The position numbers and the translations under genes are program-made. Of a DNA stretch of 64,000 nucleotides, positions 1 to 64,000 are shown piece after piece. The stretch spans positions 248,001 through 312,000 of the forward strand of contig NZ_VTUX01000004.1 of assembly GCF_008370495.1 (NCBI RefSeq), written 5' to 3'. Numbering within the stretch: the stretch's first letter is position 1; each line of letters opens with the position of its first letter. A model generated the notes under the pieces. It ran no database searches. It was not told the DNA's origin and was given only the letters and a program-made list of their open reading frames with translations. The stretch comes from Pseudohalioglobus sediminis. Its GTDB lineage: Bacteria > Pseudomonadota > Gammaproteobacteria > Pseudomonadales > Halieaceae.

Positions 1-1037
1 ATGCGGGCCTTGATCGCTACGTCGGGAAATTCAAACCGGGTGCCCCTGAAGTCATGGGCGATTGGGACAAGTACACTTTTGACACTGAGAATGGCGATGG
101 TCCGATCTGCATTGCTGGTACGCCTTTGACAGTCTTCCACCAGCAACGCGAGGCGAAGAAGCTGCTGGTCGTCCTGGACGGCGGTGGCGCCTGTGTGCAG
201 AATTCGTACGCCTGCTCGATACTGGCCGATGACACTCCGCCAGGAGACAGTGGCATATTTGCGGACGGTTTTGCGCCATTCGGCATCGACAATCCGCTGG
301 CCGACTGGTCCAAGCTGTTCGTGAGTTACTGTGACGGTTCAGTTTTCAGCGGCGACAACGAACTTGAGGATCCCAACTTTCCGGTAGGTCCAGTACGCTA
401 TCACCGTGGGGTCCGCAACCTGACCGCAGCCCTCGACCTGGCGCGGGACCTGCACCCCAATGCGAAGCAGGTGATGCTCTCGGGGATCAGTGCCGGCGGC
501 TATGGCGTGAATAACTTTGCGCCATCGATCTACCGCTTGATCTTTCCACCGTCAGCGGACCTCTTTGTGTTGAACGATTCCGGCCCGGGGCTTTCTAACC
601 CTTTCCTCGGTGCCGTATTGCAAGACAACGACTGGAATTTCTCGCAGTTCTACCCCGAGAGCTGTGTGGATTGCAGCCCCTTACCTGGCGCGAACCAGGC
701 CGCCTACCTGCTGTGGACTCTGGAGAACGATCGGGGCTACAAGGGAGCACTCTACTCCACGGATGGCGATTCGGTGATTCGCTCGTTCACCTTCATTCCC
801 ACCCAGCAGGGCTATCGTGACCTGCTTCTCGATACGACAGACCCGGTTGCCGCTGCGTATCCCGGTCGCTACAAGCGGTTTATCCGCAGTGGTTCCGAGG
901 ACCATACCGCCCTTAGTTTCTTCGGTTACTATCTGTTCGAGGCGAACACGGTGCCGCTCTACCAGTGGGTCGGTGAATTTATTGCCGGCGGGCCGGGATG
1001 GGTCGACATCGTGGAGGATTTCGTGCCAGCGCCTTAG
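1..1037 (+). CDS. Pectinacetylesterase/Notum-like hydrolase, 5' partial
   Basis: The reading frame is open to the left edge (first full codon at base 3), so the N-terminus lies outside the window. An internal ATG at 54 is probably not the start because the sequence before it reads as normal protein. The visible part resembles the pectinacetylesterase/Notum family of serine carboxylesterases. It has a GGGAC oxyanion-type segment near residue 43 (counted from base 54) and a nucleophile elbow GISAGGYG near 144-151. A His near the C-terminus (EDHTA) may complete the triad. Several Cys (CVDC) suggest an exported protein. In bacteria such proteins are usually annotated only as pectinacetylesterase-like, and the substrate is unknown. 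Confidence 0.75.
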   Translation, partial: AGLDRYVGKFKPGAPEVMGDWDKYTFDTENGDGPICIAGTPLTVFHQQREAKKLLVVLDGGGACVQNSYACSILADDTPPGDSGIFADGFAPFGIDNPLADWSKLFVSYCDGSVFSGDNELEDPNFPVGPVRYHRGVRNLTAALDLARDLHPNAKQVMLSGISAGGYGVNNFAPSIYRLIFPPSADLFVLNDSGPGLSNPFLGAVLQDNDWNFSQFYPESCVDCSPLPGANQAAYLLWTLENDRGYKGALYSTDGDSVIRSFTFIPTQQGYRDLLLDTTDPVAAAYPGRYKRFIRSGSEDHTALSFFGYYLFEANTVPLYQWVGEFIAGGPGWVDIVEDFVPAP

Positions 1038-1064
1038 TACAATACTGCCCAACGCAGCAGCAGC

Positions 1065-1088
1065 GAGCCCCGGCTAACCACGGGGCTC
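1065..1088 (+). terminator. Terminator-like hairpin after the hydrolase
   Basis: A perfect 8-bp inverted repeat (GAGCCCCG ... CGGGGCTC, 8-nt loop) begins 28 bp after the stop codon of the hydrolase gene. There is no T-tract, so it is either a weak terminator or a 3'-end stabilising hairpin. Confidence 0.4.
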
Positions 1089-1124
1089 CATTCACCGGCG
1101 CCGCATAACCAACAGGGCGGAAAC

Positions 1125-1560
1125 ATGGATGCGATAGAAGGCCGCTACCTTTGCGGGGACGTAAAGTTTAGCCACGCTCCGGCCAGCCTCTGGTGCGGCC
1201 ATTGTCACTGAAACCCTTGTCAACGCGCTCACGGTGCAACGCTGGCCACCTGGATCGGCGTGTCTGAGGGTCGGTGAGTTTACCCAGCAGCAGGCACTGC
1301 GCTGGTACGCGTCTTCGGACGACTCCGAACGTGGATTCTGTAGCTACTGCGGCACAACCCTGTTCTTTAAATCGAAACACTGGCCCGGTGAGATTCACTT
1401 GGTGCGCACGGCGTCTCCGGGCGAGATCGATCTCTGTCCGCAGGGGTACACACACAGGGATACGCGGGCGCCGTGGTTTGCGTTTCATGACGGACTGCCG
1501 CACGTCTTGCTCTGTCGGGGCTATTTTACCAATTTCATTGGACTAGCTCGTCAGGAGCGA
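1125..1560 (+). pseudogene. GFA-family (glutathione-dependent formaldehyde-activating-like) gene, broken
   Basis: From the ATG at 1125 the frame reads a GFA-type zinc-binding start (YLCGDVKFS, then WCGHCH). Codon 29, at 1209-1211, is TGA where the family has the next Cys of CHCxxC. The same frame continues with family-like sequence (NPCQRAHGATLATWIGV). It then stops again near 1273, while the rest of the domain continues in another frame (ALRWYASSD, RGFCSYCGTTLFF, WPGEIH). One nonsense change plus one frameshift near 1260-1275 therefore separate pieces of a single domain. The 3' limit is approximate because the shifted frame runs past the expected domain end to 1773. Intact members bind two zinc ions and act on small thiol adducts. 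This copy is unlikely to work. Confidence 0.75.
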
Positions 1561-1654
1561 TACTTGAAGACCCGGATGCGCCACCGATACCCACTCGTCA
1601 TGATCAGTTATGCAATCTGTTTCTTTGTGTTTGCCAAAACCGTCGGGAGCAATT

Positions 1655-2326
1655 TTGATTATTCAACGTATCAAACTCTATCACTTTCCCATGTCTCGCA
1701 GTGCCCGGGTGAAGTGGTTACTGCACGAACTGCTGGACGACGACTTCGATGTGGAAGTAATGGCCCTGTATGAAGGTGCGCAGTACCAGTCGGAATTTCT
1801 GCAGCGCAACCCCAATCATGCGGTACCGGTGCTGGAGATAACACAGGACGATGGCGATGTTTTCACCATGATAGAAAGTGGCGCCATGATCTCCTTGTTG
1901 GCCGACGCCTATCCAGCAAAAGCGCTGGCCCCGCCTGCTGTGGGCTATTCACCGGAACGGGCGGATTACCTGCAGATGCTGCACTTTGGTTCCTCCTGGA
2001 TGGACATGATGCTATGGCAGCTACGCCTGCACCGCGATTTGTTGCCTCCGGACGAACGCGACCAGGCAACGATTAGTCGGTACCTGGATAAGTTCAGTAC
2101 GGAAGTCGAGCCCCAGTTGATTGCCCGTTTAGAACGTCAGGCATTTATCTGCAGTGAGCAGTTCACCGCTGTCGACTGCGTAATCGGGCAGAACATCAAC
2201 TGGGCCAGGGTGTACGATCTTTGCCAGGAGGATGTTTTTTCATGCTATCTGGCGGCCCTGCGTGAGCGGCCGGCGTATCGTGCTGCGTATGCAGATCGCG
2301 CCCTGGTTCGCGTCAGTCCGGCATGA
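1655..2326 (+). CDS. Glutathione S-transferase family protein
   Basis: This is a GST-like protein of about 223 residues. The N-terminal thioredoxin-like half begins IKLYHFPMSRSARVKW, followed by a PNHAVPVLE segment holding the cis-Pro and an ESGAMI segment of the glutathione site. An all-helical C-terminal half follows. A TTG at 1655 preceded by GGGAG five bases upstream keeps the first beta strand; the ATG at 1691 would cut into the fold, and the upstream ATG at 1610 lacks a ribosome-binding site. Substrate and physiological role cannot be read from the sequence. It is probably a cytosolic conjugation or detoxification enzyme. Confidence 0.8.
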   Translation: MIIQRIKLYHFPMSRSARVKWLLHELLDDDFDVEVMALYEGAQYQSEFLQRNPNHAVPVLEITQDDGDVFTMIESGAMISLLADAYPAKALAPPAVGYSPERADYLQMLHFGSSWMDMMLWQLRLHRDLLPPDERDQATISRYLDKFSTEVEPQLIARLERQAFICSEQFTAVDCVIGQNINWARVYDLCQEDVFSCYLAALRERPAYRAAYADRALVRVSPA

Positions 2327-2434
2327 TGTTGGCCTCATAGGTAGTCGGGCGGCGAAGCCGCTGCACAAGCGCTTGCCCGGGAGCGGATTGCCCAGCTCGC
2401 CTGAGTCGTACAAAAATCCGCGCGACCTTCCTGA

Positions 2435-2452
2435 CTGCTGCTTAGGCAGCAG
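2435..2452. terminator. Hairpin between convergent genes
   Basis: A 7-bp perfect stem (CTGCTGC/GCAGCAG) with a TTAG loop lies between the 3' ends of the convergent GST and cardiolipin synthase genes. There is no T-run on either side, so the terminator call is tentative. Confidence 0.35.
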
Positions 2453-2493
2453 CACACTCAATCTGTCACCTGGATGTACTTTCGCGTCGATCA

Positions 2494-3921
2494 CTACAGC
2501 ACAGGCCCCACGATCGCGAGTGCGTTATGCCAGAGCCGCTGGGGCAACGTCCATTGGGTGACCTGTGCCGCAGTAACCGGCAGGGAATCTGCGAGAAACG
2601 CCTGCTGCCGCTGTCGTATCGCGGCGGTCATATGCTCGTCACAGAGCAGGATGTTGTTCTCGTAGTTCAGGTCAAAGCTGCGGCGATCCATGTTGGCCGA
2701 CCCGATAAGAGTAGTTCTGCCATCGACCGTGATGGTTTTTGCATGCAGGAGGCCGGGCTGGTACTCGTAGATATTCACACCGGCATCAAGCATATCCTGG
2801 TAGTAACTTTTGCTGGTGGCCCCTACGGCGAAATCATCATTGCGCGCCGGAAAAATGATTGTTGTGTCGACACCGCGATTGGCAGCGGCGCAGATCGCCG
2901 CCTGGAGCGAGTCCACCGGAACGTAATAGGGGGTAGTGATAAACAACTCGCGCCGGGCGCTGTAAATCAGCGTCTGGAACGTTTCGGGCACGGCAGAATA
3001 GCGGGCTGTTGGGCCGCTTGCTATGACTTGCGCCGGGAAGCCAGGCTCCGGCGCTTCCAGGGCTTGTAACAGCGTGTCGCGGATATCTTCGTTGGTGTAA
3101 GCCATCCAGTCACTGGCGAAAACATGCTGGTTCTGGCGTACGATTGGCCCTGTAAAACGCACCATCACGTCCACCCAGGGCGCATACCTGGCCTTGGTAA
3201 GGAATTCGGGGTCCGCACAATTCTGGCTGCCGCAGTAGGTCACGCGGTTGTCGATAACGAGAATCTTGCGATGATTGCGCAAGTCAATCCTGCCCTGGAG
3301 GATATGCAAAAGCGGATTCCCCACCTGCAATACCCGACACAACTTTATACCGGCGGTCTCCATCTCTTCCCAGAGTCCGGACTTGATCAGCAGTTTCGAA
3401 CCGATGTCGTCAACCATCGCGCGGCAGCAGACACCCCGTGCGACAGCCCGCTGCAGGGCCCTGGCCATGCTGGTGCCGCTATTGTCGGGCATCCAGATGT
3501 AAAACAGCAGGTGTACATGATCAGTCGCGGCGTCAATATCGGCAATCATGGCGTTTATGGCGGCATTGGAATCCGCCATCAGTTGCCCCCGGTTGCCACC
3601 AACCGCCCGGTAACCGCTGATCGACTCACCGACACGAAACAGGGGCTCTTCCAGCTCATCGAGTCCGGGTGCCAGGTGTTCGGCGTCCCAGCCGGGAATG
3701 TCGCTGACATCGGGGATCGTCGCCATGGCCTTGTTCATACGCGCAACCCGCCTGCGACCAATACTGGTTTCGCCAAGAAGCAGGTAGGCAATGATGCCTG
3801 CTACGGGTACCGCCAGGATGACGACGAGCCAGGCGACTCGCGAGGCCGGATCCCGATGAGGGCGCAGCAATACACGGACGGCCAGGGCGAGCTGGAGTAA
3901 AACGAACAAGAATATGGCCAT
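2494..3921 (-). CDS. cls: Cardiolipin synthase
   Basis: Phospholipase-D superfamily enzyme that condenses phosphatidylglycerol into cardiolipin in the inner membrane. The chosen ATG at 3921 gives about 475 residues, close to ClsA length. The upstream frame begins with TTG at 3960. Two N-terminal membrane helices lie at about residues 1-20 and 27-50, with the PLDc_N signature RPHRDPASRVAW between them. Two HxKxxxxD active-site motifs follow, NHRKILVID near 216-224 and LHAKTITVD near 392-400, the second followed by GSANMDRRS. All catalytic residues are present. It is a single-gene unit convergent with the GST gene. Confidence 0.93.
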   Translation of the reverse strand: MAIFLFVLLQLALAVRVLLRPHRDPASRVAWLVVILAVPVAGIIAYLLLGETSIGRRRVARMNKAMATIPDVSDIPGWDAEHLAPGLDELEEPLFRVGESISGYRAVGGNRGQLMADSNAAINAMIADIDAATDHVHLLFYIWMPDNSGTSMARALQRAVARGVCCRAMVDDIGSKLLIKSGLWEEMETAGIKLCRVLQVGNPLLHILQGRIDLRNHRKILVIDNRVTYCGSQNCADPEFLTKARYAPWVDVMVRFTGPIVRQNQHVFASDWMAYTNEDIRDTLLQALEAPEPGFPAQVIASGPTARYSAVPETFQTLIYSARRELFITTPYYVPVDSLQAAICAAANRGVDTTIIFPARNDDFAVGATSKSYYQDMLDAGVNIYEYQPGLLHAKTITVDGRTTLIGSANMDRRSFDLNYENNILLCDEHMTAAIRQRQQAFLADSLPVTAAQVTQWTLPQRLWHNALAIVGPVL

Positions 3922-4069
3922 AAGCAGGATCCCCGGCTTTGCGACTCGCGACGCAAGCAATATATAGCGCCAGGGCGAAAGAATCGAACGGGGTGCTTCC
4001 CAACCTGCAGCACTTTGTTACCTGGGGCAGGTTCCCTATGCCGCGCCTATCCGCGTCCCCGATCCTGTT

Positions 4070-5170
4070 CTAGTCCATACCGATAATGATCTTGCCGCGA
4101 GCGCGGCCGGTTTCTGAATAGGCGACTGCCTGCGCCGTCTCCGCCAGGGAAAAGCGCCGATCGATTTGTGAGGTCACTTTTCCTGCCGACATCAGGCTTG
4201 CCAGGTTGGCGAGGTCATCACCGTTAAGCTGCGCCATTATGGAGCTTACTTCCTGCTCCATAAAAGGCGCTGTCAGTAGTGCTTCGATCATACCCCGAAA
4301 GGGCCCTACCCAATCCCCTGAGGGGCCACCTACCTGCACCAGGCGGCCAGTGGGTTTCATGACCTTGCTGTTATCCAGCAGCGAGTGGTTACCCACCATA
4401 TCGAGAATCAGGTCGTAGCGCTCATCGCTCTCGGTATAGTTTTCTTTCTTGTAATCGAAAACACGGTCGGCTCCAAGGCCCAGCACCATCTCGACATTTC
4501 GGGTGCTGTTCACACCGTGCACCTCGGCGCCCATGGACTTGGCTATTTGTACCGCGTAGGTGCCCACGCCGCCCGAAGAACCATTGATGAGCACTTTCTG
4601 CCCGGCCTGTAACTGGCCGTTGTCACGCAGGGCCTGCAGCGCAGTAATTGCTGCCACGGGCACGGCGGCGGCCTGCTCGAAGCTGACGTTATCCGGCATG
4701 AGAGCAATGGAGCCCGTTTCCCTGCGCACAAGGTATTCGGCGAAAGCACCATTGGCACCACCAAATACCCGGTCACCGGGTTTAAAGCGGGTGACCTTTT
4801 CTCCGACGGCTTGCACCTCGCCGGCAAAGTCTCGGCCCATGGATGCGTCACTGGGGGCGCCGATGCCCGTCATCAGTCGCATCACGAATGGGGAGCCGCG
4901 CATAAAGTGCCAGTCCAGCGGGTTAACACCGGCGGCATGTACCTTTACCAGCACTTCGTCTGCCTTTGGTACAGGCATTGGCACATCAACATATGCCAAC
5001 ACTTCTGGTCCGCCGTAGCAGCCATAGGTGACTGCCTTCATGGTCGGCCCGGATGCAGCCTCGGCAGCGGGGGGGCAGTCGGCGGTGTAGCCGATTACAA
5101 GTGCCAGTGTGGCGATAAGCAGGAAAAACAGGGCCAGGATGCCGCTGGCAATTTTATAGCGAAGTTTCAT
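4070..5170 (-). CDS. Membrane-anchored quinone oxidoreductase / zinc-type alcohol dehydrogenase-like (MDR) protein
   Basis: Medium-chain dehydrogenase/reductase of about 366 residues. An N-terminal GroES-like domain (GVNPLDWHFMRG) is followed by a Rossmann domain with GSSGGVGTYAVQIAK. The catalytic-zinc Cys/His set is not obvious, which fits NAD(P)H:quinone-reductase-like members. Residues 1-30 form a hydrophobic segment (ILALFFLLIATLALVIG), so the protein is probably membrane-anchored or exported, which is unusual for this family. The start at 5170 follows GGGAAA; the upstream TTG at 5191 is less likely. Substrate unknown. Confidence 0.8.
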   Translation of the reverse strand: MKLRYKIASGILALFFLLIATLALVIGYTADCPPAAEAASGPTMKAVTYGCYGGPEVLAYVDVPMPVPKADEVLVKVHAAGVNPLDWHFMRGSPFVMRLMTGIGAPSDASMGRDFAGEVQAVGEKVTRFKPGDRVFGGANGAFAEYLVRRETGSIALMPDNVSFEQAAAVPVAAITALQALRDNGQLQAGQKVLINGSSGGVGTYAVQIAKSMGAEVHGVNSTRNVEMVLGLGADRVFDYKKENYTESDERYDLILDMVGNHSLLDNSKVMKPTGRLVQVGGPSGDWVGPFRGMIEALLTAPFMEQEVSSIMAQLNGDDLANLASLMSAGKVTSQIDRRFSLAETAQAVAYSETGRARGKIIIGMD

Positions 5171-5304
5171 GAGGCGTTTTCCCGGCTGCAAGTGCGATGA
5201 GAAAGTAATAATGGTAGATGGAGGCTCGAATGTATAGAGCCTGTATCGGTACCGCGGGCTGAGCAGCCACTGTATTTGAGTGCTGCCGCCCGCAATGCAA
5301 AAGG

Positions 5305-6069
5305 CTAACGCAGGTCCACGCTGACCGGGCAGTGATCGGAACCAGGGATGTCGTTGTGGATCGCCGCGTCGTCGATACGCGATGTGACCAGGTCTGAAGT
5401 ACCCAGGAAGTAGTCAATGCGCCAGCCCACATTTTTCGCCCGTGCCCCGGCGCGGTAGCTCCACCAGCTGTACTTCACCGTGTCGGGATAAAAATGCCTG
5501 AAGGTGTCGACGAAACCCGCGGCGATGATATTGTCCATGCCGTCTATCTCTTTCTGGGTGAAGCCGGCGCTCTTGTTGTAGTTGGGTTTGGGGCGGGCAA
5601 GATCGATGTCCCGGTGGGCGACGTTGAAGTCCCCGCACATCAAAACCGGTTTGTGCTGTTCCAGATTGCGAATGAACGCGAGAAAGTCCCGGTCCCAGGT
5701 TTCCCGGTAGGGCAGGCGCACCAACGCATTCCCCGAGTTCGGGGTATAGACGGTGACCAGGTAATGGTCAGCGAACTCCGCGGTGAGTACCCGGCCTTCC
5801 TGGTCGTGCTCCTCGATACCGATATCGGCGCGTACCGCCAATGGCTGTTCCCGGGCCAGGATCGCCACCCCGGAATAGCCCTTGCGCACGGCCGAGTTAC
5901 TGTAGACGTGGTAGCCGTCGACACCTTCCAGTGCGGCCACCACCTGGTCGTCCTGCGCCTTGGTCTCCTGCAGGCAGACTATGTCGCTCTGCAGCGCGTG
6001 CAAGGAGTCGGCGAAACCTTTTTTCATCACGGCACGCAGGCCGTTGACGTTCCATGAAGTAATTCTCAT
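5305..6069 (-). CDS. xthA: Exodeoxyribonuclease III (AP endonuclease)
   Basis: Exonuclease III family enzyme of 254 residues, close to the usual ~260. It cleaves at abasic sites and degrades DNA 3' to 5' in base-excision repair. Visible motifs are [11 protein letters not shown] at the start, the metal-binding Glu in LQETKAQ (residue 35), [16 protein letters not shown] in the middle, WRIDYFLGT, and the C-terminal [11 protein letters not shown] with the catalytic Asp-His. It stands alone, and the ATG is well placed at the family N-terminus. Confidence 0.93.
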
Positions 6070-6242
6070 TGTGGCCGGGAGCCTTCATCAATTGGTGAGG
6101 TGCGTACTCTAACGCATGGGCGGGGCGCTTTTAAGTGTCTCGCTGAATCTGCCGGGTTCGCATACGCAGGGGGCTTTGCCGAATTCAGGCAGCGGCGGAA
6201 ATGAGCGCTCCCGTCCCTTCACCCCCTAGTGCCTGCCGCTCG

Positions 6243-6725
6243 CTATTTGAGTGTGGGATAAAAAAACTCGGCCATATCCATGTCCGGGGTGAATAAGTTG
6301 TCACCCACTGCGGCCATATCCCAGGAAATCCATCTTGCCGGCACCAGTTTTACCACCAGATCGGACATGCCGATGAACGCGGGTCCGACGACCGGGTGCT
6401 CCATGGCTTTGGGGGTGAGGTACTTGCCGTTGATGAGCCTCGCCAATTGCGCTGCGCCATCGCCCGTCAGTAACTCCGCCCGGCCGGATGCACTAAGCCC
6501 TGCCTCACGACCGTCTTCCCGGGACTCGATGCACAGCGCCATGCGTGCATCCCGCGCCAGATTGCGCCCCTTCCCTGTGTGGCGGTTCGTGGCAATGTAC
6601 AGGGCGTCCTCCTGCCACAGAAACCAGACCGCGGTGACATGGGGCATGTCGTCTTCGGCGAAGGTGGTCAGGGTAGCGATGCGCCGCTCCTGCAGCAGAT
6701 GGGACAGGGATTCATTGAAAGCCAT
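6243..6725 (-). CDS. Pyridoxamine 5'-phosphate oxidase-fold (PPOX) family protein
   Basis: Split-barrel flavin-binding protein of 160 residues. The N-terminal pattern RRIATLTTFAEDDMPHVTAVWF followed by LYIATNRHTGKGRNL is typical of the PPOX family (F420- or FMN-dependent oxidoreductases, often of unknown substrate). A GAGGAG ribosome-binding site precedes the ATG. It is monocistronic, and no cofactor preference can be assigned from sequence alone. Confidence 0.8.
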   Translation of the reverse strand: MAFNESLSHLLQERRIATLTTFAEDDMPHVTAVWFLWQEDALYIATNRHTGKGRNLARDARMALCIESREDGREAGLSASGRAELLTGDGAAQLARLINGKYLTPKAMEHPVVGPAFIGMSDLVVKLVPARWISWDMAAVGDNLFTPDMDMAEFFYPTLK

Positions 6726-6988
6726 TACTTACTCCTCAACATGGGTTTGGGAATGGAGCTCACGCCCTACAGTTTGGCACGGATCTTCGATGCTGCCGCG
6801 ATTGCCACTCCGGGTATCGGTCATGCCGGGTTAAGATCACTTCATAAATCGCGGAATCAACTTGAATAACACGTTCACCGGGCGGGGGAGGTTTAAACTG
6901 ACGAACGAGAAGATCTCACTCAGCGTTTTCCACACACCTCTCCCGATAACTGCTAGAGTCAATGCAGTCGAATGTGAGGGAAATGGTC

Positions 6989-7939
6989 ATGAAACTTGTT
7001 ACCACTCTGGTTCTGCCGCTTGTGGCATTCCTGTTCTGCTCTACCACCGCTTCAGCGGAACAAGCCGACAAAAAGGCAGTTCTGGTCACCGGTGCTACCA
7101 GCGGTATAGGACGTAATATTGCCGAGTCGCTCGCCCGGAATGGCTTTTTTGTATACGCCGGGGCCAGGAAGAAGCAAGACATGGATGAACTCAACGCCCT
7201 GGAGAATATAGCGGCGGTTCGTCTCGACGTCACGGTGCAGGAAGACGTCGACAGCGCTGTCATGCAAATTCAGGCGGCCGGGCGCGGGTTGTACGGGGTG
7301 GTGAATAACGCCGGCGTGTTGGCAGCCGGACCGTTGACAGAAATGGATGTCGATCAGGTGCGCTGGCAGTTCGAAGTGAATGTTTTTGGTGTACACCGGG
7401 TCACCAACGCATTCCGCCCATTATTGGTGAAAAGCGCGGGACGAATCGTCAACATTGGTTCCATCGCGGGCAACATCGGCATCAAGTATCTGGGCGCCTA
7501 CTCAATGACCAAACACGCGATGGAGGCATACACCGACAGTCTTGCATCTGAAATGGCATTGCTTGGCGTGGGCGTCAGTATTGTCCAGCCGGGTGACTTC
7601 TCTTCGAACATCTGGAATGAAGCTATCGCTCAGGGCGAAACCGGTGGCCTTGTTCAACAGAGTTCGCCGTTTAAAACAGATATTTCTCAATGGATAGCTC
7701 GAGTAGCAGCGATGAAAACCAAGCAGCCCGACGCAGTCTCAGTCGCGGTGAGGCACGCTTTGTCGGCCGAGGTACCGCGTCGCCGCTACCTGGTGGTTCC
7801 CGATGCTGCAGAAGCTGAGTGGGTGATTGGCAGCGCGGTGACTCGCCTCGCGGAAATGAATACCGACCAGGACCATGCCTTCACCGCATCGCAGTTAGCT
7901 GACATGCTGGAGGCTTCCATGAACGAGCTTGCAGACTGA
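6989..7939 (+). CDS. Exported short-chain dehydrogenase/reductase (SDR)
   Basis: Classical SDR with TGATSGIG (cofactor loop), NNAG, the catalytic Ser in NIGSIAG and YSMTK (Tyr-x-x-x-Lys). All active-site residues are present. Unusually, it starts with a signal-peptide-like segment ending SAEQA, suggesting export or membrane anchoring. The ATG at 6989 has GAGGG eight bases upstream; earlier in-frame ATGs at 6962 and 6983 would place charged residues before the hydrophobic core. Total length is 316 residues. The C-terminal region resembles SDRs acting on hydrophobic alcohols such as steroids or retinoids, but the substrate is not known. Confidence 0.82.
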   Translation: MKLVTTLVLPLVAFLFCSTTASAEQADKKAVLVTGATSGIGRNIAESLARNGFFVYAGARKKQDMDELNALENIAAVRLDVTVQEDVDSAVMQIQAAGRGLYGVVNNAGVLAAGPLTEMDVDQVRWQFEVNVFGVHRVTNAFRPLLVKSAGRIVNIGSIAGNIGIKYLGAYSMTKHAMEAYTDSLASEMALLGVGVSIVQPGDFSSNIWNEAIAQGETGGLVQQSSPFKTDISQWIARVAAMKTKQPDAVSVAVRHALSAEVPRRRYLVVPDAAEAEWVIGSAVTRLAEMNTDQDHAFTASQLADMLEASMNELAD

Positions 7940-8096
7940 TAGAATAAAGCTGGCTTACCCCATGCACTGCCAGGTATTGAACGGAATGGCGGAATACCGA
8001 GGTTGTCGGTTTGGTCGAGTCGGTGCCCGACGCTACAGCATCAGTCGCTGTTTCGAGAGAAGCGGCACACAAAAATCTTTTTTCATTTACGGCCAC

Positions 8097-8125
8097 TTGA
8101 GTTACACTGCGCGCATGCTTATCTA
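8097..8125 (+). promoter_or_regulatory. Candidate sigma-70 promoter
   Basis: TTGAGT and TATCTA hexamers are separated by exactly 17 bp, about 80 bp before the possible small ORF at 8205. The match is partial (-10 four of six), so this is a suggestion only. Confidence 0.3.
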
Positions 8126-8204
8126 GCAATTCTCCAAGACAGCTTCTGGCCTCTGACCGAAAGGTTTGACGCGCCAGTGTGTCTAGATTTTGGAGGATTA
8201 AATC

Positions 8205-8405
8205 GTGAACCAATCGATAAAATACCACGCCTACTGCGTGGATTGCCGCGTGTTTCTGCGTGGCCAGCCGGAGATTCACCGGCACCTGCTGTCCCGCTGC
8301 TGTATCAACCTCTGGCCGGACAGGCCCCGAAACCCCGACTTCCGGGCGGGAGAGTCTCCCGGAAAGTCCAGGAGAGCGGATCAGCGCTCTCACCCGCGGC
8401 AGTAA
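8205..8405 (+). CDS. Possible small Cys-rich protein or leader peptide
   Basis: A 66-codon ORF starts at GTG with GGAGG eight bases upstream. The N-terminal half looks protein-like (YHAYCVDCRVFLRG and a CC pair), with a CxxC pair at residues 11-14. The C-terminal half is Arg/Pro-rich and overlaps two strong hairpins, so it may be a leader ORF rather than a folded protein. It lies upstream of the unknown gene at 8533 on the same strand. No family recognised. Confidence 0.35.
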   Translation: MNQSIKYHAYCVDCRVFLRGQPEIHRHLLSRCCINLWPDRPRNPDFRAGESPGKSRRADQRSHPRQ

Positions 8406-8500
8406 GCGCTGCCAATACCTTGCCCGGTTCTCATGCCGGGCGGGGTGATCACGAACCAAAATGCCATTTCAAGTAAGGAGCTGTCCCCGGTTCAACCGGG
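8340..8500 (+). other. Cluster of four hairpins between small ORF and next gene
   Basis: Four inverted repeats follow each other: TTCCGGG/CCCGGAA (8340-8364), GAGAGC/GCTCTC (8372-8391), GCCCGG/CCGGGC (8422-8441) and CCCGG/CCGGG with a TTCAA loop (8486-8500). The last ends 33 bases before the ATG at 8533. The cluster could be a structured leader or attenuator, or a small RNA. It does not match an RNA family I recognise. Confidence 0.35.
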
Positions 8501-8532
8501 CGAGCTTCGTGTGCCTGTGCGGGAGAAAAAGT

Positions 8533-8931
8533 ATGAGCAACTGTAAAGAGGGTGATATCGCTGTCATTACCTGGGACGAAGAACCGGTATTCAGCAATAT
8601 TGGACTTCTGGTTAACGTCAGCGGTCCCTGCAGAGAAGATTCAAAATTGGGTCTTCTCTGGCAAATTACGCCAGTCAATTATGAGGCTGGACACCTGTTT
8701 ATAGACGGCAGGGCCGGCAATGCCGTGAAGGCTAATCGTCCCGGAGAAGACGATATTTGGCATCCCGATGCGTGGATGCGACCCATCACAGATCCGGACA
8801 AAAGCGATCAAATTCAAAATGGTGAATTTTACGGCGAGGCGAGGCAGCACGAAGTCGTAAAGAGCGCCTCTGAGGCAATCTTGAAGGAGAACGAGAGTTG
8901 TTCTCTTCAGGTGACCGCGACTCATCGTTAG
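8533..8931 (+). CDS. Hypothetical protein (small acidic, phage/accessory-type)
   Basis: An unrecognised soluble protein of 132 residues starts at ATG 8533 with a GGGAG-like site. The start MSNCKEGDIAVITWDEEP, with GLLVNVSGPC soon after, resembles small beta-rich proteins from prophages and accessory regions that begin with a CxxGDxA pattern. That likeness is from memory and not a family assignment. There is no signal peptide or membrane segment. It follows the hairpin cluster and possible leader ORF. Confidence 0.55.
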   Translation: MSNCKEGDIAVITWDEEPVFSNIGLLVNVSGPCREDSKLGLLWQITPVNYEAGHLFIDGRAGNAVKANRPGEDDIWHPDAWMRPITDPDKSDQIQNGEFYGEARQHEVVKSASEAILKENESCSLQVTATHR

Positions 8932-9315
8932 TGGCACTGCATTCTCGATGATGCGTACAAGGCGACCGGCCACGTCCGCGTCCGCGGCCGCGCTGTTGCG
9001 GTCACGGGAACGTTCGGCGCCATCACCCGGATCTGAAGACCAGCGCGTTGGGGGCATGGAGAAGGGCAGTTGCCTGGCGTCGAGAGCCAAAATTCCCCAG
9101 CCTGAAGGCGTTCAGCAGTCGGTCCCATGGAAGGGCTACAGGCCAAATGTATATTAAAACAATGAGTTAGCTACTCTGCACCTCTCCATTTGATACACGT
9201 CAATATACCCGCTTTTTGAGTATGGTTAATTGGTAATTAGAGATAGCGCTCTAAGGGTTTGGGTAAGTACGGGAGTGCCATCGGCAGAGTTGAGCTGTTA
9301 AGGAGAGGGGACGAT
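8932..9315. other. Intergenic stretch, mostly featureless
   Basis: I find no supported gene here. The first half is very GC-rich (CG-dense around 8970-9010) and the second half AT-rich. A 6-bp perfect inverted repeat, TTAGAG-ATAGCG-CTCTAA, at 9237-9254 precedes the lipoprotein gene and could be an operator, but nothing else supports that. Confidence 0.4.
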
Positions 9316-10670
9316 ATGTGTCGAAGTATCTTGCTGATGTTGGGCGCTGGCCTGCTGAGCAGCTGCTTTTTTGTCGAAGTCAGGGGGCCCGTGGTAGGCG
9401 CAATCGTTACCGTAGAAGAATGGAACTACCGCTTCGAGGAGATGGAGACCCTGGGCTTTTCCGAAAAGACCTTGGGCCCGGTGCAACTGGAGGCCGAACT
9501 CGGTTCTGATACCTGGCAGAGTTGGCGGGCGAAGACACAGCTTGCGTTTATGGGGGGGACTGAACTCCCCGAGGATGTCGTGATCAGGCCGAAGAAGCTT
9601 TATGTTATCAGGAGCGGCCCCACGTGCCTGCAAGATGAGTGCCTGGTCAAAGGCATGGATTACGATCCCTACGGCAATAAGACCCTGGCGGATACGCCTA
9701 TCACTGTCGATGGCCAGATGTTTGCGTTTGCCACCGGTGAACAGATTCTACAGCAGTCTGTCAGGGTCTCGCCGCTTACCACCGCGCTGTATCACTACGC
9801 AGAGCATTTCACTGCGAACAACTTCATCATCGATGAACTCAACGCCATCGCCCCAAAATTCGTTTCCGATATGGATAAAAATGGGCTGGTCGATTACGCC
9901 GATGTGCTCAAGTGGTCCAGGCAGCGCCACGAAAAACAATACCGTGGAGACATACGCAAGCTCGATGTCCTGGCCGAAAAAATCAGGGATAAAGATGACT
10001 ATTTTTATCGCGAGAGCTGGACAGAGATCGTTGGCTCCGAGGGTGCTAGGCAGCTAATGGGCCAGGACTATGTCGGCAGTCTCGATGGCTTCGATGGTTA
10101 TCGCCTGGCGGATGGGAAAATTAACAGGTCGGATGGTGTCCCCAATCCCCAGGCCAGGTCAAGGCGCTTTGGCTGGGCGAGGCATCAACGGGCCGGAAAA
10201 TATACAGTATCGAGTGGTGGGGTTATTACAAGCTGGAGGATCTCCCGGAAGCCAAAAAAAGCGCGCTCTTTTGGCTGAGTCTGTACACGGGGCACGATTC
10301 CGGTGTGCCAGATTCGAAAATACTGCAGAGAAAAGTTAAGGCCAACCTCGCTCCCAACCCGGACGACCCCTACAGTGAGCTGCGTCTCACCTCGGAGTAT
10401 TCCGACTATGATGGCAGGTTGGTTTACAGATATAACGCGGTGTTGAGAGAACCCTTGTTGGTGCCGCCCGATGCCAGGTGGCTCTCGATCGCGCAGATCG
10501 ATCCGGAGACGAATCGACCCGACCCGGGATTTGTCCTTCTCGCGTCACGGGGGGGAGATGCCAAACTCTCATTTTCGACCCAGTACGGGTGGATGACCCC
10601 TTCGTACAATAATCCCCGGCGACCTGAGCTCAGGGGGTATATTCGCGTCAAAGGTATCGAGGTCGAATGA
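9316..10670 (+). pseudogene. Lipoprotein gene with a single frameshift
   Basis: From ATG 9316 (AGGAGAGGGG upstream) the protein has a lipoprotein signal with lipobox LLSSC, then an acidic domain of unknown family and an EF-hand-like SDMDKNGLVDYAD segment. At 10147-10150 a run of four C's marks a frame change. Adding one C joins the frame to a downstream frame that reads smoothly (LWLGEAS, YSIEWWGYY, ... GYIRVKGIEVE) to the stop at 10670. Without the shift the first frame ends at 10278 in Arg-rich nonsense. Either a recent one-base deletion or a sequencing error is likely; a programmed shift is possible but unsupported. Restored length would be about 450 residues. Confidence 0.65.
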
Positions 10671-10774
10671 TCTGCAAATAATGATCTCAGGAATATCTGC
10701 AGGTGCTGCTCTTATATCCACGTGACTTGGATACGATCTTCATGAAGGAGCTCAGTTTTTAGGTATAAGCGACC

Positions 10775-10912
10775 TTAATCTTCGAAGTCCATAGTGATGA
10801 CGCAGTCATAAATAGAGACGTCTTCATCCAGCAGCCTGACGCTGGAGTACTCCGTCAACGGCTGCCATCTTCGATGGTTGGCGTTATTGCCGTTTGGATT
10901 GATCGAGAGCAT
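10775..10912 (-). CDS. Possible 45-residue protein
   Basis: A short ORF on the minus strand reads MLSINPNGNNANHRRW through DYSIYDCVITMDFED-like sequence (exact end VITMDFED) and stops at 10775. Codon use looks normal and the product is acidic at its end. The ribosome-binding site (GGAAAA) is weak. It is divergent from the alarmone hydrolase gene 88 bp away. No family recognised. Confidence 0.35.
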   Translation of the reverse strand: MLSINPNGNNANHRRWQPLTEYSSVRLLDEDVSIYDCVITMDFED

Positions 10913-10999
10913 ATTTGCTTTTCCGTATTATTGGATGCCTGCACTTCGAGGCCCGCCTGTTTACGCGTAATGGAAATTGGAACAATAGGAGGATAGCAA

Positions 11000-11545
11000 T
11001 TGGAGAACATATCACTGCTTCTGAAAGCCCTGCATTTCGCTGCAGATAAACACCGCGACCAAAGGAGAAAGGATTCAAATGCATCCCCTTACATAAATCA
11101 CCCGATATATGTCGCACAGATCCTTGCTGAAGTTGGTGGCATAGATGATCTAGAAGTATTGGCTGCAGCGATCCTTCATGACACGGTGGAGGACACAGAG
11201 ACAGAGGCTGCTGACATTGAGCGTGAATTTGGCCAAAGGGTTGCGAGCATTGTCGCTGAGGTAACTGATGACAAGGCTTTGGATAAGTCGGAGCGAAAGC
11301 GTCTTCAGGTTGAACACGCAAGCCATATGTCTGCGGAAGGCGCATTGGTAAAGATCGCCGACAAAATAGCCAATATTCGGGATGTGTCCGGTAATCCGCC
11401 TGCTAACTGGGATCATGCGAGGAGGGTGGAGTACATCGATTGGGCAGAGCAGGTAGTGTGTAATTGCCCTAAGGTTAATTCTGCGCTGGAGCGCTGCTTC
11501 TCCGATTCACTGACTTCCGCCCGCGAGGTGTTCAGGAGTGCATAG
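11000..11545 (+). CDS. MESH1-like small alarmone hydrolase (HD domain)
   Basis: A stand-alone HD-domain protein of 181 residues, the size of metazoan MESH1 and bacterial small alarmone hydrolases. These remove the 3'-pyrophosphate from (p)ppGpp. Motifs include HRDQRRKD, PYINHPIYVA, the metal-binding HDTVEDTETE and LVKIADKIANIRD. There is no synthetase, TGS or ACT domain, so it is not a full RelA/SpoT. The start codon is TTG at 11000 with a strong AGGAGG eight bases upstream, and no ATG fits. Some family members act as antitoxins to toxic synthetases, but none is visible here. NADPH is a reported alternative substrate of metazoan MESH1. Confidence 0.85.
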   Translation: MENISLLLKALHFAADKHRDQRRKDSNASPYINHPIYVAQILAEVGGIDDLEVLAAAILHDTVEDTETEAADIEREFGQRVASIVAEVTDDKALDKSERKRLQVEHASHMSAEGALVKIADKIANIRDVSGNPPANWDHARRVEYIDWAEQVVCNCPKVNSALERCFSDSLTSAREVFRSA

Positions 11546-12119
11546 TGCGCTCCAGGCACCCAGCGACTCCGGCCTATGAATCTGACCTGCCCACGCGACC
11601 TGTGCCAGCATTAACTTGAAAGCGTCATCGATTCTGGCTCTGCTACGTTCTCCGCGTTGATCCAGTTGGTTTCCGACTTTCCTGTCTGTGGAATCGGTTG
11701 GCCGACAAACTTCGCAGCTGTGGCGTTGCTTGCCGGGAACTGTTTCCTGATTCCATCCATGTCACAGAGCAATCTGCGAATTTCGTGGCGCAGCAATCGC
11801 ACGAGGCAACCAAGGTCCGGGAATGAGGGATGCGTAAGCTCAAGTCGATCAGGCATGCTCAGACATTCGTGACTGCACACGCTGCCGTATCGAATCTGTT
11901 CCAATCAGGAAGGCACCTGGTTCGTGCTTAGCACTAACGTGATCTGAGCGTAAGTGCGTTCGCTGAATGGAGTAAGGCAGGTGCTTGAAACCCGGATGTT
12001 GGATTTTCTCCATCTGCCCCAGTCAACTTGACGATCTCGGTCGAGATATTGCGCGCGTATGAGGGCCCATAGGAGCGGGTTCAGTGCCAGACTATTGAAT
12101 AAGGCCGCCCCTCGTCCCG
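11546..12119. other. Gap with a doubtful ORF (11611-11904, minus)
   Basis: A minus-strand frame at 11611-11904 (97 codons) contains a protein-like stretch (PDLGCLVRLLRHEIRRLLCDMDG), but it lacks a clear ribosome-binding site and its tail looks random. It may be the remnant of an accessory gene. A short stretch at 11566-11592 (CACCCAGCGACTCC ...) resembles the right end of the ~200-bp repeat family found at 19.9, 29.8 and 35.0 kb. Nothing else is supported up to the porin stop at 12120. Confidence 0.25.
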
Positions 12120-13823
12120 TCATTCTAGAACCAGCATGAGTCGCGCATTCATACCCTGGCTGATACCCTCGTCGCCGAAACGGTCCAGACTGATGTAGCG
12201 GTAATTGAGGTTGACGTTGAAGTAGGGGCTTAGCCACCAGTTCACGCCCAGCGACCAGATGTCCATCTCCCCCGCATCGCCCACCTCCGGGCCCGGCACT
12301 TCGCTCAGGTCGAGGTGGCTGAAACGGGCGCCAATTTCCCAGGCTCCCCAGCCGTTCTGGTCCACGGTCGCTGCAATCGGGATGCCCTTGAACAGGCCGG
12401 TGCGCCAGTTGTAGGGCCGGACTTCCCCGGTCAATATCCACGAGGCAGTGACGTGGTAGCCGTCCAGAGTCGGGTCGCCATAGGCATCGGATTCCAGGTC
12501 CATTTGCAGGTATTCGCTGTGTAACCAGAACGGCCCGGAACGCATTGACGCCTCCAGCGACCAGGTATCGATTCCCTCGACATCCAGCAGGCCGGTCTCC
12601 ACGAAGTTCGGCGCGTTGTTGAACTCCGGTACAGTACGCAGGAACCCGGGCTCCCTGGCACTGGAGTGGCGCGCACCGGCACCCAGGTGCAACAGGGAGT
12701 TTTCGTTTTTGGACACCAGGGGGACCCAGGTCAACCGGCCTACGAGCTGTGAACTGTTGTCGCCGGGTGAACTGGGCTGATCCTTGTCCAGCCAGTTGTT
12801 GAACACGCCGCCTGCGAAGGTCGCACGATCACCAGGGAGCGTGCCCGAGAAGACGGCTCCGATGTTGCGCGAAGGCAGCAGTGCATCAGAAACGGCCGCG
12901 CGCTCTTGCATGGGTAGGTTGGTCATCGGCATCAGTCTTTCCATAGAGATCGGTTCCTTCTGCTTGCCGATACTGAACCCGGCGCTCTGCCAAAGGGGAA
13001 TATCGAGCCTCAGGTCGAACAGGGTGAAATCATCCGAGTCGACCTGGTCGAAGCCCTTGTCAAACGCGTGGGTGGCTCCCGCGATCACCCAGACCCAGGG
13101 CTGTTCGAAGTTGAACGTGCCTACGGCGCCGAAGCGCAATGCGCGAATCTCACCGCCTTCAAACGCGGTCAGATCACCCACCTGGTCCATGCTGTTCCGG
13201 TCCTGGTCCAGCCAGCGCTGCCGGTCCAGCACCACCGCACCTGAAAAAAGCCCCGACACGTACTTGCCGTCGTAGCGGTTCCAGCGGCTCTTGTCCTGGT
13301 AGTTCAACGGCACTGCCAGTGGCGGGGGCGTATAGGCGAGCCAGCCCTGCTGCTTGCCCTCGTCGACACTTCCCCGACTGGTCGGAGAGTAGTTGTTCTT
13401 GAGCACTTCGCCCTGATGGATGGCAAACCTGGCATGGGTCCTGGTGTCGAGCAGAAGTTCGACGTTTTCCCGAGGGTCTCCGTCCAGGATCAGGAAGCTC
13501 GCGGGCTCACCCAGTGAGAGCGTACCCAGTACAACGCCTCCGGCGATGTCGTAGCTTGAATCGATTTTCTGGCTCGAGACCGCGTCCTGGGTAACGAGCT
13601 CCAGTTTGCCGTCTTCAATCAAAAGGTTGACCGTGACCGTAGCGCCAGCGTCGGCTGGTTCGATGAGACCGACGTTTCTCAGCAGAATCCTCTGTGCCTC
13701 CGCGGCATGGATCGGCAATGGCGCAAAGGCCTGTGCGCTCAGCGCGAAAGCCATGGCCAGCCTCAGTAGTCGGCTCGCCCGCCACCAACAAACCCCATGG
13801 TCATCTATGCCGCCAGCCTTCAC
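12120..13823 (-). CDS. OprO/OprP-like porin fused to a barrel-less amidohydrolase composite domain
   Basis: A 567-residue outer-membrane protein. After a signal peptide (ending near PIHAAEA) comes a ~110-residue domain. Its first part (RILLRNVGLIEPAD, LLIEDGKLELV) matches the N-terminal strands of amidohydrolases. Its second part (LGEPASFLILDGDPREN, ARFAIHQGEVLKN) matches their C-terminal strands. Between them the catalytic TIM barrel is missing and only a short linker remains. From about residue 160 it is a beta-barrel with aromatic and Gly-rich strands typical of phosphate-selective porin O/P proteins, ending in the outer-membrane LMLVLE strand. GTG start at 13823 overlaps the oprB-like stop by 4 bp, so translation is coupled. 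The substrate is unknown. Confidence 0.75.
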   Translation of the reverse strand: MKAGGIDDHGVCWWRASRLLRLAMAFALSAQAFAPLPIHAAEAQRILLRNVGLIEPADAGATVTVNLLIEDGKLELVTQDAVSSQKIDSSYDIAGGVVLGTLSLGEPASFLILDGDPRENVELLLDTRTHARFAIHQGEVLKNNYSPTSRGSVDEGKQQGWLAYTPPPLAVPLNYQDKSRWNRYDGKYVSGLFSGAVVLDRQRWLDQDRNSMDQVGDLTAFEGGEIRALRFGAVGTFNFEQPWVWVIAGATHAFDKGFDQVDSDDFTLFDLRLDIPLWQSAGFSIGKQKEPISMERLMPMTNLPMQERAAVSDALLPSRNIGAVFSGTLPGDRATFAGGVFNNWLDKDQPSSPGDNSSQLVGRLTWVPLVSKNENSLLHLGAGARHSSAREPGFLRTVPEFNNAPNFVETGLLDVEGIDTWSLEASMRSGPFWLHSEYLQMDLESDAYGDPTLDGYHVTASWILTGEVRPYNWRTGLFKGIPIAATVDQNGWGAWEIGARFSHLDLSEVPGPEVGDAGEMDIWSLGVNWWLSPYFNVNLNYRYISLDRFGDEGISQGMNARLMLVLE

Positions 13824-15097
13824 AGGGCGAACCGGGCGCGCAGTGACCAGACCGATATGCTGCTTTCGTCTGGATTGAGGGCCGGATCCTTGAGGTACTG
13901 GTAGTCCAGCGTCAGGGCGACCTGCTGGGTGAGTTGCCAGCGATAGAACAGTTCCAGCGTGTACTGGTCGTCCAGTCCGGGGCCGAAAGAATTCTCGTTG
14001 ACTTCACCCCAGTTGAAGGCAGCACCAATCAAATCTCCGGGTGCCTGAGTGGTAGGGTCCGGCCGATAGCCCAAGCCGACACTGACGCTCTTCTCAAGCA
14101 GAGACCCGCTGTCGTCCGTATAGCCGGCGCGCACAAAAGGCATGAACCGGTCGTCGTAATAGCGCGACCAGGAGAAGTTGGCGCCCCAACCGCTGGGGGC
14201 TCCCACCTCTTCTCGTGCATCGACATGCCACAAGGTCAGGTGCACGTTGTCCAAGGCAATCTTTGAGTGAGTTGAGGTGTGCCCGATCTCGATACTGCTG
14301 AAGTATTCGTTGTCGCCAAAAAAGGTGTCGAAGCCGTCGCTTATCTCGGTGGGATCGCCGTTACGATCAACCACGCTGCCAACCAGGTAGACGTTGTTGT
14401 CGAAGATATGCCCGGCCGCAACACCGAGGCTGGCATCGTTCGGCAGGTCGGTAGCGGCAGAGCCGGTGGAGAACGCCAGGTTCATAAAGTGCAGCCAGGG
14501 GCTGGCGAGCCCATAGACATCTACAAAGTCGGTCGCGTCCAGGAAGCCACCCAGCAGGACCGTGCGGCCGTTGTTCAGGCTCTGGCGCCAGTAAAGGTTG
14601 GTCCAGCGCGTGCCCTGGTCGCTGAAAGGCGGCTCGGTCAGCCCGGCGTAGCCCACGTTCCCCAGGTAGAAGTCGCTGGGCGCCGGCTCACCATAGGCAT
14701 GGCGGTGCTCGATCTTGTACACCAGGGCGCCGGAGTTGCCCTGCCCGTCACCGGTCAGGTTCCAACGCCCGTACACGCGCACCATCCCACCACTGGCGGC
14801 ATCATCCGCACCATTCAGCACATCGCTGGCGTGGACGGTGACGGCGGAGTAGTCGCCACCAATGCTGAACCCGTAGTCCTCTTCCAACCCGGCCTGCCAG
14901 CTCTGCACGGGTGCGAAGATCTCGGTTTCCAGGAGGCCGCCACGGTCGGTGCGATCCGTTTCAATAACTCGCTCTACCGAATCGGGACCGCCAAACTGTG
15001 GCGAGGGCTGAGCCTCCTCGTCCTGGGCATAGGCCCCAAAGGAAAGTCCCAGGATTAAGGGAAACGCGGCCAGGCGCTGCTCAAACTGCTGCATCAT
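13820..15097 (-). CDS. Carbohydrate-selective porin, OprB family
   Basis: 425-residue outer-membrane porin with signal peptide (LSFGAYAQ cleavage region). The N-terminal segment SWQAGLEEDYGFSIGGDYSAV is followed by repeated amphipathic strands and family-like blocks (RVYGRWNLTGDG, DATDFVDVYGLASPW, WHVDAREEVGAPSGWG). The C-terminus is an outer-membrane sorting strand ending RARFAL. It sits between an unknown barrel protein and the OprP-like fusion and overlaps the latter by 4 bp. Family members pass sugars or other small solutes. The partner amidohydrolase suggests a non-sugar substrate is possible. Confidence 0.82.
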   Translation of the reverse strand: MMQQFEQRLAAFPLILGLSFGAYAQDEEAQPSPQFGGPDSVERVIETDRTDRGGLLETEIFAPVQSWQAGLEEDYGFSIGGDYSAVTVHASDVLNGADDAASGGMVRVYGRWNLTGDGQGNSGALVYKIEHRHAYGEPAPSDFYLGNVGYAGLTEPPFSDQGTRWTNLYWRQSLNNGRTVLLGGFLDATDFVDVYGLASPWLHFMNLAFSTGSAATDLPNDASLGVAAGHIFDNNVYLVGSVVDRNGDPTEISDGFDTFFGDNEYFSSIEIGHTSTHSKIALDNVHLTLWHVDAREEVGAPSGWGANFSWSRYYDDRFMPFVRAGYTDDSGSLLEKSVSVGLGYRPDPTTQAPGDLIGAAFNWGEVNENSFGPGLDDQYTLELFYRWQLTQQVALTLDYQYLKDPALNPDESSISVWSLRARFAL

Positions 15098-15225
15098 TTT
15101 CGAATATCTCCGCGGGTGCTCACGGCACCATTAGTTCAAAAGCACGACTGTCATCCGATGCAGCCTGCAAAACCGTCAGTCCAAAGAACACAAACAAGAA
15201 ACAACGGAAGTAAAACCAGGGACAG

Positions 15226-16440
15226 TTACCTGAGCATCCTTGCAAAGATATTTTCTACCACCGGCGCCACATTGATACCGAACATCCACTTGGGCCCGAA
15301 GGCGTCTGCCTGGTCGACGAAGTAATTCACCTCGACGCCCAGCTTCCAAGGACGACCGTTCCAGATGACTGTCTTGCCCACAGTCAGGTTTAGCGGCAAG
15401 GTCCATTGGCTGTTCTCGTGGTCGTAGCTCATGATTGGGGCGCTGGCCACGTTCCAACCGCCACCCGGAAGATAAGTGGCAAAGGCATTAACCGTGGTGA
15501 GGCTGACATCGGCATCGCCGGAGCCTGCGACGTCGGTCTGATAAGTGACCAGCGCGCCCAGCACGTACTTACTGGTAAGCTTGCCAATCAGGAACTCCGG
15601 CCCGAGGCTCCAGCGGTCCGGGCCGAGTTCGTCCTCGGTTGCGGTGGGCAGGGTAGCGACGACACCCGCAGCCCACAAAAGTCCGCTTTCCGTGGTGCGG
15701 CCATAGGCAAGATCAAACGCAATGTCACCGAGACCGCTGGTGGAATCGAACTCGCCCTCGAGCGGATCGAAATAGGGCTGGTCGAGAATAATGGGCACGG
15801 CAGGTCGGAAAAACACCGTGGCCCCGTTGTCCAGCGGAAACGGAAATGCCGGCTGGTACAGGAGCAGGCTGCTGCTTTCGTCGTCCCCGCCGGGCAGGTC
15901 GCCGTCAAAGGTCCGGTACTGAAACTTGAAGGTCTGGCTGGCGAGCGGCGTGTTGGGATTGGCCAGCGACTTGGCCAGCTCCTCCGCCGAAGGCTCGGCA
16001 GCGCCGCCGGCGCCAGTGTTCCGGGCCGCGACTGCCATGGTTTGACCCGTTATTACCGTAAATTCCGCCGACTCCCCGGTGGCTTCATTGAAAGCCCGGA
16101 AGAGATTCGGCTGATCGGCAGCCTTCTCGATGCGGACGCACTGTTCCGCTTTGCCGACCGTGATGCAGATTCGATCGTTGCGAATTACCCAGGTTCGCTT
16201 GAAGGTATCACCCCAGGCCTCCAGCGTGCCGGTGCCGTCTGCGTTGTAATGGCCGGTGGCCTTCACGTTACCTCGTAACGTGCCCTGGAGTACGGTATCC
16301 GACACGAGGCTACGCAAGTTCTCCTCTCCGGTATAGGGCTGCCAATCCTGGGCACGCACACCGGTCGAAAAACCCGATGCCAGCGCAACCGCGACGATCA
16401 GTAATATTTTGCATACTCGGTATTGCAGTATCGATAACAA
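15226..16440 (-). CDS. Predicted outer-membrane beta-barrel protein (transporter-like)
   Basis: After a signal peptide ([22 protein letters not shown] region) comes a small domain of ~100 residues ([23 protein letters not shown], with a Cys pair in [11 protein letters not shown]). A ~260-residue beta-barrel follows, resembling MetA/phenol-degradation-type outer-membrane proteins ([42 protein letters not shown]). The frame is open to 16593 but would overlap the upstream gene. A TTG at 16440 with AGAGG eight bases before it gives a sensible 404-residue protein. It is in the same leftward cluster as the OprB and OprP-like porins. Confidence 0.65.
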
Positions 16441-16502
16441 AGAATGCGCCTCTTGTTCTTTTATCTCTGAGATCAGGTCTGTTGAATTTATGAATCGGGT
16501 AA

Positions 16503-17225
16503 TTAACGATGTTCGCTGTCTACTGTTGGCGTTTGAGCCGGCAGATTTCCCGTTGTTGTGACCTCGGAAACGTCCATCTTCCAGCGGCTCCACATCGGTG
16601 TCGATCCATCGGCAGAGGGGATGGTGTGCTGCGCCTCTTCAACAGATAGTCGCCCGCGCAGTGCGGCGGCAATGCACGGCCCTATTGGATCGGGCATCTT
16701 TTCTATCACTAGAAGAACGACCTGGTTGGGTGGCGGCGCCGGCAAATGCATGCAGACGCCTCTGCTGGGCACCAAGTAGGTAACCGACTCGCCGGTATCC
16801 AGAGATGTCGCGTTGAGAAGGTAGCCGGTAATTTCCACCTGATGGCCCTCGAGCTCGCTATTGGTGGCCAATGCCGCGTGCCGCCGCCTCGCTGCAACCA
16901 CGGCTCGCTGCGCGAGGATCCAGTTTGCGTCAAGTCCTTCCGATCGAAGATCTTCTGCAATTGCAGCCGCCCTTTGTTGCAGATTCTCTTCTTCCTCGGC
17001 AGTCATTTCACCGGAAATCAGTGATTGCTGTATTCTGGCGAGCGTCATCAACTTCAGCATTTGAGGCTGGGTCAGGTCACGATAAGGGTCCTCGTAAACC
17101 TGTGCTTCAGTGTCCATCAGCATCTGCCAGGACACTGGAGTAGCGGGCTGCACAGCAGAGGAAGCCGCCAGCAGCAATGTAACTACAGTGGCGCGAGCGA
17201 GCAGATCTACCAGGGGACTTGACAT
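16503..17225 (-). CDS. DUF3299 domain protein
   Basis: 240-residue exported protein with an N-terminal hydrophobic segment ([15 protein letters not shown]). A charged helical middle (residues ~60-105) is followed by the DUF3299 signature: [15 protein letters not shown], then [23 protein letters not shown]. Proteins of this domain family are usually periplasmic and found beside transport or lipoprotein genes; their function is not established. It lies between the amidohydrolase and the first barrel protein, all leftward, 62 bp from the latter. Confidence 0.72.
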
Positions 17226-17256
17226 ACCGAATGCTTGCTACTGTTCGCCAGTGTAT

Positions 17257-17276
17257 GAGCCCCGGAAGTGGGGCTC
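17257..17276 (-). terminator. Hairpin between amidohydrolase and DUF3299 genes
   Basis: A 7-bp perfect stem GAGCCCC/GGGGCTC with a 6-nt loop lies in the 65-bp gap between the two leftward genes. It lacks a T-run. It could lower expression of the downstream porins relative to the amidohydrolase or stabilise a processed 3' end. Confidence 0.35.
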
Positions 17277-17290
17277 ACTCTTGCATTCAC

Positions 17291-18670
17291 TCAGTTCAGC
17301 GTGTTCTTGTAGATCACGCCGTCTTTCATGATTAAACGGATTGTTTCAGGGCTCTCCGGTCGGGGTTCTGCGTCGAACCACTTGTCCCCGGTTCCCACCA
17401 CGGAGAAATCCTCCAGCGGGTTGCCGTCGATCAACAGAATATCCGCATAGGCGCCTTCCTCGATCACGCCTAGCTTTCCTTCCCGGTAGGGGTTCATGAA
17501 ATCGCCAGACAGTGCCACAAGCTCTCCGCCTACTGAAGTCATGGTAACCAGCGAGGCATAGGGGCCGAAGAACTCATTATTCAGGTGTTTTTCGTAGGCG
17601 ATCTGAATATTGCAGGCTCCTACCGAGCCGACACAATCAGTCTGGAATGCACGCTTGACCGGGCATTTTTTCATGTTTGGAATGTAGTCGGCGAAGGTCT
17701 TGGATGCCGACTTGGCCTTCTCCAAACTTGCTGGCACATTGGCAACCGCGGGGATGTCGAGAAGGCCAGGATCGAATGCGGTCAGGTTGGTGGTGATGAA
17801 CGCGCCTTTCTTGTTCATCAATTTGGCCACTTCACAATCGAAGGAAAAACCATGCTCGATTGACTTCACCCCGGCATTCAGTGCTTTCATCATGGCCTCT
17901 TTTCTATAGGAGTGAGCCATCACATAACTGCCGTATTCATTGGCAACCTGTACAGCTGCCTCGATTTCCGATTGAGAGCCGGCGATTAATTGCCAGGGGT
18001 CAAAGGCAGATACGACGCCGCCGGACTGCATATATTTCAGCTGGGTGGCACCCATGCGGAAATTGTTCCTGCCGTACTTTTGAACATCCGCAACGCTGTC
18101 GACTTCCTGTGCCATGTTCAGACGACCGAAATTCGTCGACTCGCCCACCGGTGCAGTGTAGTTTGCAAAGTCGGCGTGGCCACCGCGAGTACTAAGGAAC
18201 GCCGCTGAAGGATAGTAGCGGGGTCCTACGACATCTCCCGCATCAATTGCCCGCCGCAGGCCGCCGTTGCCACCTCCGGCATCTCGTACCGTGGTGAAGC
18301 CCTGCATCAGGTACATCTCGGCCATTCGCGTACCGTGAATGGCGAAGTCTTCCCAGGTGGTTCCCGATTCCATCGCAGGAAGGCTCGGCCCCATCAGCAT
18401 CAAATGAGCATGGGCTTCAATAAAACCCGGAAGCAGGGTACGGCCGCCGCCATTGATAACAGTAGCGCCCGGCGCTTCTATCGAACCTCTGGCGATGGTC
18501 TTGATCTTGTTGCCGTCAACAAGGACGCTGGCGTTTTCCATGCGTTTGTTGCTAACGCCATCGAATATGTGAACGTTGGTGAATAACACCTGTTCCGCAG
18601 CGGCCGGCAATACAAGCGTCATGCCCATGGCAAAACACGCCAGGATCTTGGTAATCAGTTTATGAAACAT
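17291..18670 (-). CDS. Exported amidohydrolase (imidazolonepropionase/prolidase-like)
   Basis: 459-residue metal-dependent hydrolase with a signal peptide (VLPAAAEQ). The composite domain strands VLFTNVHIFDG and SVLVDGNKIKTIA are followed by metal ligands in GFIEAHAHLM (HxH) and ATQLKYMQSGG (Lys in the carboxylated-Lys position). Then come MAHSYRKEAM, SIEHG and a late Asp in FQTDCVG, with C-terminal strands ADILLIDGNPLEDF and MKDGVIYKN. The full metal set appears present. Relatives hydrolyse cyclic amides, dipeptides or lactones in the periplasm. First gene of the leftward porin cluster; GGGGAAG precedes the ATG. Divergent from an AraC regulator. Confidence 0.85.
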   Translation of the reverse strand: MFHKLITKILACFAMGMTLVLPAAAEQVLFTNVHIFDGVSNKRMENASVLVDGNKIKTIARGSIEAPGATVINGGGRTLLPGFIEAHAHLMLMGPSLPAMESGTTWEDFAIHGTRMAEMYLMQGFTTVRDAGGGNGGLRRAIDAGDVVGPRYYPSAAFLSTRGGHADFANYTAPVGESTNFGRLNMAQEVDSVADVQKYGRNNFRMGATQLKYMQSGGVVSAFDPWQLIAGSQSEIEAAVQVANEYGSYVMAHSYRKEAMMKALNAGVKSIEHGFSFDCEVAKLMNKKGAFITTNLTAFDPGLLDIPAVANVPASLEKAKSASKTFADYIPNMKKCPVKRAFQTDCVGSVGACNIQIAYEKHLNNEFFGPYASLVTMTSVGGELVALSGDFMNPYREGKLGVIEEGAYADILLIDGNPLEDFSVVGTGDKWFDAEPRPESPETIRLIMKDGVIYKNTLN

Positions 18671-18886
18671 AGCACTTCCCCATTAGCAGCGGGCCTGTCG
18701 ACAGTCCCGGCGTTGCATATTTGTGACTCGCGCCGAGTGCTCCAAAGTACCCGGCAAGATCGCCATTAAGCCAGATTCACCGACGCAAGCCCAAGGCTGT
18801 TCATGCCAAACGGCTAAGGATGTGGCACATATAGTCAATTTATCGGTTACACTTAGAAGATGTTCTCAGCACCATTTGCCTAAGCC

Positions 18887-19909
18887 GTGCCCCACTTCGC
18901 CAAGGACAAGTTTCAGCTGCCGATGGTCCGCCTTGACCTCGCCACCCTTTTCCTGGAGGCGGCACTCGCCGCCGGCAACGATGTCCGCAACGTACTGGCC
19001 CCCTTCGGCCTCACGCCGGCCCAATTCCGCGATCACAATCAGTTCGTCACGGCGCCCACCATGTACGACGTGGTCGAAGGCCTGGCTGAACTGACGGATG
19101 ATCCCCATTGCGGCGTTCACCTGGGGGAAGCGCTGGACCCACTGTCATGGTCGCCGCTGGCGGAAGCTACCCGCATGGCGCACTCCGTCGGCGACCTGCT
19201 ACTGCGTTTTTCCATCGGCGCCCACAAAGATGCCAGCTCCGTAGAGTTTCGGCTCGAAACCCGAGGCAGCCGCACCACCTTCGCTGAACATCGGCTCACC
19301 GATGGCGGGCGCTTGCCAAGGCATAATGACGGATTCGGGGCGGCTTACTTGATCGGGATCCTGAGGGCTGCACTCGGGCGTAACTGGGTGGGTAATCAAG
19401 TCATCGCCGGTGTCTGTGACCCAGCGGTATTCCCGCCGGATTATCATGGCATCAAGCTGGCGCAAACGGATACCCGCGGCTTCAGCGTTTCCTTCCCCAG
19501 CGCCTGGCTACTGCTGGAGCCGCAGTTGTATCAGCCCGCGGGCAAATCAGCCCCGGCACTGCCCCACAGCCAGGCACCGGAGGACACCCTGCTGGCCCTG
19601 CACTATATCCTGGAGGCTCACCTGCACGAGCCGCGGTTGGATACGGCGCGGGTGGCCCAACTGGCCGGCGTCAGCAAGCGCACCCTGGTACGCCGCCTGT
19701 CCGAACTGGATACCTCTTTCAAGTCCGAGTTGGACCAGTTACGCCTTATCCGGGCCAAGACCATGCTGCGCGAGGGCGCCCAGAGTATTACCCAGGTGGC
19801 TGCGAACCTGGGTTATACCGACGCATCGGTTTTCACACGCGCGTTCAAACGCTGGACTGGCCAAACGCCGCGCGCCTTCCAGGGGGATTTCAACCGGGAT
19901 GAGATTTAA
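18887..19909 (+). CDS. AraC-family regulator with arabinose-binding-type N-terminal domain
   Basis: 340-residue regulator. Residues ~20-210 form the ligand-sensing domain seen in many catabolic AraC proteins (APTMYDVVEGLAELTDDPHCGVHLGEAL). Two helix-turn-helix motifs occupy the last 100 residues (DTARVAQLAGVSKRTLVRRL; ITQVAANLGYTDASVFTRAF, RWTGQTPRAF). GTG at 18887 is used here; an in-frame ATG at 18923 is an alternative, since no strong ribosome-binding site decides. It is divergent from the amidohydrolase-porin cluster across 216 bp and so is the natural candidate regulator of it. It is convergent with the P450/ferredoxin pair. Confidence 0.85.
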   Translation: MPHFAKDKFQLPMVRLDLATLFLEAALAAGNDVRNVLAPFGLTPAQFRDHNQFVTAPTMYDVVEGLAELTDDPHCGVHLGEALDPLSWSPLAEATRMAHSVGDLLLRFSIGAHKDASSVEFRLETRGSRTTFAEHRLTDGGRLPRHNDGFGAAYLIGILRAALGRNWVGNQVIAGVCDPAVFPPDYHGIKLAQTDTRGFSVSFPSAWLLLEPQLYQPAGKSAPALPHSQAPEDTLLALHYILEAHLHEPRLDTARVAQLAGVSKRTLVRRLSELDTSFKSELDQLRLIRAKTMLREGAQSITQVAANLGYTDASVFTRAFKRWTGQTPRAFQGDFNRDEI

Positions 19910-19920
19910 CCGCGAGGGTA

Positions 19921-20143
19921 TTCCCAGGTTAACTCGCCGCAATTGGTAGAATCGGTGGACGGGTGCTTAAAAGCACCACAGATATCACCAGCTACGCAGT
20001 CTGGCTCCACTATCGCTTTAATATCAGCCACCGCGATATTAAGTTCACTAAACGCTAGCCAGTTCTTTTACAGTGTGAATAAGGTCGATACCTACTCAAA
20101 CACTCACCGGCATACGCCTACTGACTTCAGTCTATGCGTCAGG
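19921..20143 (+). repeat. ~200-bp dispersed repeat, copy A
   Basis: Begins CCAGGTTAACTCGCCGCAAT then TTGGTAGAATCGG and ends GACTTCAGTCTATGCGTCAGG. Copies B (29831-30030) and C (34999-35222) share the left end (CCAnGTTnAnTCGCCCAA, TAGAATCGG), a middle block around TACGCAGTCTGGCTC and the right end GACTCCAGTCTATGAGTCAG, all diverged. No coding potential. It sits just after the AraC gene. Confidence 0.55.
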
Positions 20144-20198
20144 ATCCATAGTCGGACGTTCTTTTCAGTTATAACGTTCTGAAACACATAGAAAACGG

Positions 20199-20224
20199 TA
20201 GCACCATAGGGACTTGAACGGCAG
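20199..20224 (-). other. Weak tRNA T-arm-like sequence
   Basis: Read on the minus strand it gives CCGTTCAAGTCCCTATGGTG, similar to the T-loop and 3' acceptor of a tRNA (compare GGTTCAAGTCCTTCTGGGCC in the tRNA at 39.4 kb). The stems do not pair, so it is at most a decayed fragment. It lies shortly after repeat copy A. Confidence 0.2.
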
Positions 20225-20284
20225 CGGCCGTCCGTCCGGACGCGGCCAGTGTCCTCGAACGGAACGCTGCCGCGATACGGAGGT

Positions 20285-20605
20285 TTATGCGTTCTCAGCG
20301 ACCGTCACCTTCAGGCCTTCCAGCGCTTCGGTAACGTCGATCTGGCAGGACAGGCGGCTGTTGTCGCGTCGCTCCGCAGCGGCGGAATCCAGCATGAGAT
20401 TCTCCAGCGAATTCGCTTCACCCACCCGGTCCATGCCATCGCCCTCTATGTAGCAGTGGCAGGTGGCGCAGGCACAGCCGCCGCCACAGTCGGCCAGGAT
20501 CCCGTCGATACCTGCATTCAACAGGGCACTCATCAGGGATTCGCCGTTGGGCGCCTCCACCACGTGGCTCGCTCCGCTGGCGTCGGTGACGTGAATCCTG
20601 GTCAT
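20285..20605 (-). CDS. [2Fe-2S] ferredoxin (P450 redox partner)
   Basis: 106-residue adrenodoxin/putidaredoxin-type ferredoxin. The cluster ligands are visible as CGGGCACATCHC (CxxxxxCxxC, with the first Cys at ADC) and the distal Cys in RLSCQI. Its ATG overlaps the stop of the P450 gene by 4 bp, so the two are translationally coupled and it very likely passes electrons to that P450. No ferredoxin reductase gene lies nearby, so the reductase must be supplied from elsewhere. Confidence 0.92.
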   Translation of the reverse strand: MTRIHVTDASGASHVVEAPNGESLMSALLNAGIDGILADCGGGCACATCHCYIEGDGMDRVGEANSLENLMLDSAAAERRDNSRLSCQIDVTEALEGLKVTVAENA

Positions 20606-21906
20606 GGCTTGTTTCCTTTAGGGTGCGCAATCACCTGCAGTGCCTTGATGCCGTGCACGAAACTGTGCTCGACGCGCTCGGGCTCAGCGACCACTTCCAG
20701 CCGCTCGAAGCGCTTGAGGATCTCCTCCCACACGATGCGCAGCTGGGCTTCGGCCACGCGATTGCCCATGCAGCGGTGGATGCCGAAACCGAAGGCCATG
20801 TGGCGACGGACATTGGGGCGGTCGATAATAAACTTGTCCGCGTCCGGGAAGAAAGACTCATCGCGATTGCCGGAGGCATACCACATCGCGATCTTGTCGC
20901 CTTTCTTGATCTGCTTGCCGCGGATCTCAACGTCCTCCTTCGCGGTTCTGCGCATATAGGACAGCGGCGTCTGGTAGCGGATGATCTCCGCCACTGCGGA
21001 GGGAATCAGTGACTGGTCATCCTTGATTTTCTGGAACTCCGCGGGGTTCTCGTGCATGAACAGCACGCCGGCCGACATGGAGTTGCGGGTGGTGTCATTG
21101 CCGCCGACTATCAGCAGCATCAGGTTGCCCAGCAGTTCCACGCCCTCCAGGTCGGCGGTAGCCGGATTATTGGCCAGCAGGGAAATGAAGTCCTGGCTCT
21201 CGTTGCCCTCGAACTGGCGCTCCTTGAACAGCGCGGTGAAGGTCTGCAGGCACTCGCCCAGGTGGTTCAGGCGATCCTCGATGGTCAGGCCCATGAGGAT
21301 GGGTGGGGTGGTGATGATTTCGGACCAGAAGGTAAGTTTGCGGCGCTCCTCGAAAGGGAAGTCAAACAGGGTCGCCAACATGCGGGTGGTCAGTTCGATA
21401 GAGACCTTTTCGACCCAGTTGAAGGGCGTGCCCGTGGGCAGCTCGTCCAGCACTTCCACCGTGCGTTTGCGAATGAGTTGATCGAGATCCTTCAGTCGCA
21501 CCGGGCCGACGGCCGGCAGCACCGCGCCGCGTTGTTCGTCGTGCCTGGGCGGGTCCATGGCAATGAACATGGGGGCCCGCTCCTCGCCCAGTAGCTCATC
21601 GAACAGGGCGATGGACGGTTCAGAGGAGAACCGCTCGAAATCAGTGTCCACCGCCATGATGTCTTCATAGCGCGTCAGCGACCAGTAGGGGCCGATTTCC
21701 GGGTTCTTGTCGTGGTAGTGCACCGGATTTTCCTGGCGCAGGCGCTTGAAGTACTCATGGTGTTTCTGTGCCTGGAAAATGGCCCCCGTGGCGAGGTCGA
21801 TGTCTTCCAGTGGCAGCGCCCAGGGGTCCGCCTCGGGGGTGGTGGTGGGGGATCGGTAGAATTCTTCCGGGTTCTGATCCGCGTTCGTTTCCGGAGCATT
21901 TTCCAT
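20602..21906 (-). CDS. Cytochrome P450, CYP153-like (probable alkane/fatty acyl terminal hydroxylase)
   Basis: Bacterial class I P450 of 434 residues. Visible are the I-helix oxygen-activation motif VGGNDTTRNSM, the ExxR of EIIRYQTP, MRRTAKEDVEIRGK, WYASGNRD and the haem loop FGFGIHRCMGN with the axial Cys. These segments closely follow those I know from CYP153 alkane hydroxylases, but the subfamily call is from memory. ATG at 21906 has GAGAGG nine bases upstream; the TTG at 21915 is less likely. Followed by its ferredoxin with a 4-bp overlap. The product is soluble. Confidence 0.85.
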   Translation of the reverse strand: MENAPETNADQNPEEFYRSPTTTPEADPWALPLEDIDLATGAIFQAQKHHEYFKRLRQENPVHYHDKNPEIGPYWSLTRYEDIMAVDTDFERFSSEPSIALFDELLGEERAPMFIAMDPPRHDEQRGAVLPAVGPVRLKDLDQLIRKRTVEVLDELPTGTPFNWVEKVSIELTTRMLATLFDFPFEERRKLTFWSEIITTPPILMGLTIEDRLNHLGECLQTFTALFKERQFEGNESQDFISLLANNPATADLEGVELLGNLMLLIVGGNDTTRNSMSAGVLFMHENPAEFQKIKDDQSLIPSAVAEIIRYQTPLSYMRRTAKEDVEIRGKQIKKGDKIAMWYASGNRDESFFPDADKFIIDRPNVRRHMAFGFGIHRCMGNRVAEAQLRIVWEEILKRFERLEVVAEPERVEHSFVHGIKALQVIAHPKGNKP

Positions 21907-22056
21907 GACTGCCAACCTCTCTTGTTGCCACTGTTAACATTGTGATCCCGGTACTATACAACAGCGCAGTATTTTGGTGCAGGTTTACGCGAAAGTTGGC
22001 GGGATGAGGTGTTATAGGCCTCGAGTGTTGTCAACTTTTGCTGCTACCGGCTTGCG

Positions 22057-22087
22057 CGGTTCTTGTAGGTTTGTAACCCGAGAACCG
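22057..22087. promoter_or_regulatory. Inverted repeat in P450/sulfatase divergent region
   Basis: CGGTTCT (22057-22063) and AGAACCG (22081-22087) form a 7-bp perfect inverted repeat around a 17-bp centre, with a central near-palindrome GGTTTGTAACC. It lies 65 bp before the sulfatase start in the 245-bp region shared with the P450 promoter. It could be an operator, but no regulator is tied to it. Confidence 0.3.
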
Positions 22088-22151
22088 GGCACATCCCTGG
22101 ATTAGGTCTATGCTTACGAACACGACCCTAATCGACACCGGAGAAGTGTAA

Positions 22152-23696
22152 ATGATGTTATCTGTAGACCGTGTTCTACTGCGGGTGATCCTGGTTATAG
22201 CCTGCTGTTTCGTGTCCCTCACAGGGCGCGCGGCAGAGAAGCCAAATATCCTTGTGATCTGGGGGGATGACATAGGCTGGTTCAATATCAGTGCCTACAA
22301 CCACGGCATGATGGGATATAAGACGCCGAATATTGATCGTATTGCAAATGAGGGGGCCATGTTTACGGACTGGTACGGGCAGCAGAGCTGTACCGCAGGG
22401 CGAGCCGCTTTTATCACTGGCCAGTCGCCTATCCGAACGGGACTAACCAAAGTGGGCCTGCCCGGTGCCAAGGAGGGTATGAGTGAAAAAGACCCTACTA
22501 TCGCTGGGCTTTTAAAAAACCATGGTTACGTGACAGGGCAGTTCGGCAAGAACCATTTAGGTGATCGTGATGAGCACCTGCCGACCAATCACGGTTTCGA
22601 CGAGTTTTTTGGCAACCTTTACCACTTGAATGCAGAAGATGAACCAGAAAACGTCGACTACCCGAAAGATCCAGAGTTCCGCAAAGAGTTTGGCCCCCGT
22701 GGTGTGATTAAATCCAGCGCCGACGGAAAGATAGAAGATACGGGGCCACTCACGATGAAGCGCATGGAGACTGTTGATGACGAAGCCACCGCGGCTGCAC
22801 TCAAGTTTATTGACAAGGCGAACAAGGATGGAAAGCCCTTCTTCGTGTGGTGGAACTCTACACGTATGCACGTGTGGACTCGGCTCAAGCCTGAATCTGA
22901 GGGCGTAACGGGTCTTGGCATTTATCCTGATGGAATGGTTGAGCATGACGGTCATGTCGGACAGCTATTGGATAAGTTGGACGAACTGGGCATCGCAGAC
23001 AACACCATCGTGATGTACTCCACAGATAATGGCGCGGAGGCGATGACCTGGCCAGACGGCGGTACGATTCCTTTCAGGGGTGAGAAAAACACAAACTGGG
23101 AGGGAGGTTACCGGGTGCCAATGGCCATGAGGTGGCCAGGCGTCATTCAGCCGGGCACGGTTTCCAATGAGGTTGGCGCCCACGAGGACATGTTGCCGAC
23201 GTTCATGGCTGCGGTAGGCGAACCCGAGATGAAATCCAAGTTGCTCAAGGGCCACCGTGCCATGGGTCGCCGCTACAAAGTGCACCTCGATGGTTACAAC
23301 ATGATGCCCTATCTGAGCGGTGATGAGGCGGAAAGCCCTCGTTCGGATTTCCTGTACTGGACGGATGACGGCGATATAGCGGCTCTGCGCTATAACAATT
23401 GGAAGATTGTTTTCATGGAGCAGCGCGGCCATGGCTTTGATGTTTGGCAGGAACCTTTTGTGCCGCTCCGTTTTCCGAAGCTCTTCAACCTGCGCACCGA
23501 TCCATTCGAGCGCGCAGATCATGAAGGCATGGGTTACCAGCGCTGGCGGGCAGAGCGCATGTTCGCACTGGCTCCTGCACAGGCCTACGTCGCAAAGTGG
23601 CTGAAGTCATTCCAGGATTTTCCGCCGCGACAGAAACCCGGTTCCTTCAGTCTGCAGAATGCGATGGATGAAATCTCATCCGGGAGCCCGCAGTAG
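22152..23696 (+). CDS. Exported sulfatase (arylsulfatase family)
   Basis: 514-residue type I sulfatase with a signal peptide (ending GRAAEKPN). After NILVIWGDDIGWFN (metal-binding Asp pair) comes the formylglycine site SCTAGRAAFITGQ. Here Cys is the residue converted to formylglycine, in a C-x-A-x-R form of the usual C-x-P-x-R. Further signatures are GQFGKNHLGD, FFVWWNSTRMHV and MYSTDNGAE with the later metal Asp-Asn. A formylglycine-generating enzyme or anaerobic equivalent must act on it and is not in the window. The substrate cannot be assigned. Confidence 0.9.
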   Translation: MMLSVDRVLLRVILVIACCFVSLTGRAAEKPNILVIWGDDIGWFNISAYNHGMMGYKTPNIDRIANEGAMFTDWYGQQSCTAGRAAFITGQSPIRTGLTKVGLPGAKEGMSEKDPTIAGLLKNHGYVTGQFGKNHLGDRDEHLPTNHGFDEFFGNLYHLNAEDEPENVDYPKDPEFRKEFGPRGVIKSSADGKIEDTGPLTMKRMETVDDEATAAALKFIDKANKDGKPFFVWWNSTRMHVWTRLKPESEGVTGLGIYPDGMVEHDGHVGQLLDKLDELGIADNTIVMYSTDNGAEAMTWPDGGTIPFRGEKNTNWEGGYRVPMAMRWPGVIQPGTVSNEVGAHEDMLPTFMAAVGEPEMKSKLLKGHRAMGRRYKVHLDGYNMMPYLSGDEAESPRSDFLYWTDDGDIAALRYNNWKIVFMEQRGHGFDVWQEPFVPLRFPKLFNLRTDPFERADHEGMGYQRWRAERMFALAPAQAYVAKWLKSFQDFPPRQKPGSFSLQNAMDEISSGSPQ

Positions 23697-24064
23697 TCAG
23701 CTGGCGAATCGACTGCTGTACATCGCCCGGCCAGGATGTATGGCGACTTTGCCAAGGTATTCATTGCTGACGTGGGACACCGACATTCATTAAACCGATA
23801 TTGCGGAGAGGGTTTCAGTAAGAGGATGTCGATACACCGTCCAGTGCTGCGAGCAACACTTTTGCTCCAGGGTCGTCATCCTCATGCTGCGCAGCGACGC
23901 TCAGCAAGGCAGGACCTACGGAAATGGAGGTGTCGCGGCGCAGGCCGCTGTAATGTGCTTCATCGAAGTTCACGTAGCCGGGTTTCGCGATGAAGCGGTG
24001 ATGCCACAGGCGCTGGTGATCACCAGCTGCATCGCCACATGCACGAACTTATGCAGACAACGCA
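23697..24064 (+). other. Intergenic region with a degenerate repeat-E copy (about 23777-23830)
   Basis: No gene is supported. The stretch CACCGACATTCATTAAACCG, then GATATTGCGGAGAG, followed by an AAGAGG and ATG, parallels the hairpin-plus-ribosome-binding-site repeat at 30041-30143 and 38503-38602. The right hairpin arm has decayed. A short frame from 23827 has no family likeness. Confidence 0.35.
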
Positions 24065-24604
24065 TCACGGTGTGTGCAGGGCCATGTCAACGTCGAGATC
24101 AACGTCCACGTGTTTTACGACCCCGGCAAGTTGCTCGGGATCGACATCACCAAGGATATTGATGAACACAGCTTCCTCTTCATCTACTGCCATCACCGTG
24201 AGACCGTGCACGATGTTGTCGCCGTACTTGATATAAATATCGACCTGCTGGTCAGTCTCGCGAACGCGTACGATCTGCTCCCATTCCAGCGCCTGCAGCG
24301 ATTCGTTAATCGCTGTCATGCGCGCGTTCGCCGGTGTTGTGTCACCTGCCGTGTTATACACGTGGACGCGGATAGACTCCAGATTGCGTAGCGCTTCCTG
24401 GGCCATGGGATCGTCGTGCTTAAAGTGGCTGATCAAGGTCAGCAGCGAGCTGCCGAGATCGATCATAACCCGCGGCTGGCCATAGTCCCCGGAAAGGCTA
24501 CTGAAGTCCACGTAACCGGGCCGGTCTGCAAGGGGTTCTTCGGCCGCAAACGCGGGTGCGCTGATGAGCGTTAGTGTTAACAGGAGCGTTGATATTTTCA
24601 TCAC
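24065..24604 (-). CDS. DUF4252 domain protein, periplasmic
   Basis: 179-residue protein with a clear signal peptide (MMKISTLLLTLTLISAPAFA). The mature part matches the DUF4252 pattern: VMIDLGSSLLTLISHFK, RNLESIRVHVYN, then QVDIYIKYGDNIVHGLTVMAVDEEEAVFINILGDVDPEQLAGV. It ends with an Asp-rich segment. Function of the family is unknown; in other bacteria such genes lie near RNA polymerase sigma/anti-sigma genes, which I do not see here. Monocistronic. Confidence 0.75.
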   Translation of the reverse strand: MMKISTLLLTLTLISAPAFAAEEPLADRPGYVDFSSLSGDYGQPRVMIDLGSSLLTLISHFKHDDPMAQEALRNLESIRVHVYNTAGDTTPANARMTAINESLQALEWEQIVRVRETDQQVDIYIKYGDNIVHGLTVMAVDEEEAVFINILGDVDPEQLAGVVKHVDVDLDVDMALHTP

Positions 24605-24769
24605 AGGGGTTCCAGTCTGGTTGTTGAGACTGAAGCATGACGCGTCTTGCGCGTACTTGCCTGCGTTACACGACAGATAGAGTGGCTGGTGCGGTGAACT
24701 GCGAAATAGCGACCTATGCAGAGCCGCCGCCTTCGGCCTGCCTTGCTCAAGAACGCTCCACCGCGACCG

Positions 24770-26020
24770 TTACAGATCAAATGCGTCTACATAAGACTGC
24801 ATGCGCTCTCGAATCTCGCCTGCTTCAAGCCCGAAACCATCCGGACTGTGCTCGTGGCGATGACGCGGCGCGCTTGACGACTGTTCCAGGTAATTTGCTA
24901 GGGCATTTTGCGCAGTCTCATCAAACTCCATGTCAAAGGCCGCGTAGACACCGCGGATCGCATCCACAGGGCTCTCCCGCATGTCAGTCTGCAGCACATC
25001 GCAGTAGCGGTCGGCTGGCAGGGTGTCGCGCACACGCATCGCATCTTCCCACCCCGGTGGCCAGAACCCGTTGAGGACTTCCCTGCCTATATCGTGAGCA
25101 TCAACGGCATCACTGAAGATGGCGCGCGTGTAGGAGTACAAACTGCAAAGAGACGACAGGGATTTGGCGGGATCACGATGCGTGAAAACAAACTTCGCAT
25201 TCGGGAATACCTTGAGAATGGTTCTTATATTCAGGGTATGCGCCGGGTCCTTGAGCACAAAGTGCTCTCCGGCAGGCCTGTAGTGCTGGATAATCTTTAG
25301 CTGTTGCAAATAGCCCTGGTAGGCAATAGTTGCGTCCTGCTTCTGCAACCAGGCAACGTACTCAGGCACGCGATACTGAATATCAAACTGCAGCGTCCGA
25401 AATTCATTCATAAACAGGGCCACGCACTCTTCCGGCGACTCCGCCGTCATCGGGTGTATCGCCTGGTAATTCGGCGATATCTGGTCCATTTGGCGCAGCA
25501 TTTTATCGAGCCGCGCAATTCTTGTGTCTGGGCCCGCCGCCGGCGGAATCGGTTCATAACTTTCCCAGTAGGGAATCGTGCGATGGCGCGGGTCCTGTGC
25601 GAGTAGGGTGTGCAGGTAGGTTGTGCCTGTGCGCGGCATGCCGATGATGAAAATAGGCGGCGGCAGTACCGTGTCTAGGATGGACGGCTGGGACTTGATA
25701 AGCGATTGAATGCGCAGGTGATTGCGAGCCAAACGCGTGGAATCATCAGACGCGGAGAAGCGGCCAACCAGGTTCAATCGGGCACTGCTGTTGATGGAAT
25801 CAACCAGCTGCTGTAACGCCGCCACCGCGTCGCTGTGCGGCTCTACTAACGCCGCACCCGTGCCAGATGCAATAGCCTCACTGGCCGCTGCCCACCAGCG
25901 GGTCGCATTGGGCCGCGCATAAGCAGGCGCTAATATGCCGGCCATGTTCAAAGCTCGCATGGAGAAACTGCGTGTTTGCCTGGCGGTAGAAAACTGCTGC
26001 AAATGTAGGGTTTTACTCAT
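24770..26020 (-). CDS. Sulfotransferase family protein
   Basis: 416-residue PAPS-dependent sulfotransferase-like protein. The 5'-phosphosulfate loop is FIIGMPRTGTTYLHTLLAQ near residue 135, and the 3'-phosphate-binding stretch is FTHRDPAKSLSSLCSLYSY. The ATG at 26020 is preferred over a TTG at 26041 that opens the frame. It follows the SDR gene at 26124-26921 on the same strand with a ~100-bp gap. Bacterial homologues of this length often lie in steroid or xenobiotic gene clusters, but the acceptor is not known. Confidence 0.8.
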   Translation of the reverse strand: MSKTLHLQQFSTARQTRSFSMRALNMAGILAPAYARPNATRWWAAASEAIASGTGAALVEPHSDAVAALQQLVDSINSSARLNLVGRFSASDDSTRLARNHLRIQSLIKSQPSILDTVLPPPIFIIGMPRTGTTYLHTLLAQDPRHRTIPYWESYEPIPPAAGPDTRIARLDKMLRQMDQISPNYQAIHPMTAESPEECVALFMNEFRTLQFDIQYRVPEYVAWLQKQDATIAYQGYLQQLKIIQHYRPAGEHFVLKDPAHTLNIRTILKVFPNAKFVFTHRDPAKSLSSLCSLYSYTRAIFSDAVDAHDIGREVLNGFWPPGWEDAMRVRDTLPADRYCDVLQTDMRESPVDAIRGVYAAFDMEFDETAQNALANYLEQSSSAPRHRHEHSPDGFGLEAGEIRERMQSYVDAFDL

Positions 26021-26123
26021 GACAGGCTCTGCCGCATTCAAGGTAGCCCATGATCACCCATTGTAGGCCGCTGGCACTAGCTTAAATTCTTTAGGTCGAC
26101 CGGCTCTGCACTGGTTTGACGTC

Positions 26124-26921
26124 CTAACCCATGCCACCCCATGCCCGCGGCATTTGCATATTGAGGCGCTCCATGCCGCCGTTAACGCCAAGGATCTCGC
26201 CGGTAACATAAGAGGCCGCTGGTGAGCACAGGTACAGGGCACCCAGGGCGATATCCTCCACCTCTCCCAGGCGTCCCATGGGCGTGAGTTCTTCCATGGT
26301 TTTTTCCACGTCGCCGGTCAATACGGTATTAAGGGCGTCGGTTCGGGTCGAACCCACGGCGATAGCATTGACCCGCACGCGCGGCGCGAATTCCTGCGCC
26401 AGTTCCCGGGTGAGCAGGGAAAGCGCACCCTTGGCCGTGCCATAAGCAGCAAAGCAGGGCGTGGGCTTGTGGCCTGCAATGGAAGAGATATTAAGAATAC
26501 AGCCATCGGCACGCTCAGCGAGCTGCGGTGCACACAGGCGCGACAGTTCATAGGCGGTGGTGACATTGAAACGCATGGCCGCCTCGAATTCACGTGCACT
26601 GGTTTGCAGCATGGGTTTGGGCGGAAAGCCGCCGGCGTTGTTGACCAGGATATCGATGCGGCCAAAACGCGCCATGGTTGCCGTCACCAGCGCTTGCAAT
26701 TGATCAAAATCCAGTACGTCGGTGGGCACGCACAGTGTCTCGCTGCCCAGTTCCGCGAGTTCTGCTGCCAACGCCTCCAGGTCGCTCGCGGTCCTGGCGG
26801 CCAGCACCACGTTGGCGCCGGCCTCGGCGAAGCCTCGGGCAATCGCCGCCCCGATCCCTTTGCCGGCGCCGGTAATGATCGCCACCCTGCCATCCAGGCT
26901 GAACTTGTCTAATAACGCCAT
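26124..26921 (-). CDS. Short-chain dehydrogenase/reductase (SDR)
   Basis: 265-residue classical SDR. All key elements are present: TGAGKGIGAAIA, NNAGG, catalytic Ser in NISSIAG, YGTAK (Tyr and Lys), and C-terminal GVNGGMERL. The ATG at 26921 has GGAGG eight bases upstream; the frame opens at 26942. It probably oxidises a secondary alcohol or reduces a ketone with NAD(P). It could form an operon with the sulfotransferase gene downstream. Confidence 0.88.
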   Translation of the reverse strand: MALLDKFSLDGRVAIITGAGKGIGAAIARGFAEAGANVVLAARTASDLEALAAELAELGSETLCVPTDVLDFDQLQALVTATMARFGRIDILVNNAGGFPPKPMLQTSAREFEAAMRFNVTTAYELSRLCAPQLAERADGCILNISSIAGHKPTPCFAAYGTAKGALSLLTRELAQEFAPRVRVNAIAVGSTRTDALNTVLTGDVEKTMEELTPMGRLGEVEDIALGALYLCSPAASYVTGEILGVNGGMERLNMQMPRAWGGMG

Positions 26922-27000
26922 CCTATATCCTCCAACTGGCATTGCGTTGCCTGAAAATCAGCGTGTTTCACCAGTGCTTATCATCGCCAGTCGTACCGGT

Positions 27001-27073
27001 ATTGCCAAGTAAAGTCTCAGATATCGATAGCATAGTCGGATGCTTAAGGCCGTTATAAGTGGCTGAGATATAG
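27001..27073 (+). repeat. ~200-bp repeat family, left-end fragment D
   Basis: TTGCCAAGTAAAGTCTCAGA, TATCGATAGCATAGTCGG and a later TTATAAGTGGCTGAGAT follow the left third of copy B at 29831 (TGCCAAGTTGACTGCCCAAA, TCGGTAGAATTGG, TATAAATGGCGCTGAT). More diverged than A-C; tentative. Confidence 0.3.
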
Positions 27074-27082
27074 GAAAACGAC

Positions 27083-27104
27083 TGGCCCGGAAGGACTTGA
27101 ACGC
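27083..27104 (-). other. tRNA 3'-end-like fragment
   Basis: On the minus strand this reads CGTTCAAGTCCTTCCGGGCC, differing at only a few positions from the T-loop/acceptor segment of the CAT tRNA at 39426-39502. No anticodon or D arm is present. It lies 10 bp after repeat fragment D. Confidence 0.3.
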
Positions 27105-27176
27105 CTCTGCACAGTTTGTGAAGAATGCAAGAGGCGGTGAGGTTTAAGCCACCACCACCGCCGTCCTGACGCTGAC

Positions 27177-27971
27177 CTAGAACAAGGAGTGATGCTGCCC
27201 GCCATCAATCACAATATTCTGACCCACTATAAAGCGTGACAATGGACTGCACAGCAGGGCCGCCATCGGCGCCATGTCGGCTGCGTCGGCGACGAAGCCG
27301 GCAGGGATTTTGTTGTTTTCCAGGAAGTGGTTCATGGCCACGTCTTCCTTTGGCTCAAGGCCGAAAGCGTCCGCATAGGTCAGCAGCAGTTCACTGGCAC
27401 CTTCAGTGGCGAACATGCCGGGAAGAATATTGTTAATACACACGCCGTACTGGGCGACCTCGCGCGAGACGCTGGCGGTGTAGTTGATCAGTGCGGAGCG
27501 CGCGGGGCCTGACATCAAGCGCCAGATCATGGGGTTCTTGGCAGAGAACGTGGCGATGTTGACGATACGGCCGAAGCCACGCTCCTTCATGCCAGGAATG
27601 TAGTGACGCATGATCTCGATCGGTGCGATCAGGGCTGTTTCCACCGAGTCGCGCCACATTTCCGGCGTGACCTTGAGGAAGTCGCCATTGGGAGCGGGGG
27701 GTTTGATGGTAATGGCCAGGATATCCGGGTCGGGGCAGGCCTTGAACAGGGCCTGGCGACCTTCTTCTTTGGAAGAGTCGGCGACCACGGGTGTGACGCT
27801 GGTGCCGTATTGCTCGCTGATCTCTTTCGCCGCATTGAGCAGGCGCTCTTCGCGGCGCGCTGTGATCACCAAATCGGCGCCGGCTTCCGCCAACCGCTCG
27901 GCGGTAGCGCGGCCCATACCGGCGCTGCCGCCAGCCATAATTGCTTTCTTGCCCTTGATTTGAAGGTCCAT
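27177..27971 (-). CDS. Divergent SDR-fold protein lacking the canonical catalytic triad
   Basis: 264-residue SDR fold with a modified cofactor loop AGGSAGMGRATA. The NNAG motif is replaced by TIKPPAPNG, the catalytic Ser region reads NIATFSA, and the Tyr-x-x-x-Lys position reads SGPARSAL, i.e. Ser and Arg. Framework segments (GRIVNIA, INNILPG, GQNIVIDGGQH) are intact, so it is not a decayed gene. It may be a non-redox SDR, use other residues, or be a partner subunit. GAGGAG precedes the ATG. It is 28 bp after the HCCA-isomerase-like gene in the same direction. Confidence 0.78.
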   Translation of the reverse strand: MDLQIKGKKAIMAGGSAGMGRATAERLAEAGADLVITARREERLLNAAKEISEQYGTSVTPVVADSSKEEGRQALFKACPDPDILAITIKPPAPNGDFLKVTPEMWRDSVETALIAPIEIMRHYIPGMKERGFGRIVNIATFSAKNPMIWRLMSGPARSALINYTASVSREVAQYGVCINNILPGMFATEGASELLLTYADAFGLEPKEDVAMNHFLENNKIPAGFVADAADMAPMAALLCSPLSRFIVGQNIVIDGGQHHSLF

Positions 27972-27999
27972 GTGGTCGCTCCTCTAGCGGTTCCTGTGA

Positions 28000-28644
28000 T
28001 TATTTCCTCAACCCATACTGGTCCAGGCGCCATCGCAGGGTGCTGATGCGGTCCTGGCCGAAGAAGGGTTCATTGCGCACCACCATGGTGGGTACCCCCC
28101 AGTGGCCTGCCGCATCCAGCGCTTGCTGGTTCTGTTCGATTTCCGCCAGGTGATCACCCTCGGCAATAGCGGCATCCAGTTCCACCAGGTCCAGGCCAGC
28201 GGAGGCAGCTGCCCTGTCGAGGTGGTCCCCCTGGTCCCAATCGTCCGTGCCGCCCATGATCAGTTGAGAAATGGCGGCGGCCAGGTCCAGTCCTTTGCCG
28301 CGGCGCTGCGCCTCCACACCGAGCTTGCACAAGCGGTAGATATAGGGTTGCTCCTCGGGCACGCTCAGGGTCTCCATATCCTGCACCACCGGGTCGGGTT
28401 TGGGCGGGAAACGGTAGGGAATATCCAGGTACTGAGCCCGGCGCTGCGCATCCATCATGATGTACAGCACGGGTTTGAGGTTTTCAGGGTCAAAGACTTT
28501 CTCCGGTGCCCGTACCGCAATGGGTAAGACCACTCGCAGGGCGATATCTACATCGTAGTCTTGCCGTAGTTGCAGCAGCTCCGGAATCGCCAGGTAGGAA
28601 TAGGGGCTGCGAAAGGACCAGTAGGTGTCGATAACTTCACTCAT
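28000..28644 (-). CDS. DsbA-family protein, 2-hydroxychromene-2-carboxylate isomerase-like
   Basis: 214-residue kappa-GST/HCCA-isomerase fold. The start YWSFRSPYSYLAIPE places Ser/Arg/Ser where DsbA has CxxC, as in glutathione-dependent isomerases. Later HWGVPTMVVRNEPFFGQDR matches the cis-Pro and C-terminal signature. It could act in aromatic ring catabolism or on other glutathione adducts. AGGAG precedes the ATG. It is first of a two-gene leftward unit with the divergent SDR. Confidence 0.82.
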   Translation of the reverse strand: MSEVIDTYWSFRSPYSYLAIPELLQLRQDYDVDIALRVVLPIAVRAPEKVFDPENLKPVLYIMMDAQRRAQYLDIPYRFPPKPDPVVQDMETLSVPEEQPYIYRLCKLGVEAQRRGKGLDLAAAISQLIMGGTDDWDQGDHLDRAAASAGLDLVELDAAIAEGDHLAEIEQNQQALDAAGHWGVPTMVVRNEPFFGQDRISTLRWRLDQYGLRK

Positions 28645-28762
28645 TGGATGCTCCTGTTGTTATATAGGTCTATCAGCGATAGCCATAACTGTAGCGGGTC
28701 AACACCACTAGTGACGAGAGCGGAGTTGGCCAATCACTATGCCAATCTGGCCAAACAGTCTG

Positions 28763-29785
28763 CTAGCTGCGCTGGCGATAGGCCGACGGTGGCTGACCAG
28801 TCCATTTCTTGAATGCGCGGCCAAAATCCGATGGATGCACGAACCCCAACTCGTAGCCGATGGCGGCAATGGGCGTGTCGGTCTCCCGGATCAGGCGACT
28901 GGCTACTGCCATTCGTACAGAGTCGAGTACGCCCTGGTAGGTGGTTCCCGACTCGGACAACTTCCGGCGCAGGCTTCGGGGAGACAGGTTCAGTAAACGG
29001 GCCGCGTCATCGAGCCTGGGGGGCGCGGACAGGTGGTCCAGCAACAGCGCCCTGAGCGCTCCTTCGAGGCTGGTTTCCGCATCGGCCTCACGTAACTGCT
29101 GCTCTGCCATCTCTGTCAGTAGCCGCAGGGTCTGTGGGTCGGCTCGGCCTATGGGGGTATCCAGGGCATGGCCGTCCAGGTGAAGGCTGCACTGTGTCTG
29201 GTGGAAGCGTACTGCAAAGGGAAAGTTCGAAGCCACTGTTTCGAAGTCCGCCGGCGGGGTGATGGGCATGTCCATGCGTTGCACCAGGTTGTCCCCGTCG
29301 AGTGCATCCGTGAAAAACCTGTTGAGGAAGAGGGCGAGTGAAGAGACAGCGAAGTAGGCCACCTGCTCGTGCTCCACGTGCAGGGTTATGTCGATGCGAG
29401 GTTGCCCCTCCTCGTCCATCATCTGCACAGTAAACACGCGGGTGATGATCTTGCTGTAGCGCGCAATCACCTGCAGTGCCCTGGCGATGTGGCCACTGTT
29501 GGCAGCCGCCAGCATGGGCAGGTTGGTTGCTGACCGGTCGCGCACTTCGACCAACTGCAGTGCAAAGTGAGGGTCCCCGGTTAACTGGAGCATACGCAGG
29601 ATAAACTGCTCGTGCTGCTCGATACTCAGGCGGTACCCCTCGTTGTTCAATTGCTCCACGCCAAAGTCCATGCCAGCGAATATCTGCTGGTCCGCAAACC
29701 CTTGCTCACGCAGGGCAAGATAAAACAGCCGGGGGAAATACGGCAGCAGAAGCGGCTCGGTGCGAGTGTAGAGAGGGTGGGCCAT
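28763..29785 (-). CDS. AraC-family regulator with arabinose-binding-type N-terminal domain
   Basis: 340-residue regulator starting at ATG 29785 (MAHPLYTRTEPLLLP); the frame opens farther upstream at 29839, inside a repeat. The N-terminal sensing domain covers ~200 residues, and the C-terminal DNA-binding domain contains LDDAARLLNLSPRSLRRKL and IAAIGYELGFVHPSDFGRAF with KWTGQPPSAYR. Upstream of, and same strand as, the isomerase/SDR pair, so probably their regulator. Its promoter region is occupied by repeat copy B. Confidence 0.87.
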   Translation of the reverse strand: MAHPLYTRTEPLLLPYFPRLFYLALREQGFADQQIFAGMDFGVEQLNNEGYRLSIEQHEQFILRMLQLTGDPHFALQLVEVRDRSATNLPMLAAANSGHIARALQVIARYSKIITRVFTVQMMDEEGQPRIDITLHVEHEQVAYFAVSSLALFLNRFFTDALDGDNLVQRMDMPITPPADFETVASNFPFAVRFHQTQCSLHLDGHALDTPIGRADPQTLRLLTEMAEQQLREADAETSLEGALRALLLDHLSAPPRLDDAARLLNLSPRSLRRKLSESGTTYQGVLDSVRMAVASRLIRETDTPIAAIGYELGFVHPSDFGRAFKKWTGQPPSAYRQRS

Positions 29786-29830
29786 GGCAATTCCGTTGAG
29801 TACCCGGGTAGAGTTTAACCCAAACGACGG

Positions 29831-30030
29831 TGCTGCCAAGTTGACTGCCCAAATCGGTAGAATTGGCCTACGAGCGCGTATAAATGGCGCTGATTTCTAC
29901 CAGTTATCACCTCTTACGCAGTATGGCTCTACTATTGATTCAACCTCAGCCACGGGGATATTGAAGATCTGATCGCAGAAAGACGCACGCCAACTAACCA
30001 TACCCATCGACTCCAGTCTCTGAGTCAGGG
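29831..30030 (+). repeat. ~200-bp dispersed repeat, copy B
   Basis: Left end TGCTGCCAAGTTGACTGCCC, then AAATCGGTAGAATTGG; middle TACGCAGTATGGCTCTACTA; right end CGACTCCAGTCTCTGAGTCA. It parallels copies A and C. It overlaps the 5' end of the AraC frame and probably its promoter. Confidence 0.55.
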
Positions 30031-30040
30031 CCCGGCTCTA

Positions 30041-30143
30041 CATCATTAACGGTGAACTCCGGCATTCATTAAACTGGTTTTTGAAGAGCGTTTAATGGAG
30101 AGAACACGTGTTTTCCCACGCAGGAATAGTCATAGGCATACCC
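30041..30143 (+). repeat. Hairpin-SD leader repeat E, copy 1
   Basis: Contains CATTAAAC (left arm) and GTTTAATG (right arm) flanking a 15-nt loop, then GGAGAG and a GTG that opens a short frame beginning with residues FSHAGIVIGIP. Copy 2 (38503-38602) is alike over the whole length, and in the short frame the differences are mostly synonymous. The frame here runs about 36 codons to a stop. It follows repeat B by 10 bp. Confidence 0.5.
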
Positions 30144-30467
30144 TTGTGGGAGCTGGCTCGCGCTCAGCTTCGTAGGAGTCTCAGGATGAGTGCGTTCAAT
30201 GGGTGGAGCAGGGCGTTTGCTTGATTTTGGGAGGCCAGATTTCCTTGGCCTGAATAAGTCAAGTTGTCAGCTCCATAGATAACGCTGACGGGCCTGTTTT
30301 CATTCGCGGCAGCTTTTCTGTTCGCCACTGTGTTCTATCGCGAGTGAGAGTATCGTTGCTCGCCCACCATCAAAGCGATGGATAATTAGCCTGGGCATTG
30401 CCGGCACTGGCCGGATGCGGGCGCTGGGATAACCGGCCATACGGAATCAGCGCAGCCTGACCGCGTT
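30144..30467. other. Non-coding gap
   Basis: Apart from the tail of the short frame from repeat E copy 1, I see no gene, tRNA or clear hairpin here. Composition is mixed and unremarkable. Confidence 0.4.
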
Positions 30468-30692
30468 TTACCGACCAAGCCTGGCGGCATCACGACGCGC
30501 CCTTTTGGTCAGCGGCCTGCCATTTTCATCCACGGTGGGTTTGGGCTTTTCGCCCTTTGCGGTTTTGGATGCGCGGCTGACGGCAATCAGCTTCAGGGTT
30601 TCCCTGTCGCCCAGTTTGGTCGCGTTCTTTTCCAGGGTATTCAGCTCTTCAAAGCTGTACACGTCGTTCTTCAGTTTCTCTATTCTGTCCAT
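30468..30692 (-). CDS. Small basic protein, unknown function
   Basis: 74-residue protein starting at ATG 30692 (GGAG about ten bases upstream; the frame opens at 30719). The N-terminal half is helical (RIEKLKNDVYSFEELNTLEKNATKLGD). The C-terminal half is Lys/Arg-rich (KTAKGEKPKP, PLTKRARRDAARLGR), suggesting nucleic-acid or ribosome contact. I do not recognise a family. It is just outside the putative island boundary at 30766. Confidence 0.6.
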   Translation of the reverse strand: MDRIEKLKNDVYSFEELNTLEKNATKLGDRETLKLIAVSRASKTAKGEKPKPTVDENGRPLTKRARRDAARLGR

Positions 30693-30765
30693 ATGATGCT
30701 CGCTCCAGCGCCGGGGCATAGACCTGTGTGCTCGCTATGCCCAGGTGATTCAAATTTTTGGGAAA

Positions 30766-30826
30766 TGGTGGGCCCAGAAGGGCTTGATCGGCGCCGCCTT
30801 CGGCCTTCGATCTGTCGATTATGAGT
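30766..30826 (-). other. Decayed 3' half of tRNA-CAT (possible attachment-site copy)
   Basis: The minus strand reads ACTCATAATCGACAG, TCGAAGG, a 16-nt insertion, then TCAAGCCCTTCTGGGCCCACCA in pieces. This is the tRNA at 39426-39502 from its anticodon loop to the CCA end, with point changes and one insertion in the T arm. The last 15 bases are identical. The 5' half is absent. Same orientation as the intact tRNA and 8.6 kb away. Confidence 0.6.
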
Positions 30827-30896
30827 AGAATCGGCCCCCATGAACACATATATCGGAATTACTTCAGCTCTGAGGACTAACTTGGCAGAACCCCGA

Positions 30897-32288
30897 TCAT
30901 AACTGGGGTGGCGGGACAGGCATGTCTAACTGGCGTAGTGCCACACCATCAAGCAGCAAGCCGCGATACTGAAAGCGCCAGGCGCCATCTGCTTTTACAA
31001 AACGATCCTGATAGCGAATATGCCATGTCAGCACCCGGTCCGGCTGTCCGTCTTCGTGAAGCAGGATGTGATGAGCGGTGCAGTAGGTTTCGGCGCTGGC
31101 GGTTTTGCCGCTGACGTCGGCCAGCAGCTGGTGAACGACATGATGCGTGCGCTGGTAAAACGCCTGCAATCTGGCCGGCACATCACACACGGCATCCAGA
31201 CCTTCAATTTTGAACCCGGGTCCCTGTATGACAATATCGTCAGTCATAATGGCGCGCAAAATCTCCGGGCTATTGGCGTCATTAGCGCGGGCATAGCGAT
31301 ATGCCAGCTCGGCAAGCTCCGGCATGCTTGCCGCGTCAGGGCCGAGGCTCACCGGCTTCACAGTGCCGATGCGCTTGTCAAAGTCGATGACCATAGCCTG
31401 TATCGCGCGGGCAATATCCCCGCGCCGAAAGCCAAGCAATTCGGCTTCTTCGGTACCGGGCTCATAGCAGATAACATTGCCCCGCCCTTGCAAAATCGCG
31501 CTGTCGGGCAGCATCGGGTGTTCTTCATCCAGCGCAGGAAGTTGTTGCGGATTACCGGCAGCGGCGAAAAAAAGCTGGAAGAATTCTGCGAAATCGAGAT
31601 TTTCGTCTCCCAGCAGGTAAGACGTGCCGCCTGTGCCGCGCTCCAATGCTCCGGCAATCGCTTCCGACAGCGAAAGCACCGATATGAAATTCGTGCCGCC
31701 TGCCGGGCCGAAGGGTTTGATATTGGGATACAGGTTGCGCGCATAATTGATATAGGCATCGAACATGTCGCTCGCCATACCCTCATGCAGCCCCACAACG
31801 AAAGAGGCATTTAGGCTCATGGCGCGAAAGCCGTTATCCGATAACGCGCACACGGCCTTGTCAGAGATATCACGCGAGCGGACATAGGCATCGCTGTCGA
31901 TCTTCTCCGGCAATATTTGGGGATAGAAACTACCGATATTGATGAAGGTTTTTACACCTGCAGTCTTCGCCAGTGCCGCAAATTCCGGAATTTTTTCTGC
32001 ATTGGCTTGCAAATAATACGCATCGGCATCCTTGCCCGGTTCGATGCCTTCAGGCAGATGGCGGCTATCATTACCGGCCGCAAACACGATCCCCTCAAAA
32101 CCTTCAAGGTCCGACTGAGCAAACGTGCCATCCAGATAATTGCCCTGCAACCATTCCAGTTTTTCCAGCCCTGCTCCCTTCGCTGGAGGATTGCGCGAAG
32201 AAATAGCAACGTCATGGCCCCGTGATTGCAGGTACAACGCTGCGTGACCACCGATCGCGCCTGTACCGCCCACTACCAAAATTTTCAT
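30897..32288 (-). CDS. NAD-dependent epimerase/reductase fused to a SnoaL/NTF2-like domain
   Basis: 463-residue two-domain protein. Residues 1-~300 form an extended-SDR/NmrA-like Rossmann domain (KILVVGGTGAIGGHAALYL, FAAGNDSR, FINIGSFYPQ). The canonical Tyr-x-x-x-Lys is not clear. Residues ~330-463 form a SnoaL-like ring (YRYARANDANSPEILRAIM, FKIEGLDAV, HHVVHQLL, WHIRYQDRFVKADGAWRFQYRG). The SnoaL part resembles those beside steroid or polyketide enzymes. Having both parts in one chain suggests sequential action on one ligand. First gene inside the candidate island. Confidence 0.8.
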   Translation of the reverse strand: MKILVVGGTGAIGGHAALYLQSRGHDVAISSRNPPAKGAGLEKLEWLQGNYLDGTFAQSDLEGFEGIVFAAGNDSRHLPEGIEPGKDADAYYLQANAEKIPEFAALAKTAGVKTFINIGSFYPQILPEKIDSDAYVRSRDISDKAVCALSDNGFRAMSLNASFVVGLHEGMASDMFDAYINYARNLYPNIKPFGPAGGTNFISVLSLSEAIAGALERGTGGTSYLLGDENLDFAEFFQLFFAAAGNPQQLPALDEEHPMLPDSAILQGRGNVICYEPGTEEAELLGFRRGDIARAIQAMVIDFDKRIGTVKPVSLGPDAASMPELAELAYRYARANDANSPEILRAIMTDDIVIQGPGFKIEGLDAVCDVPARLQAFYQRTHHVVHQLLADVSGKTASAETYCTAHHILLHEDGQPDRVLTWHIRYQDRFVKADGAWRFQYRGLLLDGVALRQLDMPVPPPQL

Positions 32289-32343
32289 AAATCAATTCTG
32301 CGCTGATTCATATTGATCCCCCGTAAGGGGCATCCCGTCACAC

Positions 32344-32883
32344 TTATGACACCTCGGCAATACTTCCCGGCTCCGTATCGGCGCCCATCTCCCTCAATGC
32401 ACGGCGCAATTCGTACTGCTGGCTGACATCGTGAATCTCTACTACCAGCACGACCTCGTCGTCATCTTTGGGCTTGGTTCGCGCTCTCACATTCGCCGGG
32501 CGCCAGGACAGCATGCCGCTCACGCTGATAACAATGGCGGCAACCACGGGTATCGCCAGTAGTGTGGTGGCCGTGTCTCTGGAGACCAGGCCACTGGTGT
32601 GCAGCAAGTGCATGGAAATTATGCCGATTATGATAAGTGCAAAGGCGATCAAGGTGCGCTTGATCTGTGTTTTTTGCAGGGTCCAACCGCTGGCGTTGTG
32701 TTTGAAACGATTGCGGTGCCGGTTCGGTGGGGCTGAATGCAGGTTATAGTAGCTGATTTGTGAAGCTTCGATACCAAATCGGATACAAAGCGACATGGCA
32801 GCAGAGCGAGCGCTGCGGGCGTCGGCAAACACGGCCTCCACACGAGAGGGAAAGTTTTCATCCAGAAGGGTGCCTTGTTGCAT
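32344..32883 (-). CDS. Two-helix membrane protein, unknown function
   Basis: 179-residue protein. The N-terminal ~60 residues are soluble (RVEAVFADARSARSAAMSL, reminiscent of ACT-like or general-stress folds). Two membrane helices follow (LIAFALIIIGIISMHLL and LLAIPVVAAIVISVSGML). The C-terminal domain reads DDEVVLVVEIHDVSQQYELRRALREMGAD, which resembles the small ferredoxin-like folds of proteins that regulate channels. GAGGAG lies just before the ATG at 32883. It is 55 bp after the SDR-SnoaL start region in the same direction. No family recognised. Confidence 0.65.
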   Translation of the reverse strand: MQQGTLLDENFPSRVEAVFADARSARSAAMSLCIRFGIEASQISYYNLHSAPPNRHRNRFKHNASGWTLQKTQIKRTLIAFALIIIGIISMHLLHTSGLVSRDTATTLLAIPVVAAIVISVSGMLSWRPANVRARTKPKDDDEVVLVVEIHDVSQQYELRRALREMGADTEPGSIAEVS

Positions 32884-33060
32884 CACTCTCCTCTGCAGGT
32901 ATTGCTTCTTACACGAGGTTCAGGCTACTCCCAATCTGCCCCATAGGGAAGCGCTGTGGACCGGGCCTGTGAACCAGCCTGCCTGGCACTGTTCCAATCC
33001 GGTTGTTGACCTGGCAATACCAGCTAGCGAGTAGGGTAAGCCGGTCATTTCTCCTCTGCG

Positions 33061-33221
33061 TGTAGATTTGCATCGAATTCTGATCCATTTTTGCCCGATA
33101 TTTGCAAATTGCGATGACCCATAGCTGCGTTATTTCACAGACGGATATCAGTCAGTTCGCGACTTGGCTGCGGGTCAATGTTCAATGCACTTGCCGGGTC
33201 AGATCTGAATGCAAATCAACA
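33061..33221. mobile_element. 161-bp MITE-like element, copy 1
   Basis: Terminal inverted repeats TGTAGATTTGCATCGAATTC and (right end, reversed) TGTTGATTTGCATTCAGATC match at most positions. The flanks CTGCG and CTGCT suggest a 5-bp target duplication with one change. Copy 2 at 35226-35386 has the same length, orientation and about 15 differences. Non-coding. It ends 8 bp from the M14 peptidase stop codon. Confidence 0.75.
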
Positions 33222-33229
33222 CTGCTTCA

Positions 33230-34930
33230 TCAAAGTTTGACACTTGCCCTTACTGTCCCGGAGCGCTCCTGTCGGGCGCTGAGCTCAATCTCGGTGCCCG
33301 GTGCCGCCTTTACCAGCCACTCTGCACGGGCCCTGCTGTCCTTGCCGTCCGTGGCATCGAAACCGGTGCCGAGAAATACCGGAGATGCCATCATGCCCAC
33401 CCTGCCCTCAAGGTGGCCGATCTCTTCCCGGCTTTTGCCGCGCAACAGCTCGGCCGATGCTGGCAGGCCTATTTCTGCAACGATCTCGCGTGAGACCTTG
33501 TTCTCTATCGCTTTGTCGCTGCCGGCTGTTGAAAGATAGCCGCTGTTTTCTACCACCAGTCGCAGCAGGAATGTGTCCTCGCCCAGTTTTGTCGCGCTAG
33601 CCTCTACCAGTTCCAGTTTTGCTGTCATCAAGGCCTGGTAGACAAACCATTCAGGGAAGGGGGCTACCTCCTTTTCCAGAAGATGTAATGGTGGGTTGTG
33701 GAAAGAGTTCATGATATCCCAGCCGCCGATCTCCAGTTTCCCCAGCTGGGGATGGTCAAATTCATACCAGTCGACATAGGCCGTGCCTGGGGACTCGCGA
33801 TCAAAGAATCGAAACAGGGTCAGGTCATCTGCTGAATCGTGGTCGAACAGCCAATCGGAGTATTTGACGCCACTCATATCCACGCCGGCGGTTCGATGAG
33901 GAGCCCAGTATTCTACTGTCCAGAAGTATATACCCAGGTGCTCGTACACCCAGTCAGAACCGCCGGTAATGTTCTGCTTTGGATGGTAACGAAAGTCGTG
34001 GTAAATGCTGATAGCAGGATAGCCGGTGAGTTCCTCCCCCTTCGCACCAACGGACTTGTAAGCTCGCAGGTCGTTGATGGGAAGGTCATCATCGGGAGCG
34101 TTGCTGGAGGCGCGCAACAGCACACCGGAGAACGTGTGACCAGAGACCGCCGAGACGATGTTGCCGTGTGTGGTAATGAAATCACCGAGGGCGCGCGTCT
34201 CGGGTTCTGAGAAAGGTGCCGGTCCGGCGCCCATCTGCTTGCCTTCCGGTGCCCAGTTGGCCGGGAAATTGCGGTTCAGGTCAAGGCCTTCACGCGGCGC
34301 GGTGTGCGTGACCATCACGCCGTCGTATTCGCTTAACTCACCCTCGCGATAAAGACGATAGAAATTTCCCTCGAAGTCATCGGGCGCCCGGCGCACCAGC
34401 AATTTGGGCTCTTCAGGGTGGCATTTCCATGGACCGTGGGGGTCAGCCTGTCGCATGTAGAGCACACGTCCATCGCCGTCCACATCCCTGACATCCAGGC
34501 CTTCAACCTGCGCTTCGGCATGGGGATAGGGCCGCACCGACGAACGCACCTTGCGGTTGATCTCACTCAGAGCCCACTCCGCGCCATCCGGATTCACTCG
34601 CGGACAGACGTAGAAAGTACGCGTGTTAAGGCAATGCGTGATGGCCTTGTCCGTGCCGAAGCCGGACACCATTTTCTCAATGTGGTACAGGCATGCCGTA
34701 GAGGCGGTGACCTCTACCGAGTGAATATTGCCATCTATCCAGACAGCGGGCTTCTCTGCCGCGGGTCCTGTTTTTGTGTTAGTCAGGGTAATCACCCAGA
34801 TATCCCGCCCTTCGAAGGACTTTCCAATGGACTCCAGGGCTACAAGATCGGGGTAAGCCTGCGCATAGTCATGCAACAGTTCAGACATCTCCTGGTGGCG
34901 ATAGAAACGATCGAAAGCGACATCGGGCAT
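33230..34930 (-). CDS. M14 zinc carboxypeptidase-like protein
   Basis: 566-residue peptidase of the M14 family. Zinc ligands can be seen as GNIHSVEVTAS (HxxE) and, about 100 residues later, HTAPREGLDLNRNFPANW with its metal/substrate residues, then SGHTFSGVLLR. The catalytic Glu is likely in TVEYWAP. There is no signal peptide, so a cytosolic enzyme trimming peptide or gamma-glutamyl/peptidoglycan ends is plausible. The C-terminal ~130 residues form an added beta domain. The ATG at 34930 has AGGA eight bases upstream. The gene lies between two direct MITE copies. Confidence 0.83.
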   Translation of the reverse strand: MPDVAFDRFYRHQEMSELLHDYAQAYPDLVALESIGKSFEGRDIWVITLTNTKTGPAAEKPAVWIDGNIHSVEVTASTACLYHIEKMVSGFGTDKAITHCLNTRTFYVCPRVNPDGAEWALSEINRKVRSSVRPYPHAEAQVEGLDVRDVDGDGRVLYMRQADPHGPWKCHPEEPKLLVRRAPDDFEGNFYRLYREGELSEYDGVMVTHTAPREGLDLNRNFPANWAPEGKQMGAGPAPFSEPETRALGDFITTHGNIVSAVSGHTFSGVLLRASSNAPDDDLPINDLRAYKSVGAKGEELTGYPAISIYHDFRYHPKQNITGGSDWVYEHLGIYFWTVEYWAPHRTAGVDMSGVKYSDWLFDHDSADDLTLFRFFDRESPGTAYVDWYEFDHPQLGKLEIGGWDIMNSFHNPPLHLLEKEVAPFPEWFVYQALMTAKLELVEASATKLGEDTFLLRLVVENSGYLSTAGSDKAIENKVSREIVAEIGLPASAELLRGKSREEIGHLEGRVGMMASPVFLGTGFDATDGKDSRARAEWLVKAAPGTEIELSARQERSGTVRASVKL

Positions 34931-34998
34931 GGGCAGGATCCTGTGTAGTTGGGCAAAACGGTGCGAAAGCGCTGGCTGCATTCTAGCCGATTCGAAGG

Positions 34999-35222
34999 TG
35001 CTGCCAACCTAATCGGAGCAGGTTGATAGAATCGGCTCATGAGTACTGCCAGGTTAATCGCCCAAAATTGCTAACCTCGGCCTATGAATACCTACAAGCG
35101 GCATCGAATCCCGCCGTAGATCATCAGCTAGGTCGTCTGGCTTTCCGGTGGCTTTAATCTTAATCACCGTGTTACAGAGGTTCTGAGAGCCACACACCCA
35201 CCGACTCCAGTCTATGAGTCAG
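34999..35222 (+). repeat. ~200-bp dispersed repeat, copy C (with tandem left end)
   Basis: The left-end motif occurs twice, at 34999 (GTGCTGCCAACCTAATCGG ... TAGAATCGG) and at 35045 (CTGCCAGGTTAATCGCCCAA). The right end CCGACTCCAGTCTATGAGTC runs straight into the target site of MITE copy 2. It fills the upstream region of the M14 gene. Confidence 0.55.
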
Positions 35223-35225
35223 TAC

Positions 35226-35386
35226 TGCAGATTTGTATCGAATTCTGGTCCATTTTTGCGCGATATTTGCAACTTTTGATGACCCATACCTGAGTTATTT
35301 CACAGGCGGATATCAGGCAGTTGGCGATCTGGCTTCGGGTCAATGTTCAATGCAATTGCCGGGTCAGATCTGAATGCAAATCAACA
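35226..35386. mobile_element. 161-bp MITE-like element, copy 2
   Basis: Same element and orientation as copy 1. Flanks AGTAC and GGTAC suggest a 5-bp target duplication with one mismatch. It is inserted at the right edge of repeat copy C. Confidence 0.75.
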
Positions 35387-35412
35387 GGTACACCTTATCT
35401 AGCACCGCCCTC

Positions 35413-35646
35413 TCAATAGGCTGGATTCGCATTCGCCATCGGAATTACAGTTGCAAGAACGCCCACTGTAGCCACGAGGAGGGCTAGCCAGAGGATGTAG
35501 CCTCGTCGCCGCAAACGTTGCCCCGCTTGCTGTAGAGAGGTATCCAACCGTGCGTAAGTGTCAGGTTTCCGTCGCTTAAAGCTGTCGTTAACAGCTCTCG
35601 ATTCGTGCGCTTTGCTGGTTTGGTCGTAACCTGAATGTGTGGGCAT
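35413..35646 (-). CDS. Small single-helix membrane protein, unknown
   Basis: 77 residues from ATG 35646 (the frame opens at 35673). A hydrophilic, basic N-terminus (SFKRRKPDTYARLD, RLRRRG) precedes one membrane helix (YILWLALLVATVGVLATVIPMA) near the C-terminus, giving a tail-anchored layout. No family recognised. Coding is plausible but not proven; the intergenic setting is repeat-rich. Confidence 0.45.
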   Translation of the reverse strand: MPTHSGYDQTSKAHESRAVNDSFKRRKPDTYARLDTSLQQAGQRLRRRGYILWLALLVATVGVLATVIPMANANPAY

Positions 35647-35908
35647 AGCTCCGGCTCCCAAGTTTGACTGCAAGAATAAATTGCCATCGTGGTTGTGGTG
35701 CGGATATGGCTGACTAAGCTAATGTTTTGGCCGATATCGACAGCACGATGGGCTTTAATCCGCTATTAGGTGTAAAAGCGGACCTGCTAAATCTGACGCT
35801 GCTTGTCAGATAACATTCAAGCTATTACACGTAAGACCTTTGTATGTAGGTGCCAGGGTGTCCCACTAACTCAGTCTGCGTCTTTCCATCTAGCTCTGGA
35901 CGCAGTAC

Positions 35909-37081
35909 TCAAGTCTGTTGGCTGGTGAAATCTCCCTGTGACAGCCATGCCCGCCAGTCTGACTCTAGTTGCCGCAGTCCACCCGGATAGGCCTTATGCA
36001 GGGCGTCAGTCCATGAGAAAGGTTTGCAAAAGTGCCGGTGAGCCTGCTCAACAACCTCCTTAACTGCATAGATGCCTGGTGATCCCTGCATCAAGAAGTA
36101 CATCAATGACCAGGCGACGGCGTAATTCTGCTCGCGCATTTCATCGTTCCACTGCTCGCGGTCGATAGCCAGGAAGTGCTCGAGTGCAGGCAGGCGGCTG
36201 CGTTGCAAAAGTCTGATGTGTCGGTGATTCGGGTGGATCGTGGCCCCCTGATGCTCTGGTTCCATGGTCTCAAAGTACTCCGCGAGACCCTCCGTCAGCC
36301 ACGGCGGCGTGTGCCCCAGATGACTAGCGGTGATGAGGTGGGACACTTCGTGGAATGAAGTCCTGATTGCCTGCCCCGTCTGTTTGGGATCGAACATGAC
36401 ATAGGCTTCGTTCTTGACGGGGCTGTAGAAGCCGCCGCTCGGTTTGCTGTTTGGCCAGGCGCGCTGGCGAAACGCGTTGTAGCGATCAACGCCACCGATC
36501 AACCGGAGGGTAATCAGTGACTGCCTTAGCTTCTCCTCGCCAAGGAAAAAGTGCCAGGTATCGTAGATGCGCTTGCTGCCCGCAGCGATCTTCCCCTGAA
36601 AGTCGAGCGGCAAGCTTACCCCGTCTGCCTGGATCGAATAGCGAAAGTCACGCCTGGTGCCGGCCATATCGACGACTGATGCGATCTGGTTTATCGGTCG
36701 CTTGTCAGAAAGATGTGTTTGGCCATTTTCGTCGATCCATCGATAAACGAGACGACTGCCGGTGTCTGTGCGGGCCTTGGTGGGTGGTAGCTTGCAAACC
36801 TGCGCATCACGAGCGGTATGGCCCAGGCTGAGAAATTGAACGTGTTCACTTGCGGGAGGATGACGAAGATTAGCAGCATCAATGTGTGCTGAATCGGTAT
36901 GCGGCGGAATCAACGATCCGATTGTGGCCGTGGTTCTCTCGCGAAATCTGCCAAACTTCTCTGTCAGTGTATGAAGCATTGCCAAGGGCTTTGCATCTGT
37001 ACCGTCCCGCAAAATGACCGCTGCCCAAAAACTGAGCAGGGCTAGTAGGGTGAAGATCATCCATGATCGTAACGCTTTCAT
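35909..37081 (-). CDS. DUF4124 domain plus HExxH peptidase-like protein
   Basis: 390-residue membrane-anchored protein. N-terminal helix (SWMIFTLLALLSFWAAVIL) is followed near residues 110-135 by a DUF4124-type segment YRWIDENGQTHLSDKRP. Later comes SFHEVSHLITASHLGHTPPWLTEGLAEYFE, split here as HEVSH and GLAEYFE, which fits a gluzincin zinc site of the DUF1570/peptidase-MA-like kind. Probably a periplasm-facing protease or inactive relative. Putting DUF4124 (usually stand-alone) with a metalloprotease is uncommon. ATG at 37081. Confidence 0.72.
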   Translation of the reverse strand: MKALRSWMIFTLLALLSFWAAVILRDGTDAKPLAMLHTLTEKFGRFRERTTATIGSLIPPHTDSAHIDAANLRHPPASEHVQFLSLGHTARDAQVCKLPPTKARTDTGSRLVYRWIDENGQTHLSDKRPINQIASVVDMAGTRRDFRYSIQADGVSLPLDFQGKIAAGSKRIYDTWHFFLGEEKLRQSLITLRLIGGVDRYNAFRQRAWPNSKPSGGFYSPVKNEAYVMFDPKQTGQAIRTSFHEVSHLITASHLGHTPPWLTEGLAEYFETMEPEHQGATIHPNHRHIRLLQRSRLPALEHFLAIDREQWNDEMREQNYAVAWSLMYFLMQGSPGIYAVKEVVEQAHRHFCKPFSWTDALHKAYPGGLRQLESDWRAWLSQGDFTSQQT

Positions 37082-37675
37082 ACAAGTAGGCTGATATCTC
37101 GTGCTGGCTGGGTTATTGATTCACGTTGACCGTATTTGACTTTCGCAGGAAGGCTACCCTAGCTGGCGTTGGCGCGTAAAAGGATGGTTTAAGAAAAATC
37201 GAGATTTACGGTGGCGTCTTGCCCGTAATGTCATTTAGGCGTGTTTGCGTGTGGATTTGCATCGAAATCTGAGCCGTTTCTGCGCGATACTGGTATCTTG
37301 CGATGAGCGATGCCGCGAGAAGAAACTGGACGGCAATTCAGGCAGCCAGCTGCCCCGCTACAGACCCGTTATCTGTAGTACCGCTACTGGGTCATAACAG
37401 CGTGTAATCAAACAGACTAACAACTGCATGCTTGCTCACCGAACGCCCTCGCAGCATTTCGCAGGATGATGAAAGTTTTGCAGTGGCGAGATCGACTAAA
37501 GTTATAAAGGAACGTGCACGGCAAGTATTGTGTCTACGGCAATCAGGTATATAAAGCCTTCATCCATAGTGGTTTAGTTGCACAGGTACACAGAATTGCG
37601 CTAAAGATAAGGAGGCAGGGACGGCAGAAACCGAATGCGAGAGCATAGGCTATGAGATGAAAACAGGTGTTGCCC
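37082..37675. other. Intergenic region with truncated MITE copy 3
   Basis: About 590 bp without a supported gene. MITE copy 3 lies at 37250 to about 37355: its left terminal repeat and first ~60 bp are clear, an ATTCAGGCAG piece follows, and the right terminal repeat is missing. The rest shows no hairpin-T-run or RNA gene I can defend. Confidence 0.5.
37250..37355. mobile_element. MITE-like element, truncated copy 3
   Basis: TGTGGATTTGCATCGAAATC at the left end and TGCGCGATA, TTGCGATGA blocks match copies 1 and 2. The similarity fades after ~105 bp, so the right half has been lost or replaced. Confidence 0.55.
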
Positions 37676-38299
37676 ATGATTGAGCGCTGGGGTTGGTTGC
37701 GCGGCTCCTACTATTACCTGATGAGAGCCTTGGGCAAGTACTGTGGCCTGGTGGTCTGTCACCTGTTCGCTCGCCCGATTCTGTTACCCGACTCGGGCAC
37801 CGATCTCGGTCCAGGTCGGGAGATAAGGATACTGACGAAAGAGCAGCTATTGGCTTTCAGCGATGATCCGGCATTGCAAATGGATAAGGCGTTTATCGAG
37901 ACGGCTGACAGCAGGGGGGATGCCTGCTGCGGAGTGTTGGAGGAAGGGCGCCTGGTGGCCTATGTGTGGCGCACCTTTGTTGCCACAGCACACGGCGACG
38001 AACTCTTCGTGGATTTCAATGAAAAGTGCCGCTACGGTTACAAGAGCTTGACCCTGCCGGCATACCGCGGGCAGCGCCTGCAGATTCTCATTTCCGAGTA
38101 TACCGACAAGTACCTGACCCGCGGCAGGCAGTTTCACATCTTCTTTGTCGAGACGCACAATTTCCCGTCGATTGTTGCGGTAAAGAAGGAAGATGCCGTG
38201 GTCGTCGGCCATGCAGGATACTGGAAACTGTTCGGTCGCTATTTCTGTTTCCGCTCTACCGGTGCTGCCCGGTACGGTTTTCGTTTCTTTGTGCCCTGA
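37676..38299 (+). CDS. GNAT-like acyltransferase protein
   Basis: 207-residue protein starting at ATG 37676 with AGGTG eight bases upstream. The central part fits a GNAT fold: strand pair GVLEEGRLVAYVWRTF, then LTLPAYRGQRLQILISEYTDKYL, where YRGQRLQ resembles the acetyl-CoA pyrophosphate loop (Q/RxxGxG/A) in altered form. A Cys-rich start (GDACCG) and aromatic tail (YGFRFFVP) are unusual. Donor and acceptor unknown. It is in the candidate island and the only rightward gene there. Confidence 0.55.
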   Translation: MIERWGWLRGSYYYLMRALGKYCGLVVCHLFARPILLPDSGTDLGPGREIRILTKEQLLAFSDDPALQMDKAFIETADSRGDACCGVLEEGRLVAYVWRTFVATAHGDELFVDFNEKCRYGYKSLTLPAYRGQRLQILISEYTDKYLTRGRQFHIFFVETHNFPSIVAVKKEDAVVVGHAGYWKLFGRYFCFRSTGAARYGFRFFVP

Positions 38300-38502
38300 G
38301 GTTTACACGCTTTTGTGGTGCACCCAGGGTTTGACCGGGTTCGGCCTTTCCCCGGTGATTAGTGCGTCGCTCCAGTCGATGTGGAGCATAGGAAATGCAA
38401 ACACCCTAAGGAGAGCAGACTGTAAGTACCCACTGAAATAGTCCCGCGCAAAGCTGAAGTTTTCGGCCATACTTAATGAGGCGAGGAGAGCGACATTGAC
38501 GT

Positions 38503-38602
38503 CATCATTAACGGGGGCACCGGCATTCATTAAACTGAATTTGCGAATATCGTTTAATGGAGAGAACACCGATGTCCAACGCAGGGATGATTATAGGTAT
38601 AC
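38503..38602 (+). repeat. Hairpin-SD leader repeat E, copy 2
   Basis: CATTAAAC and GTTTAATG arms, then GGAGAG and an ATG opening a 19-codon frame (MSNAGMIIGIPGLEVMRGK). Copy 1 at 30041 encodes a related start (SHAGIVIGIP). The frame stops at 38632. No downstream gene continues it. Confidence 0.5.
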
Positions 38603-38657
38603 CTGGCCTGGAAGTAATGCGGGGAAAGTGATGGCGCTTCGTCCAGTCTGGCAGCCT

Positions 38658-39068
38658 TCAGTGAGTCCTCCCGGATACTCCATCTGTGAGCCTCAACCCG
38701 TGCCAGGCGCCCTTTGATAGTCGGTATTGTGCGCGAGTTTTGAACGCGTCCGAGGTGAGTGCTTTCCCTGCTTTGTGTCGCGTCCTGTTGCAGAACAGGC
38801 AAGCGGCAACAATGTTTTCCTGGCTCACCTCGCCGCCCTCTGAATGGGGTACCAGGTGTTCACCGGTGCATTTCAGCAGTTGTGCCTGCTTCGAAGTGAT
38901 TGGGAAACGTGAAACCAGTTCCTGTTCCGACTCTTTCCACATAGGCTGATGGCAATAGTAGCAATGACCGTGCTGAACCTGGTAAGCACGAGATCTGGAC
39001 GTCTTGAGAGACTTGCGTTTTTGGGTCTTTACGGATTTTTCTTTGGGGGGTGATTTTATAAAGGACAT
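38658..39068 (-). CDS. HNH endonuclease-type protein
   Basis: 136-residue protein from ATG 39068 (the frame opens at 39161). After a basic N-terminal stretch (KEKSVKTQKRKSLKTSRSR) comes a treble-clef: GHCYYCHQ (CxxC), GEHLVPHSEGGEVSQENIV (catalytic His), and AACLFCNRTRH (second CxxC and final His). This is a complete HNH core. Such small HNH proteins occur in phage, restriction and mobile elements. It sits next to the tRNA end of the candidate island. Confidence 0.78.
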   Translation of the reverse strand: MSFIKSPPKEKSVKTQKRKSLKTSRSRAYQVQHGHCYYCHQPMWKESEQELVSRFPITSKQAQLLKCTGEHLVPHSEGGEVSQENIVAACLFCNRTRHKAGKALTSDAFKTRAQYRLSKGAWHGLRLTDGVSGRTH

Positions 39069-39425
39069 AGCGATACCAATAATTGATGTCACTAGGCGGT
39101 GGAAGGCTGTCCGTTCTGTGACCAGGGCCAACCAGATGGTTATCCCCCAATTATTTATCACTACACAGCCAATGGCTTGTGTCGAGTAGCATGGACTGCC
39201 AAGTCCTGTCTCCGACTCGTACGAGGCTCTGAAACATTAAGCTACTTATCAGGCAGATCGCCTGTGATAAAGCACACGAAAAGGATATACCCTGCCTGCC
39301 GTGCGGGCAATAGGCTTGGTAATCTCGCGATTCACCCACCGACCATGCATGAGCAGGTGTCACCCATCCTCCCGGAATAATCGGGTGGTCAAGGGCGCTA
39401 TAACTATCTGATAAATAATGAAAAA

Positions 39426-39502
39426 TGGTGGGCCCAGAAGGACTTGAACCTTCGACCTGCCGATTATGAGTCGGATGCTCTGACCAACTGAGCTATGGGC
39501 CC
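39426..39502 (-). tRNA. tRNA with CAT anticodon (Met, or lysidine-modified Ile2)
   Basis: A 77-nt gene with encoded CCA: acceptor GGGCCCA/TGGGCCC, D arm GCTCAGTTGGTCAGAGC, anticodon loop CTCATAA, variable AGGTC and T arm GAAGGTTCAAGTCCTTC. The anticodon stem has a T-C mismatch at its outer pair. Sequence alone does not separate elongator Met from Ile2. The acceptor is closer to Ile2 genes I remember from gammaproteobacteria. Possible integration site for the island to its left. Confidence 0.93.
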
Positions 39503-39689
39503 GCAGAGGGTGAGGTGGGCGATTATAGTGAATCAGGAAGCCGGCGCATAGTGCCGGATGGCAGGTGCAGCGTGGCCCCTGGGCAGTGGTTAGGTCGGCC
39601 TGGGCTCGCTCGCCAGGCGCACCTCGCAGCGATTGCCGTCTACGCTTACGCGGATCACCCGTTACACAACGTGTTTTGCCAGGCCGCGC

Positions 39690-39956
39690 TTACTGGCCGC
39701 TGACGAGGGGGTGATCGCTGGGCAATTGGCGTTTTATCCACAGGGCCAGCTTGTGCTCCATGTTGGGCACGCTGATATCCTGCTTTGCCAGCGGCTGTAT
39801 CAGTTTGTCCTCTACCAGGGCGCGGTAAATGTATTCCACTTTGAGTTTGTGGGAGTCGGTGGCCTCAAATTCGCCGTAGCCACGTTTGCGGACATAAACG
39901 GCCCCCACGGCGAGCGCCTTTTTCACCAGCTCCGTTTCCTGCTTGTTCTTGGCCAC
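39690..39956 (-). CDS. DUF5062 family protein
   Basis: 88-residue cytosolic protein: NKQETELVKKALAVGAVYVRKRG, then KVEYIYRALVEDKLIQPLAK and MEHKLALWIKRQLPSDHPL. The pattern fits the small DUF5062 family of gammaproteobacteria, whose function is unknown. It is adjacent to the tRNA gene on the outer side of the island. No signal peptide. ATG start. Confidence 0.72.
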   Translation of the reverse strand: MAKNKQETELVKKALAVGAVYVRKRGYGEFEATDSHKLKVEYIYRALVEDKLIQPLAKQDISVPNMEHKLALWIKRQLPSDHPLVSGQ

Positions 39957-40141
39957 CGTATTCTCCCTTGGAAACTGGATACGTCATGTCAGCTTGCCAC
40001 AAAGTTCCGGCCTGGCTTCATGGCTTGAACTGTGTGTGTTGCAAAAATAATAGTGTAGTCCAATATGCCTGCGTCGCCGTTTGGCTGCAGGAGAAATCCA
40101 GCGCCAGCGGTATCCCGGTATCAGGTTGATTTGGAGAAAAC

Positions 40142-40585
40142 ATGAACACGCAGGTGATTATTGATGCGCTTAACAGCCATACCTTGCCTTTCATCAAGAT
40201 GCTCGGCGGGCGTGTGACGGACGTCGATGTCGAGCAGCAAAGCTGTACCTTCGAATTCAATGTGTCGCATGACTTCTGCCACTCCGGCGATGTGGTACAG
40301 GGCGGGTTTGTCACTGCAATGCTGGATGCGGCCATGAGCCATGCGGTCGTTGGCCTCGGGACTGACATCGCCAACGTGTCCTCCCTCGAAATTACCACGC
40401 GCTACCTCGAGGCCACCCGGGCCGGCAGGCTTGTCGCCGTCGGCAAGATCACCAAGGCCGCCTACAAGACCGCCTTTCTCGAAGGGTCGCTCTACGACGG
40501 CGATGGCAAGTTGCTGGCTACCGCCCAGACCGTCGCCAAACTGGTGCGGAAAAAACCAGGGGATACTGCAAGCCCCGCAGGTTGA
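40142..40585 (+). CDS. PaaI-type hot-dog thioesterase
   Basis: 147-residue hot-dog protein. The family signature HSGDVVQGGFVTAMLDAAMSHA carries the catalytic region (HGG-like: here QGGFV then D for activation). SLEITTRYLEATRAGRLVAVG and ATAQTVAKLVRK complete the fold. It hydrolyses acyl-CoA thioesters, probably aryl or medium-chain, in the cytosol. Rightward and convergent with the PQQ dehydrogenase. Confidence 0.85.
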   Translation: MNTQVIIDALNSHTLPFIKMLGGRVTDVDVEQQSCTFEFNVSHDFCHSGDVVQGGFVTAMLDAAMSHAVVGLGTDIANVSSLEITTRYLEATRAGRLVAVGKITKAAYKTAFLEGSLYDGDGKLLATAQTVAKLVRKKPGDTASPAG

Positions 40586-40592
40586 CGCGGGG
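40573..40592. terminator. Hairpin at the thioesterase/PQQ dehydrogenase junction
   Basis: CCCCGC/GCGGGG with an 8-nt loop overlaps the thioesterase stop codon. There is no T-tract; terminator function is uncertain. Confidence 0.3.
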
Positions 40593-40649
40593 AGGGCGGC
40601 GCCGTCGGCCTGGCTGCAGTGTTCGGGCCCGGTCGCGAATGCGCCACTT

Positions 40650-42818
40650 TCACGGTGTGCTTTCTGTTTTGACGCCAGGCTTTGCCGCCTCCCAGTCAGC
40701 ATTGGCCTTGTCGATAACGAATGCCCGAATTGCCTTCACCTCCGCCTTGCTCAGCCGGTCGCTGAAACTGATCATTCCGTTCTGTTTCAGGGCGCCGTCC
40801 AGTACCACCGTGTACCAGCCGTCGTTATCCAGCAGTGCTGAGTGACGCAGGTCGGGCGTGCCGCCGCCGCCGACCACCGCAACGCCATGGCAGCCGCCGC
40901 ATTGCTGGTAGTAGCGGGTTTTACCCAGGGCGATTTCCTCTGCGCTGGCAACGCTGGGCGGCGGCTTGCGTGTCACCATCTCCTGCTTGGGAATGGATAA
41001 GGTGGCATCGCCACCCAGTTTGTACACCAGCACGCGGCCTTCGACCGGCGCCGCCTCCGGGGTCATGAACACGCCGCCCGCCAGCTGCAGCAAACTGCCC
41101 CAGCCGGACATCACCGCCACGTATTGTTCACCGTCCACGGTATAGGTCACCGGGCCGGCGACAATGCCGGTATCTGCCTGGTGATTCCACAACAGCTTGC
41201 CGCTATCGGCGGCATAGGCCGCAAAGCGTCTGTCGGAAGTGCCCTGGAACACCAAGTTGCCCGCAGTGGACAGGGTGCCGCCGTTCCAGGGCCGCTGGTA
41301 CTGGACGCGCCAGACTTCTTTTTGCTGCACCGGATCCCAGGCGCTCAGGTGGCCGCGTATGTCCTTGAGGATATCGTCGCGTTCGGCCTTGTCGGATGGC
41401 AGGTCTGCGGTAGAGAAGTCGACGCCGAAGTTGGACTGCCCCGGGCGGTACTCGAAACCGTCAGGCTCGTCCTGGTAGATATGAAAGATTTCCTGGGCGG
41501 GCAGGTATACCAGCCCGGTGGCCGGGTTATACGACCAGGGATGCCAGTTGTGTCCGCCAAAGGGTGAGGGGTAGATGGCCACGCCCTCGCCCTCGTAACG
41601 TGCATCTTCTGTTTCCACCGGTCGGCCCGTCTTCGGGTCCACATGGGTGGCCCAGTTGATGGGTACGTAGTTGTTGGCGGATATGAACTCGCCGGTGACC
41701 CGGTCAATGACGTAGAAGAAGCCGTTCTTGGGTGCCTGCATCAGCACCTTGCGCGGCTTGCCGTCTATGTCCAGGTCGGCAAGCATAATGGGCTGGGTCG
41801 CGGTGTAGTCCCAGGTCTCGCCCGGGGTGGTCTGGTAGTGCCACACGTACTCGCCGCTATCCGGTTTCAGTGCCACGATAGAGGAGAGGAACAGGTTGTC
41901 GCCGCCGCCGGGCGAGCGGATACGCTGGTTCCAGGGTGTACCGTTACCCACACCGATATACAGCAGGTCCAGTTCGGGGTCGTAGGCCATGGAATCCCAG
42001 ACGGTACCGCCGCCGCCGACTTTCCACCACTCACCGTTCCAGGTCTTTTCCGCCATCTCCAATGCGGGGCTTTCCTGGCCATTGGCGGGATTGCCGGGAA
42101 TGGTATAAAAGCGCCAGTCCATCGCCCCGGTCTCGGAATCGTAGGCGCTGATGTAGCCGCGCACGTCATACTCGCCGCCGCCGCTGCCGATGAACACCTT
42201 GCCCTTGATGACACGGGGTGCACCGGTAATGGTGTAAGCCAGTTGCGGATCAAAGGTCTGCACCGACCAGGCGACCTTGCCGCTGTCGCGCTCCAGCGCC
42301 ACCAGGCGTCCGTCCAGGGTGCCGACGTAGACCTTGTCACCCCAGGCCGCAACGCCGCGGTTGACCACGTCGCAGCAGGCATGCACGCCCTTGCTCCTGG
42401 GCACCTGTGGATCGTATTTCCACAGCAGTTTGCCGGTGGCTGCATCGAGTGCGAACACCACGCTCCAGGCGCCAGTGGTATACATGACACCGTCAATGAC
42501 CAGTGGTGTGGCTTCAATACCGCGATAGATCCCCAGCGGGTAGGACCAGGCCAGCCCCAATCCGGCGACATTATCGCTGGTGATGGATTTCAGCGGGCTG
42601 AAACGCTGTTCTGAGTAGGTGCGCCCATGGGTCAGCCAGTTACCGGTTTCCCGATCGGCGTTGCGTATCCGTTCAGCGGTGACGGCGGCAGCATTGTGCG
42701 CCGGGCTCACGCTTAATGGTTTAGCGCTTGGCGCGGGCGCTGCTGACGCGGCCGGGGCGCTGCATGCAGCGAGCGTCAGGGCGAGGCAAAGCAGCCCCCG
42801 GTATTTCTTATTATGCAT
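40650..42818 (-). CDS. PQQ-dependent alcohol dehydrogenase (quinohaemoprotein), lipoprotein
   Basis: 722-residue periplasmic enzyme. The N-terminus has a lipobox (LTLAAC at the end of a signal peptide), so it is probably outer-membrane or inner-membrane anchored. The body is the eight-bladed PQQ propeller: WLTHGRTYSEQRFSPL, GVHACCDVVNRGVA with the vicinal disulphide Cys pair, and tryptophan-docking repeats. The C-terminal ~90 residues form a cytochrome c domain with CGGCHG. It oxidises alcohols and passes electrons to the respiratory chain. Specific substrate is not assigned. PQQ synthesis genes are not in the window. Confidence 0.9.
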   Translation of the reverse strand: MHNKKYRGLLCLALTLAACSAPAASAAPAPSAKPLSVSPAHNAAAVTAERIRNADRETGNWLTHGRTYSEQRFSPLKSITSDNVAGLGLAWSYPLGIYRGIEATPLVIDGVMYTTGAWSVVFALDAATGKLLWKYDPQVPRSKGVHACCDVVNRGVAAWGDKVYVGTLDGRLVALERDSGKVAWSVQTFDPQLAYTITGAPRVIKGKVFIGSGGGEYDVRGYISAYDSETGAMDWRFYTIPGNPANGQESPALEMAEKTWNGEWWKVGGGGTVWDSMAYDPELDLLYIGVGNGTPWNQRIRSPGGGDNLFLSSIVALKPDSGEYVWHYQTTPGETWDYTATQPIMLADLDIDGKPRKVLMQAPKNGFFYVIDRVTGEFISANNYVPINWATHVDPKTGRPVETEDARYEGEGVAIYPSPFGGHNWHPWSYNPATGLVYLPAQEIFHIYQDEPDGFEYRPGQSNFGVDFSTADLPSDKAERDDILKDIRGHLSAWDPVQQKEVWRVQYQRPWNGGTLSTAGNLVFQGTSDRRFAAYAADSGKLLWNHQADTGIVAGPVTYTVDGEQYVAVMSGWGSLLQLAGGVFMTPEAAPVEGRVLVYKLGGDATLSIPKQEMVTRKPPPSVASAEEIALGKTRYYQQCGGCHGVAVVGGGGTPDLRHSALLDNDGWYTVVLDGALKQNGMISFSDRLSKAEVKAIRAFVIDKANADWEAAKPGVKTESTP

Positions 42819-42874
42819 GTGTGCTGGCCTGCTATTTTCGGGTCAGAAAACTATAGCACAGCGGTCTCCCGCGC

Positions 42875-43306
42875 TTACGCCAGCGTTAAATACACCGCTT
42901 TCAGTGCCAGTCCCAGCAGGCACAGGCTGGACGCCAGGAACAGCATGAAGCGTATCGGAATGGTGTTGACCAGGTTCTGCCACAGGCTGTGTACGATGCG
43001 CAGCCCGCAATAGGCCCATGCCAGTGCGAGGCTGGTGGTGGTGCTGTCGCCGGCTACTGCCAGGATCATGATCACTGCATAAAACAGCGTGGGCTGCTCC
43101 ATCAGGTGCACGTAGTTGTGCGACACCCAGTTCACCTTTGCGGGCATTGCTGGCTCCACGTCCTGGTAGCGCCCACCGGGTTCCGCTTGCGTGAGATCGA
43201 TGCCCGCTTTCTTGAACGCGGGGAAGCGGGTGAACATGATCCAGAACAGCACGATGATAGACCACAGGATGAGCACGGCCGCGGGGGCCAGGATGGGGGG
43301 CGCCAT
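42875..43306 (-). CDS. MAPEG family membrane protein
   Basis: 143-residue protein with four membrane helices, matching the MAPEG (membrane-associated eicosanoid/glutathione metabolism) family: NYVHLMEQPTLFYAVIMIL, and YCGLRIVHSLWQN. The residues contacting glutathione in eukaryotic members are partly present. Bacterial members have glutathione transferase or peroxidase activity in some cases, mostly untested. GGAG before the ATG. Confidence 0.85.
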   Translation of the reverse strand: MAPPILAPAAVLILWSIIVLFWIMFTRFPAFKKAGIDLTQAEPGGRYQDVEPAMPAKVNWVSHNYVHLMEQPTLFYAVIMILAVAGDSTTTSLALAWAYCGLRIVHSLWQNLVNTIPIRFMLFLASSLCLLGLALKAVYLTLA

Positions 43307-43378
43307 GTTTATCTCCTTGTTGTTTGGCTACCCCGGCATTGTCCGGCGCGGCGGGGAGGCAATGCAAGCGCGGTGTGC

Positions 43379-44908
43379 TCAGCCCAGCAGGCGTTCGCGG
43401 GTCTTATCCGCCCACGTGAGAATGGACTGGCGTTCGTCGGCCGACTTGCGTTGCCAGTTGTTGAGTGTCAGGCCCATGCGGCCGTTGTCGCTGAAGGCCT
43501 CCTGGTGGCGGTCGATAAACTGCCAGTACAGGCTGTTGTAGGGGCAGGCATCGCTGCCGGTCATTTTGTCCGGCCGGTAACGACAGTGATCGCAATGATC
43601 GCCCTGTCGCTTGATGTACTTGCCGCTGGCGGCGTAGGGTTTGCTGGCCATGATGCCGCCGTCGGCATGCAGCGCCATGCCCAGCGTGTTGGGTAGCTCC
43701 ACCCATTCGAAGGCATCCACGTAGACGGCCAGGTACCAGTCGCAAACCTGCTTCACGTCGAGGCCGGTGAGCAGGGCGAAGTTGCCTATAACCATGAGCC
43801 GCTGGATGTGGTGCCCGTAACCGAGATCGAGGGATTGTTGCAGTGCTTTGTGCAGGCACTGCATGTCTGTGTCAGCGGTCCAGAACCAGTCGGGCAGGGG
43901 GGTGGTGGCGTCGAGCGTATTCAGCTCCGCGTAATCCGGCATCTTCAGCCAGTACAGGCCGCGCACATATTCCCGCCAGCCGAGTATCTGGCGGATAAAG
44001 CCCTCGGCTGCGGCGAGATCGCATTGGCCCTCGCGCCAGGCGTCCTCCGCAGCGCGGCACACCGCCAGCGGGTCCAGCAGGCCGATATTCAGGTACATGG
44101 AAACCAGGCTGTGATAGAGCCAGGGCGATTCCTCCGCCATGGCATCCTGGTACTGGCCGAATTTCGGCAGGCAGTGCTGTATAAAAAACGTCAGTTGTTC
44201 TTCCGCCGCCGCCGCGGTGACGGCGAAATTAAAACGTGTGAGATCGCCGGGGTTGTCGGGGAACTCGCGTTCCACCAGGTCCAGCACTTCTTCCGTGAGA
44301 GTGTCGCGGGCGATGTCGGGGCGTTCGGGAATAGCGTCCTTGCCGCGCCAGCCGGCGCGATTCTGCTGGTCGTAGTTCCACTTGCCGCCTTCGGGCTTAC
44401 CCTGCTCATCCAGCAGCAGCTTGTGCTGGCGCCGCATTTGCCGGTAAAAGTACTCCATGCGCAGTTGCTTGCGGCCCTCCGCCCAGTCCCTGAATGCGTC
44501 CAGTGAGCACAGGAAGCGATCGTCCGGGAGCCAGCGCAGCTCAAGGCCGACTTCGTCGGCAACGGCATCGAGGTGTTCGGAAACTCGGTGCTCTCCGGGC
44601 TCACAAAAGACCACCTCGGTAATATCGGTCTCCGCGCTGACCTGCTGCAGGGCCTCACCCAGTGAAGCCACGCCATCTTCATATTGGAAGTAGTGCACCT
44701 TGAAACCCGCTGCACGCAGGTCGTCGCGAAAGTGCCGCATGGCGGCAAAGATCAGTGCGATCTTGTGCCGGTTGTGTGTCACGTAAGTGGCTTCGTCGCG
44801 CACCTCGGCCATCAGCACGACGTCCTGTTGCGGATCGAGTTCGCGCAGCGGCGCGAGCTCACGGCTTAGCTGGTCACCGAGTACCAGTATGATCTTGGGA
44901 TTTTGCAT
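43379..44908 (-). CDS. FeS-containing photolyase/cryptochrome-like protein (FeS-BCP class)
   Basis: 509-residue protein of the bacterial cryptochrome/(6-4) photolyase class with an iron-sulfur cluster. The N-terminal domain starts KIILVLGDQLSREL. Antenna/FAD-binding regions in the C-terminal half include LGYGHHIQRLMVIGNFALL, DWYLAVYVDAFEWVELPNT and MASKPYAASGKYIKRQGD. Cluster-type Cys lie in CDHCRYRP and DACPYN. It probably repairs (6-4) photoproducts using light, or senses blue light. Length fits PhrB. It stands alone. Confidence 0.9.
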   Translation of the reverse strand: MQNPKIILVLGDQLSRELAPLRELDPQQDVVLMAEVRDEATYVTHNRHKIALIFAAMRHFRDDLRAAGFKVHYFQYEDGVASLGEALQQVSAETDITEVVFCEPGEHRVSEHLDAVADEVGLELRWLPDDRFLCSLDAFRDWAEGRKQLRMEYFYRQMRRQHKLLLDEQGKPEGGKWNYDQQNRAGWRGKDAIPERPDIARDTLTEEVLDLVEREFPDNPGDLTRFNFAVTAAAAEEQLTFFIQHCLPKFGQYQDAMAEESPWLYHSLVSMYLNIGLLDPLAVCRAAEDAWREGQCDLAAAEGFIRQILGWREYVRGLYWLKMPDYAELNTLDATTPLPDWFWTADTDMQCLHKALQQSLDLGYGHHIQRLMVIGNFALLTGLDVKQVCDWYLAVYVDAFEWVELPNTLGMALHADGGIMASKPYAASGKYIKRQGDHCDHCRYRPDKMTGSDACPYNSLYWQFIDRHQEAFSDNGRMGLTLNNWQRKSADERQSILTWADKTRERLLG

Positions 44909-44959
44909 GAGCTTGATACGCAGCGGGTGCGCCCGCGGATGGCGTGCGTCGGGTGCTAC

Positions 44960-45577
44960 TCAGGTCAGGGCCATCCAGCAGAGCACGCCGGTGATCGCGC
45001 TGCCGGCGATAGCCCGGCCCAGGACCGGGGGCGTCAGTTTCGACAACTCGGCCAGCGGATCACGGCTGCGCCGGGTGCGCAGCAATACCGGCCATTCGAT
45101 GAGGGAGCCGAGCACGAAGCCGGCAACCCCCGCCGCGAGCAGTGCCGCCCGGCCGCTGTTGTCAGGCGAGATGTTCGCAAACAGGTACCATACGCCCAGC
45201 GCGCCGCCGACACTACCGGCGATACTCATGACATAAAAACGGCCGAGCGAGTTCTTGTCGAAATGCCAGTCAAAGACAAACAGGCCCGGCCGCGCGGCAA
45301 TGGCGTACTGCCCGGAGGTGAGTTTCGCCCCCAGGTAGTGGAACCACTCATGCACCAGGTTAACGGTGACAAACCCGGCGACGATGCCGGTCAGCATGTT
45401 CAGCAGGGACGCCAGTGACGAACCTGTCAGCTCGGTCCAGCTATCGGTGGCGGCGAACAGGCTGAAGCTCAGCAGCCACACTGCCAGGTGAATGCCCGCC
45501 TGTTTTGCCAGCAGGAAGCCTGGGCGCTGGCTGAGTTCGGCAAAAGCCGCTTCGGTACTGTTCACGGAGTCGTTCAC
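44960..45577 (-). CDS. Membrane HExxH protein (M50/DUF3267-like)
   Basis: 205-residue protein with four or five membrane helices. HEWFHYLGAKLTSG contains an HExxH metalloprotease motif at the start of a helix, as in site-2-protease-like families; a downstream Asp or Asn to complete the site is not clear. It may be a minimal intramembrane peptidase or a non-enzymatic relative. GTG start at 45577 overlaps the upstream dehydrogenase stop by 4 bp, so the two are coupled. Confidence 0.6.
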   Translation of the reverse strand: MNDSVNSTEAAFAELSQRPGFLLAKQAGIHLAVWLLSFSLFAATDSWTELTGSSLASLLNMLTGIVAGFVTVNLVHEWFHYLGAKLTSGQYAIAARPGLFVFDWHFDKNSLGRFYVMSIAGSVGGALGVWYLFANISPDNSGRAALLAAGVAGFVLGSLIEWPVLLRTRRSRDPLAELSKLTPPVLGRAIAGSAITGVLCWMALT

Positions 45578-46653
45578 GGTGTCGCTCCCAGCTGCGCGGC
45601 ACCGGTTATCGGCGGCAGGTCGAGTACGGTGACCACCCCGGGTTGTGCGTCACACACGGCGGGAATCGCATTCACCAGCCAGGCCGCCGCCGAGGCGTTG
45701 CCGCCGCCGGCCGGGCCGGTTTCCACCGGGTCGTGACCGTGCACGGTGACATTGAGTGTCGGGCTGCCGGAAACGATCACCTGGTGACAGCCGCCGCCCT
45801 CGGGCGGATAGGGCCAGTCCGGTGCGCAGTCGTCGTCAATGCGGGTTATGTGTTCGAGCGCGTACAGTGGCTCATCCCCATGGTAGCCGAGGATCTCGAA
45901 ACGGAATGCTCCCTGGGTGCCCTGCTCGAAGGTGCCCATGCCGGGAACGGTGATGGTTTTCTCCAGGGGCCTGCGCTCCACGCTGATTGTGCAGCGCTGC
46001 ACCGGTTTGCCGAGCGCACGCCCGACCAGCTTGATCATGGGCGACCACACCATGTCGATGGCGACGTCGTGCAGCATCAGCGGCAACGTGTCCATGGACT
46101 GGCCGAAGCCGATCACCTCGCGCACAACCTGGGGCTGGTCGTAGAGCGCGTAGTTGAAAATCTCCCGAGTGCGGATTTCCGATATATTCGCGCTGGCGCC
46201 GCTGAGCACGGCCGGCAGCATGTCCATGACCCAGCCGGGGTCGATGCCGGAGACAAACAGCGAAGCACCGGACCGCTCACAGGCGGCCTGTATGGGGGCC
46301 AGTGCTTCCTCTGGCGTGGATTGCGGGTCGAGATAGAGGTAGAAACCCGATGCCACCACGTTGATGCCCGCGTCCAGGCAGGCTACCAGTTCGGCAATGG
46401 CATCTTCCATGCGCGTGTCGGCGGTGGCGCTGTAGACGAGGGCGTCGGCCCCGGACGCCAGCACCGCCTGCCAGTCGGATACGGCAGTGACGCCACAGGG
46501 AGCGGTGCCGGCCAGTTCCCCGGCATCGCGCCCGACTTTGTCCGGATTGGATACGATCACCGCGTGCAGGTTCAGGTGGGCGTGGTGCAGTATGGCCCTG
46601 ATGGCGGGGCGACCCACATTGCCGGTGCCCCAGACGATGACGTTTTTTTGCAT
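45574..46653 (-). CDS. DapB-fold dehydrogenase-like protein
   Basis: 359-residue NAD(P)-binding protein. The Rossmann start is VIVWGTGNVGRPAIRAILHH, followed by SATADTRMEDAI and NVVASGFYLYLDP. The C-terminal domain is similar to 2,4-diaminopentanoate dehydrogenase/dihydrodipicolinate-reductase-like proteins. These are common in marine bacteria near SDR and P450 clusters and mostly of unknown substrate. Coupled by a 4-bp overlap to the HExxH membrane protein downstream. Confidence 0.75.
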   Translation of the reverse strand: MQKNVIVWGTGNVGRPAIRAILHHAHLNLHAVIVSNPDKVGRDAGELAGTAPCGVTAVSDWQAVLASGADALVYSATADTRMEDAIAELVACLDAGINVVASGFYLYLDPQSTPEEALAPIQAACERSGASLFVSGIDPGWVMDMLPAVLSGASANISEIRTREIFNYALYDQPQVVREVIGFGQSMDTLPLMLHDVAIDMVWSPMIKLVGRALGKPVQRCTISVERRPLEKTITVPGMGTFEQGTQGAFRFEILGYHGDEPLYALEHITRIDDDCAPDWPYPPEGGGCHQVIVSGSPTLNVTVHGHDPVETGPAGGGNASAAAWLVNAIPAVCDAQPGVVTVLDLPPITGAAQLGATP

Positions 46654-46963
46654 AACCGTTTCTCACTCGATGGCCGGAGGGCCGGCCTGGCTTTTATTGT
46701 GGTTCGAGTAGCGCAATGTCCCAGCCGCTATGCTCTCCCCTTGCCGTTGACGCCAGCATATAGGAAGCGAACCGATGACAGAAGAGTGGGGTGCGCCGCA
46801 GCTGGCCGCTGACATAACCTGTGCACTTCAGCACCACCAGCGTCGTTGGTAGCAGGCGATGGGAGCACACACCACGGCGCACCGCCGGCTCCACCGCACC
46901 CTTACGGGCGCGGAAGAGACTTTTTCCAGCTGGAGTTGCAAGGCAGCCACAGCTGCTCCGCCT
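46654..46963. other. Intergenic gap
   Basis: I see no supported gene. A minus-strand frame at 46694-46894 lacks a ribosome-binding site and family likeness. No repeat or clear terminator noted. Confidence 0.4.
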
Positions 46964-47203
46964 TTACAGCACCAGTTGCCCATCCGGGGTACTGTCTGCC
47001 GGTTCTGCGGGCGGTTCCAGTGATTCCAACTCAAAGCAGTGGAAATGTCGGTGTGCATCGCTGGCCGGGTCATAGATCACGGCGACACGGGTGTCGGTAC
47101 AGGCCATCACAAATCTGTCCTGGGTACTGTCCTTGCCGCCGAGATAACCGATGGCCGTGCCCGTAAGCAGGGCCAGCGACGTCATCAATACGTAGAGCTT
47201 CAT
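46964..47203 (-). CDS. Small membrane-anchored protein, unknown
   Basis: 79 residues from ATG 47203 (GGAG eight bases upstream; the frame opens at 47257). N-terminal helix [21 protein letters not shown] anchors a periplasmic part with two Cys (MACTD, HCFEL). Acidic tail. No family recognised. Confidence 0.6.
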
Positions 47204-47305
47204 AGTGTGCTCCAGGGTGTTTGCAGTAATTACGCAGGCCGCCACGCATCCGTTCACTGTTCCTCTATAATCGGTGCTCTCAAGGCGATATCAGAGGAAG
47301 CGAAC

Positions 47306-47593
47306 ATGGCAGTAGACAGACTTTCCGACGACGACATCAAGGCACGCCTGCCGGGGCTGCCGGAATGGTCATTGCGCGACGGGGTCCTGTATCGCGCCTT
47401 CCGTTTCAGTGACTTCAGCGAGGCCTTCGGCTTTATGGCGCGAGTGGCGCTGGAGGCCGAGCGACTGGATCACCATCCGGAGTGGCAGAATGTGTACAAC
47501 CAGGTGCAGATCAGCCTGACCACTCACGATGCCGGTGGCATCAGCGACCGTGACTTCGAGCTGGCGCAGCGCATCGATGCCCTGCTGCCCTGA
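47306..47593 (+). CDS. phhB: Pterin-4a-carbinolamine dehydratase
   Basis: 95-residue enzyme that dehydrates 4a-hydroxytetrahydrobiopterin during pterin recycling. Active-site signature is [16 protein letters not shown] (E-x3-HHP and the aromatic), then [20 protein letters not shown] precedes ATG 47306. The next gene starts inside its 3' end. Confidence 0.92.
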
Positions 47594-48182
47594 GCCGTCC
47601 GCGCAGCTGGCGCTGCCGGGCGCCGACCTGACCCTGTTGCGCAGCCCCGACCTGGGGCTGCCGGCGCGGGAATTGCTGTCGCGGCTGCTGGCGGAGACGC
47701 CCTGGCGCCAGGAGACGATTACCCTGTTCGGCAAGACCCACTTGCAGCCGCGCCTGCTGGCCTGGTACGGCGATCCCGACGCGGTATACCGCTACTCGGG
47801 CAAGACGCACCAGCCACTGCCCTGGACCGAAACCCTCACCGCACTGCGCCAGCGTATGGAGGCGCTAGCCGGGGCCCGCTTCAACAGCGTGTTGTTGAAC
47901 TACTACCGAGACCAGCGTGACTCCATGGGGCTGCACGCGGATGACGAGCCCGAGCTCGGTCCACAGCCGGTGATAGCCTCAATCAGCCTGGGTGAGGAGC
48001 GCAAACTGTATTTTCGCCACAAGCGCCAGCGCGAGATGCAGGGCCTTGATGTTCCGCTACCCGATGGCAGCGTGTTGCTGATGCGCGGTGATACGCAGGC
48101 TAACTGGAAGCACGGTGTGCGCAAACTCTGGCGCCACTGCGAGCCGAGGGTCAACCTGACGTTTCGCCGAGTCCATACCTGA
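47577..48182 (+). CDS. AlkB-like Fe(II)/2-oxoglutarate dioxygenase (alkylation repair)
   Basis: 201-residue AlkB family protein. Iron ligands lie in [11 protein letters not shown] (HxD) and NWKHGVRK (distal His), and the 2-oxoglutarate-binding Arg in [19 protein letters not shown] is a family hallmark. It reverses alkyl damage on nucleic acids. ATG 47577 overlaps the phhB stop by 17 bp, giving translational coupling. Closer to ALKBH2/3-like short forms than to E. coli AlkB. Confidence 0.88.
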
Positions 48183-48202
48183 TCGCAGGCCGGGGCTGGC
48201 TG

Positions 48203-49027
48203 TCAGTCCCCGGGTTGGCATTCAGGGCAGTAGTAGAGCCCGCGGCTGTTGAGTTCGGTACGCACAATGGTTTGCCCGCAGTGATAGCAGGGCAGGTCGC
48301 CGCGGCCATAGGCGTAGAAGCGGCGCTGCTCGCGTGGCAGGTTGTGCCGCGACAGGCTGGCCGCCAGGCGCGGTGCCAGGGTAATACCGCCGGTAGCATA
48401 ACTGCGACGGCTGATTTCCAGCGTGCTGCGCGCCAGCCTGCCGCGTTCGCCGCGTGTCAGCTCTGCCGGCCGGCGGCGCGGGTGCAGCCCGGCCCGGTGC
48501 AGGATTTCGGAACGCAGGTAGTTGCCATTGCCACCGAGGAACGACTGGTCCAGGTACAGCGTGGCGAGCTCGCGCTTGCAGAAAGGGGCCTGGCGCAGGC
48601 GGCGCTCGATGTCACGCCAGGTGAGGTCGGGGTTCATGATATCCGGGCCCAGCTTTGCAAGGAATGGATGTTGTGGCAGCTCTTCTGTTGGCATCACGCT
48701 GATATCGGAGGCACTGTACAGGATGGCACTGTGCGCAGGTGTTTGCAGCAGCAGGCGCAGTGAGCGATTGCTTTTCGGCAGCTTGTGTCCTTTCACCACC
48801 CGCCAGACGCCGTAAAGCTGGTTGTGCGAATAAATGCTGTAGCCGTTGTCGAAGTGGGTCAACATGGCCTTGCCACGGGTTTCGACCTCGGTAACGTGAC
48901 TGCCGCGCAGTACCCTGGCGTAGCGTTTCAGCCGGGGCAGGCCAAAGCGTACGCTACTGATTTCCTGGTTCACCAGCACCGCTGCGATGTTATCGGCGGC
49001 GCGTCGTATTTCCGGTCCTTCCGGCAT
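48203..49027 (-). CDS. nei: Endonuclease VIII (DNA glycosylase)
   Basis: 274-residue Nei that removes oxidised pyrimidines and cuts the abasic site. N-terminus PEGPEIRRAAD carries the catalytic Pro and Glu. Lys is in ETRGKAMLTHF. SHNQLYGVWRVV and LDQSFLGGNGNYLRSEIL are close to E. coli Nei. The zinc finger is CYHCG ... CPEC. Convergent with alkB, so two repair genes lie side by side. Confidence 0.93.
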   Translation of the reverse strand: MPEGPEIRRAADNIAAVLVNQEISSVRFGLPRLKRYARVLRGSHVTEVETRGKAMLTHFDNGYSIYSHNQLYGVWRVVKGHKLPKSNRSLRLLLQTPAHSAILYSASDISVMPTEELPQHPFLAKLGPDIMNPDLTWRDIERRLRQAPFCKRELATLYLDQSFLGGNGNYLRSEILHRAGLHPRRRPAELTRGERGRLARSTLEISRRSYATGGITLAPRLAASLSRHNLPREQRRFYAYGRGDLPCYHCGQTIVRTELNSRGLYYCPECQPGD

Positions 49028-49169
49028 GCTGGGCTATCTCCTTGCGGTGGAGCCAGTGTTTACGCAGCCGTGCTGCAATCCGTTCACGGTTGGCAATATT
49101 TGCAGTCGGCATCGATACGGGCTGCGTATACACTACACTGCTTACTACCGACTCAGGGAGCCCGGACCA

Positions 49170-50057
49170 TTGCGTATCGAGGACTGGCAAGCGCGTGGCA
49201 AAACAGCACAGTTGTGTGGTCACGATATTTTCTATATCGACGAGCCCGCTCGCGGTGAGCCCTGGGGTACCGTACTGCTGATTCACGGCTTCCCCTCGGC
49301 CAGCTGGGACTGGTGGAAAATCTGGCCCAATCTCAACCGCCACCATCGCGTGGTGGCGATGGACATGCTCGGTTTCGGTTTCAGCGCCAAGCCCAGTCCT
49401 CACGACTATCGCATCATGGAACAGGCGGATATCTGCGAAGCGCTGGTAGCTGAACTCGGCCTGACCGGGTTCCACGTGCTGGCCCATGACTATGGAGACA
49501 CGGTGGCCCAGGAAATGCTGGCGCGCCAGAACGCGGGCCAGGGCGCGGGGCAGTGGCAGTCATGCCTGTTCCTGAACGGCGGCCTGTTCCCCGAAACCCA
49601 TCATGCCCTGCTGGTACAGCGTTTGTTGCTGGGACGCTTCGGTTTCCTGGTGCGGCACGCTTTCAGCCGGGCCAGTATGCGCAAGTCCTTCGATCGCGTA
49701 TTCGGCCCCAACACCAAGGCCAGTGACGAGGAAATCGAGGTGCTGTGGCAGCTGTTCACCCGCGACAATGGCCAGCGCAACCTGCATCGCCTGATTCATT
49801 ATATGAGCGACCGTCGCCAGCACCGCCAGCGCTGGCTCGACGCCCTGCGCGAGGCGAAATGTCCGCTCGGACTGATCAATGGCAGCGTCGACCCGGTATC
49901 CGGCGACCACATGGTGCAACGCTTTATCGAACTGGTAGGCGACCAGCACTTTATCCGCCGTTTACCGGATATCGGGCATTATCCCCAGTTGGAGGCCGCT
50001 GACGATGTGTCGTCGGCCTACCGTGAGTTCCTGGTGCTGGTTGGGGAGCCGGGGTAG
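49170..50057 (+). CDS. MEST-like alpha/beta hydrolase
   Basis: 295-residue alpha/beta hydrolase. LIHGFPSASWDW forms the oxyanion region, AHDYGDTVAQEML puts an Asp in the nucleophile elbow as in MEST and haloalkane dehalogenase/epoxide hydrolase relatives, and DIGHYPQLE holds the catalytic His. The frame is open to 48987, but a TTG at 49170 with GGGAG nine bases before fits best and avoids overlapping nei. Substrate unknown. Confidence 0.8.
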   Translation: MRIEDWQARGKTAQLCGHDIFYIDEPARGEPWGTVLLIHGFPSASWDWWKIWPNLNRHHRVVAMDMLGFGFSAKPSPHDYRIMEQADICEALVAELGLTGFHVLAHDYGDTVAQEMLARQNAGQGAGQWQSCLFLNGGLFPETHHALLVQRLLLGRFGFLVRHAFSRASMRKSFDRVFGPNTKASDEEIEVLWQLFTRDNGQRNLHRLIHYMSDRRQHRQRWLDALREAKCPLGLINGSVDPVSGDHMVQRFIELVGDQHFIRRLPDIGHYPQLEAADDVSSAYREFLVLVGEPG

Positions 50058-50348
50058 GGCATTGGCCGGATCTCCGGGCCTCCAATTTCGCCGCGCTGGC
50101 TCCTTAAAACGCCGTTCAGGTGTCAGCAGTAATTCCGTAAAGCATTGATAATAAAGTAAAAATATCGACATGGTGCCGGCGAGGTTGTCGCGTTATGACG
50201 GGCCGGTTGTAGGCCGCTGCGTGACCCCGGTTGCCGGTTTGCTGCCTTTCACCAAGTTAACAAATGCTTAAAATCCCCAGTTTTTGCTGTACCCCGGTAG
50301 GTGCTTTCCCCTAACTTTCAGGCAATCGGCATTACGAGGGAACGCAAC

Positions 50349-52037
50349 ATGCTTGAATCTGTGAGCGCTGCCAGCTCCGGCGAACAGCCAGCCAGCGGAC
50401 AGGAAACCCGTGTGGGTTTGCTGGTAGAGGTAACTGGTGAGTACTTTACTGCGCGGCTGGACCCGCGCCAGGACGCGGCGGCCGCGGAAGGTGCGTCGGA
50501 TGCCAATCACATGCCCGCAGGGCAGGTAGGCTCTTACCTGAAGATTCGCAACGGCGACGGCTTTGTGCTGGTGATGGTTGAGCGCAGCTATCATGCTGCA
50601 GACAAACAGGGCCGGGCGGTGAACATGGTTCACCTGACACCCTTGGGTGAACTCAACAGTAACGGCGACTTCCAGCGCGGGGTCTCCTCCTACCCGATAT
50701 CCGGGGCGCATATATACCGGGTCAGCCGTGACAGCCTGGCGACGATTTTTTCCCGTTATGGCGACACGGATTTCCGGGTCGGGCGCCTGGCCTCGTTCGA
50801 CTCGATCGGGGTGCACCTCGACGCCTCGTCATTTTTCGGGCGCCATGCCGCCATTCTCGGCCAGTCCGGCGCCGGTAAGTCCTGGACTGTCACCAGCCTG
50901 ATCCAGTCCACGCTGCAGGCCATGCCTGAAGCCCACATCATCCTGCTGGATATGCACGGGGAGTACAGCGACAAGGAAGTAGACGGTATTGTCTCGCGCT
51001 CGCCGTTTCATGCCGCAGGCAAGGTGCGCAGTTTCAAAGCCGAAGAGTTGGAGTTTCCCTATTGGCTGCTGTCCTTTTCCGAACTGTGCGACCTGCTGAT
51101 CAACGCCGAGGACGAGAATGCCTCTATACAGGTTTCGGCCATGCGCACCGCCCTGATCAAGCTGCGCACGGAAGTAAACCAACACCTGAATCTGGGCCAC
51201 ATCACCGTGGACTCCCCGCTCTACTATTCGCTGCACGACCTGAACCTCGCCCTGAAAGAAGCCAACCGTGCCACCACCGATTTCGGCAAGGAAAAGCTCG
51301 CCACCTTTGGCAAGTTCAACCAGGTGCTGGTGCGCCTGGGCAGCCTGCTCAACGACAACCGCTACGACTTCCTGATGAAGCCCAAGCGGCGCACGTCCTC
51401 GGAGTCGCTCACCGGCCTGATGCAGGACCTGGTGGGGCTGGGTACGCCCAAGGCCAGTGTGACGGTTATCGACCTCAGCGCCGTGCCCTATGACGTGGTG
51501 CCGCTGGTGGCGGCGCAGATCGGCCGCCTCACCTACGAATTCAATTTCTGGAACCCGCGCTGCCGTGATTTCCCGCTGTTCCTGATCTGCGAAGAGGCCC
51601 ACGAGTATATCCCGCGTGAAGATATTCCCCGCTTCCGCGAGGCGCGCCGGACCATGGAGCGTATCTCCAAGAACGGGCGCAAATATGGCGTTGGCCTGTG
51701 TGTGGTGAGCCAGCGGCCCCACGACGTGTCTGAAACCGTGCTGGCGCAGTGCAGTTCCTATATCTGTCTGCGTATCTCCAACCCTGATGACCAGGAATAC
51801 GTGCGTTCGATGGTGCCCGACGCGGCCCGCGGTACGTTCTCAGCGCTGACCTCCCTGTCCAAGGGTGAGGCCGTGGCGCTTGGCGAGGCGGTACCCATGC
51901 CCGTACGTTTCCGGGTGGACCTGCCCGATCCGCCGCCCAACTCCACCGATATCGACTACTCCGGCAAGTGGCGCACCGAAGGCGATGGCGTCGATGTCGA
52001 AAAGCTGGTGCACAACTGGCATACGCAGGAACGCTAA
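50349..52037 (+). CDS. HerA/DUF87-type ATPase
   Basis: 562-residue AAA-type ATPase. An N-terminal HAS-barrel-like domain precedes Walker A GQSGAGKS near residue 174. Walker B is LFLICEEAHEYIP, with RFREARRTMERISKNGRKYG and a sensor-like SQRPHDVSE. HerA proteins are hexameric DNA translocases, paired with NurA in archaea and with SIR2 or nuclease partners in some bacterial defence systems. No partner gene is adjacent here. ATG 50349 follows GAGGGAA. Confidence 0.85.
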   Translation: MLESVSAASSGEQPASGQETRVGLLVEVTGEYFTARLDPRQDAAAAEGASDANHMPAGQVGSYLKIRNGDGFVLVMVERSYHAADKQGRAVNMVHLTPLGELNSNGDFQRGVSSYPISGAHIYRVSRDSLATIFSRYGDTDFRVGRLASFDSIGVHLDASSFFGRHAAILGQSGAGKSWTVTSLIQSTLQAMPEAHIILLDMHGEYSDKEVDGIVSRSPFHAAGKVRSFKAEELEFPYWLLSFSELCDLLINAEDENASIQVSAMRTALIKLRTEVNQHLNLGHITVDSPLYYSLHDLNLALKEANRATTDFGKEKLATFGKFNQVLVRLGSLLNDNRYDFLMKPKRRTSSESLTGLMQDLVGLGTPKASVTVIDLSAVPYDVVPLVAAQIGRLTYEFNFWNPRCRDFPLFLICEEAHEYIPREDIPRFREARRTMERISKNGRKYGVGLCVVSQRPHDVSETVLAQCSSYICLRISNPDDQEYVRSMVPDAARGTFSALTSLSKGEAVALGEAVPMPVRFRVDLPDPPPNSTDIDYSGKWRTEGDGVDVEKLVHNWHTQER

Positions 52038-52268
52038 CCGGCGTTGCCCGGTTATTCAATCCCGCGCAGTCGCCCCGGCGTCTGCGCGGGGATGGCAAGC
52101 GCATAGCGCGCCACAGCATCGGCTTCCCGATTCCCCCCAATCCCCTCGCGCGCGCGAATTCCATACCCCTCCAGCAGGCATGACAGAGATCAAGCGAAGC
52201 TGTGTTTAGGCTTCCTCGGCTTTTGCAGCTTGCACTATGATGATAACTCGCTGTGTGAGGAATATAAG

Positions 52269-52538
52269 ATGGTGAAGGTCAAGCGCCTGGTCCTGGATGT
52301 GTTGAAACCGCATCAACCGGGGGCCCTGGAATTCTGTCGACAGATAGCCGCTTCGGGCGAGGGCTACCGGGTCTGCCTGAAGGTGGATGAGGTGGACGAA
52401 AACACGCAAACCCTGCAGCTGGAGATCTGCGGCGAAGACCTTGCGCTGGAATCCATCGAGCGAGTGATCGCGGACATGGGCGCCTCGCTGCACAGCATCG
52501 ACCTGGTGGAAGCACACAACCCGGCGGATGCCGACTAA
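52269..52538 (+). CDS. DUF211 family protein
   Basis: 89-residue cytosolic protein: VKVKRLVLDVLKPHQP, then TQTLQLEICGEDLALESIERVIADMGASLHSIDLVEA. It follows the DUF211 pattern, best known from archaea (MTH889-type ferredoxin-like fold), where a role in metal or calcium binding has been proposed. GAGGAATATAAG precedes ATG 52269. It overlaps no gene and leads a five-gene rightward run ending in slipin. Confidence 0.78.
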   Translation: MVKVKRLVLDVLKPHQPGALEFCRQIAASGEGYRVCLKVDEVDENTQTLQLEICGEDLALESIERVIADMGASLHSIDLVEAHNPADAD

Positions 52539-52543
52539 AACAG

Positions 52544-53125
52544 ATGAGTCTCTCCCGGCGCACTTCCCAGCTACTGCGCATCTCTGATTCCGGCGCCATC
52601 ATGCGCCGCTACCTGATCGTCAATGGATTTGATGGTGCCCTGACCATGCTCGGGCTGATCATGGGTTTCCTGTTGAGCGAGCCTGCCGAACTGGCAGTGA
52701 TCAGCAATGCCTGCCTGGCAGCGGCCATTGCGCTGGGTATGAGTGGTATCAGCAGCGCTTACGTCAGCGAGGAAGCCGAGCGCAAGCGCGAGCTGGACAA
52801 GCTGGAGGGCGCCATGATTACCCCCCTCGACCAGTCTGCGCACGGGCGTGCGGCGCGCTGGGTGCCGATCCTGGTGGCAGCGGTAAATGGCGGCTCGCCC
52901 CTGCTTATCTCGCTGGTGATCATCACCCCGTTGTGGCTCGCCCAGGCGGGCGTCGTGCTGCCGCTGCCCCCGCTGTTACTGGCGGTGGCTATAGCGGCGG
53001 TTTTGATCTTTGTGCTCGGCGTGCTGCTTGGCCGCATCGCCGAGGTGTCATGGGTGCGCAGTGGCCTGCGCACACTGTTGGTGGCCGGAATCACCGTGGC
53101 ACTCATCTACATGGTCTCCGGGTAG
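52544..53125 (+). CDS. CCC1/VIT1-like membrane protein
   Basis: 193-residue protein with about five membrane helices. The start YLIVNGFDGALTMLGLIMGF and ISSAYVSEEAERKRELDKLE fits the CCC1/VIT1 family of iron/manganese transporters, shorter than yeast members. It begins 6 bp after the DUF211 stop and ends 5 bp before the P-type ATPase. Probably a divalent cation carrier, perhaps moderated by the DUF211 protein. Confidence 0.72.
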   Translation: MSLSRRTSQLLRISDSGAIMRRYLIVNGFDGALTMLGLIMGFLLSEPAELAVISNACLAAAIALGMSGISSAYVSEEAERKRELDKLEGAMITPLDQSAHGRAARWVPILVAAVNGGSPLLISLVIITPLWLAQAGVVLPLPPLLLAVAIAAVLIFVLGVLLGRIAEVSWVRSGLRTLLVAGITVALIYMVSG

Positions 53126-53129
53126 GTGC

Positions 53130-55769
53130 ATGGCGGAGGACTGCTGGTATAACAGCGAGGCAACGGCGGCACTGGCGCACTTCCAGGTCAGTGAACAGGG
53201 CCTGGACGAGCCTGAGGTGCAGCGACGACTGCAGCAGTACGGACCCAATGCGCTGCCTGTGCGGCCGCGTCGCCACTGGCTGTTCCTGTTCCTGAACCAG
53301 TTCCGCGACTTCATGATCATGGTGCTGCTGGCTGCAGCCGCCGTGTCCGGGGTGATCGGCGATCCGGAAGACACCATCGCCATTCTCGTGATCGTGGTGC
53401 TCAATGCCGTTGTCGGTGCGGTGCAGGAGCGCCGCGCGGAAAACGCGATCGCCGCGCTACAGCAGATGGCGGCCCCGTCAGCGCGGGTACTGCGTGGTGG
53501 CGAGGCGGCAACGCTGGAGGCATCGGCGCTGGTACCGGGAGACGTGGTCCTGCTCGAGGCCGGGGCCGTGGTGCCGGCAGACCTGCGCCTGCTGGCGGTA
53601 TCGGAGTTGCTCTGCGACGAGTCGGCATTGACCGGTGAGTCGGTGTCCGTGCGCAAGCAGACCGATGCGCTGGCCGAAACCGGGCTGTCACCTGCCGACC
53701 AGGCCAACATGGCGTTTCGCGGGACGCTGGTTACCCAGGGCAGCGCCAGCGGCCTGGTGGTGGCCACCGGCATGGCAACAGAAATGGGCCGCATTGCCGA
53801 ATTGCTGTCCACAGAACCGAATGCCAGGACACCACTGCAGCAGCGCCTGACGCGCTTTGGCCGCTACCTGGCGCTGGCAGTGCTGGCAATCTGCGCCATT
53901 GTGTTTACCGCCGGCCTGTTGCAGGGCCAGCCCACCCTGCTGATGTTCCTGACCGCAGTGAGCCTGGCGGTAGCCGCCATACCGGAGGCGATGCCGGCGG
54001 TGATTACGGTTTCCCTGGCCCTGGGGGCGCGGAAGCTGACACGGCACAGTGCGCTGATCCGCAATCTGCCAGCGGTGGAAACGCTGGGCTCGGTAACCTG
54101 TATCTGCGCCGACAAGACCGGCACGCTCACCTGTAACCGCATGACAGTGGAAGCGTTCTACTATGCCGGCCAGCGCCAGGCCGCGTTGCAACAGGACGGC
54201 CCAGGGGGCGAACTGGGCATGGCGATGGCGCTCAATAACGACGTTATCGTCGAGTCGGGCGAGGCCGCGGGCGAAGCCACCGAGCTGGCGCTGTACCTGG
54301 CCGCCGAGCAGGCCGGGTTTGCCAAGCGAGAGCTGTCGCAAAGCCTGCCGCTCAGTGCCGCCATCCCCTTCGACAGTGACCGCAAGCGCATGTCCACGCT
54401 GCACCAGACCGGGAATGGGGTGGTGGTCTACGTGAAGGGGGCACCGGAACAGGTGATCCCGGCGTGCCAGCGGTTATACTGCAGTGCCCAGCAATCGGCC
54501 ATCGACGCCGGGGCGCTGCTGGCCGAGGCGGAATCACTGGCCGGTGACGGCTATCGTGTGCTCGCCTTTGCCCGGCGCACCCTGGACGCGTTGCCCGCAG
54601 CATCGGCTGCCGCAGCACCGGCTGCCGCAGATGTGGAACAGCAGCTGGAGTTTCTCGGCCTGGTGGCGCTTATCGATCCGCCGCGTGAGGAAGTACCGCA
54701 GGCGGTGCAGGCCTGCCTGGATGCCGGCATCAAGCCGATGATGATCACCGGGGATCACCCCGGCACGGCGCTGGCCATCGCCAGGCGCCTGGGCATTGCC
54801 GATGCCGATACGGCCGCGCTCAGTGGTGAGCAGCTGGCCGCGCTGGACGACACGCAGTTACAGCAAGCGGTCTCGACCTGCCGGGTGTTTGCCAGGGTGA
54901 CGCCGGAGCAGAAGCTGCGCATCGTTGCCGCATTGCAGCAGCGGGGTGAGTTCGTCGCCATGACCGGCGACGGTGTCAACGATGCACCGGCGCTGAAGCG
55001 GGCCAATATCGGCATTGCCATGGGGCAGAAGTGCACGGACGTCGCCCGTGAAGCGGCGGACATGGTACTGCTCGATGACAACTTCGCCACCATAGTCAGT
55101 GCCGTGCGCGAGGGTCGTTCGATCTTCGACAACATCCGCAAGTTCATCAAGGACACCATGAGTTCCAATTCCGGCGAGATATGGACGCTGTTGCTGGCGC
55201 CTTTCCTGGGCCTCCCGGTGCCGCTGTTGCCGATACACATCCTGTGGATCAACCTGGTGACCGATGGCCTGCCCGGACTGGCATTCAGCGCGGAGCCGGC
55301 GGAACCCGGCATCATGACGCGCCCGCCGCGCCCGCCGCAGGAAAACATCTTTGCCCACGGCATGTGGCAGCACATTATCTGGGTAGGTCTGTACATCGCC
55401 GGTATCTCCATCGCCGCCATGGCCTGGGCCATGTCCCGGGACGCGGCTTACTGGCAGACGGTGGTGTTCACGGTGTTGACCGTGTCGCAGTTGTTCCACT
55501 CCATGGCGGTGCGCGCGGAAACCGCGTCGCTGCTGCGTATCGGCGTGTTTACCAATGTACCCATGCTGCTGGCGGTGACGATTACCCTGTTATTGCAGAT
55601 GGCGGTGATCTACCTGCCTGCCTTGAACGAGGTGTTCCATACCCAGCCCCTGCCTGCCTTTGACCTGGCCGTCTGCCTGGCCCTGTCCTCCACGGTGCTG
55701 CTGGTAGTCGAGGTGGAGAAGTGGATGGTTCGGCGCGGCTTCATTTACCAGCAACAGGACACGCCGTGA
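53130..55769 (+). CDS. Cation-transporting P-type ATPase (P2, Ca2+/Mg2+-like)
   Basis: 879-residue pump. CADKTGTLTCNRM near residue 328 holds the phosphorylated Asp; LTGESVSV, PEAMPAVITVSLALG and GDGVNDAPAL are the A-, M4- and P-domain hallmarks. M4 reads PEAMP instead of the usual PEGLP. The C-terminal membrane part is in place (ILWINLVTDGLPGLAFS). Likely exports a divalent cation. The frame opens at 53010 but the ATG at 53130, 5 bp after the CCC1-like stop, is natural. Confidence 0.88.
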   Translation: MAEDCWYNSEATAALAHFQVSEQGLDEPEVQRRLQQYGPNALPVRPRRHWLFLFLNQFRDFMIMVLLAAAAVSGVIGDPEDTIAILVIVVLNAVVGAVQERRAENAIAALQQMAAPSARVLRGGEAATLEASALVPGDVVLLEAGAVVPADLRLLAVSELLCDESALTGESVSVRKQTDALAETGLSPADQANMAFRGTLVTQGSASGLVVATGMATEMGRIAELLSTEPNARTPLQQRLTRFGRYLALAVLAICAIVFTAGLLQGQPTLLMFLTAVSLAVAAIPEAMPAVITVSLALGARKLTRHSALIRNLPAVETLGSVTCICADKTGTLTCNRMTVEAFYYAGQRQAALQQDGPGGELGMAMALNNDVIVESGEAAGEATELALYLAAEQAGFAKRELSQSLPLSAAIPFDSDRKRMSTLHQTGNGVVVYVKGAPEQVIPACQRLYCSAQQSAIDAGALLAEAESLAGDGYRVLAFARRTLDALPAASAAAAPAAADVEQQLEFLGLVALIDPPREEVPQAVQACLDAGIKPMMITGDHPGTALAIARRLGIADADTAALSGEQLAALDDTQLQQAVSTCRVFARVTPEQKLRIVAALQQRGEFVAMTGDGVNDAPALKRANIGIAMGQKCTDVAREAADMVLLDDNFATIVSAVREGRSIFDNIRKFIKDTMSSNSGEIWTLLLAPFLGLPVPLLPIHILWINLVTDGLPGLAFSAEPAEPGIMTRPPRPPQENIFAHGMWQHIIWVGLYIAGISIAAMAWAMSRDAAYWQTVVFTVLTVSQLFHSMAVRAETASLLRIGVFTNVPMLLAVTITLLLQMAVIYLPALNEVFHTQPLPAFDLAVCLALSSTVLLVVEVEKWMVRRGFIYQQQDTP

Positions 55770-55839
55770 GCATGACCGGGGCTGCCCGCCAGCTTGCCGT
55801 GGACAGGCAGGGCGGCGCGCTCTGGCCTATACTGAGGCG

Positions 55840-57177
55840 ATGAATATCAATCTCTGCAAACGCGTTTTGCCACTGCTCGGCCTGCTGCTGGTTTGTGTCT
55901 GGTCGGCACCGGGCCGTGCCGAGGCCTGGCTGGTCGACCTCGAGGGTGCAGTAGGCCCGGCTACTGCGGACCATGTGGTGCGAGGCCTGGGCGAGGCGGC
56001 CGATGCCGGCGCCGAGTTGGTCATCCTGCGTATCGACACGCCCGGTGGACTGGACAGCGCCATGCGCGACATGATCAAGGCCGTGCTGGCCTCGCCGGTG
56101 CCGGTCCTGGGCTATGTCGCACCCAGCGGCGCCCACGCCGCCAGCGCCGGCACCTACCTGCTGTACGCCACGCATGTGGCTGCCATGGCGCCGGGCACCA
56201 ACCTCGGGGCCGCAACCCCGATACAGATCGGGAGTCCGGGTATTGGCAGTCTGCCATCCGGCGAAGAGGATGGCGGCGCGGCGTCGCCATCGGCCATGGA
56301 AAAGAAAATTATCAACGACGCGGTGGCCTACATACAGAGCCTGGCGCAGCTGCGCGGGCGCAATGCCGAGTGGGCGGAGAGCGCGGTGCGCGACGGCGCC
56401 AGTCTCGCCGCAGAGGATGCGCTGGAACTGGGCGTGATCGACCTGCTGGCGGCATCGCTGGATGATTTGCTGCAACAGGCGGATGGACGCACGGTCAACC
56501 TCGATGGCACCGAGCGGCTGGTGAACAGTGCCGGTCTCGCGATGCACCATCACCAGGTGGACTGGCGCAGTGATTTCCTGGCCGTGATTACCAACCCCAA
56601 CGTGGCCTATATATTGATGCTGATAGGTATCTACGGCCTGATTATTGAGTTCTACAACCCCGGCATAGGGCTGCCCGGCGTGCTCGGTGCCGTATGCCTG
56701 CTGCTGGCGCTGTATGCGTTCCAGGTATTGCCCGTGAGTTATGCCGGCCTCGCCCTGATCCTGCTTGGCATCGGCTTGATGACGGCGGAGGCTTTCGCGC
56801 CAAGCTTCGGCATACTCGGGCTCGGGGGGGTGGCCGCATTTGTCATCGGCTCGGTGATGTTGATGGATACACAGCTGCCGGGGTACCGCATCGCTGTCCC
56901 GGTCATCGCTGCCTTCGCGGTATTCAGTGCCGCGATCTGTTCCATCGCCCTGGGTCTGATCCTCAAGGCCCGCAAGCGGGCCAACGTGAGCGGCGTTGAG
57001 CACCTGTTGGGGCAGAGCGCCATTGTTGAGCGGGTAACACCGGAGGCGGCCTGGGTCAGGCTGGACGGCGAACTCTGGCATGCCCAGAGCGAACAGCCAC
57101 TGGCTGAGCAGGATGAAGTTATCGTGGATGCGCTGGATGGGCTGGTGCTCAAGGTAACCCGCAGGCCACATCAATGA
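55840..57177 (+). CDS. NfeD-like membrane protease (NfeD1b type)
   Basis: 445-residue protein. Signal peptide, then a ClpP-class serine protease domain: RIDTPGGLDSAMRDM, catalytic Ser in GAHAASAGTYLL (residue ~102) and Lys in MEKKIINDAV. Four or five membrane helices follow (VAYILMLIGIYGLIIEF), then a C-terminal OB-fold domain. NfeD proteases cut stomatin-like partners, and here the slipin gene starts 33 bp downstream. Confidence 0.9.
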   Translation: MNINLCKRVLPLLGLLLVCVWSAPGRAEAWLVDLEGAVGPATADHVVRGLGEAADAGAELVILRIDTPGGLDSAMRDMIKAVLASPVPVLGYVAPSGAHAASAGTYLLYATHVAAMAPGTNLGAATPIQIGSPGIGSLPSGEEDGGAASPSAMEKKIINDAVAYIQSLAQLRGRNAEWAESAVRDGASLAAEDALELGVIDLLAASLDDLLQQADGRTVNLDGTERLVNSAGLAMHHHQVDWRSDFLAVITNPNVAYILMLIGIYGLIIEFYNPGIGLPGVLGAVCLLLALYAFQVLPVSYAGLALILLGIGLMTAEAFAPSFGILGLGGVAAFVIGSVMLMDTQLPGYRIAVPVIAAFAVFSAAICSIALGLILKARKRANVSGVEHLLGQSAIVERVTPEAAWVRLDGELWHAQSEQPLAEQDEVIVDALDGLVLKVTRRPHQ

Positions 57178-57209
57178 GCCTGAACAGGCTCCGGTAAGGA
57201 GAATAGCTG

Positions 57210-57965
57210 ATGTTTGAGATGGAGTTTTTCGGCCTGGTGCTGCTGGTACTGGTGGTAGCGCTGCTGGCGTCCATGTTTCGCGTGTTGCGCGAGTACGAGC
57301 GCGGCGTCATTTTCATGCTGGGTCGTTTCTATAAGGTCAAAGGGCCCGGCCTGATCATCATTGTACCGGTGCTGCAGCAGATGGTGCGGGTGGACCTGCG
57401 TACCATTGTGATGGACGTGCCCACCCAGGATGTCATCTCCCGCGACAACGTCTCGGTGCAGGTGAACGCGGTGATCTACTTCCGCGTTCTGGATCCGGAG
57501 AAAGCCATCATCCAGGTGGAAAACTACCTGGAGGCCACCAGCCAGCTCTCGCAGACAACGCTGCGCTCGGTCCTGGGCCAGCATGAACTGGATGACATGC
57601 TCGCTGAACGTGAGCGCCTGAACGCGGATATCCAGGACATCCTCGACAAGCAGACCTCGGCCTGGGGTATCAAGGTTGCCAACGTGGAACTCAAGCACGT
57701 CGACCTCAACGAAACCATGGTGCGGGCCATTGCCAAGCAGGCTGAAGCCGAGCGTGAACGGCGCGCCAAGGTTATCCACGCGATGGGTGAATCCGAGGCC
57801 GCGGAAAAACTCGCCGAAGCCGCCCAGGTGCTGTCGCACCAGGACCAGGCCATACAGCTGCGCTACCTGCAGACGCTGGTGGAAATCGCCAGCGACAAGA
57901 GCAACACTATCGTCTTCCCGCTGCCGGTGGACATCCTGGCTAAACTGAAAGGGGAGGAGTCCTAG
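57210..57965 (+). CDS. Slipin (SPFH/stomatin-like membrane protein)
   Basis: 251-residue SPFH protein. One N-terminal membrane hairpin ([18 protein letters not shown]), then [14 protein letters not shown] and the SPFH domain through [18 protein letters not shown], and a coiled-coil tail. Assembles into large membrane rings/cages and is the usual substrate of the adjacent NfeD. Its TAG stop and that of the convergent DUF6498-like gene share the same CTAG. Confidence 0.92.
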
Positions 57966-59266
57966 GTAGCAGCGGGGGGCGAGCCACCTGTCGCGTCGGC
58001 AGTGTCCTCGGTGTGTTGCTTCAGGTGTGAGCGCAGGTCGATCCAGGTTTTCAGGACGATGACGCCCATGATGACCGGCGCCGTCTGGCCCAGGATCATG
58101 CTCAGTGCACCGCCGAAGATGATGACCAGGTGCATGAATATGATGCGACTGTAGGGTTCTCCCATTTGCTGGCGAATGCTGCGACCAACGTACTCCCTGC
58201 GTCCGAGGAAGTTGTGTAAGAAGGAGTAACCGTGGCTGATGAACAATGCCAGCAGTGCCGGCCACAGCCCGATAAAGAGGCCTGCAACCTCCTGCAGTTG
58301 CGGATTGCCTGAGGATTCATCGGTGAGTCCGCCAAGGAAAAACGTGTACAGAAACAGGAAGTGCACCGCCATGAAGCCGCCGAAGTGGGCTATGAAGAAC
58401 GGGGCCGCGCCCAGTGCCTGCCACTTGCCGATCACTATCATCCTGCAGACGTTGAAGAAACCGATTACCGCGCTTTCCGCCCAGTAAAGCAGCATCACCA
58501 GGCCGAGGTCCCAGTTCCAGAACACGGCACCGAGCAGGGGCACGATATTGGCCGCGATCAGTAGCAGGCTGGATGGCGATGCCAGCGTCACCGGGTCTGC
58601 CACCGGGGCGGCGGGCACCAGCTGTGCCGCGCGGGATGCGGGCGGGGCTTGCGTAACGCTGGCCTGGCTCAGCTCATCTGCTCGCGCTTCGCCCCGGCGC
58701 AGGCGCACGCCGGTGAAGGTCTCAATGCGTTCCTGGATCTGCGTCAGTCCCTCCTGCACCAGGTTCACGCCAAACGCGATCTGGTGCTCGCCGTAATCGA
58801 ACACCGCGTGGCTGCCGCGCCAGGACCTGGCGCTCTTGCTTTCAGCGACCTCGATGCGCAGGTTGCGAATGGTCTCCGCCCGGTAACGCGCGCGCAGGCC
58901 CAGCAGAGGTAGCCCCAGGTCGATGGCCAGTTCTCCCGGGCGTGCGCGAATCGTCTCCCTGCCGAACAGCAACAGCAGCAACAGCGCCGTCAGCGTGAGC
59001 GGCGCCAGTGACCAGCCCACCAGCCAGAAAGTAATGAACAGCGCGGCCACCAGGTTGAACAGGCCGTCCAGCTGCTGCCAGAGCTCGCTGGCTTCCCGAA
59101 AAGTGAGTATGGCCGGAATGAGGAAGACGATGTCGAACACGGCCAGGGCGAGAATGGCACCCCAGTGCCGTTTGAAAGCAAAGGCTTCCTCGTAGGGATA
59201 GGAATCGCTGCGGGACCTGGCGCCGAAGTAAAACTGCGGGCGCAGCCCCTTGCCTGGACCGATCAC
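57962..59266 (-). CDS. Multi-spanning membrane protein (DUF6498-like)
   Basis: 434-residue membrane protein. First ~120 residues have two or three helices, then a soluble segment ([34 protein letters not shown]). The last ~220 residues have about six helices with [25 protein letters not shown] and [16 protein letters not shown], as in the DUF6498 family of unknown function. GTG start at 59266. Follows the amphi-Trp gene by 32 bp. Convergent with slipin. Confidence 0.7.
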
Positions 59267-59298
59267 CTTACCGTGCTACGGTTGCGCTCGGCCGGTGT

Positions 59299-59517
59299 TT
59301 ACCACTTGAGCTCGATCTCGAGGCTGGTCTCATCGCTCTCGACTTCCAGCTCCACCTCCAGTTCCACCTGGTCCGCCACCCTGACCTGCACCGACTTGCC
59401 GTCCTGTGAGAACTGCAGTGCGTTGTGCCGTGCGAGGGAGTCCGCTATTTGATGCAGCAGTTTAGCTGCGTCCTCACGCGACAGGCGCTGTTTGTCCTTG
59501 ATTTCGAGAATATCCAT
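59299..59517 (-). CDS. Amphi-Trp domain protein
   Basis: 72-residue protein from ATG 59517 (AGGAAAG upstream). DILEIKDKQRLSREDAAKLLHQIADSL is the amphi-Trp-type helix, then a beta part with alternating acidic residues (VELEVELEVESDETSLEIELKW). Family function unknown. The longer open frame upstream (to 59964) is non-coding Arg-rich sequence antisense to nothing. Confidence 0.78.
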   Translation of the reverse strand: MDILEIKDKQRLSREDAAKLLHQIADSLARHNALQFSQDGKSVQVRVADQVELEVELEVESDETSLEIELKW

Positions 59518-59605
59518 ATCGTCTTTCCTGCAATAGTGGGTGACTTCTGTCTTCATCATCGCCGCAAAGGCGCTATGCGGGCAACACCCGCGCTGTCGCC
59601 AGCGT

Positions 59606-60244
59606 TCAGTATTCCACAATGCGGTCCGCCACCAGCACCCAGCCGGCCTCACCCGGCTCGAGCCGGTACTGGATCTGGCGCGTGCCGCCGCGGGGTTGTG
59701 CGTTGATGTCATCGGCCCTGTAGATGGGGTAGCGGCGCACCAGCCGGTTTTCCACCACGCGAAACTCATCGTGGCCCTGGTAACCGCTATGCTCCGGCGA
59801 GCTGGCGTCCAGCGGTGGCAGGTAAATCGGCGTAATGGACTTGCCGGCATTGACCGCGTAGGCAACCAGCGAGCCGTAACTGCCGCTGCCGGCCGAGCTG
59901 ACATAGACGTAGACCTCGGGCCAGCCATTGCCGTCGAGGTCAGCCAGCTCGGCCCTGTAGGCACTGCCGTCGAGCTCTATGGATTGCGACTGCTGGTCCA
60001 GTTCAAGACCCATGGGGGTCAGTGCCAGGGTGTTGATGGAACTGCCGCTGCTGGCCTGCAGCAGAAAGCCGATATCGCCATTGCCGAGCCGACAGTAAGG
60101 GGCCTTGGTCAGTGCCTCGGCTGAGCACTCCAGGCTGTTGTCTGGAATGGGGGTGTCAGGGTTTGCGGCCATGGTAGAAGTGACCGCCATCAGGCAGACC
60201 GTTGTCAGCAGGCCGGTGCGGCCCTGTATGAAGGCAGAATTCAT
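59606..60244 (-). CDS. PliI-like periplasmic protein (putative lysozyme inhibitor)
   Basis: 212-residue exported protein with signal peptide (TVCLMAVTSTMAA). The mature part ADLDGNGWPEVYVYVSSAGSG, then YQGHDEFRVVENRLVRRYPIY and PRGGTRQIQYRLEPGE, resembles the PliI family that inhibits invertebrate-type lysozymes. Family call moderate; FG-GAP-like reading is an alternative. Overlaps the phosphoesterase stop by 4 bp and precedes the amphi-Trp gene. Confidence 0.6.
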   Translation of the reverse strand: MNSAFIQGRTGLLTTVCLMAVTSTMAANPDTPIPDNSLECSAEALTKAPYCRLGNGDIGFLLQASSGSSINTLALTPMGLELDQQSQSIELDGSAYRAELADLDGNGWPEVYVYVSSAGSGSYGSLVAYAVNAGKSITPIYLPPLDASSPEHSGYQGHDEFRVVENRLVRRYPIYRADDINAQPRGGTRQIQYRLEPGEAGWVLVADRIVEY

Positions 60245-61242
60245 GGTCCGGCGCTCCGTGGTGTTGGCGCGTCCACGGCCGGTGGCAGCAGGTCTCGCCG
60301 TTGCAGGCGTTGACTGCCCGTTCCCAGGGCCCGCGGAAGCTGGTTGGTATTGAGGGTCTTGTCGAAGTCAGGACCGAGGAAAGCCGAAACCTGCATTTGT
60401 CCGCTCTCGTCGAAGTCGAGGATGGTGAAGCTGAATCCGGTGCGCTGGTCGGTGCCGATCAGCGCGCGCTGGTTGCCGCCAAGGTTGCCCATGCTGAGCA
60501 TGGTAACGCCACTGCGGTGGCCGGGATAGAAAGCGTGATGGTGACCGCTCAGGTAGGCGCTGACGCGACCTTCGCGCAGCAGCGCTTCCAGCTGCGGGTC
60601 GCTTATCACGTCGCGCTCGCGACCGCGTGCGATGGCCTGTAGCGGCAGGTGACCGAAGACCAGGGTGATGTCCGTGTTGGCCGCGCCCCCGGCGCTGCCC
60701 CGGCCCAGGGTCTCGGCAAGCCATCGGCGCTGCGCCGGTTCCAGGGCACCCGTTCGCGTCGCGTCCAGGGAAACCAGTTTCAGGCGACCCCGGACCATGC
60801 TGAAGTAGAAGGGGAAATTGCCCCCGGGCTCGGGTGAGAGCAGGGGCGGGTGCCGGTGCTGGTAATCCGCGTACATGGCCCGTTCGTGGGCAAAGCCGGG
60901 GTAGGCTGAGGCGTCATGGTTTCCCGGGGTCATGACCAGTGGGATGTTGGCTCGCTCCAGTGGCGCGTGCACAGTGCTGCGGAAGCTGCGCCACATGGCT
61001 TCCAGCTCTCGAGTTTGCAATGGCGGATGCGCGCGCTGCCCGGCGACCATGTCGCCGGTACTGATGACCAGGTCGGGTTGCAGGGCGATGATGCGCTGTA
61101 TGGCGGACCCGAGGCGCTGATGATAGCTGGTGCTGCCATAGCGCCCGTTGATATCTGATATTACCGCCACGCGCAGATCACGACTCGCTGCCGCCGGGCT
61201 GGCGCAGAGCAGTGTGATCAGTAGCAGTATCAGTGGACGCAT
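60241..61242 (-). CDS. Exported metallophosphoesterase
   Basis: 333-residue calcineurin-like phosphoesterase. Signal peptide ILLLITLLCASPAAA, then metal-site blocks VAVISDINGRYG, ISTGDMVAGQ, TPGNHDASAY, FGHLPLQA and SGHHHAFYPG. Periplasmic phosphatase of unknown substrate. ATG 61242 with AAGGA upstream. Heads a leftward unit, divergent from the kinase-like gene by 130 bp. Confidence 0.87.
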   Translation of the reverse strand: MRPLILLLITLLCASPAAASRDLRVAVISDINGRYGSTSYHQRLGSAIQRIIALQPDLVISTGDMVAGQRAHPPLQTRELEAMWRSFRSTVHAPLERANIPLVMTPGNHDASAYPGFAHERAMYADYQHRHPPLLSPEPGGNFPFYFSMVRGRLKLVSLDATRTGALEPAQRRWLAETLGRGSAGGAANTDITLVFGHLPLQAIARGRERDVISDPQLEALLREGRVSAYLSGHHHAFYPGHRSGVTMLSMGNLGGNQRALIGTDQRTGFSFTILDFDESGQMQVSAFLGPDFDKTLNTNQLPRALGTGSQRLQRRDLLPPAVDAPTPRSAGP

Positions 61243-61372
61243 CCCGAGTTCCTTTACTCTCTCGCCAGCCGTCCGGCGCGGTGGTGCGGGGTATGGCAGC
61301 CCGGTCGAGATCAAGTAGTATTGCAGTTCACGCGATCAGGGCCAAACAGACTTTCAGGTGCAGGGGCAGAAA

Positions 61373-62791
61373 ATGGTGAGCAGGAGATGGACGCAGCGCT
61401 TGTTGCCGCTGCTACTGGTGTCGTCGCCAATCGTGGCGCAGCAAACAGCCGCCGGCGACTTTGCCGCCTGTGAGCCACTACCCGCGCTCGCTGGCCAGCC
61501 CGGCGCCAGCGATGACGCAGCGGAGCAGGCGTTTTGCGATATCGACTACCAGGGCGGCTCCGTGGCGCTGTGCCCCAAGACCTGGAGCACCAGTCCGGCG
61601 GCGCTGGTGTACGACCTGGAAGGCACCCGCTGGCAGGGGCGCGCGGAGGCATTTGAGCGCGAGGTCTGTCCGCGCGGCGGCAGTGCGCGAGACGAGGCCG
61701 CCCGCGAGCTGGGCTTCTTCAAGAACTCGCTGAACGGCAGGGAAACCAGCGGTACGTTCGCCCCGGCGAGCCTGCTCTACTACCACTTCAGTCGCCTGCT
61801 GCAGACCCGCGTGCAGGTGCCGGTTGCGGTCCGGCAGAGTTTTTCCGTCGCCGAATATCGCCAGCGAGTGGTGGCGCGGGGCGTCGATTACAGCAGCGGT
61901 GGGCGCGCGAAGATGCTGCATGCCGGCTGGCTGGAGATGGACCGGGCACTGGCTGCGCCGGCGCAATACAGCCACCGTCGCGAGCTTTTCGACGACACGG
62001 GTACACGCCTGCTGGGCGCCCTGCTGCTGGCGGACGGCAAACGCTATGGCGCCGAGGTAAACGGCACGCGTGCCTCCGGCTGGGGGGAAGGCCAGAATCG
62101 GGATTTCCAGCGCAGCGCGCCATTCCTGGCCTTGCGCACAGACGCGCCATTGGCGGAGGCGATCGCACAGGGCATCGCGGAGGCGCGTGCCGACCCCGCC
62201 ATGGCCAGGGCCCTGCCTGCAGATATCAGTGCCGCGCAGGTGGCCTGGTGGATGCGCGACATCACCGAAGTGGTCTTGCTCGATTACATCCTCGGGCAAC
62301 AGGACCGGGTCGGCAATGTGGACTACCTGTGGCGATGGGTGTGGCAGGAAGAGGGTGAACTGCGCACAGCGCGCAGCGAGCCGGCGGGCCCGGCGCAGAA
62401 GCTGCGCATCACCGTGCTCAACGACAACGACGCCGGTGCTCGCGCCAGCTACGCAAACTATGCCCGCAGTACCGGCATGCTCGATGGCTGGCACCATATC
62501 GATGCCGGGCTGTATCGCCGGCTGCAGGACCTGGGCGCTGATTTCAGGCAGGGCGGGCCGGTCGCGCAGGCCGTCAGGCAGAATTACCGCCTGTCCGAGC
62601 GGGAAGCGCAGCGCATTATCGACAGGGGCATGGCCGCTGCTGACGCATTGCGCAAGCGCTGCCGGGATGGCGCCCTGCGTTTTGACCTGGGTCTGGCCGA
62701 CGTGCTCAATCCGGGGGCCGCCCGGGCCCAGCCTGTGGATTGCGGTGCGGCCCCCGACTCCCGGCCGATCGCCCGCGAGGACTCGCCATAG
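61373..62791 (+). CDS. Secreted protein with Fam20-like kinase hallmarks
   Basis: 472-residue exported protein (signal peptide RLLPLLLVSSPIVAQQ). After a Cys-bearing N-terminal region come FAPASLLYYHFSRLLQTRVQVP (helix of atypical kinases such as Fam20/HipA), and later VVLLDYILGQQDRVGNVDY with a DR...N catalytic-loop look (residues ~311-315 from this start) and ITVLNDNDAGA in the DFG-equivalent position. These are the right motifs in the right order but the family call is an inference. ATG 61373 follows AGGGG. Sits between a phosphoesterase and a PhoD phosphatase. Confidence 0.55.
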   Translation: MVSRRWTQRLLPLLLVSSPIVAQQTAAGDFAACEPLPALAGQPGASDDAAEQAFCDIDYQGGSVALCPKTWSTSPAALVYDLEGTRWQGRAEAFEREVCPRGGSARDEAARELGFFKNSLNGRETSGTFAPASLLYYHFSRLLQTRVQVPVAVRQSFSVAEYRQRVVARGVDYSSGGRAKMLHAGWLEMDRALAAPAQYSHRRELFDDTGTRLLGALLLADGKRYGAEVNGTRASGWGEGQNRDFQRSAPFLALRTDAPLAEAIAQGIAEARADPAMARALPADISAAQVAWWMRDITEVVLLDYILGQQDRVGNVDYLWRWVWQEEGELRTARSEPAGPAQKLRITVLNDNDAGARASYANYARSTGMLDGWHHIDAGLYRRLQDLGADFRQGGPVAQAVRQNYRLSEREAQRIIDRGMAAADALRKRCRDGALRFDLGLADVLNPGAARAQPVDCGAAPDSRPIAREDSP

Positions 62792-62894
62792 AGACTGGCC
62801 GGCGTGGTTAACGCCAGGGTCATATTTTTGTGCCAGACTCAGAACAGTGCCGCACCCCAGCGGGTCCTTTGCTGACTAACCGGAGCTCCCCAAC

Positions 62895-64000
62895 ATGAAA
62901 GACCAACCCGACGTTACGCGCAGGCGACTTGTACAGGGCCTCACCGGTGCTGCGCTGTTACCGCTGTTCAGTGCCAATCTGATCGGTTGTGCCGATAGTT
63001 CAGACCGCCAGCGAACGCCGACCGTGCCCGCAGACTTTCGCCACGGCGTGGCGTCCGGGGACCCGCTGGGCGACAGCGTCATTCTGTGGACCCGGCTGAC
63101 ACCGGAACGGCCCGGTGTCGTGGGGGTGGGATGGGAGGTCGCCCTGGATGAGTCCTTCACCGAGGTGGTGGTCAGTGGCTCGGGCACCACCACGGCCGAG
63201 GTCGACTACACCGTAAAAGTGGACGTGCAGGGTCTGTCGGCGGATACGCACTACTACTACCGGTTCAGCAGTGGTGACAAGGTCTCACCTGTCGGTCGCG
63301 CCCGCACCGCGCCCACCGGTGCGGTGGTGGCCGCCAGTTTTGCCGTGGTTTCCTGTTCGAATTACCCCGCCGGCTATTTCCACGCCTATCGCGAAATTGC
63401 CAATCGCGACTATGCCGCCGTGCTGCATCTGGGCGACTATATCTACGAGTACCCGGCGGACGGCTACGCCAGTGACGATGCGCAGGCCCTCGGTCGGGTG
63501 TCGGAGCCGGCCAACGAACTACTCACGTTGGCGGATTATCGACGTCGTTATGCCCAGTACCGCAGCGATGCCGATTTACAGGCCTGCCACGCCGCGCACC
63601 CGTTTATTGTGGTCTGGGACGACCATGAAGTGGCAAATAACACCTGGAAAGGGGGTGCAGAGAACCACCAGCCAGAAACTGAAGGTGACTTCTTCCAGCG
63701 CCGCACGGAGGCTATCCAGGCCTGGTACGAATGGTTACCGGTGCGCCCACCCGCCAGCGAGCGTGAAATCACCTATCGTCGATTCGACTACGGCGACCTG
63801 CTTGACCTGATCATGCTGGATACGCGCGTGATCGGGCGCGACCTGCAACTGGAATTTGCCGATTTTGTGAATGGTGAGCTGATCGATGTCGATACGCTGC
63901 GCGCTGCCGTGGCAGATCCGGGCCGTTCGCTGCTCGGTGAGGCGCAACTCAACTGGCTCAGGCAGTCGCTGACCGATAGTACGGCGCGCTGGCAGGTGCT
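62895..64000 (+). CDS. PhoD-like alkaline phosphatase, 3' partial
   Basis: Runs off the right edge after 368 codons. Tat-type signal TRRRLVQG with a Cys just after (LIGC), so possibly a lipoprotein. N-terminal PhoD domain FRHGVASGDPLGDSVILWTR, then SCSNYPAGYFHAYREIANR, HLGDYIYEYP and VVWDDHEVANN with metal ligands. Hydrolyses phosphomono- or diesters in the periplasm; PhoD uses Fe/Ca. Same strand as the kinase-like gene, 103 bp away. Confidence 0.88.
   Translation, partial: MKDQPDVTRRRLVQGLTGAALLPLFSANLIGCADSSDRQRTPTVPADFRHGVASGDPLGDSVILWTRLTPERPGVVGVGWEVALDESFTEVVVSGSGTTTAEVDYTVKVDVQGLSADTHYYYRFSSGDKVSPVGRARTAPTGAVVAASFAVVSCSNYPAGYFHAYREIANRDYAAVLHLGDYIYEYPADGYASDDAQALGRVSEPANELLTLADYRRRYAQYRSDADLQACHAAHPFIVVWDDHEVANNTWKGGAENHQPETEGDFFQRRTEAIQAWYEWLPVRPPASEREITYRRFDYGDLLDLIMLDTRVIGRDLQLEFADFVNGELIDVDTLRAAVADPGRSLLGEAQLNWLRQSLTDSTARWQV

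What the first reader, a model, noticed from the sequence alone, without database searches (positions are those of the whole stretch)
12120..13823. OprP-like porin fused to an amidohydrolase composite domain whose catalytic barrel is gone
Residues ~45-155 line up with both ends of the exported amidohydrolase encoded 3.5 kb upstream. RILLRNVGLIEP/LLIEDGKLELV matches the N-terminal strands, and FLILDGDPREN/FAIHQGEVLKN matches the C-terminal strands. The ~300-residue metal-binding barrel between them is replaced by a short linker. A domain normally wrapped around an enzyme now caps a porin. It could be a binding or docking module for the amidohydrolase or its substrate.
Basis: partly seen in the sequence, partly recalled or inferred. 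Interest (0 to 1): 0.72.

Follow-up and report, generated by a model that had tools for sequence, protein, structure and literature searches.

The report
Porin carrying a gutted enzyme domain
A bacterial outer-membrane pore protein carries, at its front end, what looks like the outer shell of an enzyme whose catalytic core has been cut out; this unusual fusion recurs in several related bacteria and may help couple uptake of a compound to its breakdown.

Summary
The 567-aa protein at 12120-13823 (-) reads as a signal peptide, a ~105-residue domain (44-148), a linker and an OprO/OprP-type barrel (Porin_O_P, E 8.7e-31). Residues 44-148 resemble the two ends of an exported prolidase-like amidohydrolase joined with the ~310-residue barrel missing. 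The domain profile finds amidohydrolases in the PDB (5 of 6 hits at E<=10; best 3mkv, E 9.1e-5), in two pieces meeting at one point. A barrel-deleted model of five amidohydrolases finds 10 of 11 fusions in single alignments spanning the junction. The C-terminal half is clear on its own, the N-terminal half weaker. Single-sequence Pfam and NCBIfam scans miss the domain.
It is no assembly artefact: 11 copies in 9 genomes share the junction. It was rare in the samples: 7 of 140 genomes of the family, 6 of 390 of the order, 1 of 369 of the class.
Function is inferred: a channel with a periplasmic, non-catalytic amidohydrolase-derived module, probably linked to periplasmic C-N hydrolases. Docking is plausible but untested. 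Structure prediction could not be completed.

The parts
12120..13823 (-). fusion gene, 567 aa (GTG start; overlaps the upstream porin gene by 4 bp)
13695..13823 (-). signal peptide and short leader, residues 1-43 (by inspection; exact start codon uncertain)
   Evidence: inference
13530..13694 (-). N-terminal half of the barrel-less amidohydrolase composite domain, residues 44-98
13527..13532 (-). junction where the ~310-residue barrel is missing (about residues 98/99, in GGVVLG)
13380..13529 (-). C-terminal half of the composite domain, residues 99-148, ending about where the enzymes themselves end
13257..13379 (-). linker, residues 149-189, with conserved GWLAYxPPPLAVPLxYxD...WN
12123..13256 (-). 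Porin_O_P (OprO/OprP-type) beta barrel, about residues 190-567; Pfam match 214-542
13820..15097 (-). OprB-type porin, gene directly upstream
15226..16593 (-). probable outer-membrane barrel protein with a small N-terminal soluble domain (by inspection; best Pfam match DUF5640 at E 0.17 is not significant)
16503..17225 (-). DUF3299 protein, apparently exported (by inspection)
17291..18670 (-). exported, intact-looking prolidase-like amidohydrolase
18887..19909 (+). AraC-type regulator, divergent from the cluster (matches are below curated cut-offs)

Best explanation
It is an outer-membrane diffusion channel of the OprO/OprP fold whose periplasmic N-terminus is the remnant of a whole exported prolidase-like amidohydrolase: signal peptide, N-terminal strands and C-terminal strands kept, catalytic barrel deleted in frame, stop codon replaced by a linker into the porin. 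Shown by sequence: the two-part homology (C-half strong, N-half weaker), the fixed junction, recurrence, purifying selection, absence of any HxH metal motif. Inferred: the two strand groups refold as an uninterrupted beta-sandwich at the periplasmic mouth; it is not an enzyme; it serves as a structural or binding module that places periplasmic C-N hydrolases or their substrate next to the channel exit, so that an amide- or peptide-like compound entering through the pore is hydrolysed at once. I give ~0.9 to the architecture, ~0.8 to 'periplasmic, non-catalytic, functional domain' and ~0.3 to enzyme docking specifically.
For: Reciprocal profile tests. In 4 of 7 fetched amidohydrolase ORFs the C-half match runs to the last residues: L070 410-456 of 456, L035 405-451 of 452, L060 405-451 of 451, L059 491-537 of 537; in the other three it is shorter. 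All 11 copies align through the junction without a gap, have no HxH in their first 180 residues and 0-2 gap characters in the domain; whole-domain dN/dS was 0.07-0.35 in the 9 of 18 compared pairs with a finite dS (dS 1.4-3.3, near saturation). The fusion gene overlaps the OprB-type porin gene by 4 bp and is co-directional with the amidohydrolase. L054 (Litorirhabdus contig) has fusion, OprB-type porin, a short 15226-type ORF, amidohydrolase, AraC-type regulator and sulfatase in that order. Amidohydrolase co-occurrence 6 of 7 against 19 of 133 family genomes, Fisher p 1.2e-4, or 4 of 5 against 19 of 133, p 0.0027, without the two genomes that supplied the model; kinship not corrected. The cluster amidohydrolase keeps H87, H89, K212, H253, H273, D345 in 4 of 4 aligned copies (their role is recalled).
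Against: The N-half is weak when tested alone and the profile-profile comparison placed only the C-half. Only 3 of 11 loci show a prolidase-like amidohydrolase in the stretch read; L036 has an Amidohydro_2 protein and L052 an arginase-family protein (of the neighbours in L037-L040, L053 and L055 only one, L038:6765-8339, was scanned with Pfam). Different enzymes at different loci argue against one specific dock. The domain diverges faster than the barrel (mean identity 0.41 against 0.54).
Confidence: 0.6

Rival explanations
1. The domain only assists the porin itself: a periplasmic plug, gate, trimerisation or envelope anchor, with no contact to any amidohydrolase. Its origin from an amidohydrolase is an accident of gene neighbourhood.
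For: 8 of 11 loci show no prolidase-like amidohydrolase in the ~8-10 kb read on each side (one of them, L055, is cut short by its contig end). Other Porin_O_P-like proteins fetched here have other N-terminal extensions, by inspection coiled-coil-like in L022 and L024 and Pro-rich in L034. The linker next to the barrel is better conserved than the domain (mean identity 0.53 against 0.41).
Against: Co-occurrence with prolidase-like amidohydrolases in the family and shared gene sets in the window, the own paralogue and L054.
Confidence: 0.4
2. The domain is the primitive, uninterrupted form of the amidohydrolase beta-sandwich, from before the barrel was inserted, rather than a secondary deletion.
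For: It is uninterrupted, and intact enzymes carry the barrel between the same two halves.
Against: In the samples it was confined to one order and it resembles one enzyme group, down to the C-terminal KN(T)L. No tree was made.
Confidence: 0.05
3. Assembly artefact, frameshift product or decaying pseudogene.
For: None found for this gene; a short C-terminal amidohydrolase fragment does exist in another genome (L082).
Against: 11 open full-length copies with one shared junction in 9 genomes and signs of purifying selection. The public contigs L003 and L004 have the same lengths and ORFs as those of G666 and G704 and are not counted again.
Confidence: 0.01
4. Resemblance by convergence: an unrelated small periplasmic beta domain.
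For: Generic family scans do not name the domain; profile-profile comparison placed one half only; the N-half alone is weak.
Against: Both halves match in order at a fixed junction in several enzymes, each half puts amidohydrolases first and the reciprocal model finds 10 of 11 copies.
Confidence: 0.04

Closest known systems
OprO/OprP phosphate-selective porins (Pfam PF07396; PDB 4rjw, 4rjx)
   Same: Barrel region matches (Pfam E 8.7e-31; 4rjw E 9e-10 over 419-549).
   Different: An amidohydrolase-derived N-terminal domain and its linker precede the barrel. Net charge of the barrel part (K+R minus D+E) is -10 to -25 in the 11 copies; selectivity is unknown.
Prolidase-like amidohydrolases (PDB 3mkv, 3feq, 2qs8; the label cog1228 is recalled)
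   Same: Both ends of the composite domain in order in 3mkv and 2qs8, the C-terminal end in 3feq; these are also among the best PDB relatives of the cluster amidohydrolase.
   Different: The whole catalytic barrel is absent and no HxH motif is present.
PgaA (outer-membrane porin whose TPR domain is described as a scaffold that modulates PgaB-dependent processing; PMC9384988, title and start of abstract seen in a search listing)
   Same: Works-like comparison: a porin with a periplasmic domain that coordinates an enzyme.
   Different: Different scaffold; different barrel family and export rather than uptake (recalled); no relationship claimed.

Membership tests
Porin_O_P (OprO/OprP-type porins) | Porin_O_P beta-barrel domain above the curated cut-off | tested here: met
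   107.9 bits against a cut-off of 20.9; 9 of 9 members of alignment A1 match at E<=1 (the two most divergent copies, L050 and L051, were not scanned)
Porin_O_P (OprO/OprP-type porins) | phosphate or polyphosphate selectivity | not testable with these tools
   no transport data
Amidohydrolase superfamily enzyme | composite beta domain made of both chain ends | tested here: met
   by sequence profile only, the N-terminal half weakly; structure not predicted
Amidohydrolase superfamily enzyme | (beta/alpha)8 catalytic barrel between the two halves | tested here: not met
   the two pieces meet at profile position 56 where 3mkv has ~310 residues between them
Amidohydrolase superfamily enzyme | HxH and other metal ligands | tested here: not met
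   no HxH in the first 180 residues of 11 of 11 copies
Scaffolded porin-enzyme pair (works-like) | physical binding of porin domain and periplasmic enzyme | not testable with these tools
   gene context and co-occurrence only

The most novel reading that the evidence does not exclude
An enzyme lost its catalytic core and its leftover shell was recruited as an adaptor that plugs periplasmic amidohydrolases onto an outer-membrane channel, making an uptake-and-hydrolysis complex; a case of enzyme-to-scaffold conversion by internal deletion plus fusion.
Probability: 0.27. Interest if true: 0.78.

Novelty: new variant of a known kind. Interest (0 to 1): 0.5.

Why it matters
Porins are usually thought of as bare barrels or barrels with coiled coils (general knowledge). 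This one has an enzyme's shell with the active site excised, kept under selection in several lineages. It looks like a natural example of domain surgery (removal of an inserted barrel, leaving a presumably stable sandwich) and gives a testable handle on whether bacteria couple outer-membrane channels to periplasmic hydrolases. The domain is not reported by single-sequence Pfam or NCBIfam scans, so such proteins are probably filed simply as porins.

Tried and rejected
A longer frame in G070 (L034, 897 aa) was considered as an intact amidohydrolase-porin precursor; its N-terminal part is Pro/acidic-rich by inspection, not an amidohydrolase. No intact (barrel-containing) amidohydrolase-porin fusion was found, within these limits: the class sample (369 genomes) with the domain-plus-linker profile gave only the two own-genome copies at E<=1e-5. 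A phylum sample (249 genomes, up to 19 candidates scored per genome) with a model of joined ends gave only those two as matches over 2-103 of 103; L083 (3-94) proved to be an intact amidohydrolase; some other rows overlapped the junction in part (for example 37-101, 36-102, 34-100, in open frames of 423, 420 and 500 aa) and were not read. G019 (L082) is a 161-aa C-terminal amidohydrolase fragment, not a fusion. In plasmids 20 records match, none over 80% of the query.
Literature: eight searches of an open-access library. Six looked for the fusion or for porins with extra domains, two for the enzyme family. Listings seen: 15 of 39, 15 of 21, 0 of 0, 1 of 1, 1 of 1, 8 of 32, and 10 of 15, 8 of 20 papers, as titles and abstract starts, plus passages of PMC13081902. 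None named this architecture. That paper reports a secreted amidohydrolase that deconjugates taurine-conjugated bile salts; no link to this cluster was tested. Substrate was not resolved: P450, sulfatase, sulfotransferase and dehydrogenase genes nearby hint at a hydrophobic conjugate, as a guess only.

Full report
What is there. The gene at 12120-13823 on the minus strand encodes 567 residues. Pfam finds one significant domain, Porin_O_P, at 214-542 (E 8.7e-31), and the nearest solved structures by sequence are Porin O entries 4rjw and 4rjx (E 9e-10). Residues 44-148 receive no useful Pfam or NCBIfam match, either in the whole protein or when the domain is scanned alone for nine members.

Test of the observation. 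I aligned the N-domains of nine homologues (A3) and searched the PDB sequences with the profile: six hits at E<=10, five of them amidohydrolase-superfamily enzymes, two of these below 0.05. The best, 3mkv (E 9.1e-5), aligns in two pieces, profile 3-56 with chain 6-58 and 56-103 with 369-416; 4whb and 2qs8 also show both pieces with the second starting at profile 56; 3feq shows the second piece only, and 1gkr is listed with the first. The remaining hit, an aminoglycoside phosphotransferase at E 0.58, looks like chance, and 1gkr (0.59) is no better. The first piece in 3mkv is not significant alone.

With an 11-member profile, both pieces are found in 4 of 7 fetched amidohydrolase ORFs and the second piece only in 3; in 4 of 7 the second piece runs to the last residues of the enzyme (L070 410-456 of 456; L035 405-451 of 452; L060 405-451 of 451; L059 491-537 of 537). 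In the reverse direction, a model of five amidohydrolases with the barrel removed finds ten of eleven fusion proteins as best hits among 269 ORFs, E 5.5e-12 to 0.012, the window copy at 2.0e-8, each as one alignment spanning the junction; seven amidohydrolase rows were dropped before counting; the next hit has E 0.82 and the best reversed-sequence hit 0.64. The most divergent copy, L050, is missed.

Halves taken apart: the fusions' C-half model ranks all 7 amidohydrolase ORFs first (E 5e-7 to 0.25, next 4.3); their N-half model ranks 2 of 7 first, at the right place (E 0.0052 and 0.0061, next 6.0). The enzymes' N-half model reaches 3e-5 for the own-genome paralogue and 0.0058 for the window copy, with a best reversed hit of 0.037, so it is weak alone; their C-half model reaches 0.00079 and 0.013 for the same two, best reversed hit 2.4. 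A profile-profile comparison with four cluster amidohydrolases placed only the C-half in register (E 2.2e-5). On balance the homology of both halves is well supported by sequence, mainly by the C-half and by the joint test; the fold is not shown.

The particular enzyme. In the own genome the domain profile (E<=10) matched the two fusions and four other places, of which the best (E 6.3e-4) is the amidohydrolase L035:316-1674 near the own paralogue; the window's amidohydrolase was not listed. The domain is therefore of the same kind as that enzyme, not demonstrably derived from it.

Is it real biology? Eleven distinct copies were read in nine genomes: the window and its own-genome paralogue (57% identical), and copies in G134, G241, G201, G068, G142, G772, G666 and G704 (two). 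The public contigs L003 (titled uncultured Halieaceae) and L004 (Candidatus Litorirhabdus singularis) have the same lengths and ORFs as the G666 and G704 contigs and are not counted again. All eleven align through the junction without a gap. None has an HxH in its first 180 residues; the domain has 0-2 gap characters per copy; whole-domain dN/dS was 0.07-0.35 in the 9 of 18 compared pairs with a finite dS, with dS near saturation. So it is neither an artefact nor a decaying remnant.

How rare. In samples: 7 of 140 genomes of the family, 6 of 390 of the order (6 of 293 in the earlier sample), 1 of 369 of the class (the own genome). In 398 genomes of the phylum at E<=1e-40, three matched: the own genome over the whole protein and two others over the barrel only. 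These are samples with a loose first look, not censuses.

Surroundings. In the window the gene overlaps by 4 bp an OprB-type porin gene, preceded upstream by a second outer-membrane-like protein (15226-16593, by inspection), a DUF3299 protein, the amidohydrolase and a divergent AraC-type regulator. L054 (Litorirhabdus) has fusion, OprB-type porin, a 119-aa 15226-type ORF, amidohydrolase, AraC-type regulator and sulfatase in this order; it lacks the DUF3299 gene and the P450 and ferredoxin genes that lie between regulator and sulfatase in the window. The own paralogue (L035) lies near two prolidase-like amidohydrolases, an M19 dipeptidase, an OprB-type porin and an AraC-type regulator. By BLAST clustering the OprB-type porin accompanies 6 of 11 fusion loci (in L055 as a fragment at the contig end) and the amidohydrolase 3 of 11. 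L052 has an arginase-family protein and L036 an Amidohydro_2 protein nearby. Of the neighbours in L037-L040, L053 and L055 only L038:6765-8339 was scanned with Pfam (a di-haem oxidoreductase).

Co-occurrence. A prolidase-like amidohydrolase (model A6, E<=1e-100, one threshold tried) is present in 25 of 140 family genomes: 6 of the 7 with the fusion and 19 of the 133 without it (Fisher p 1.2e-4; 5 of 6 against 15 of 72 among genomes at least 90% complete, p 0.0037; 5 of 5 against 7 of 23 genera, p 0.008). The model was built from enzymes of two fusion-bearing genomes; without these two it is 4 of 5 against 19 of 133, p 0.0027. None of these is corrected for kinship. The exception, G772, carries the copy most unlike the window's (34% over residues 44-262).

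Mechanism. The simplest history is that a copy of an exported amidohydrolase upstream of a porin gene lost its barrel in frame and its stop codon, leaving signal peptide, N-terminal strands, C-terminal strands, linker and porin. The order of genes in the window fits this but does not prove it. By general knowledge of porins both barrel ends face the periplasm, so the domain should hang at the inner mouth of the channel. Without the barrel it cannot catalyse the amidohydrolase reaction. Either it helps the porin itself or it positions a periplasmic hydrolase or substrate. The cluster and the co-occurrence favour some functional tie with C-N hydrolases; the variety of enzymes and the loci without one weigh against one fixed partner. 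I rate docking at about 0.3.

The enzyme partner. The cluster amidohydrolase is closest in the PDB to 3feq (named prolidase; E 4.3e-57) and 3mkv (E 6.7e-52), and keeps H87, H89, K212, H253, H273 and D345 in 4 of 4 aligned copies; that these are the metal and catalytic residues, and the label cog1228 for the group, are recalled. Its substrate is unknown; dipeptides and N-acyl amino acids are reasonable first tests.

Verdict. It is a new architecture for a known porin family, which I did not find named in eight paper searches of an open-access library (listings only, capped as told under tried and rejected; most subscription papers are not held).

Noticed in passing
window 15226-16593 and L054:11864-12223: The neighbouring outer-membrane-like protein seems to have a small N-terminal soluble domain before a barrel-like part; on the Litorirhabdus contig the corresponding ORF is only 119 aa, seemingly the N-terminal domain without the barrel.
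   Followed up: no
L035 (own genome, G000:C23:78000-97000): A second, rearranged set with two prolidase-like amidohydrolases, an M19 membrane dipeptidase, an OprB-type porin, an AraC-type regulator and the paralogous fusion.
   Followed up: partly
window 20285-28644: Ferredoxin, cytochrome P450, sulfatase, sulfotransferase and short-chain dehydrogenases next to the cluster; P450 genes also lie near the fusions in L035 and L036, hinting at breakdown of a hydrophobic conjugate.
   Followed up: partly
L082:1736-2221: A 161-aa C-terminal fragment of an amidohydrolase in another genome of the order, apparently a truncated gene.
   Followed up: partly
L083:109-1791: A genome of the same phylum but not the same class holds an intact amidohydrolase that by eye looks very similar to the one in the window, perhaps by horizontal transfer.
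   Followed up: no
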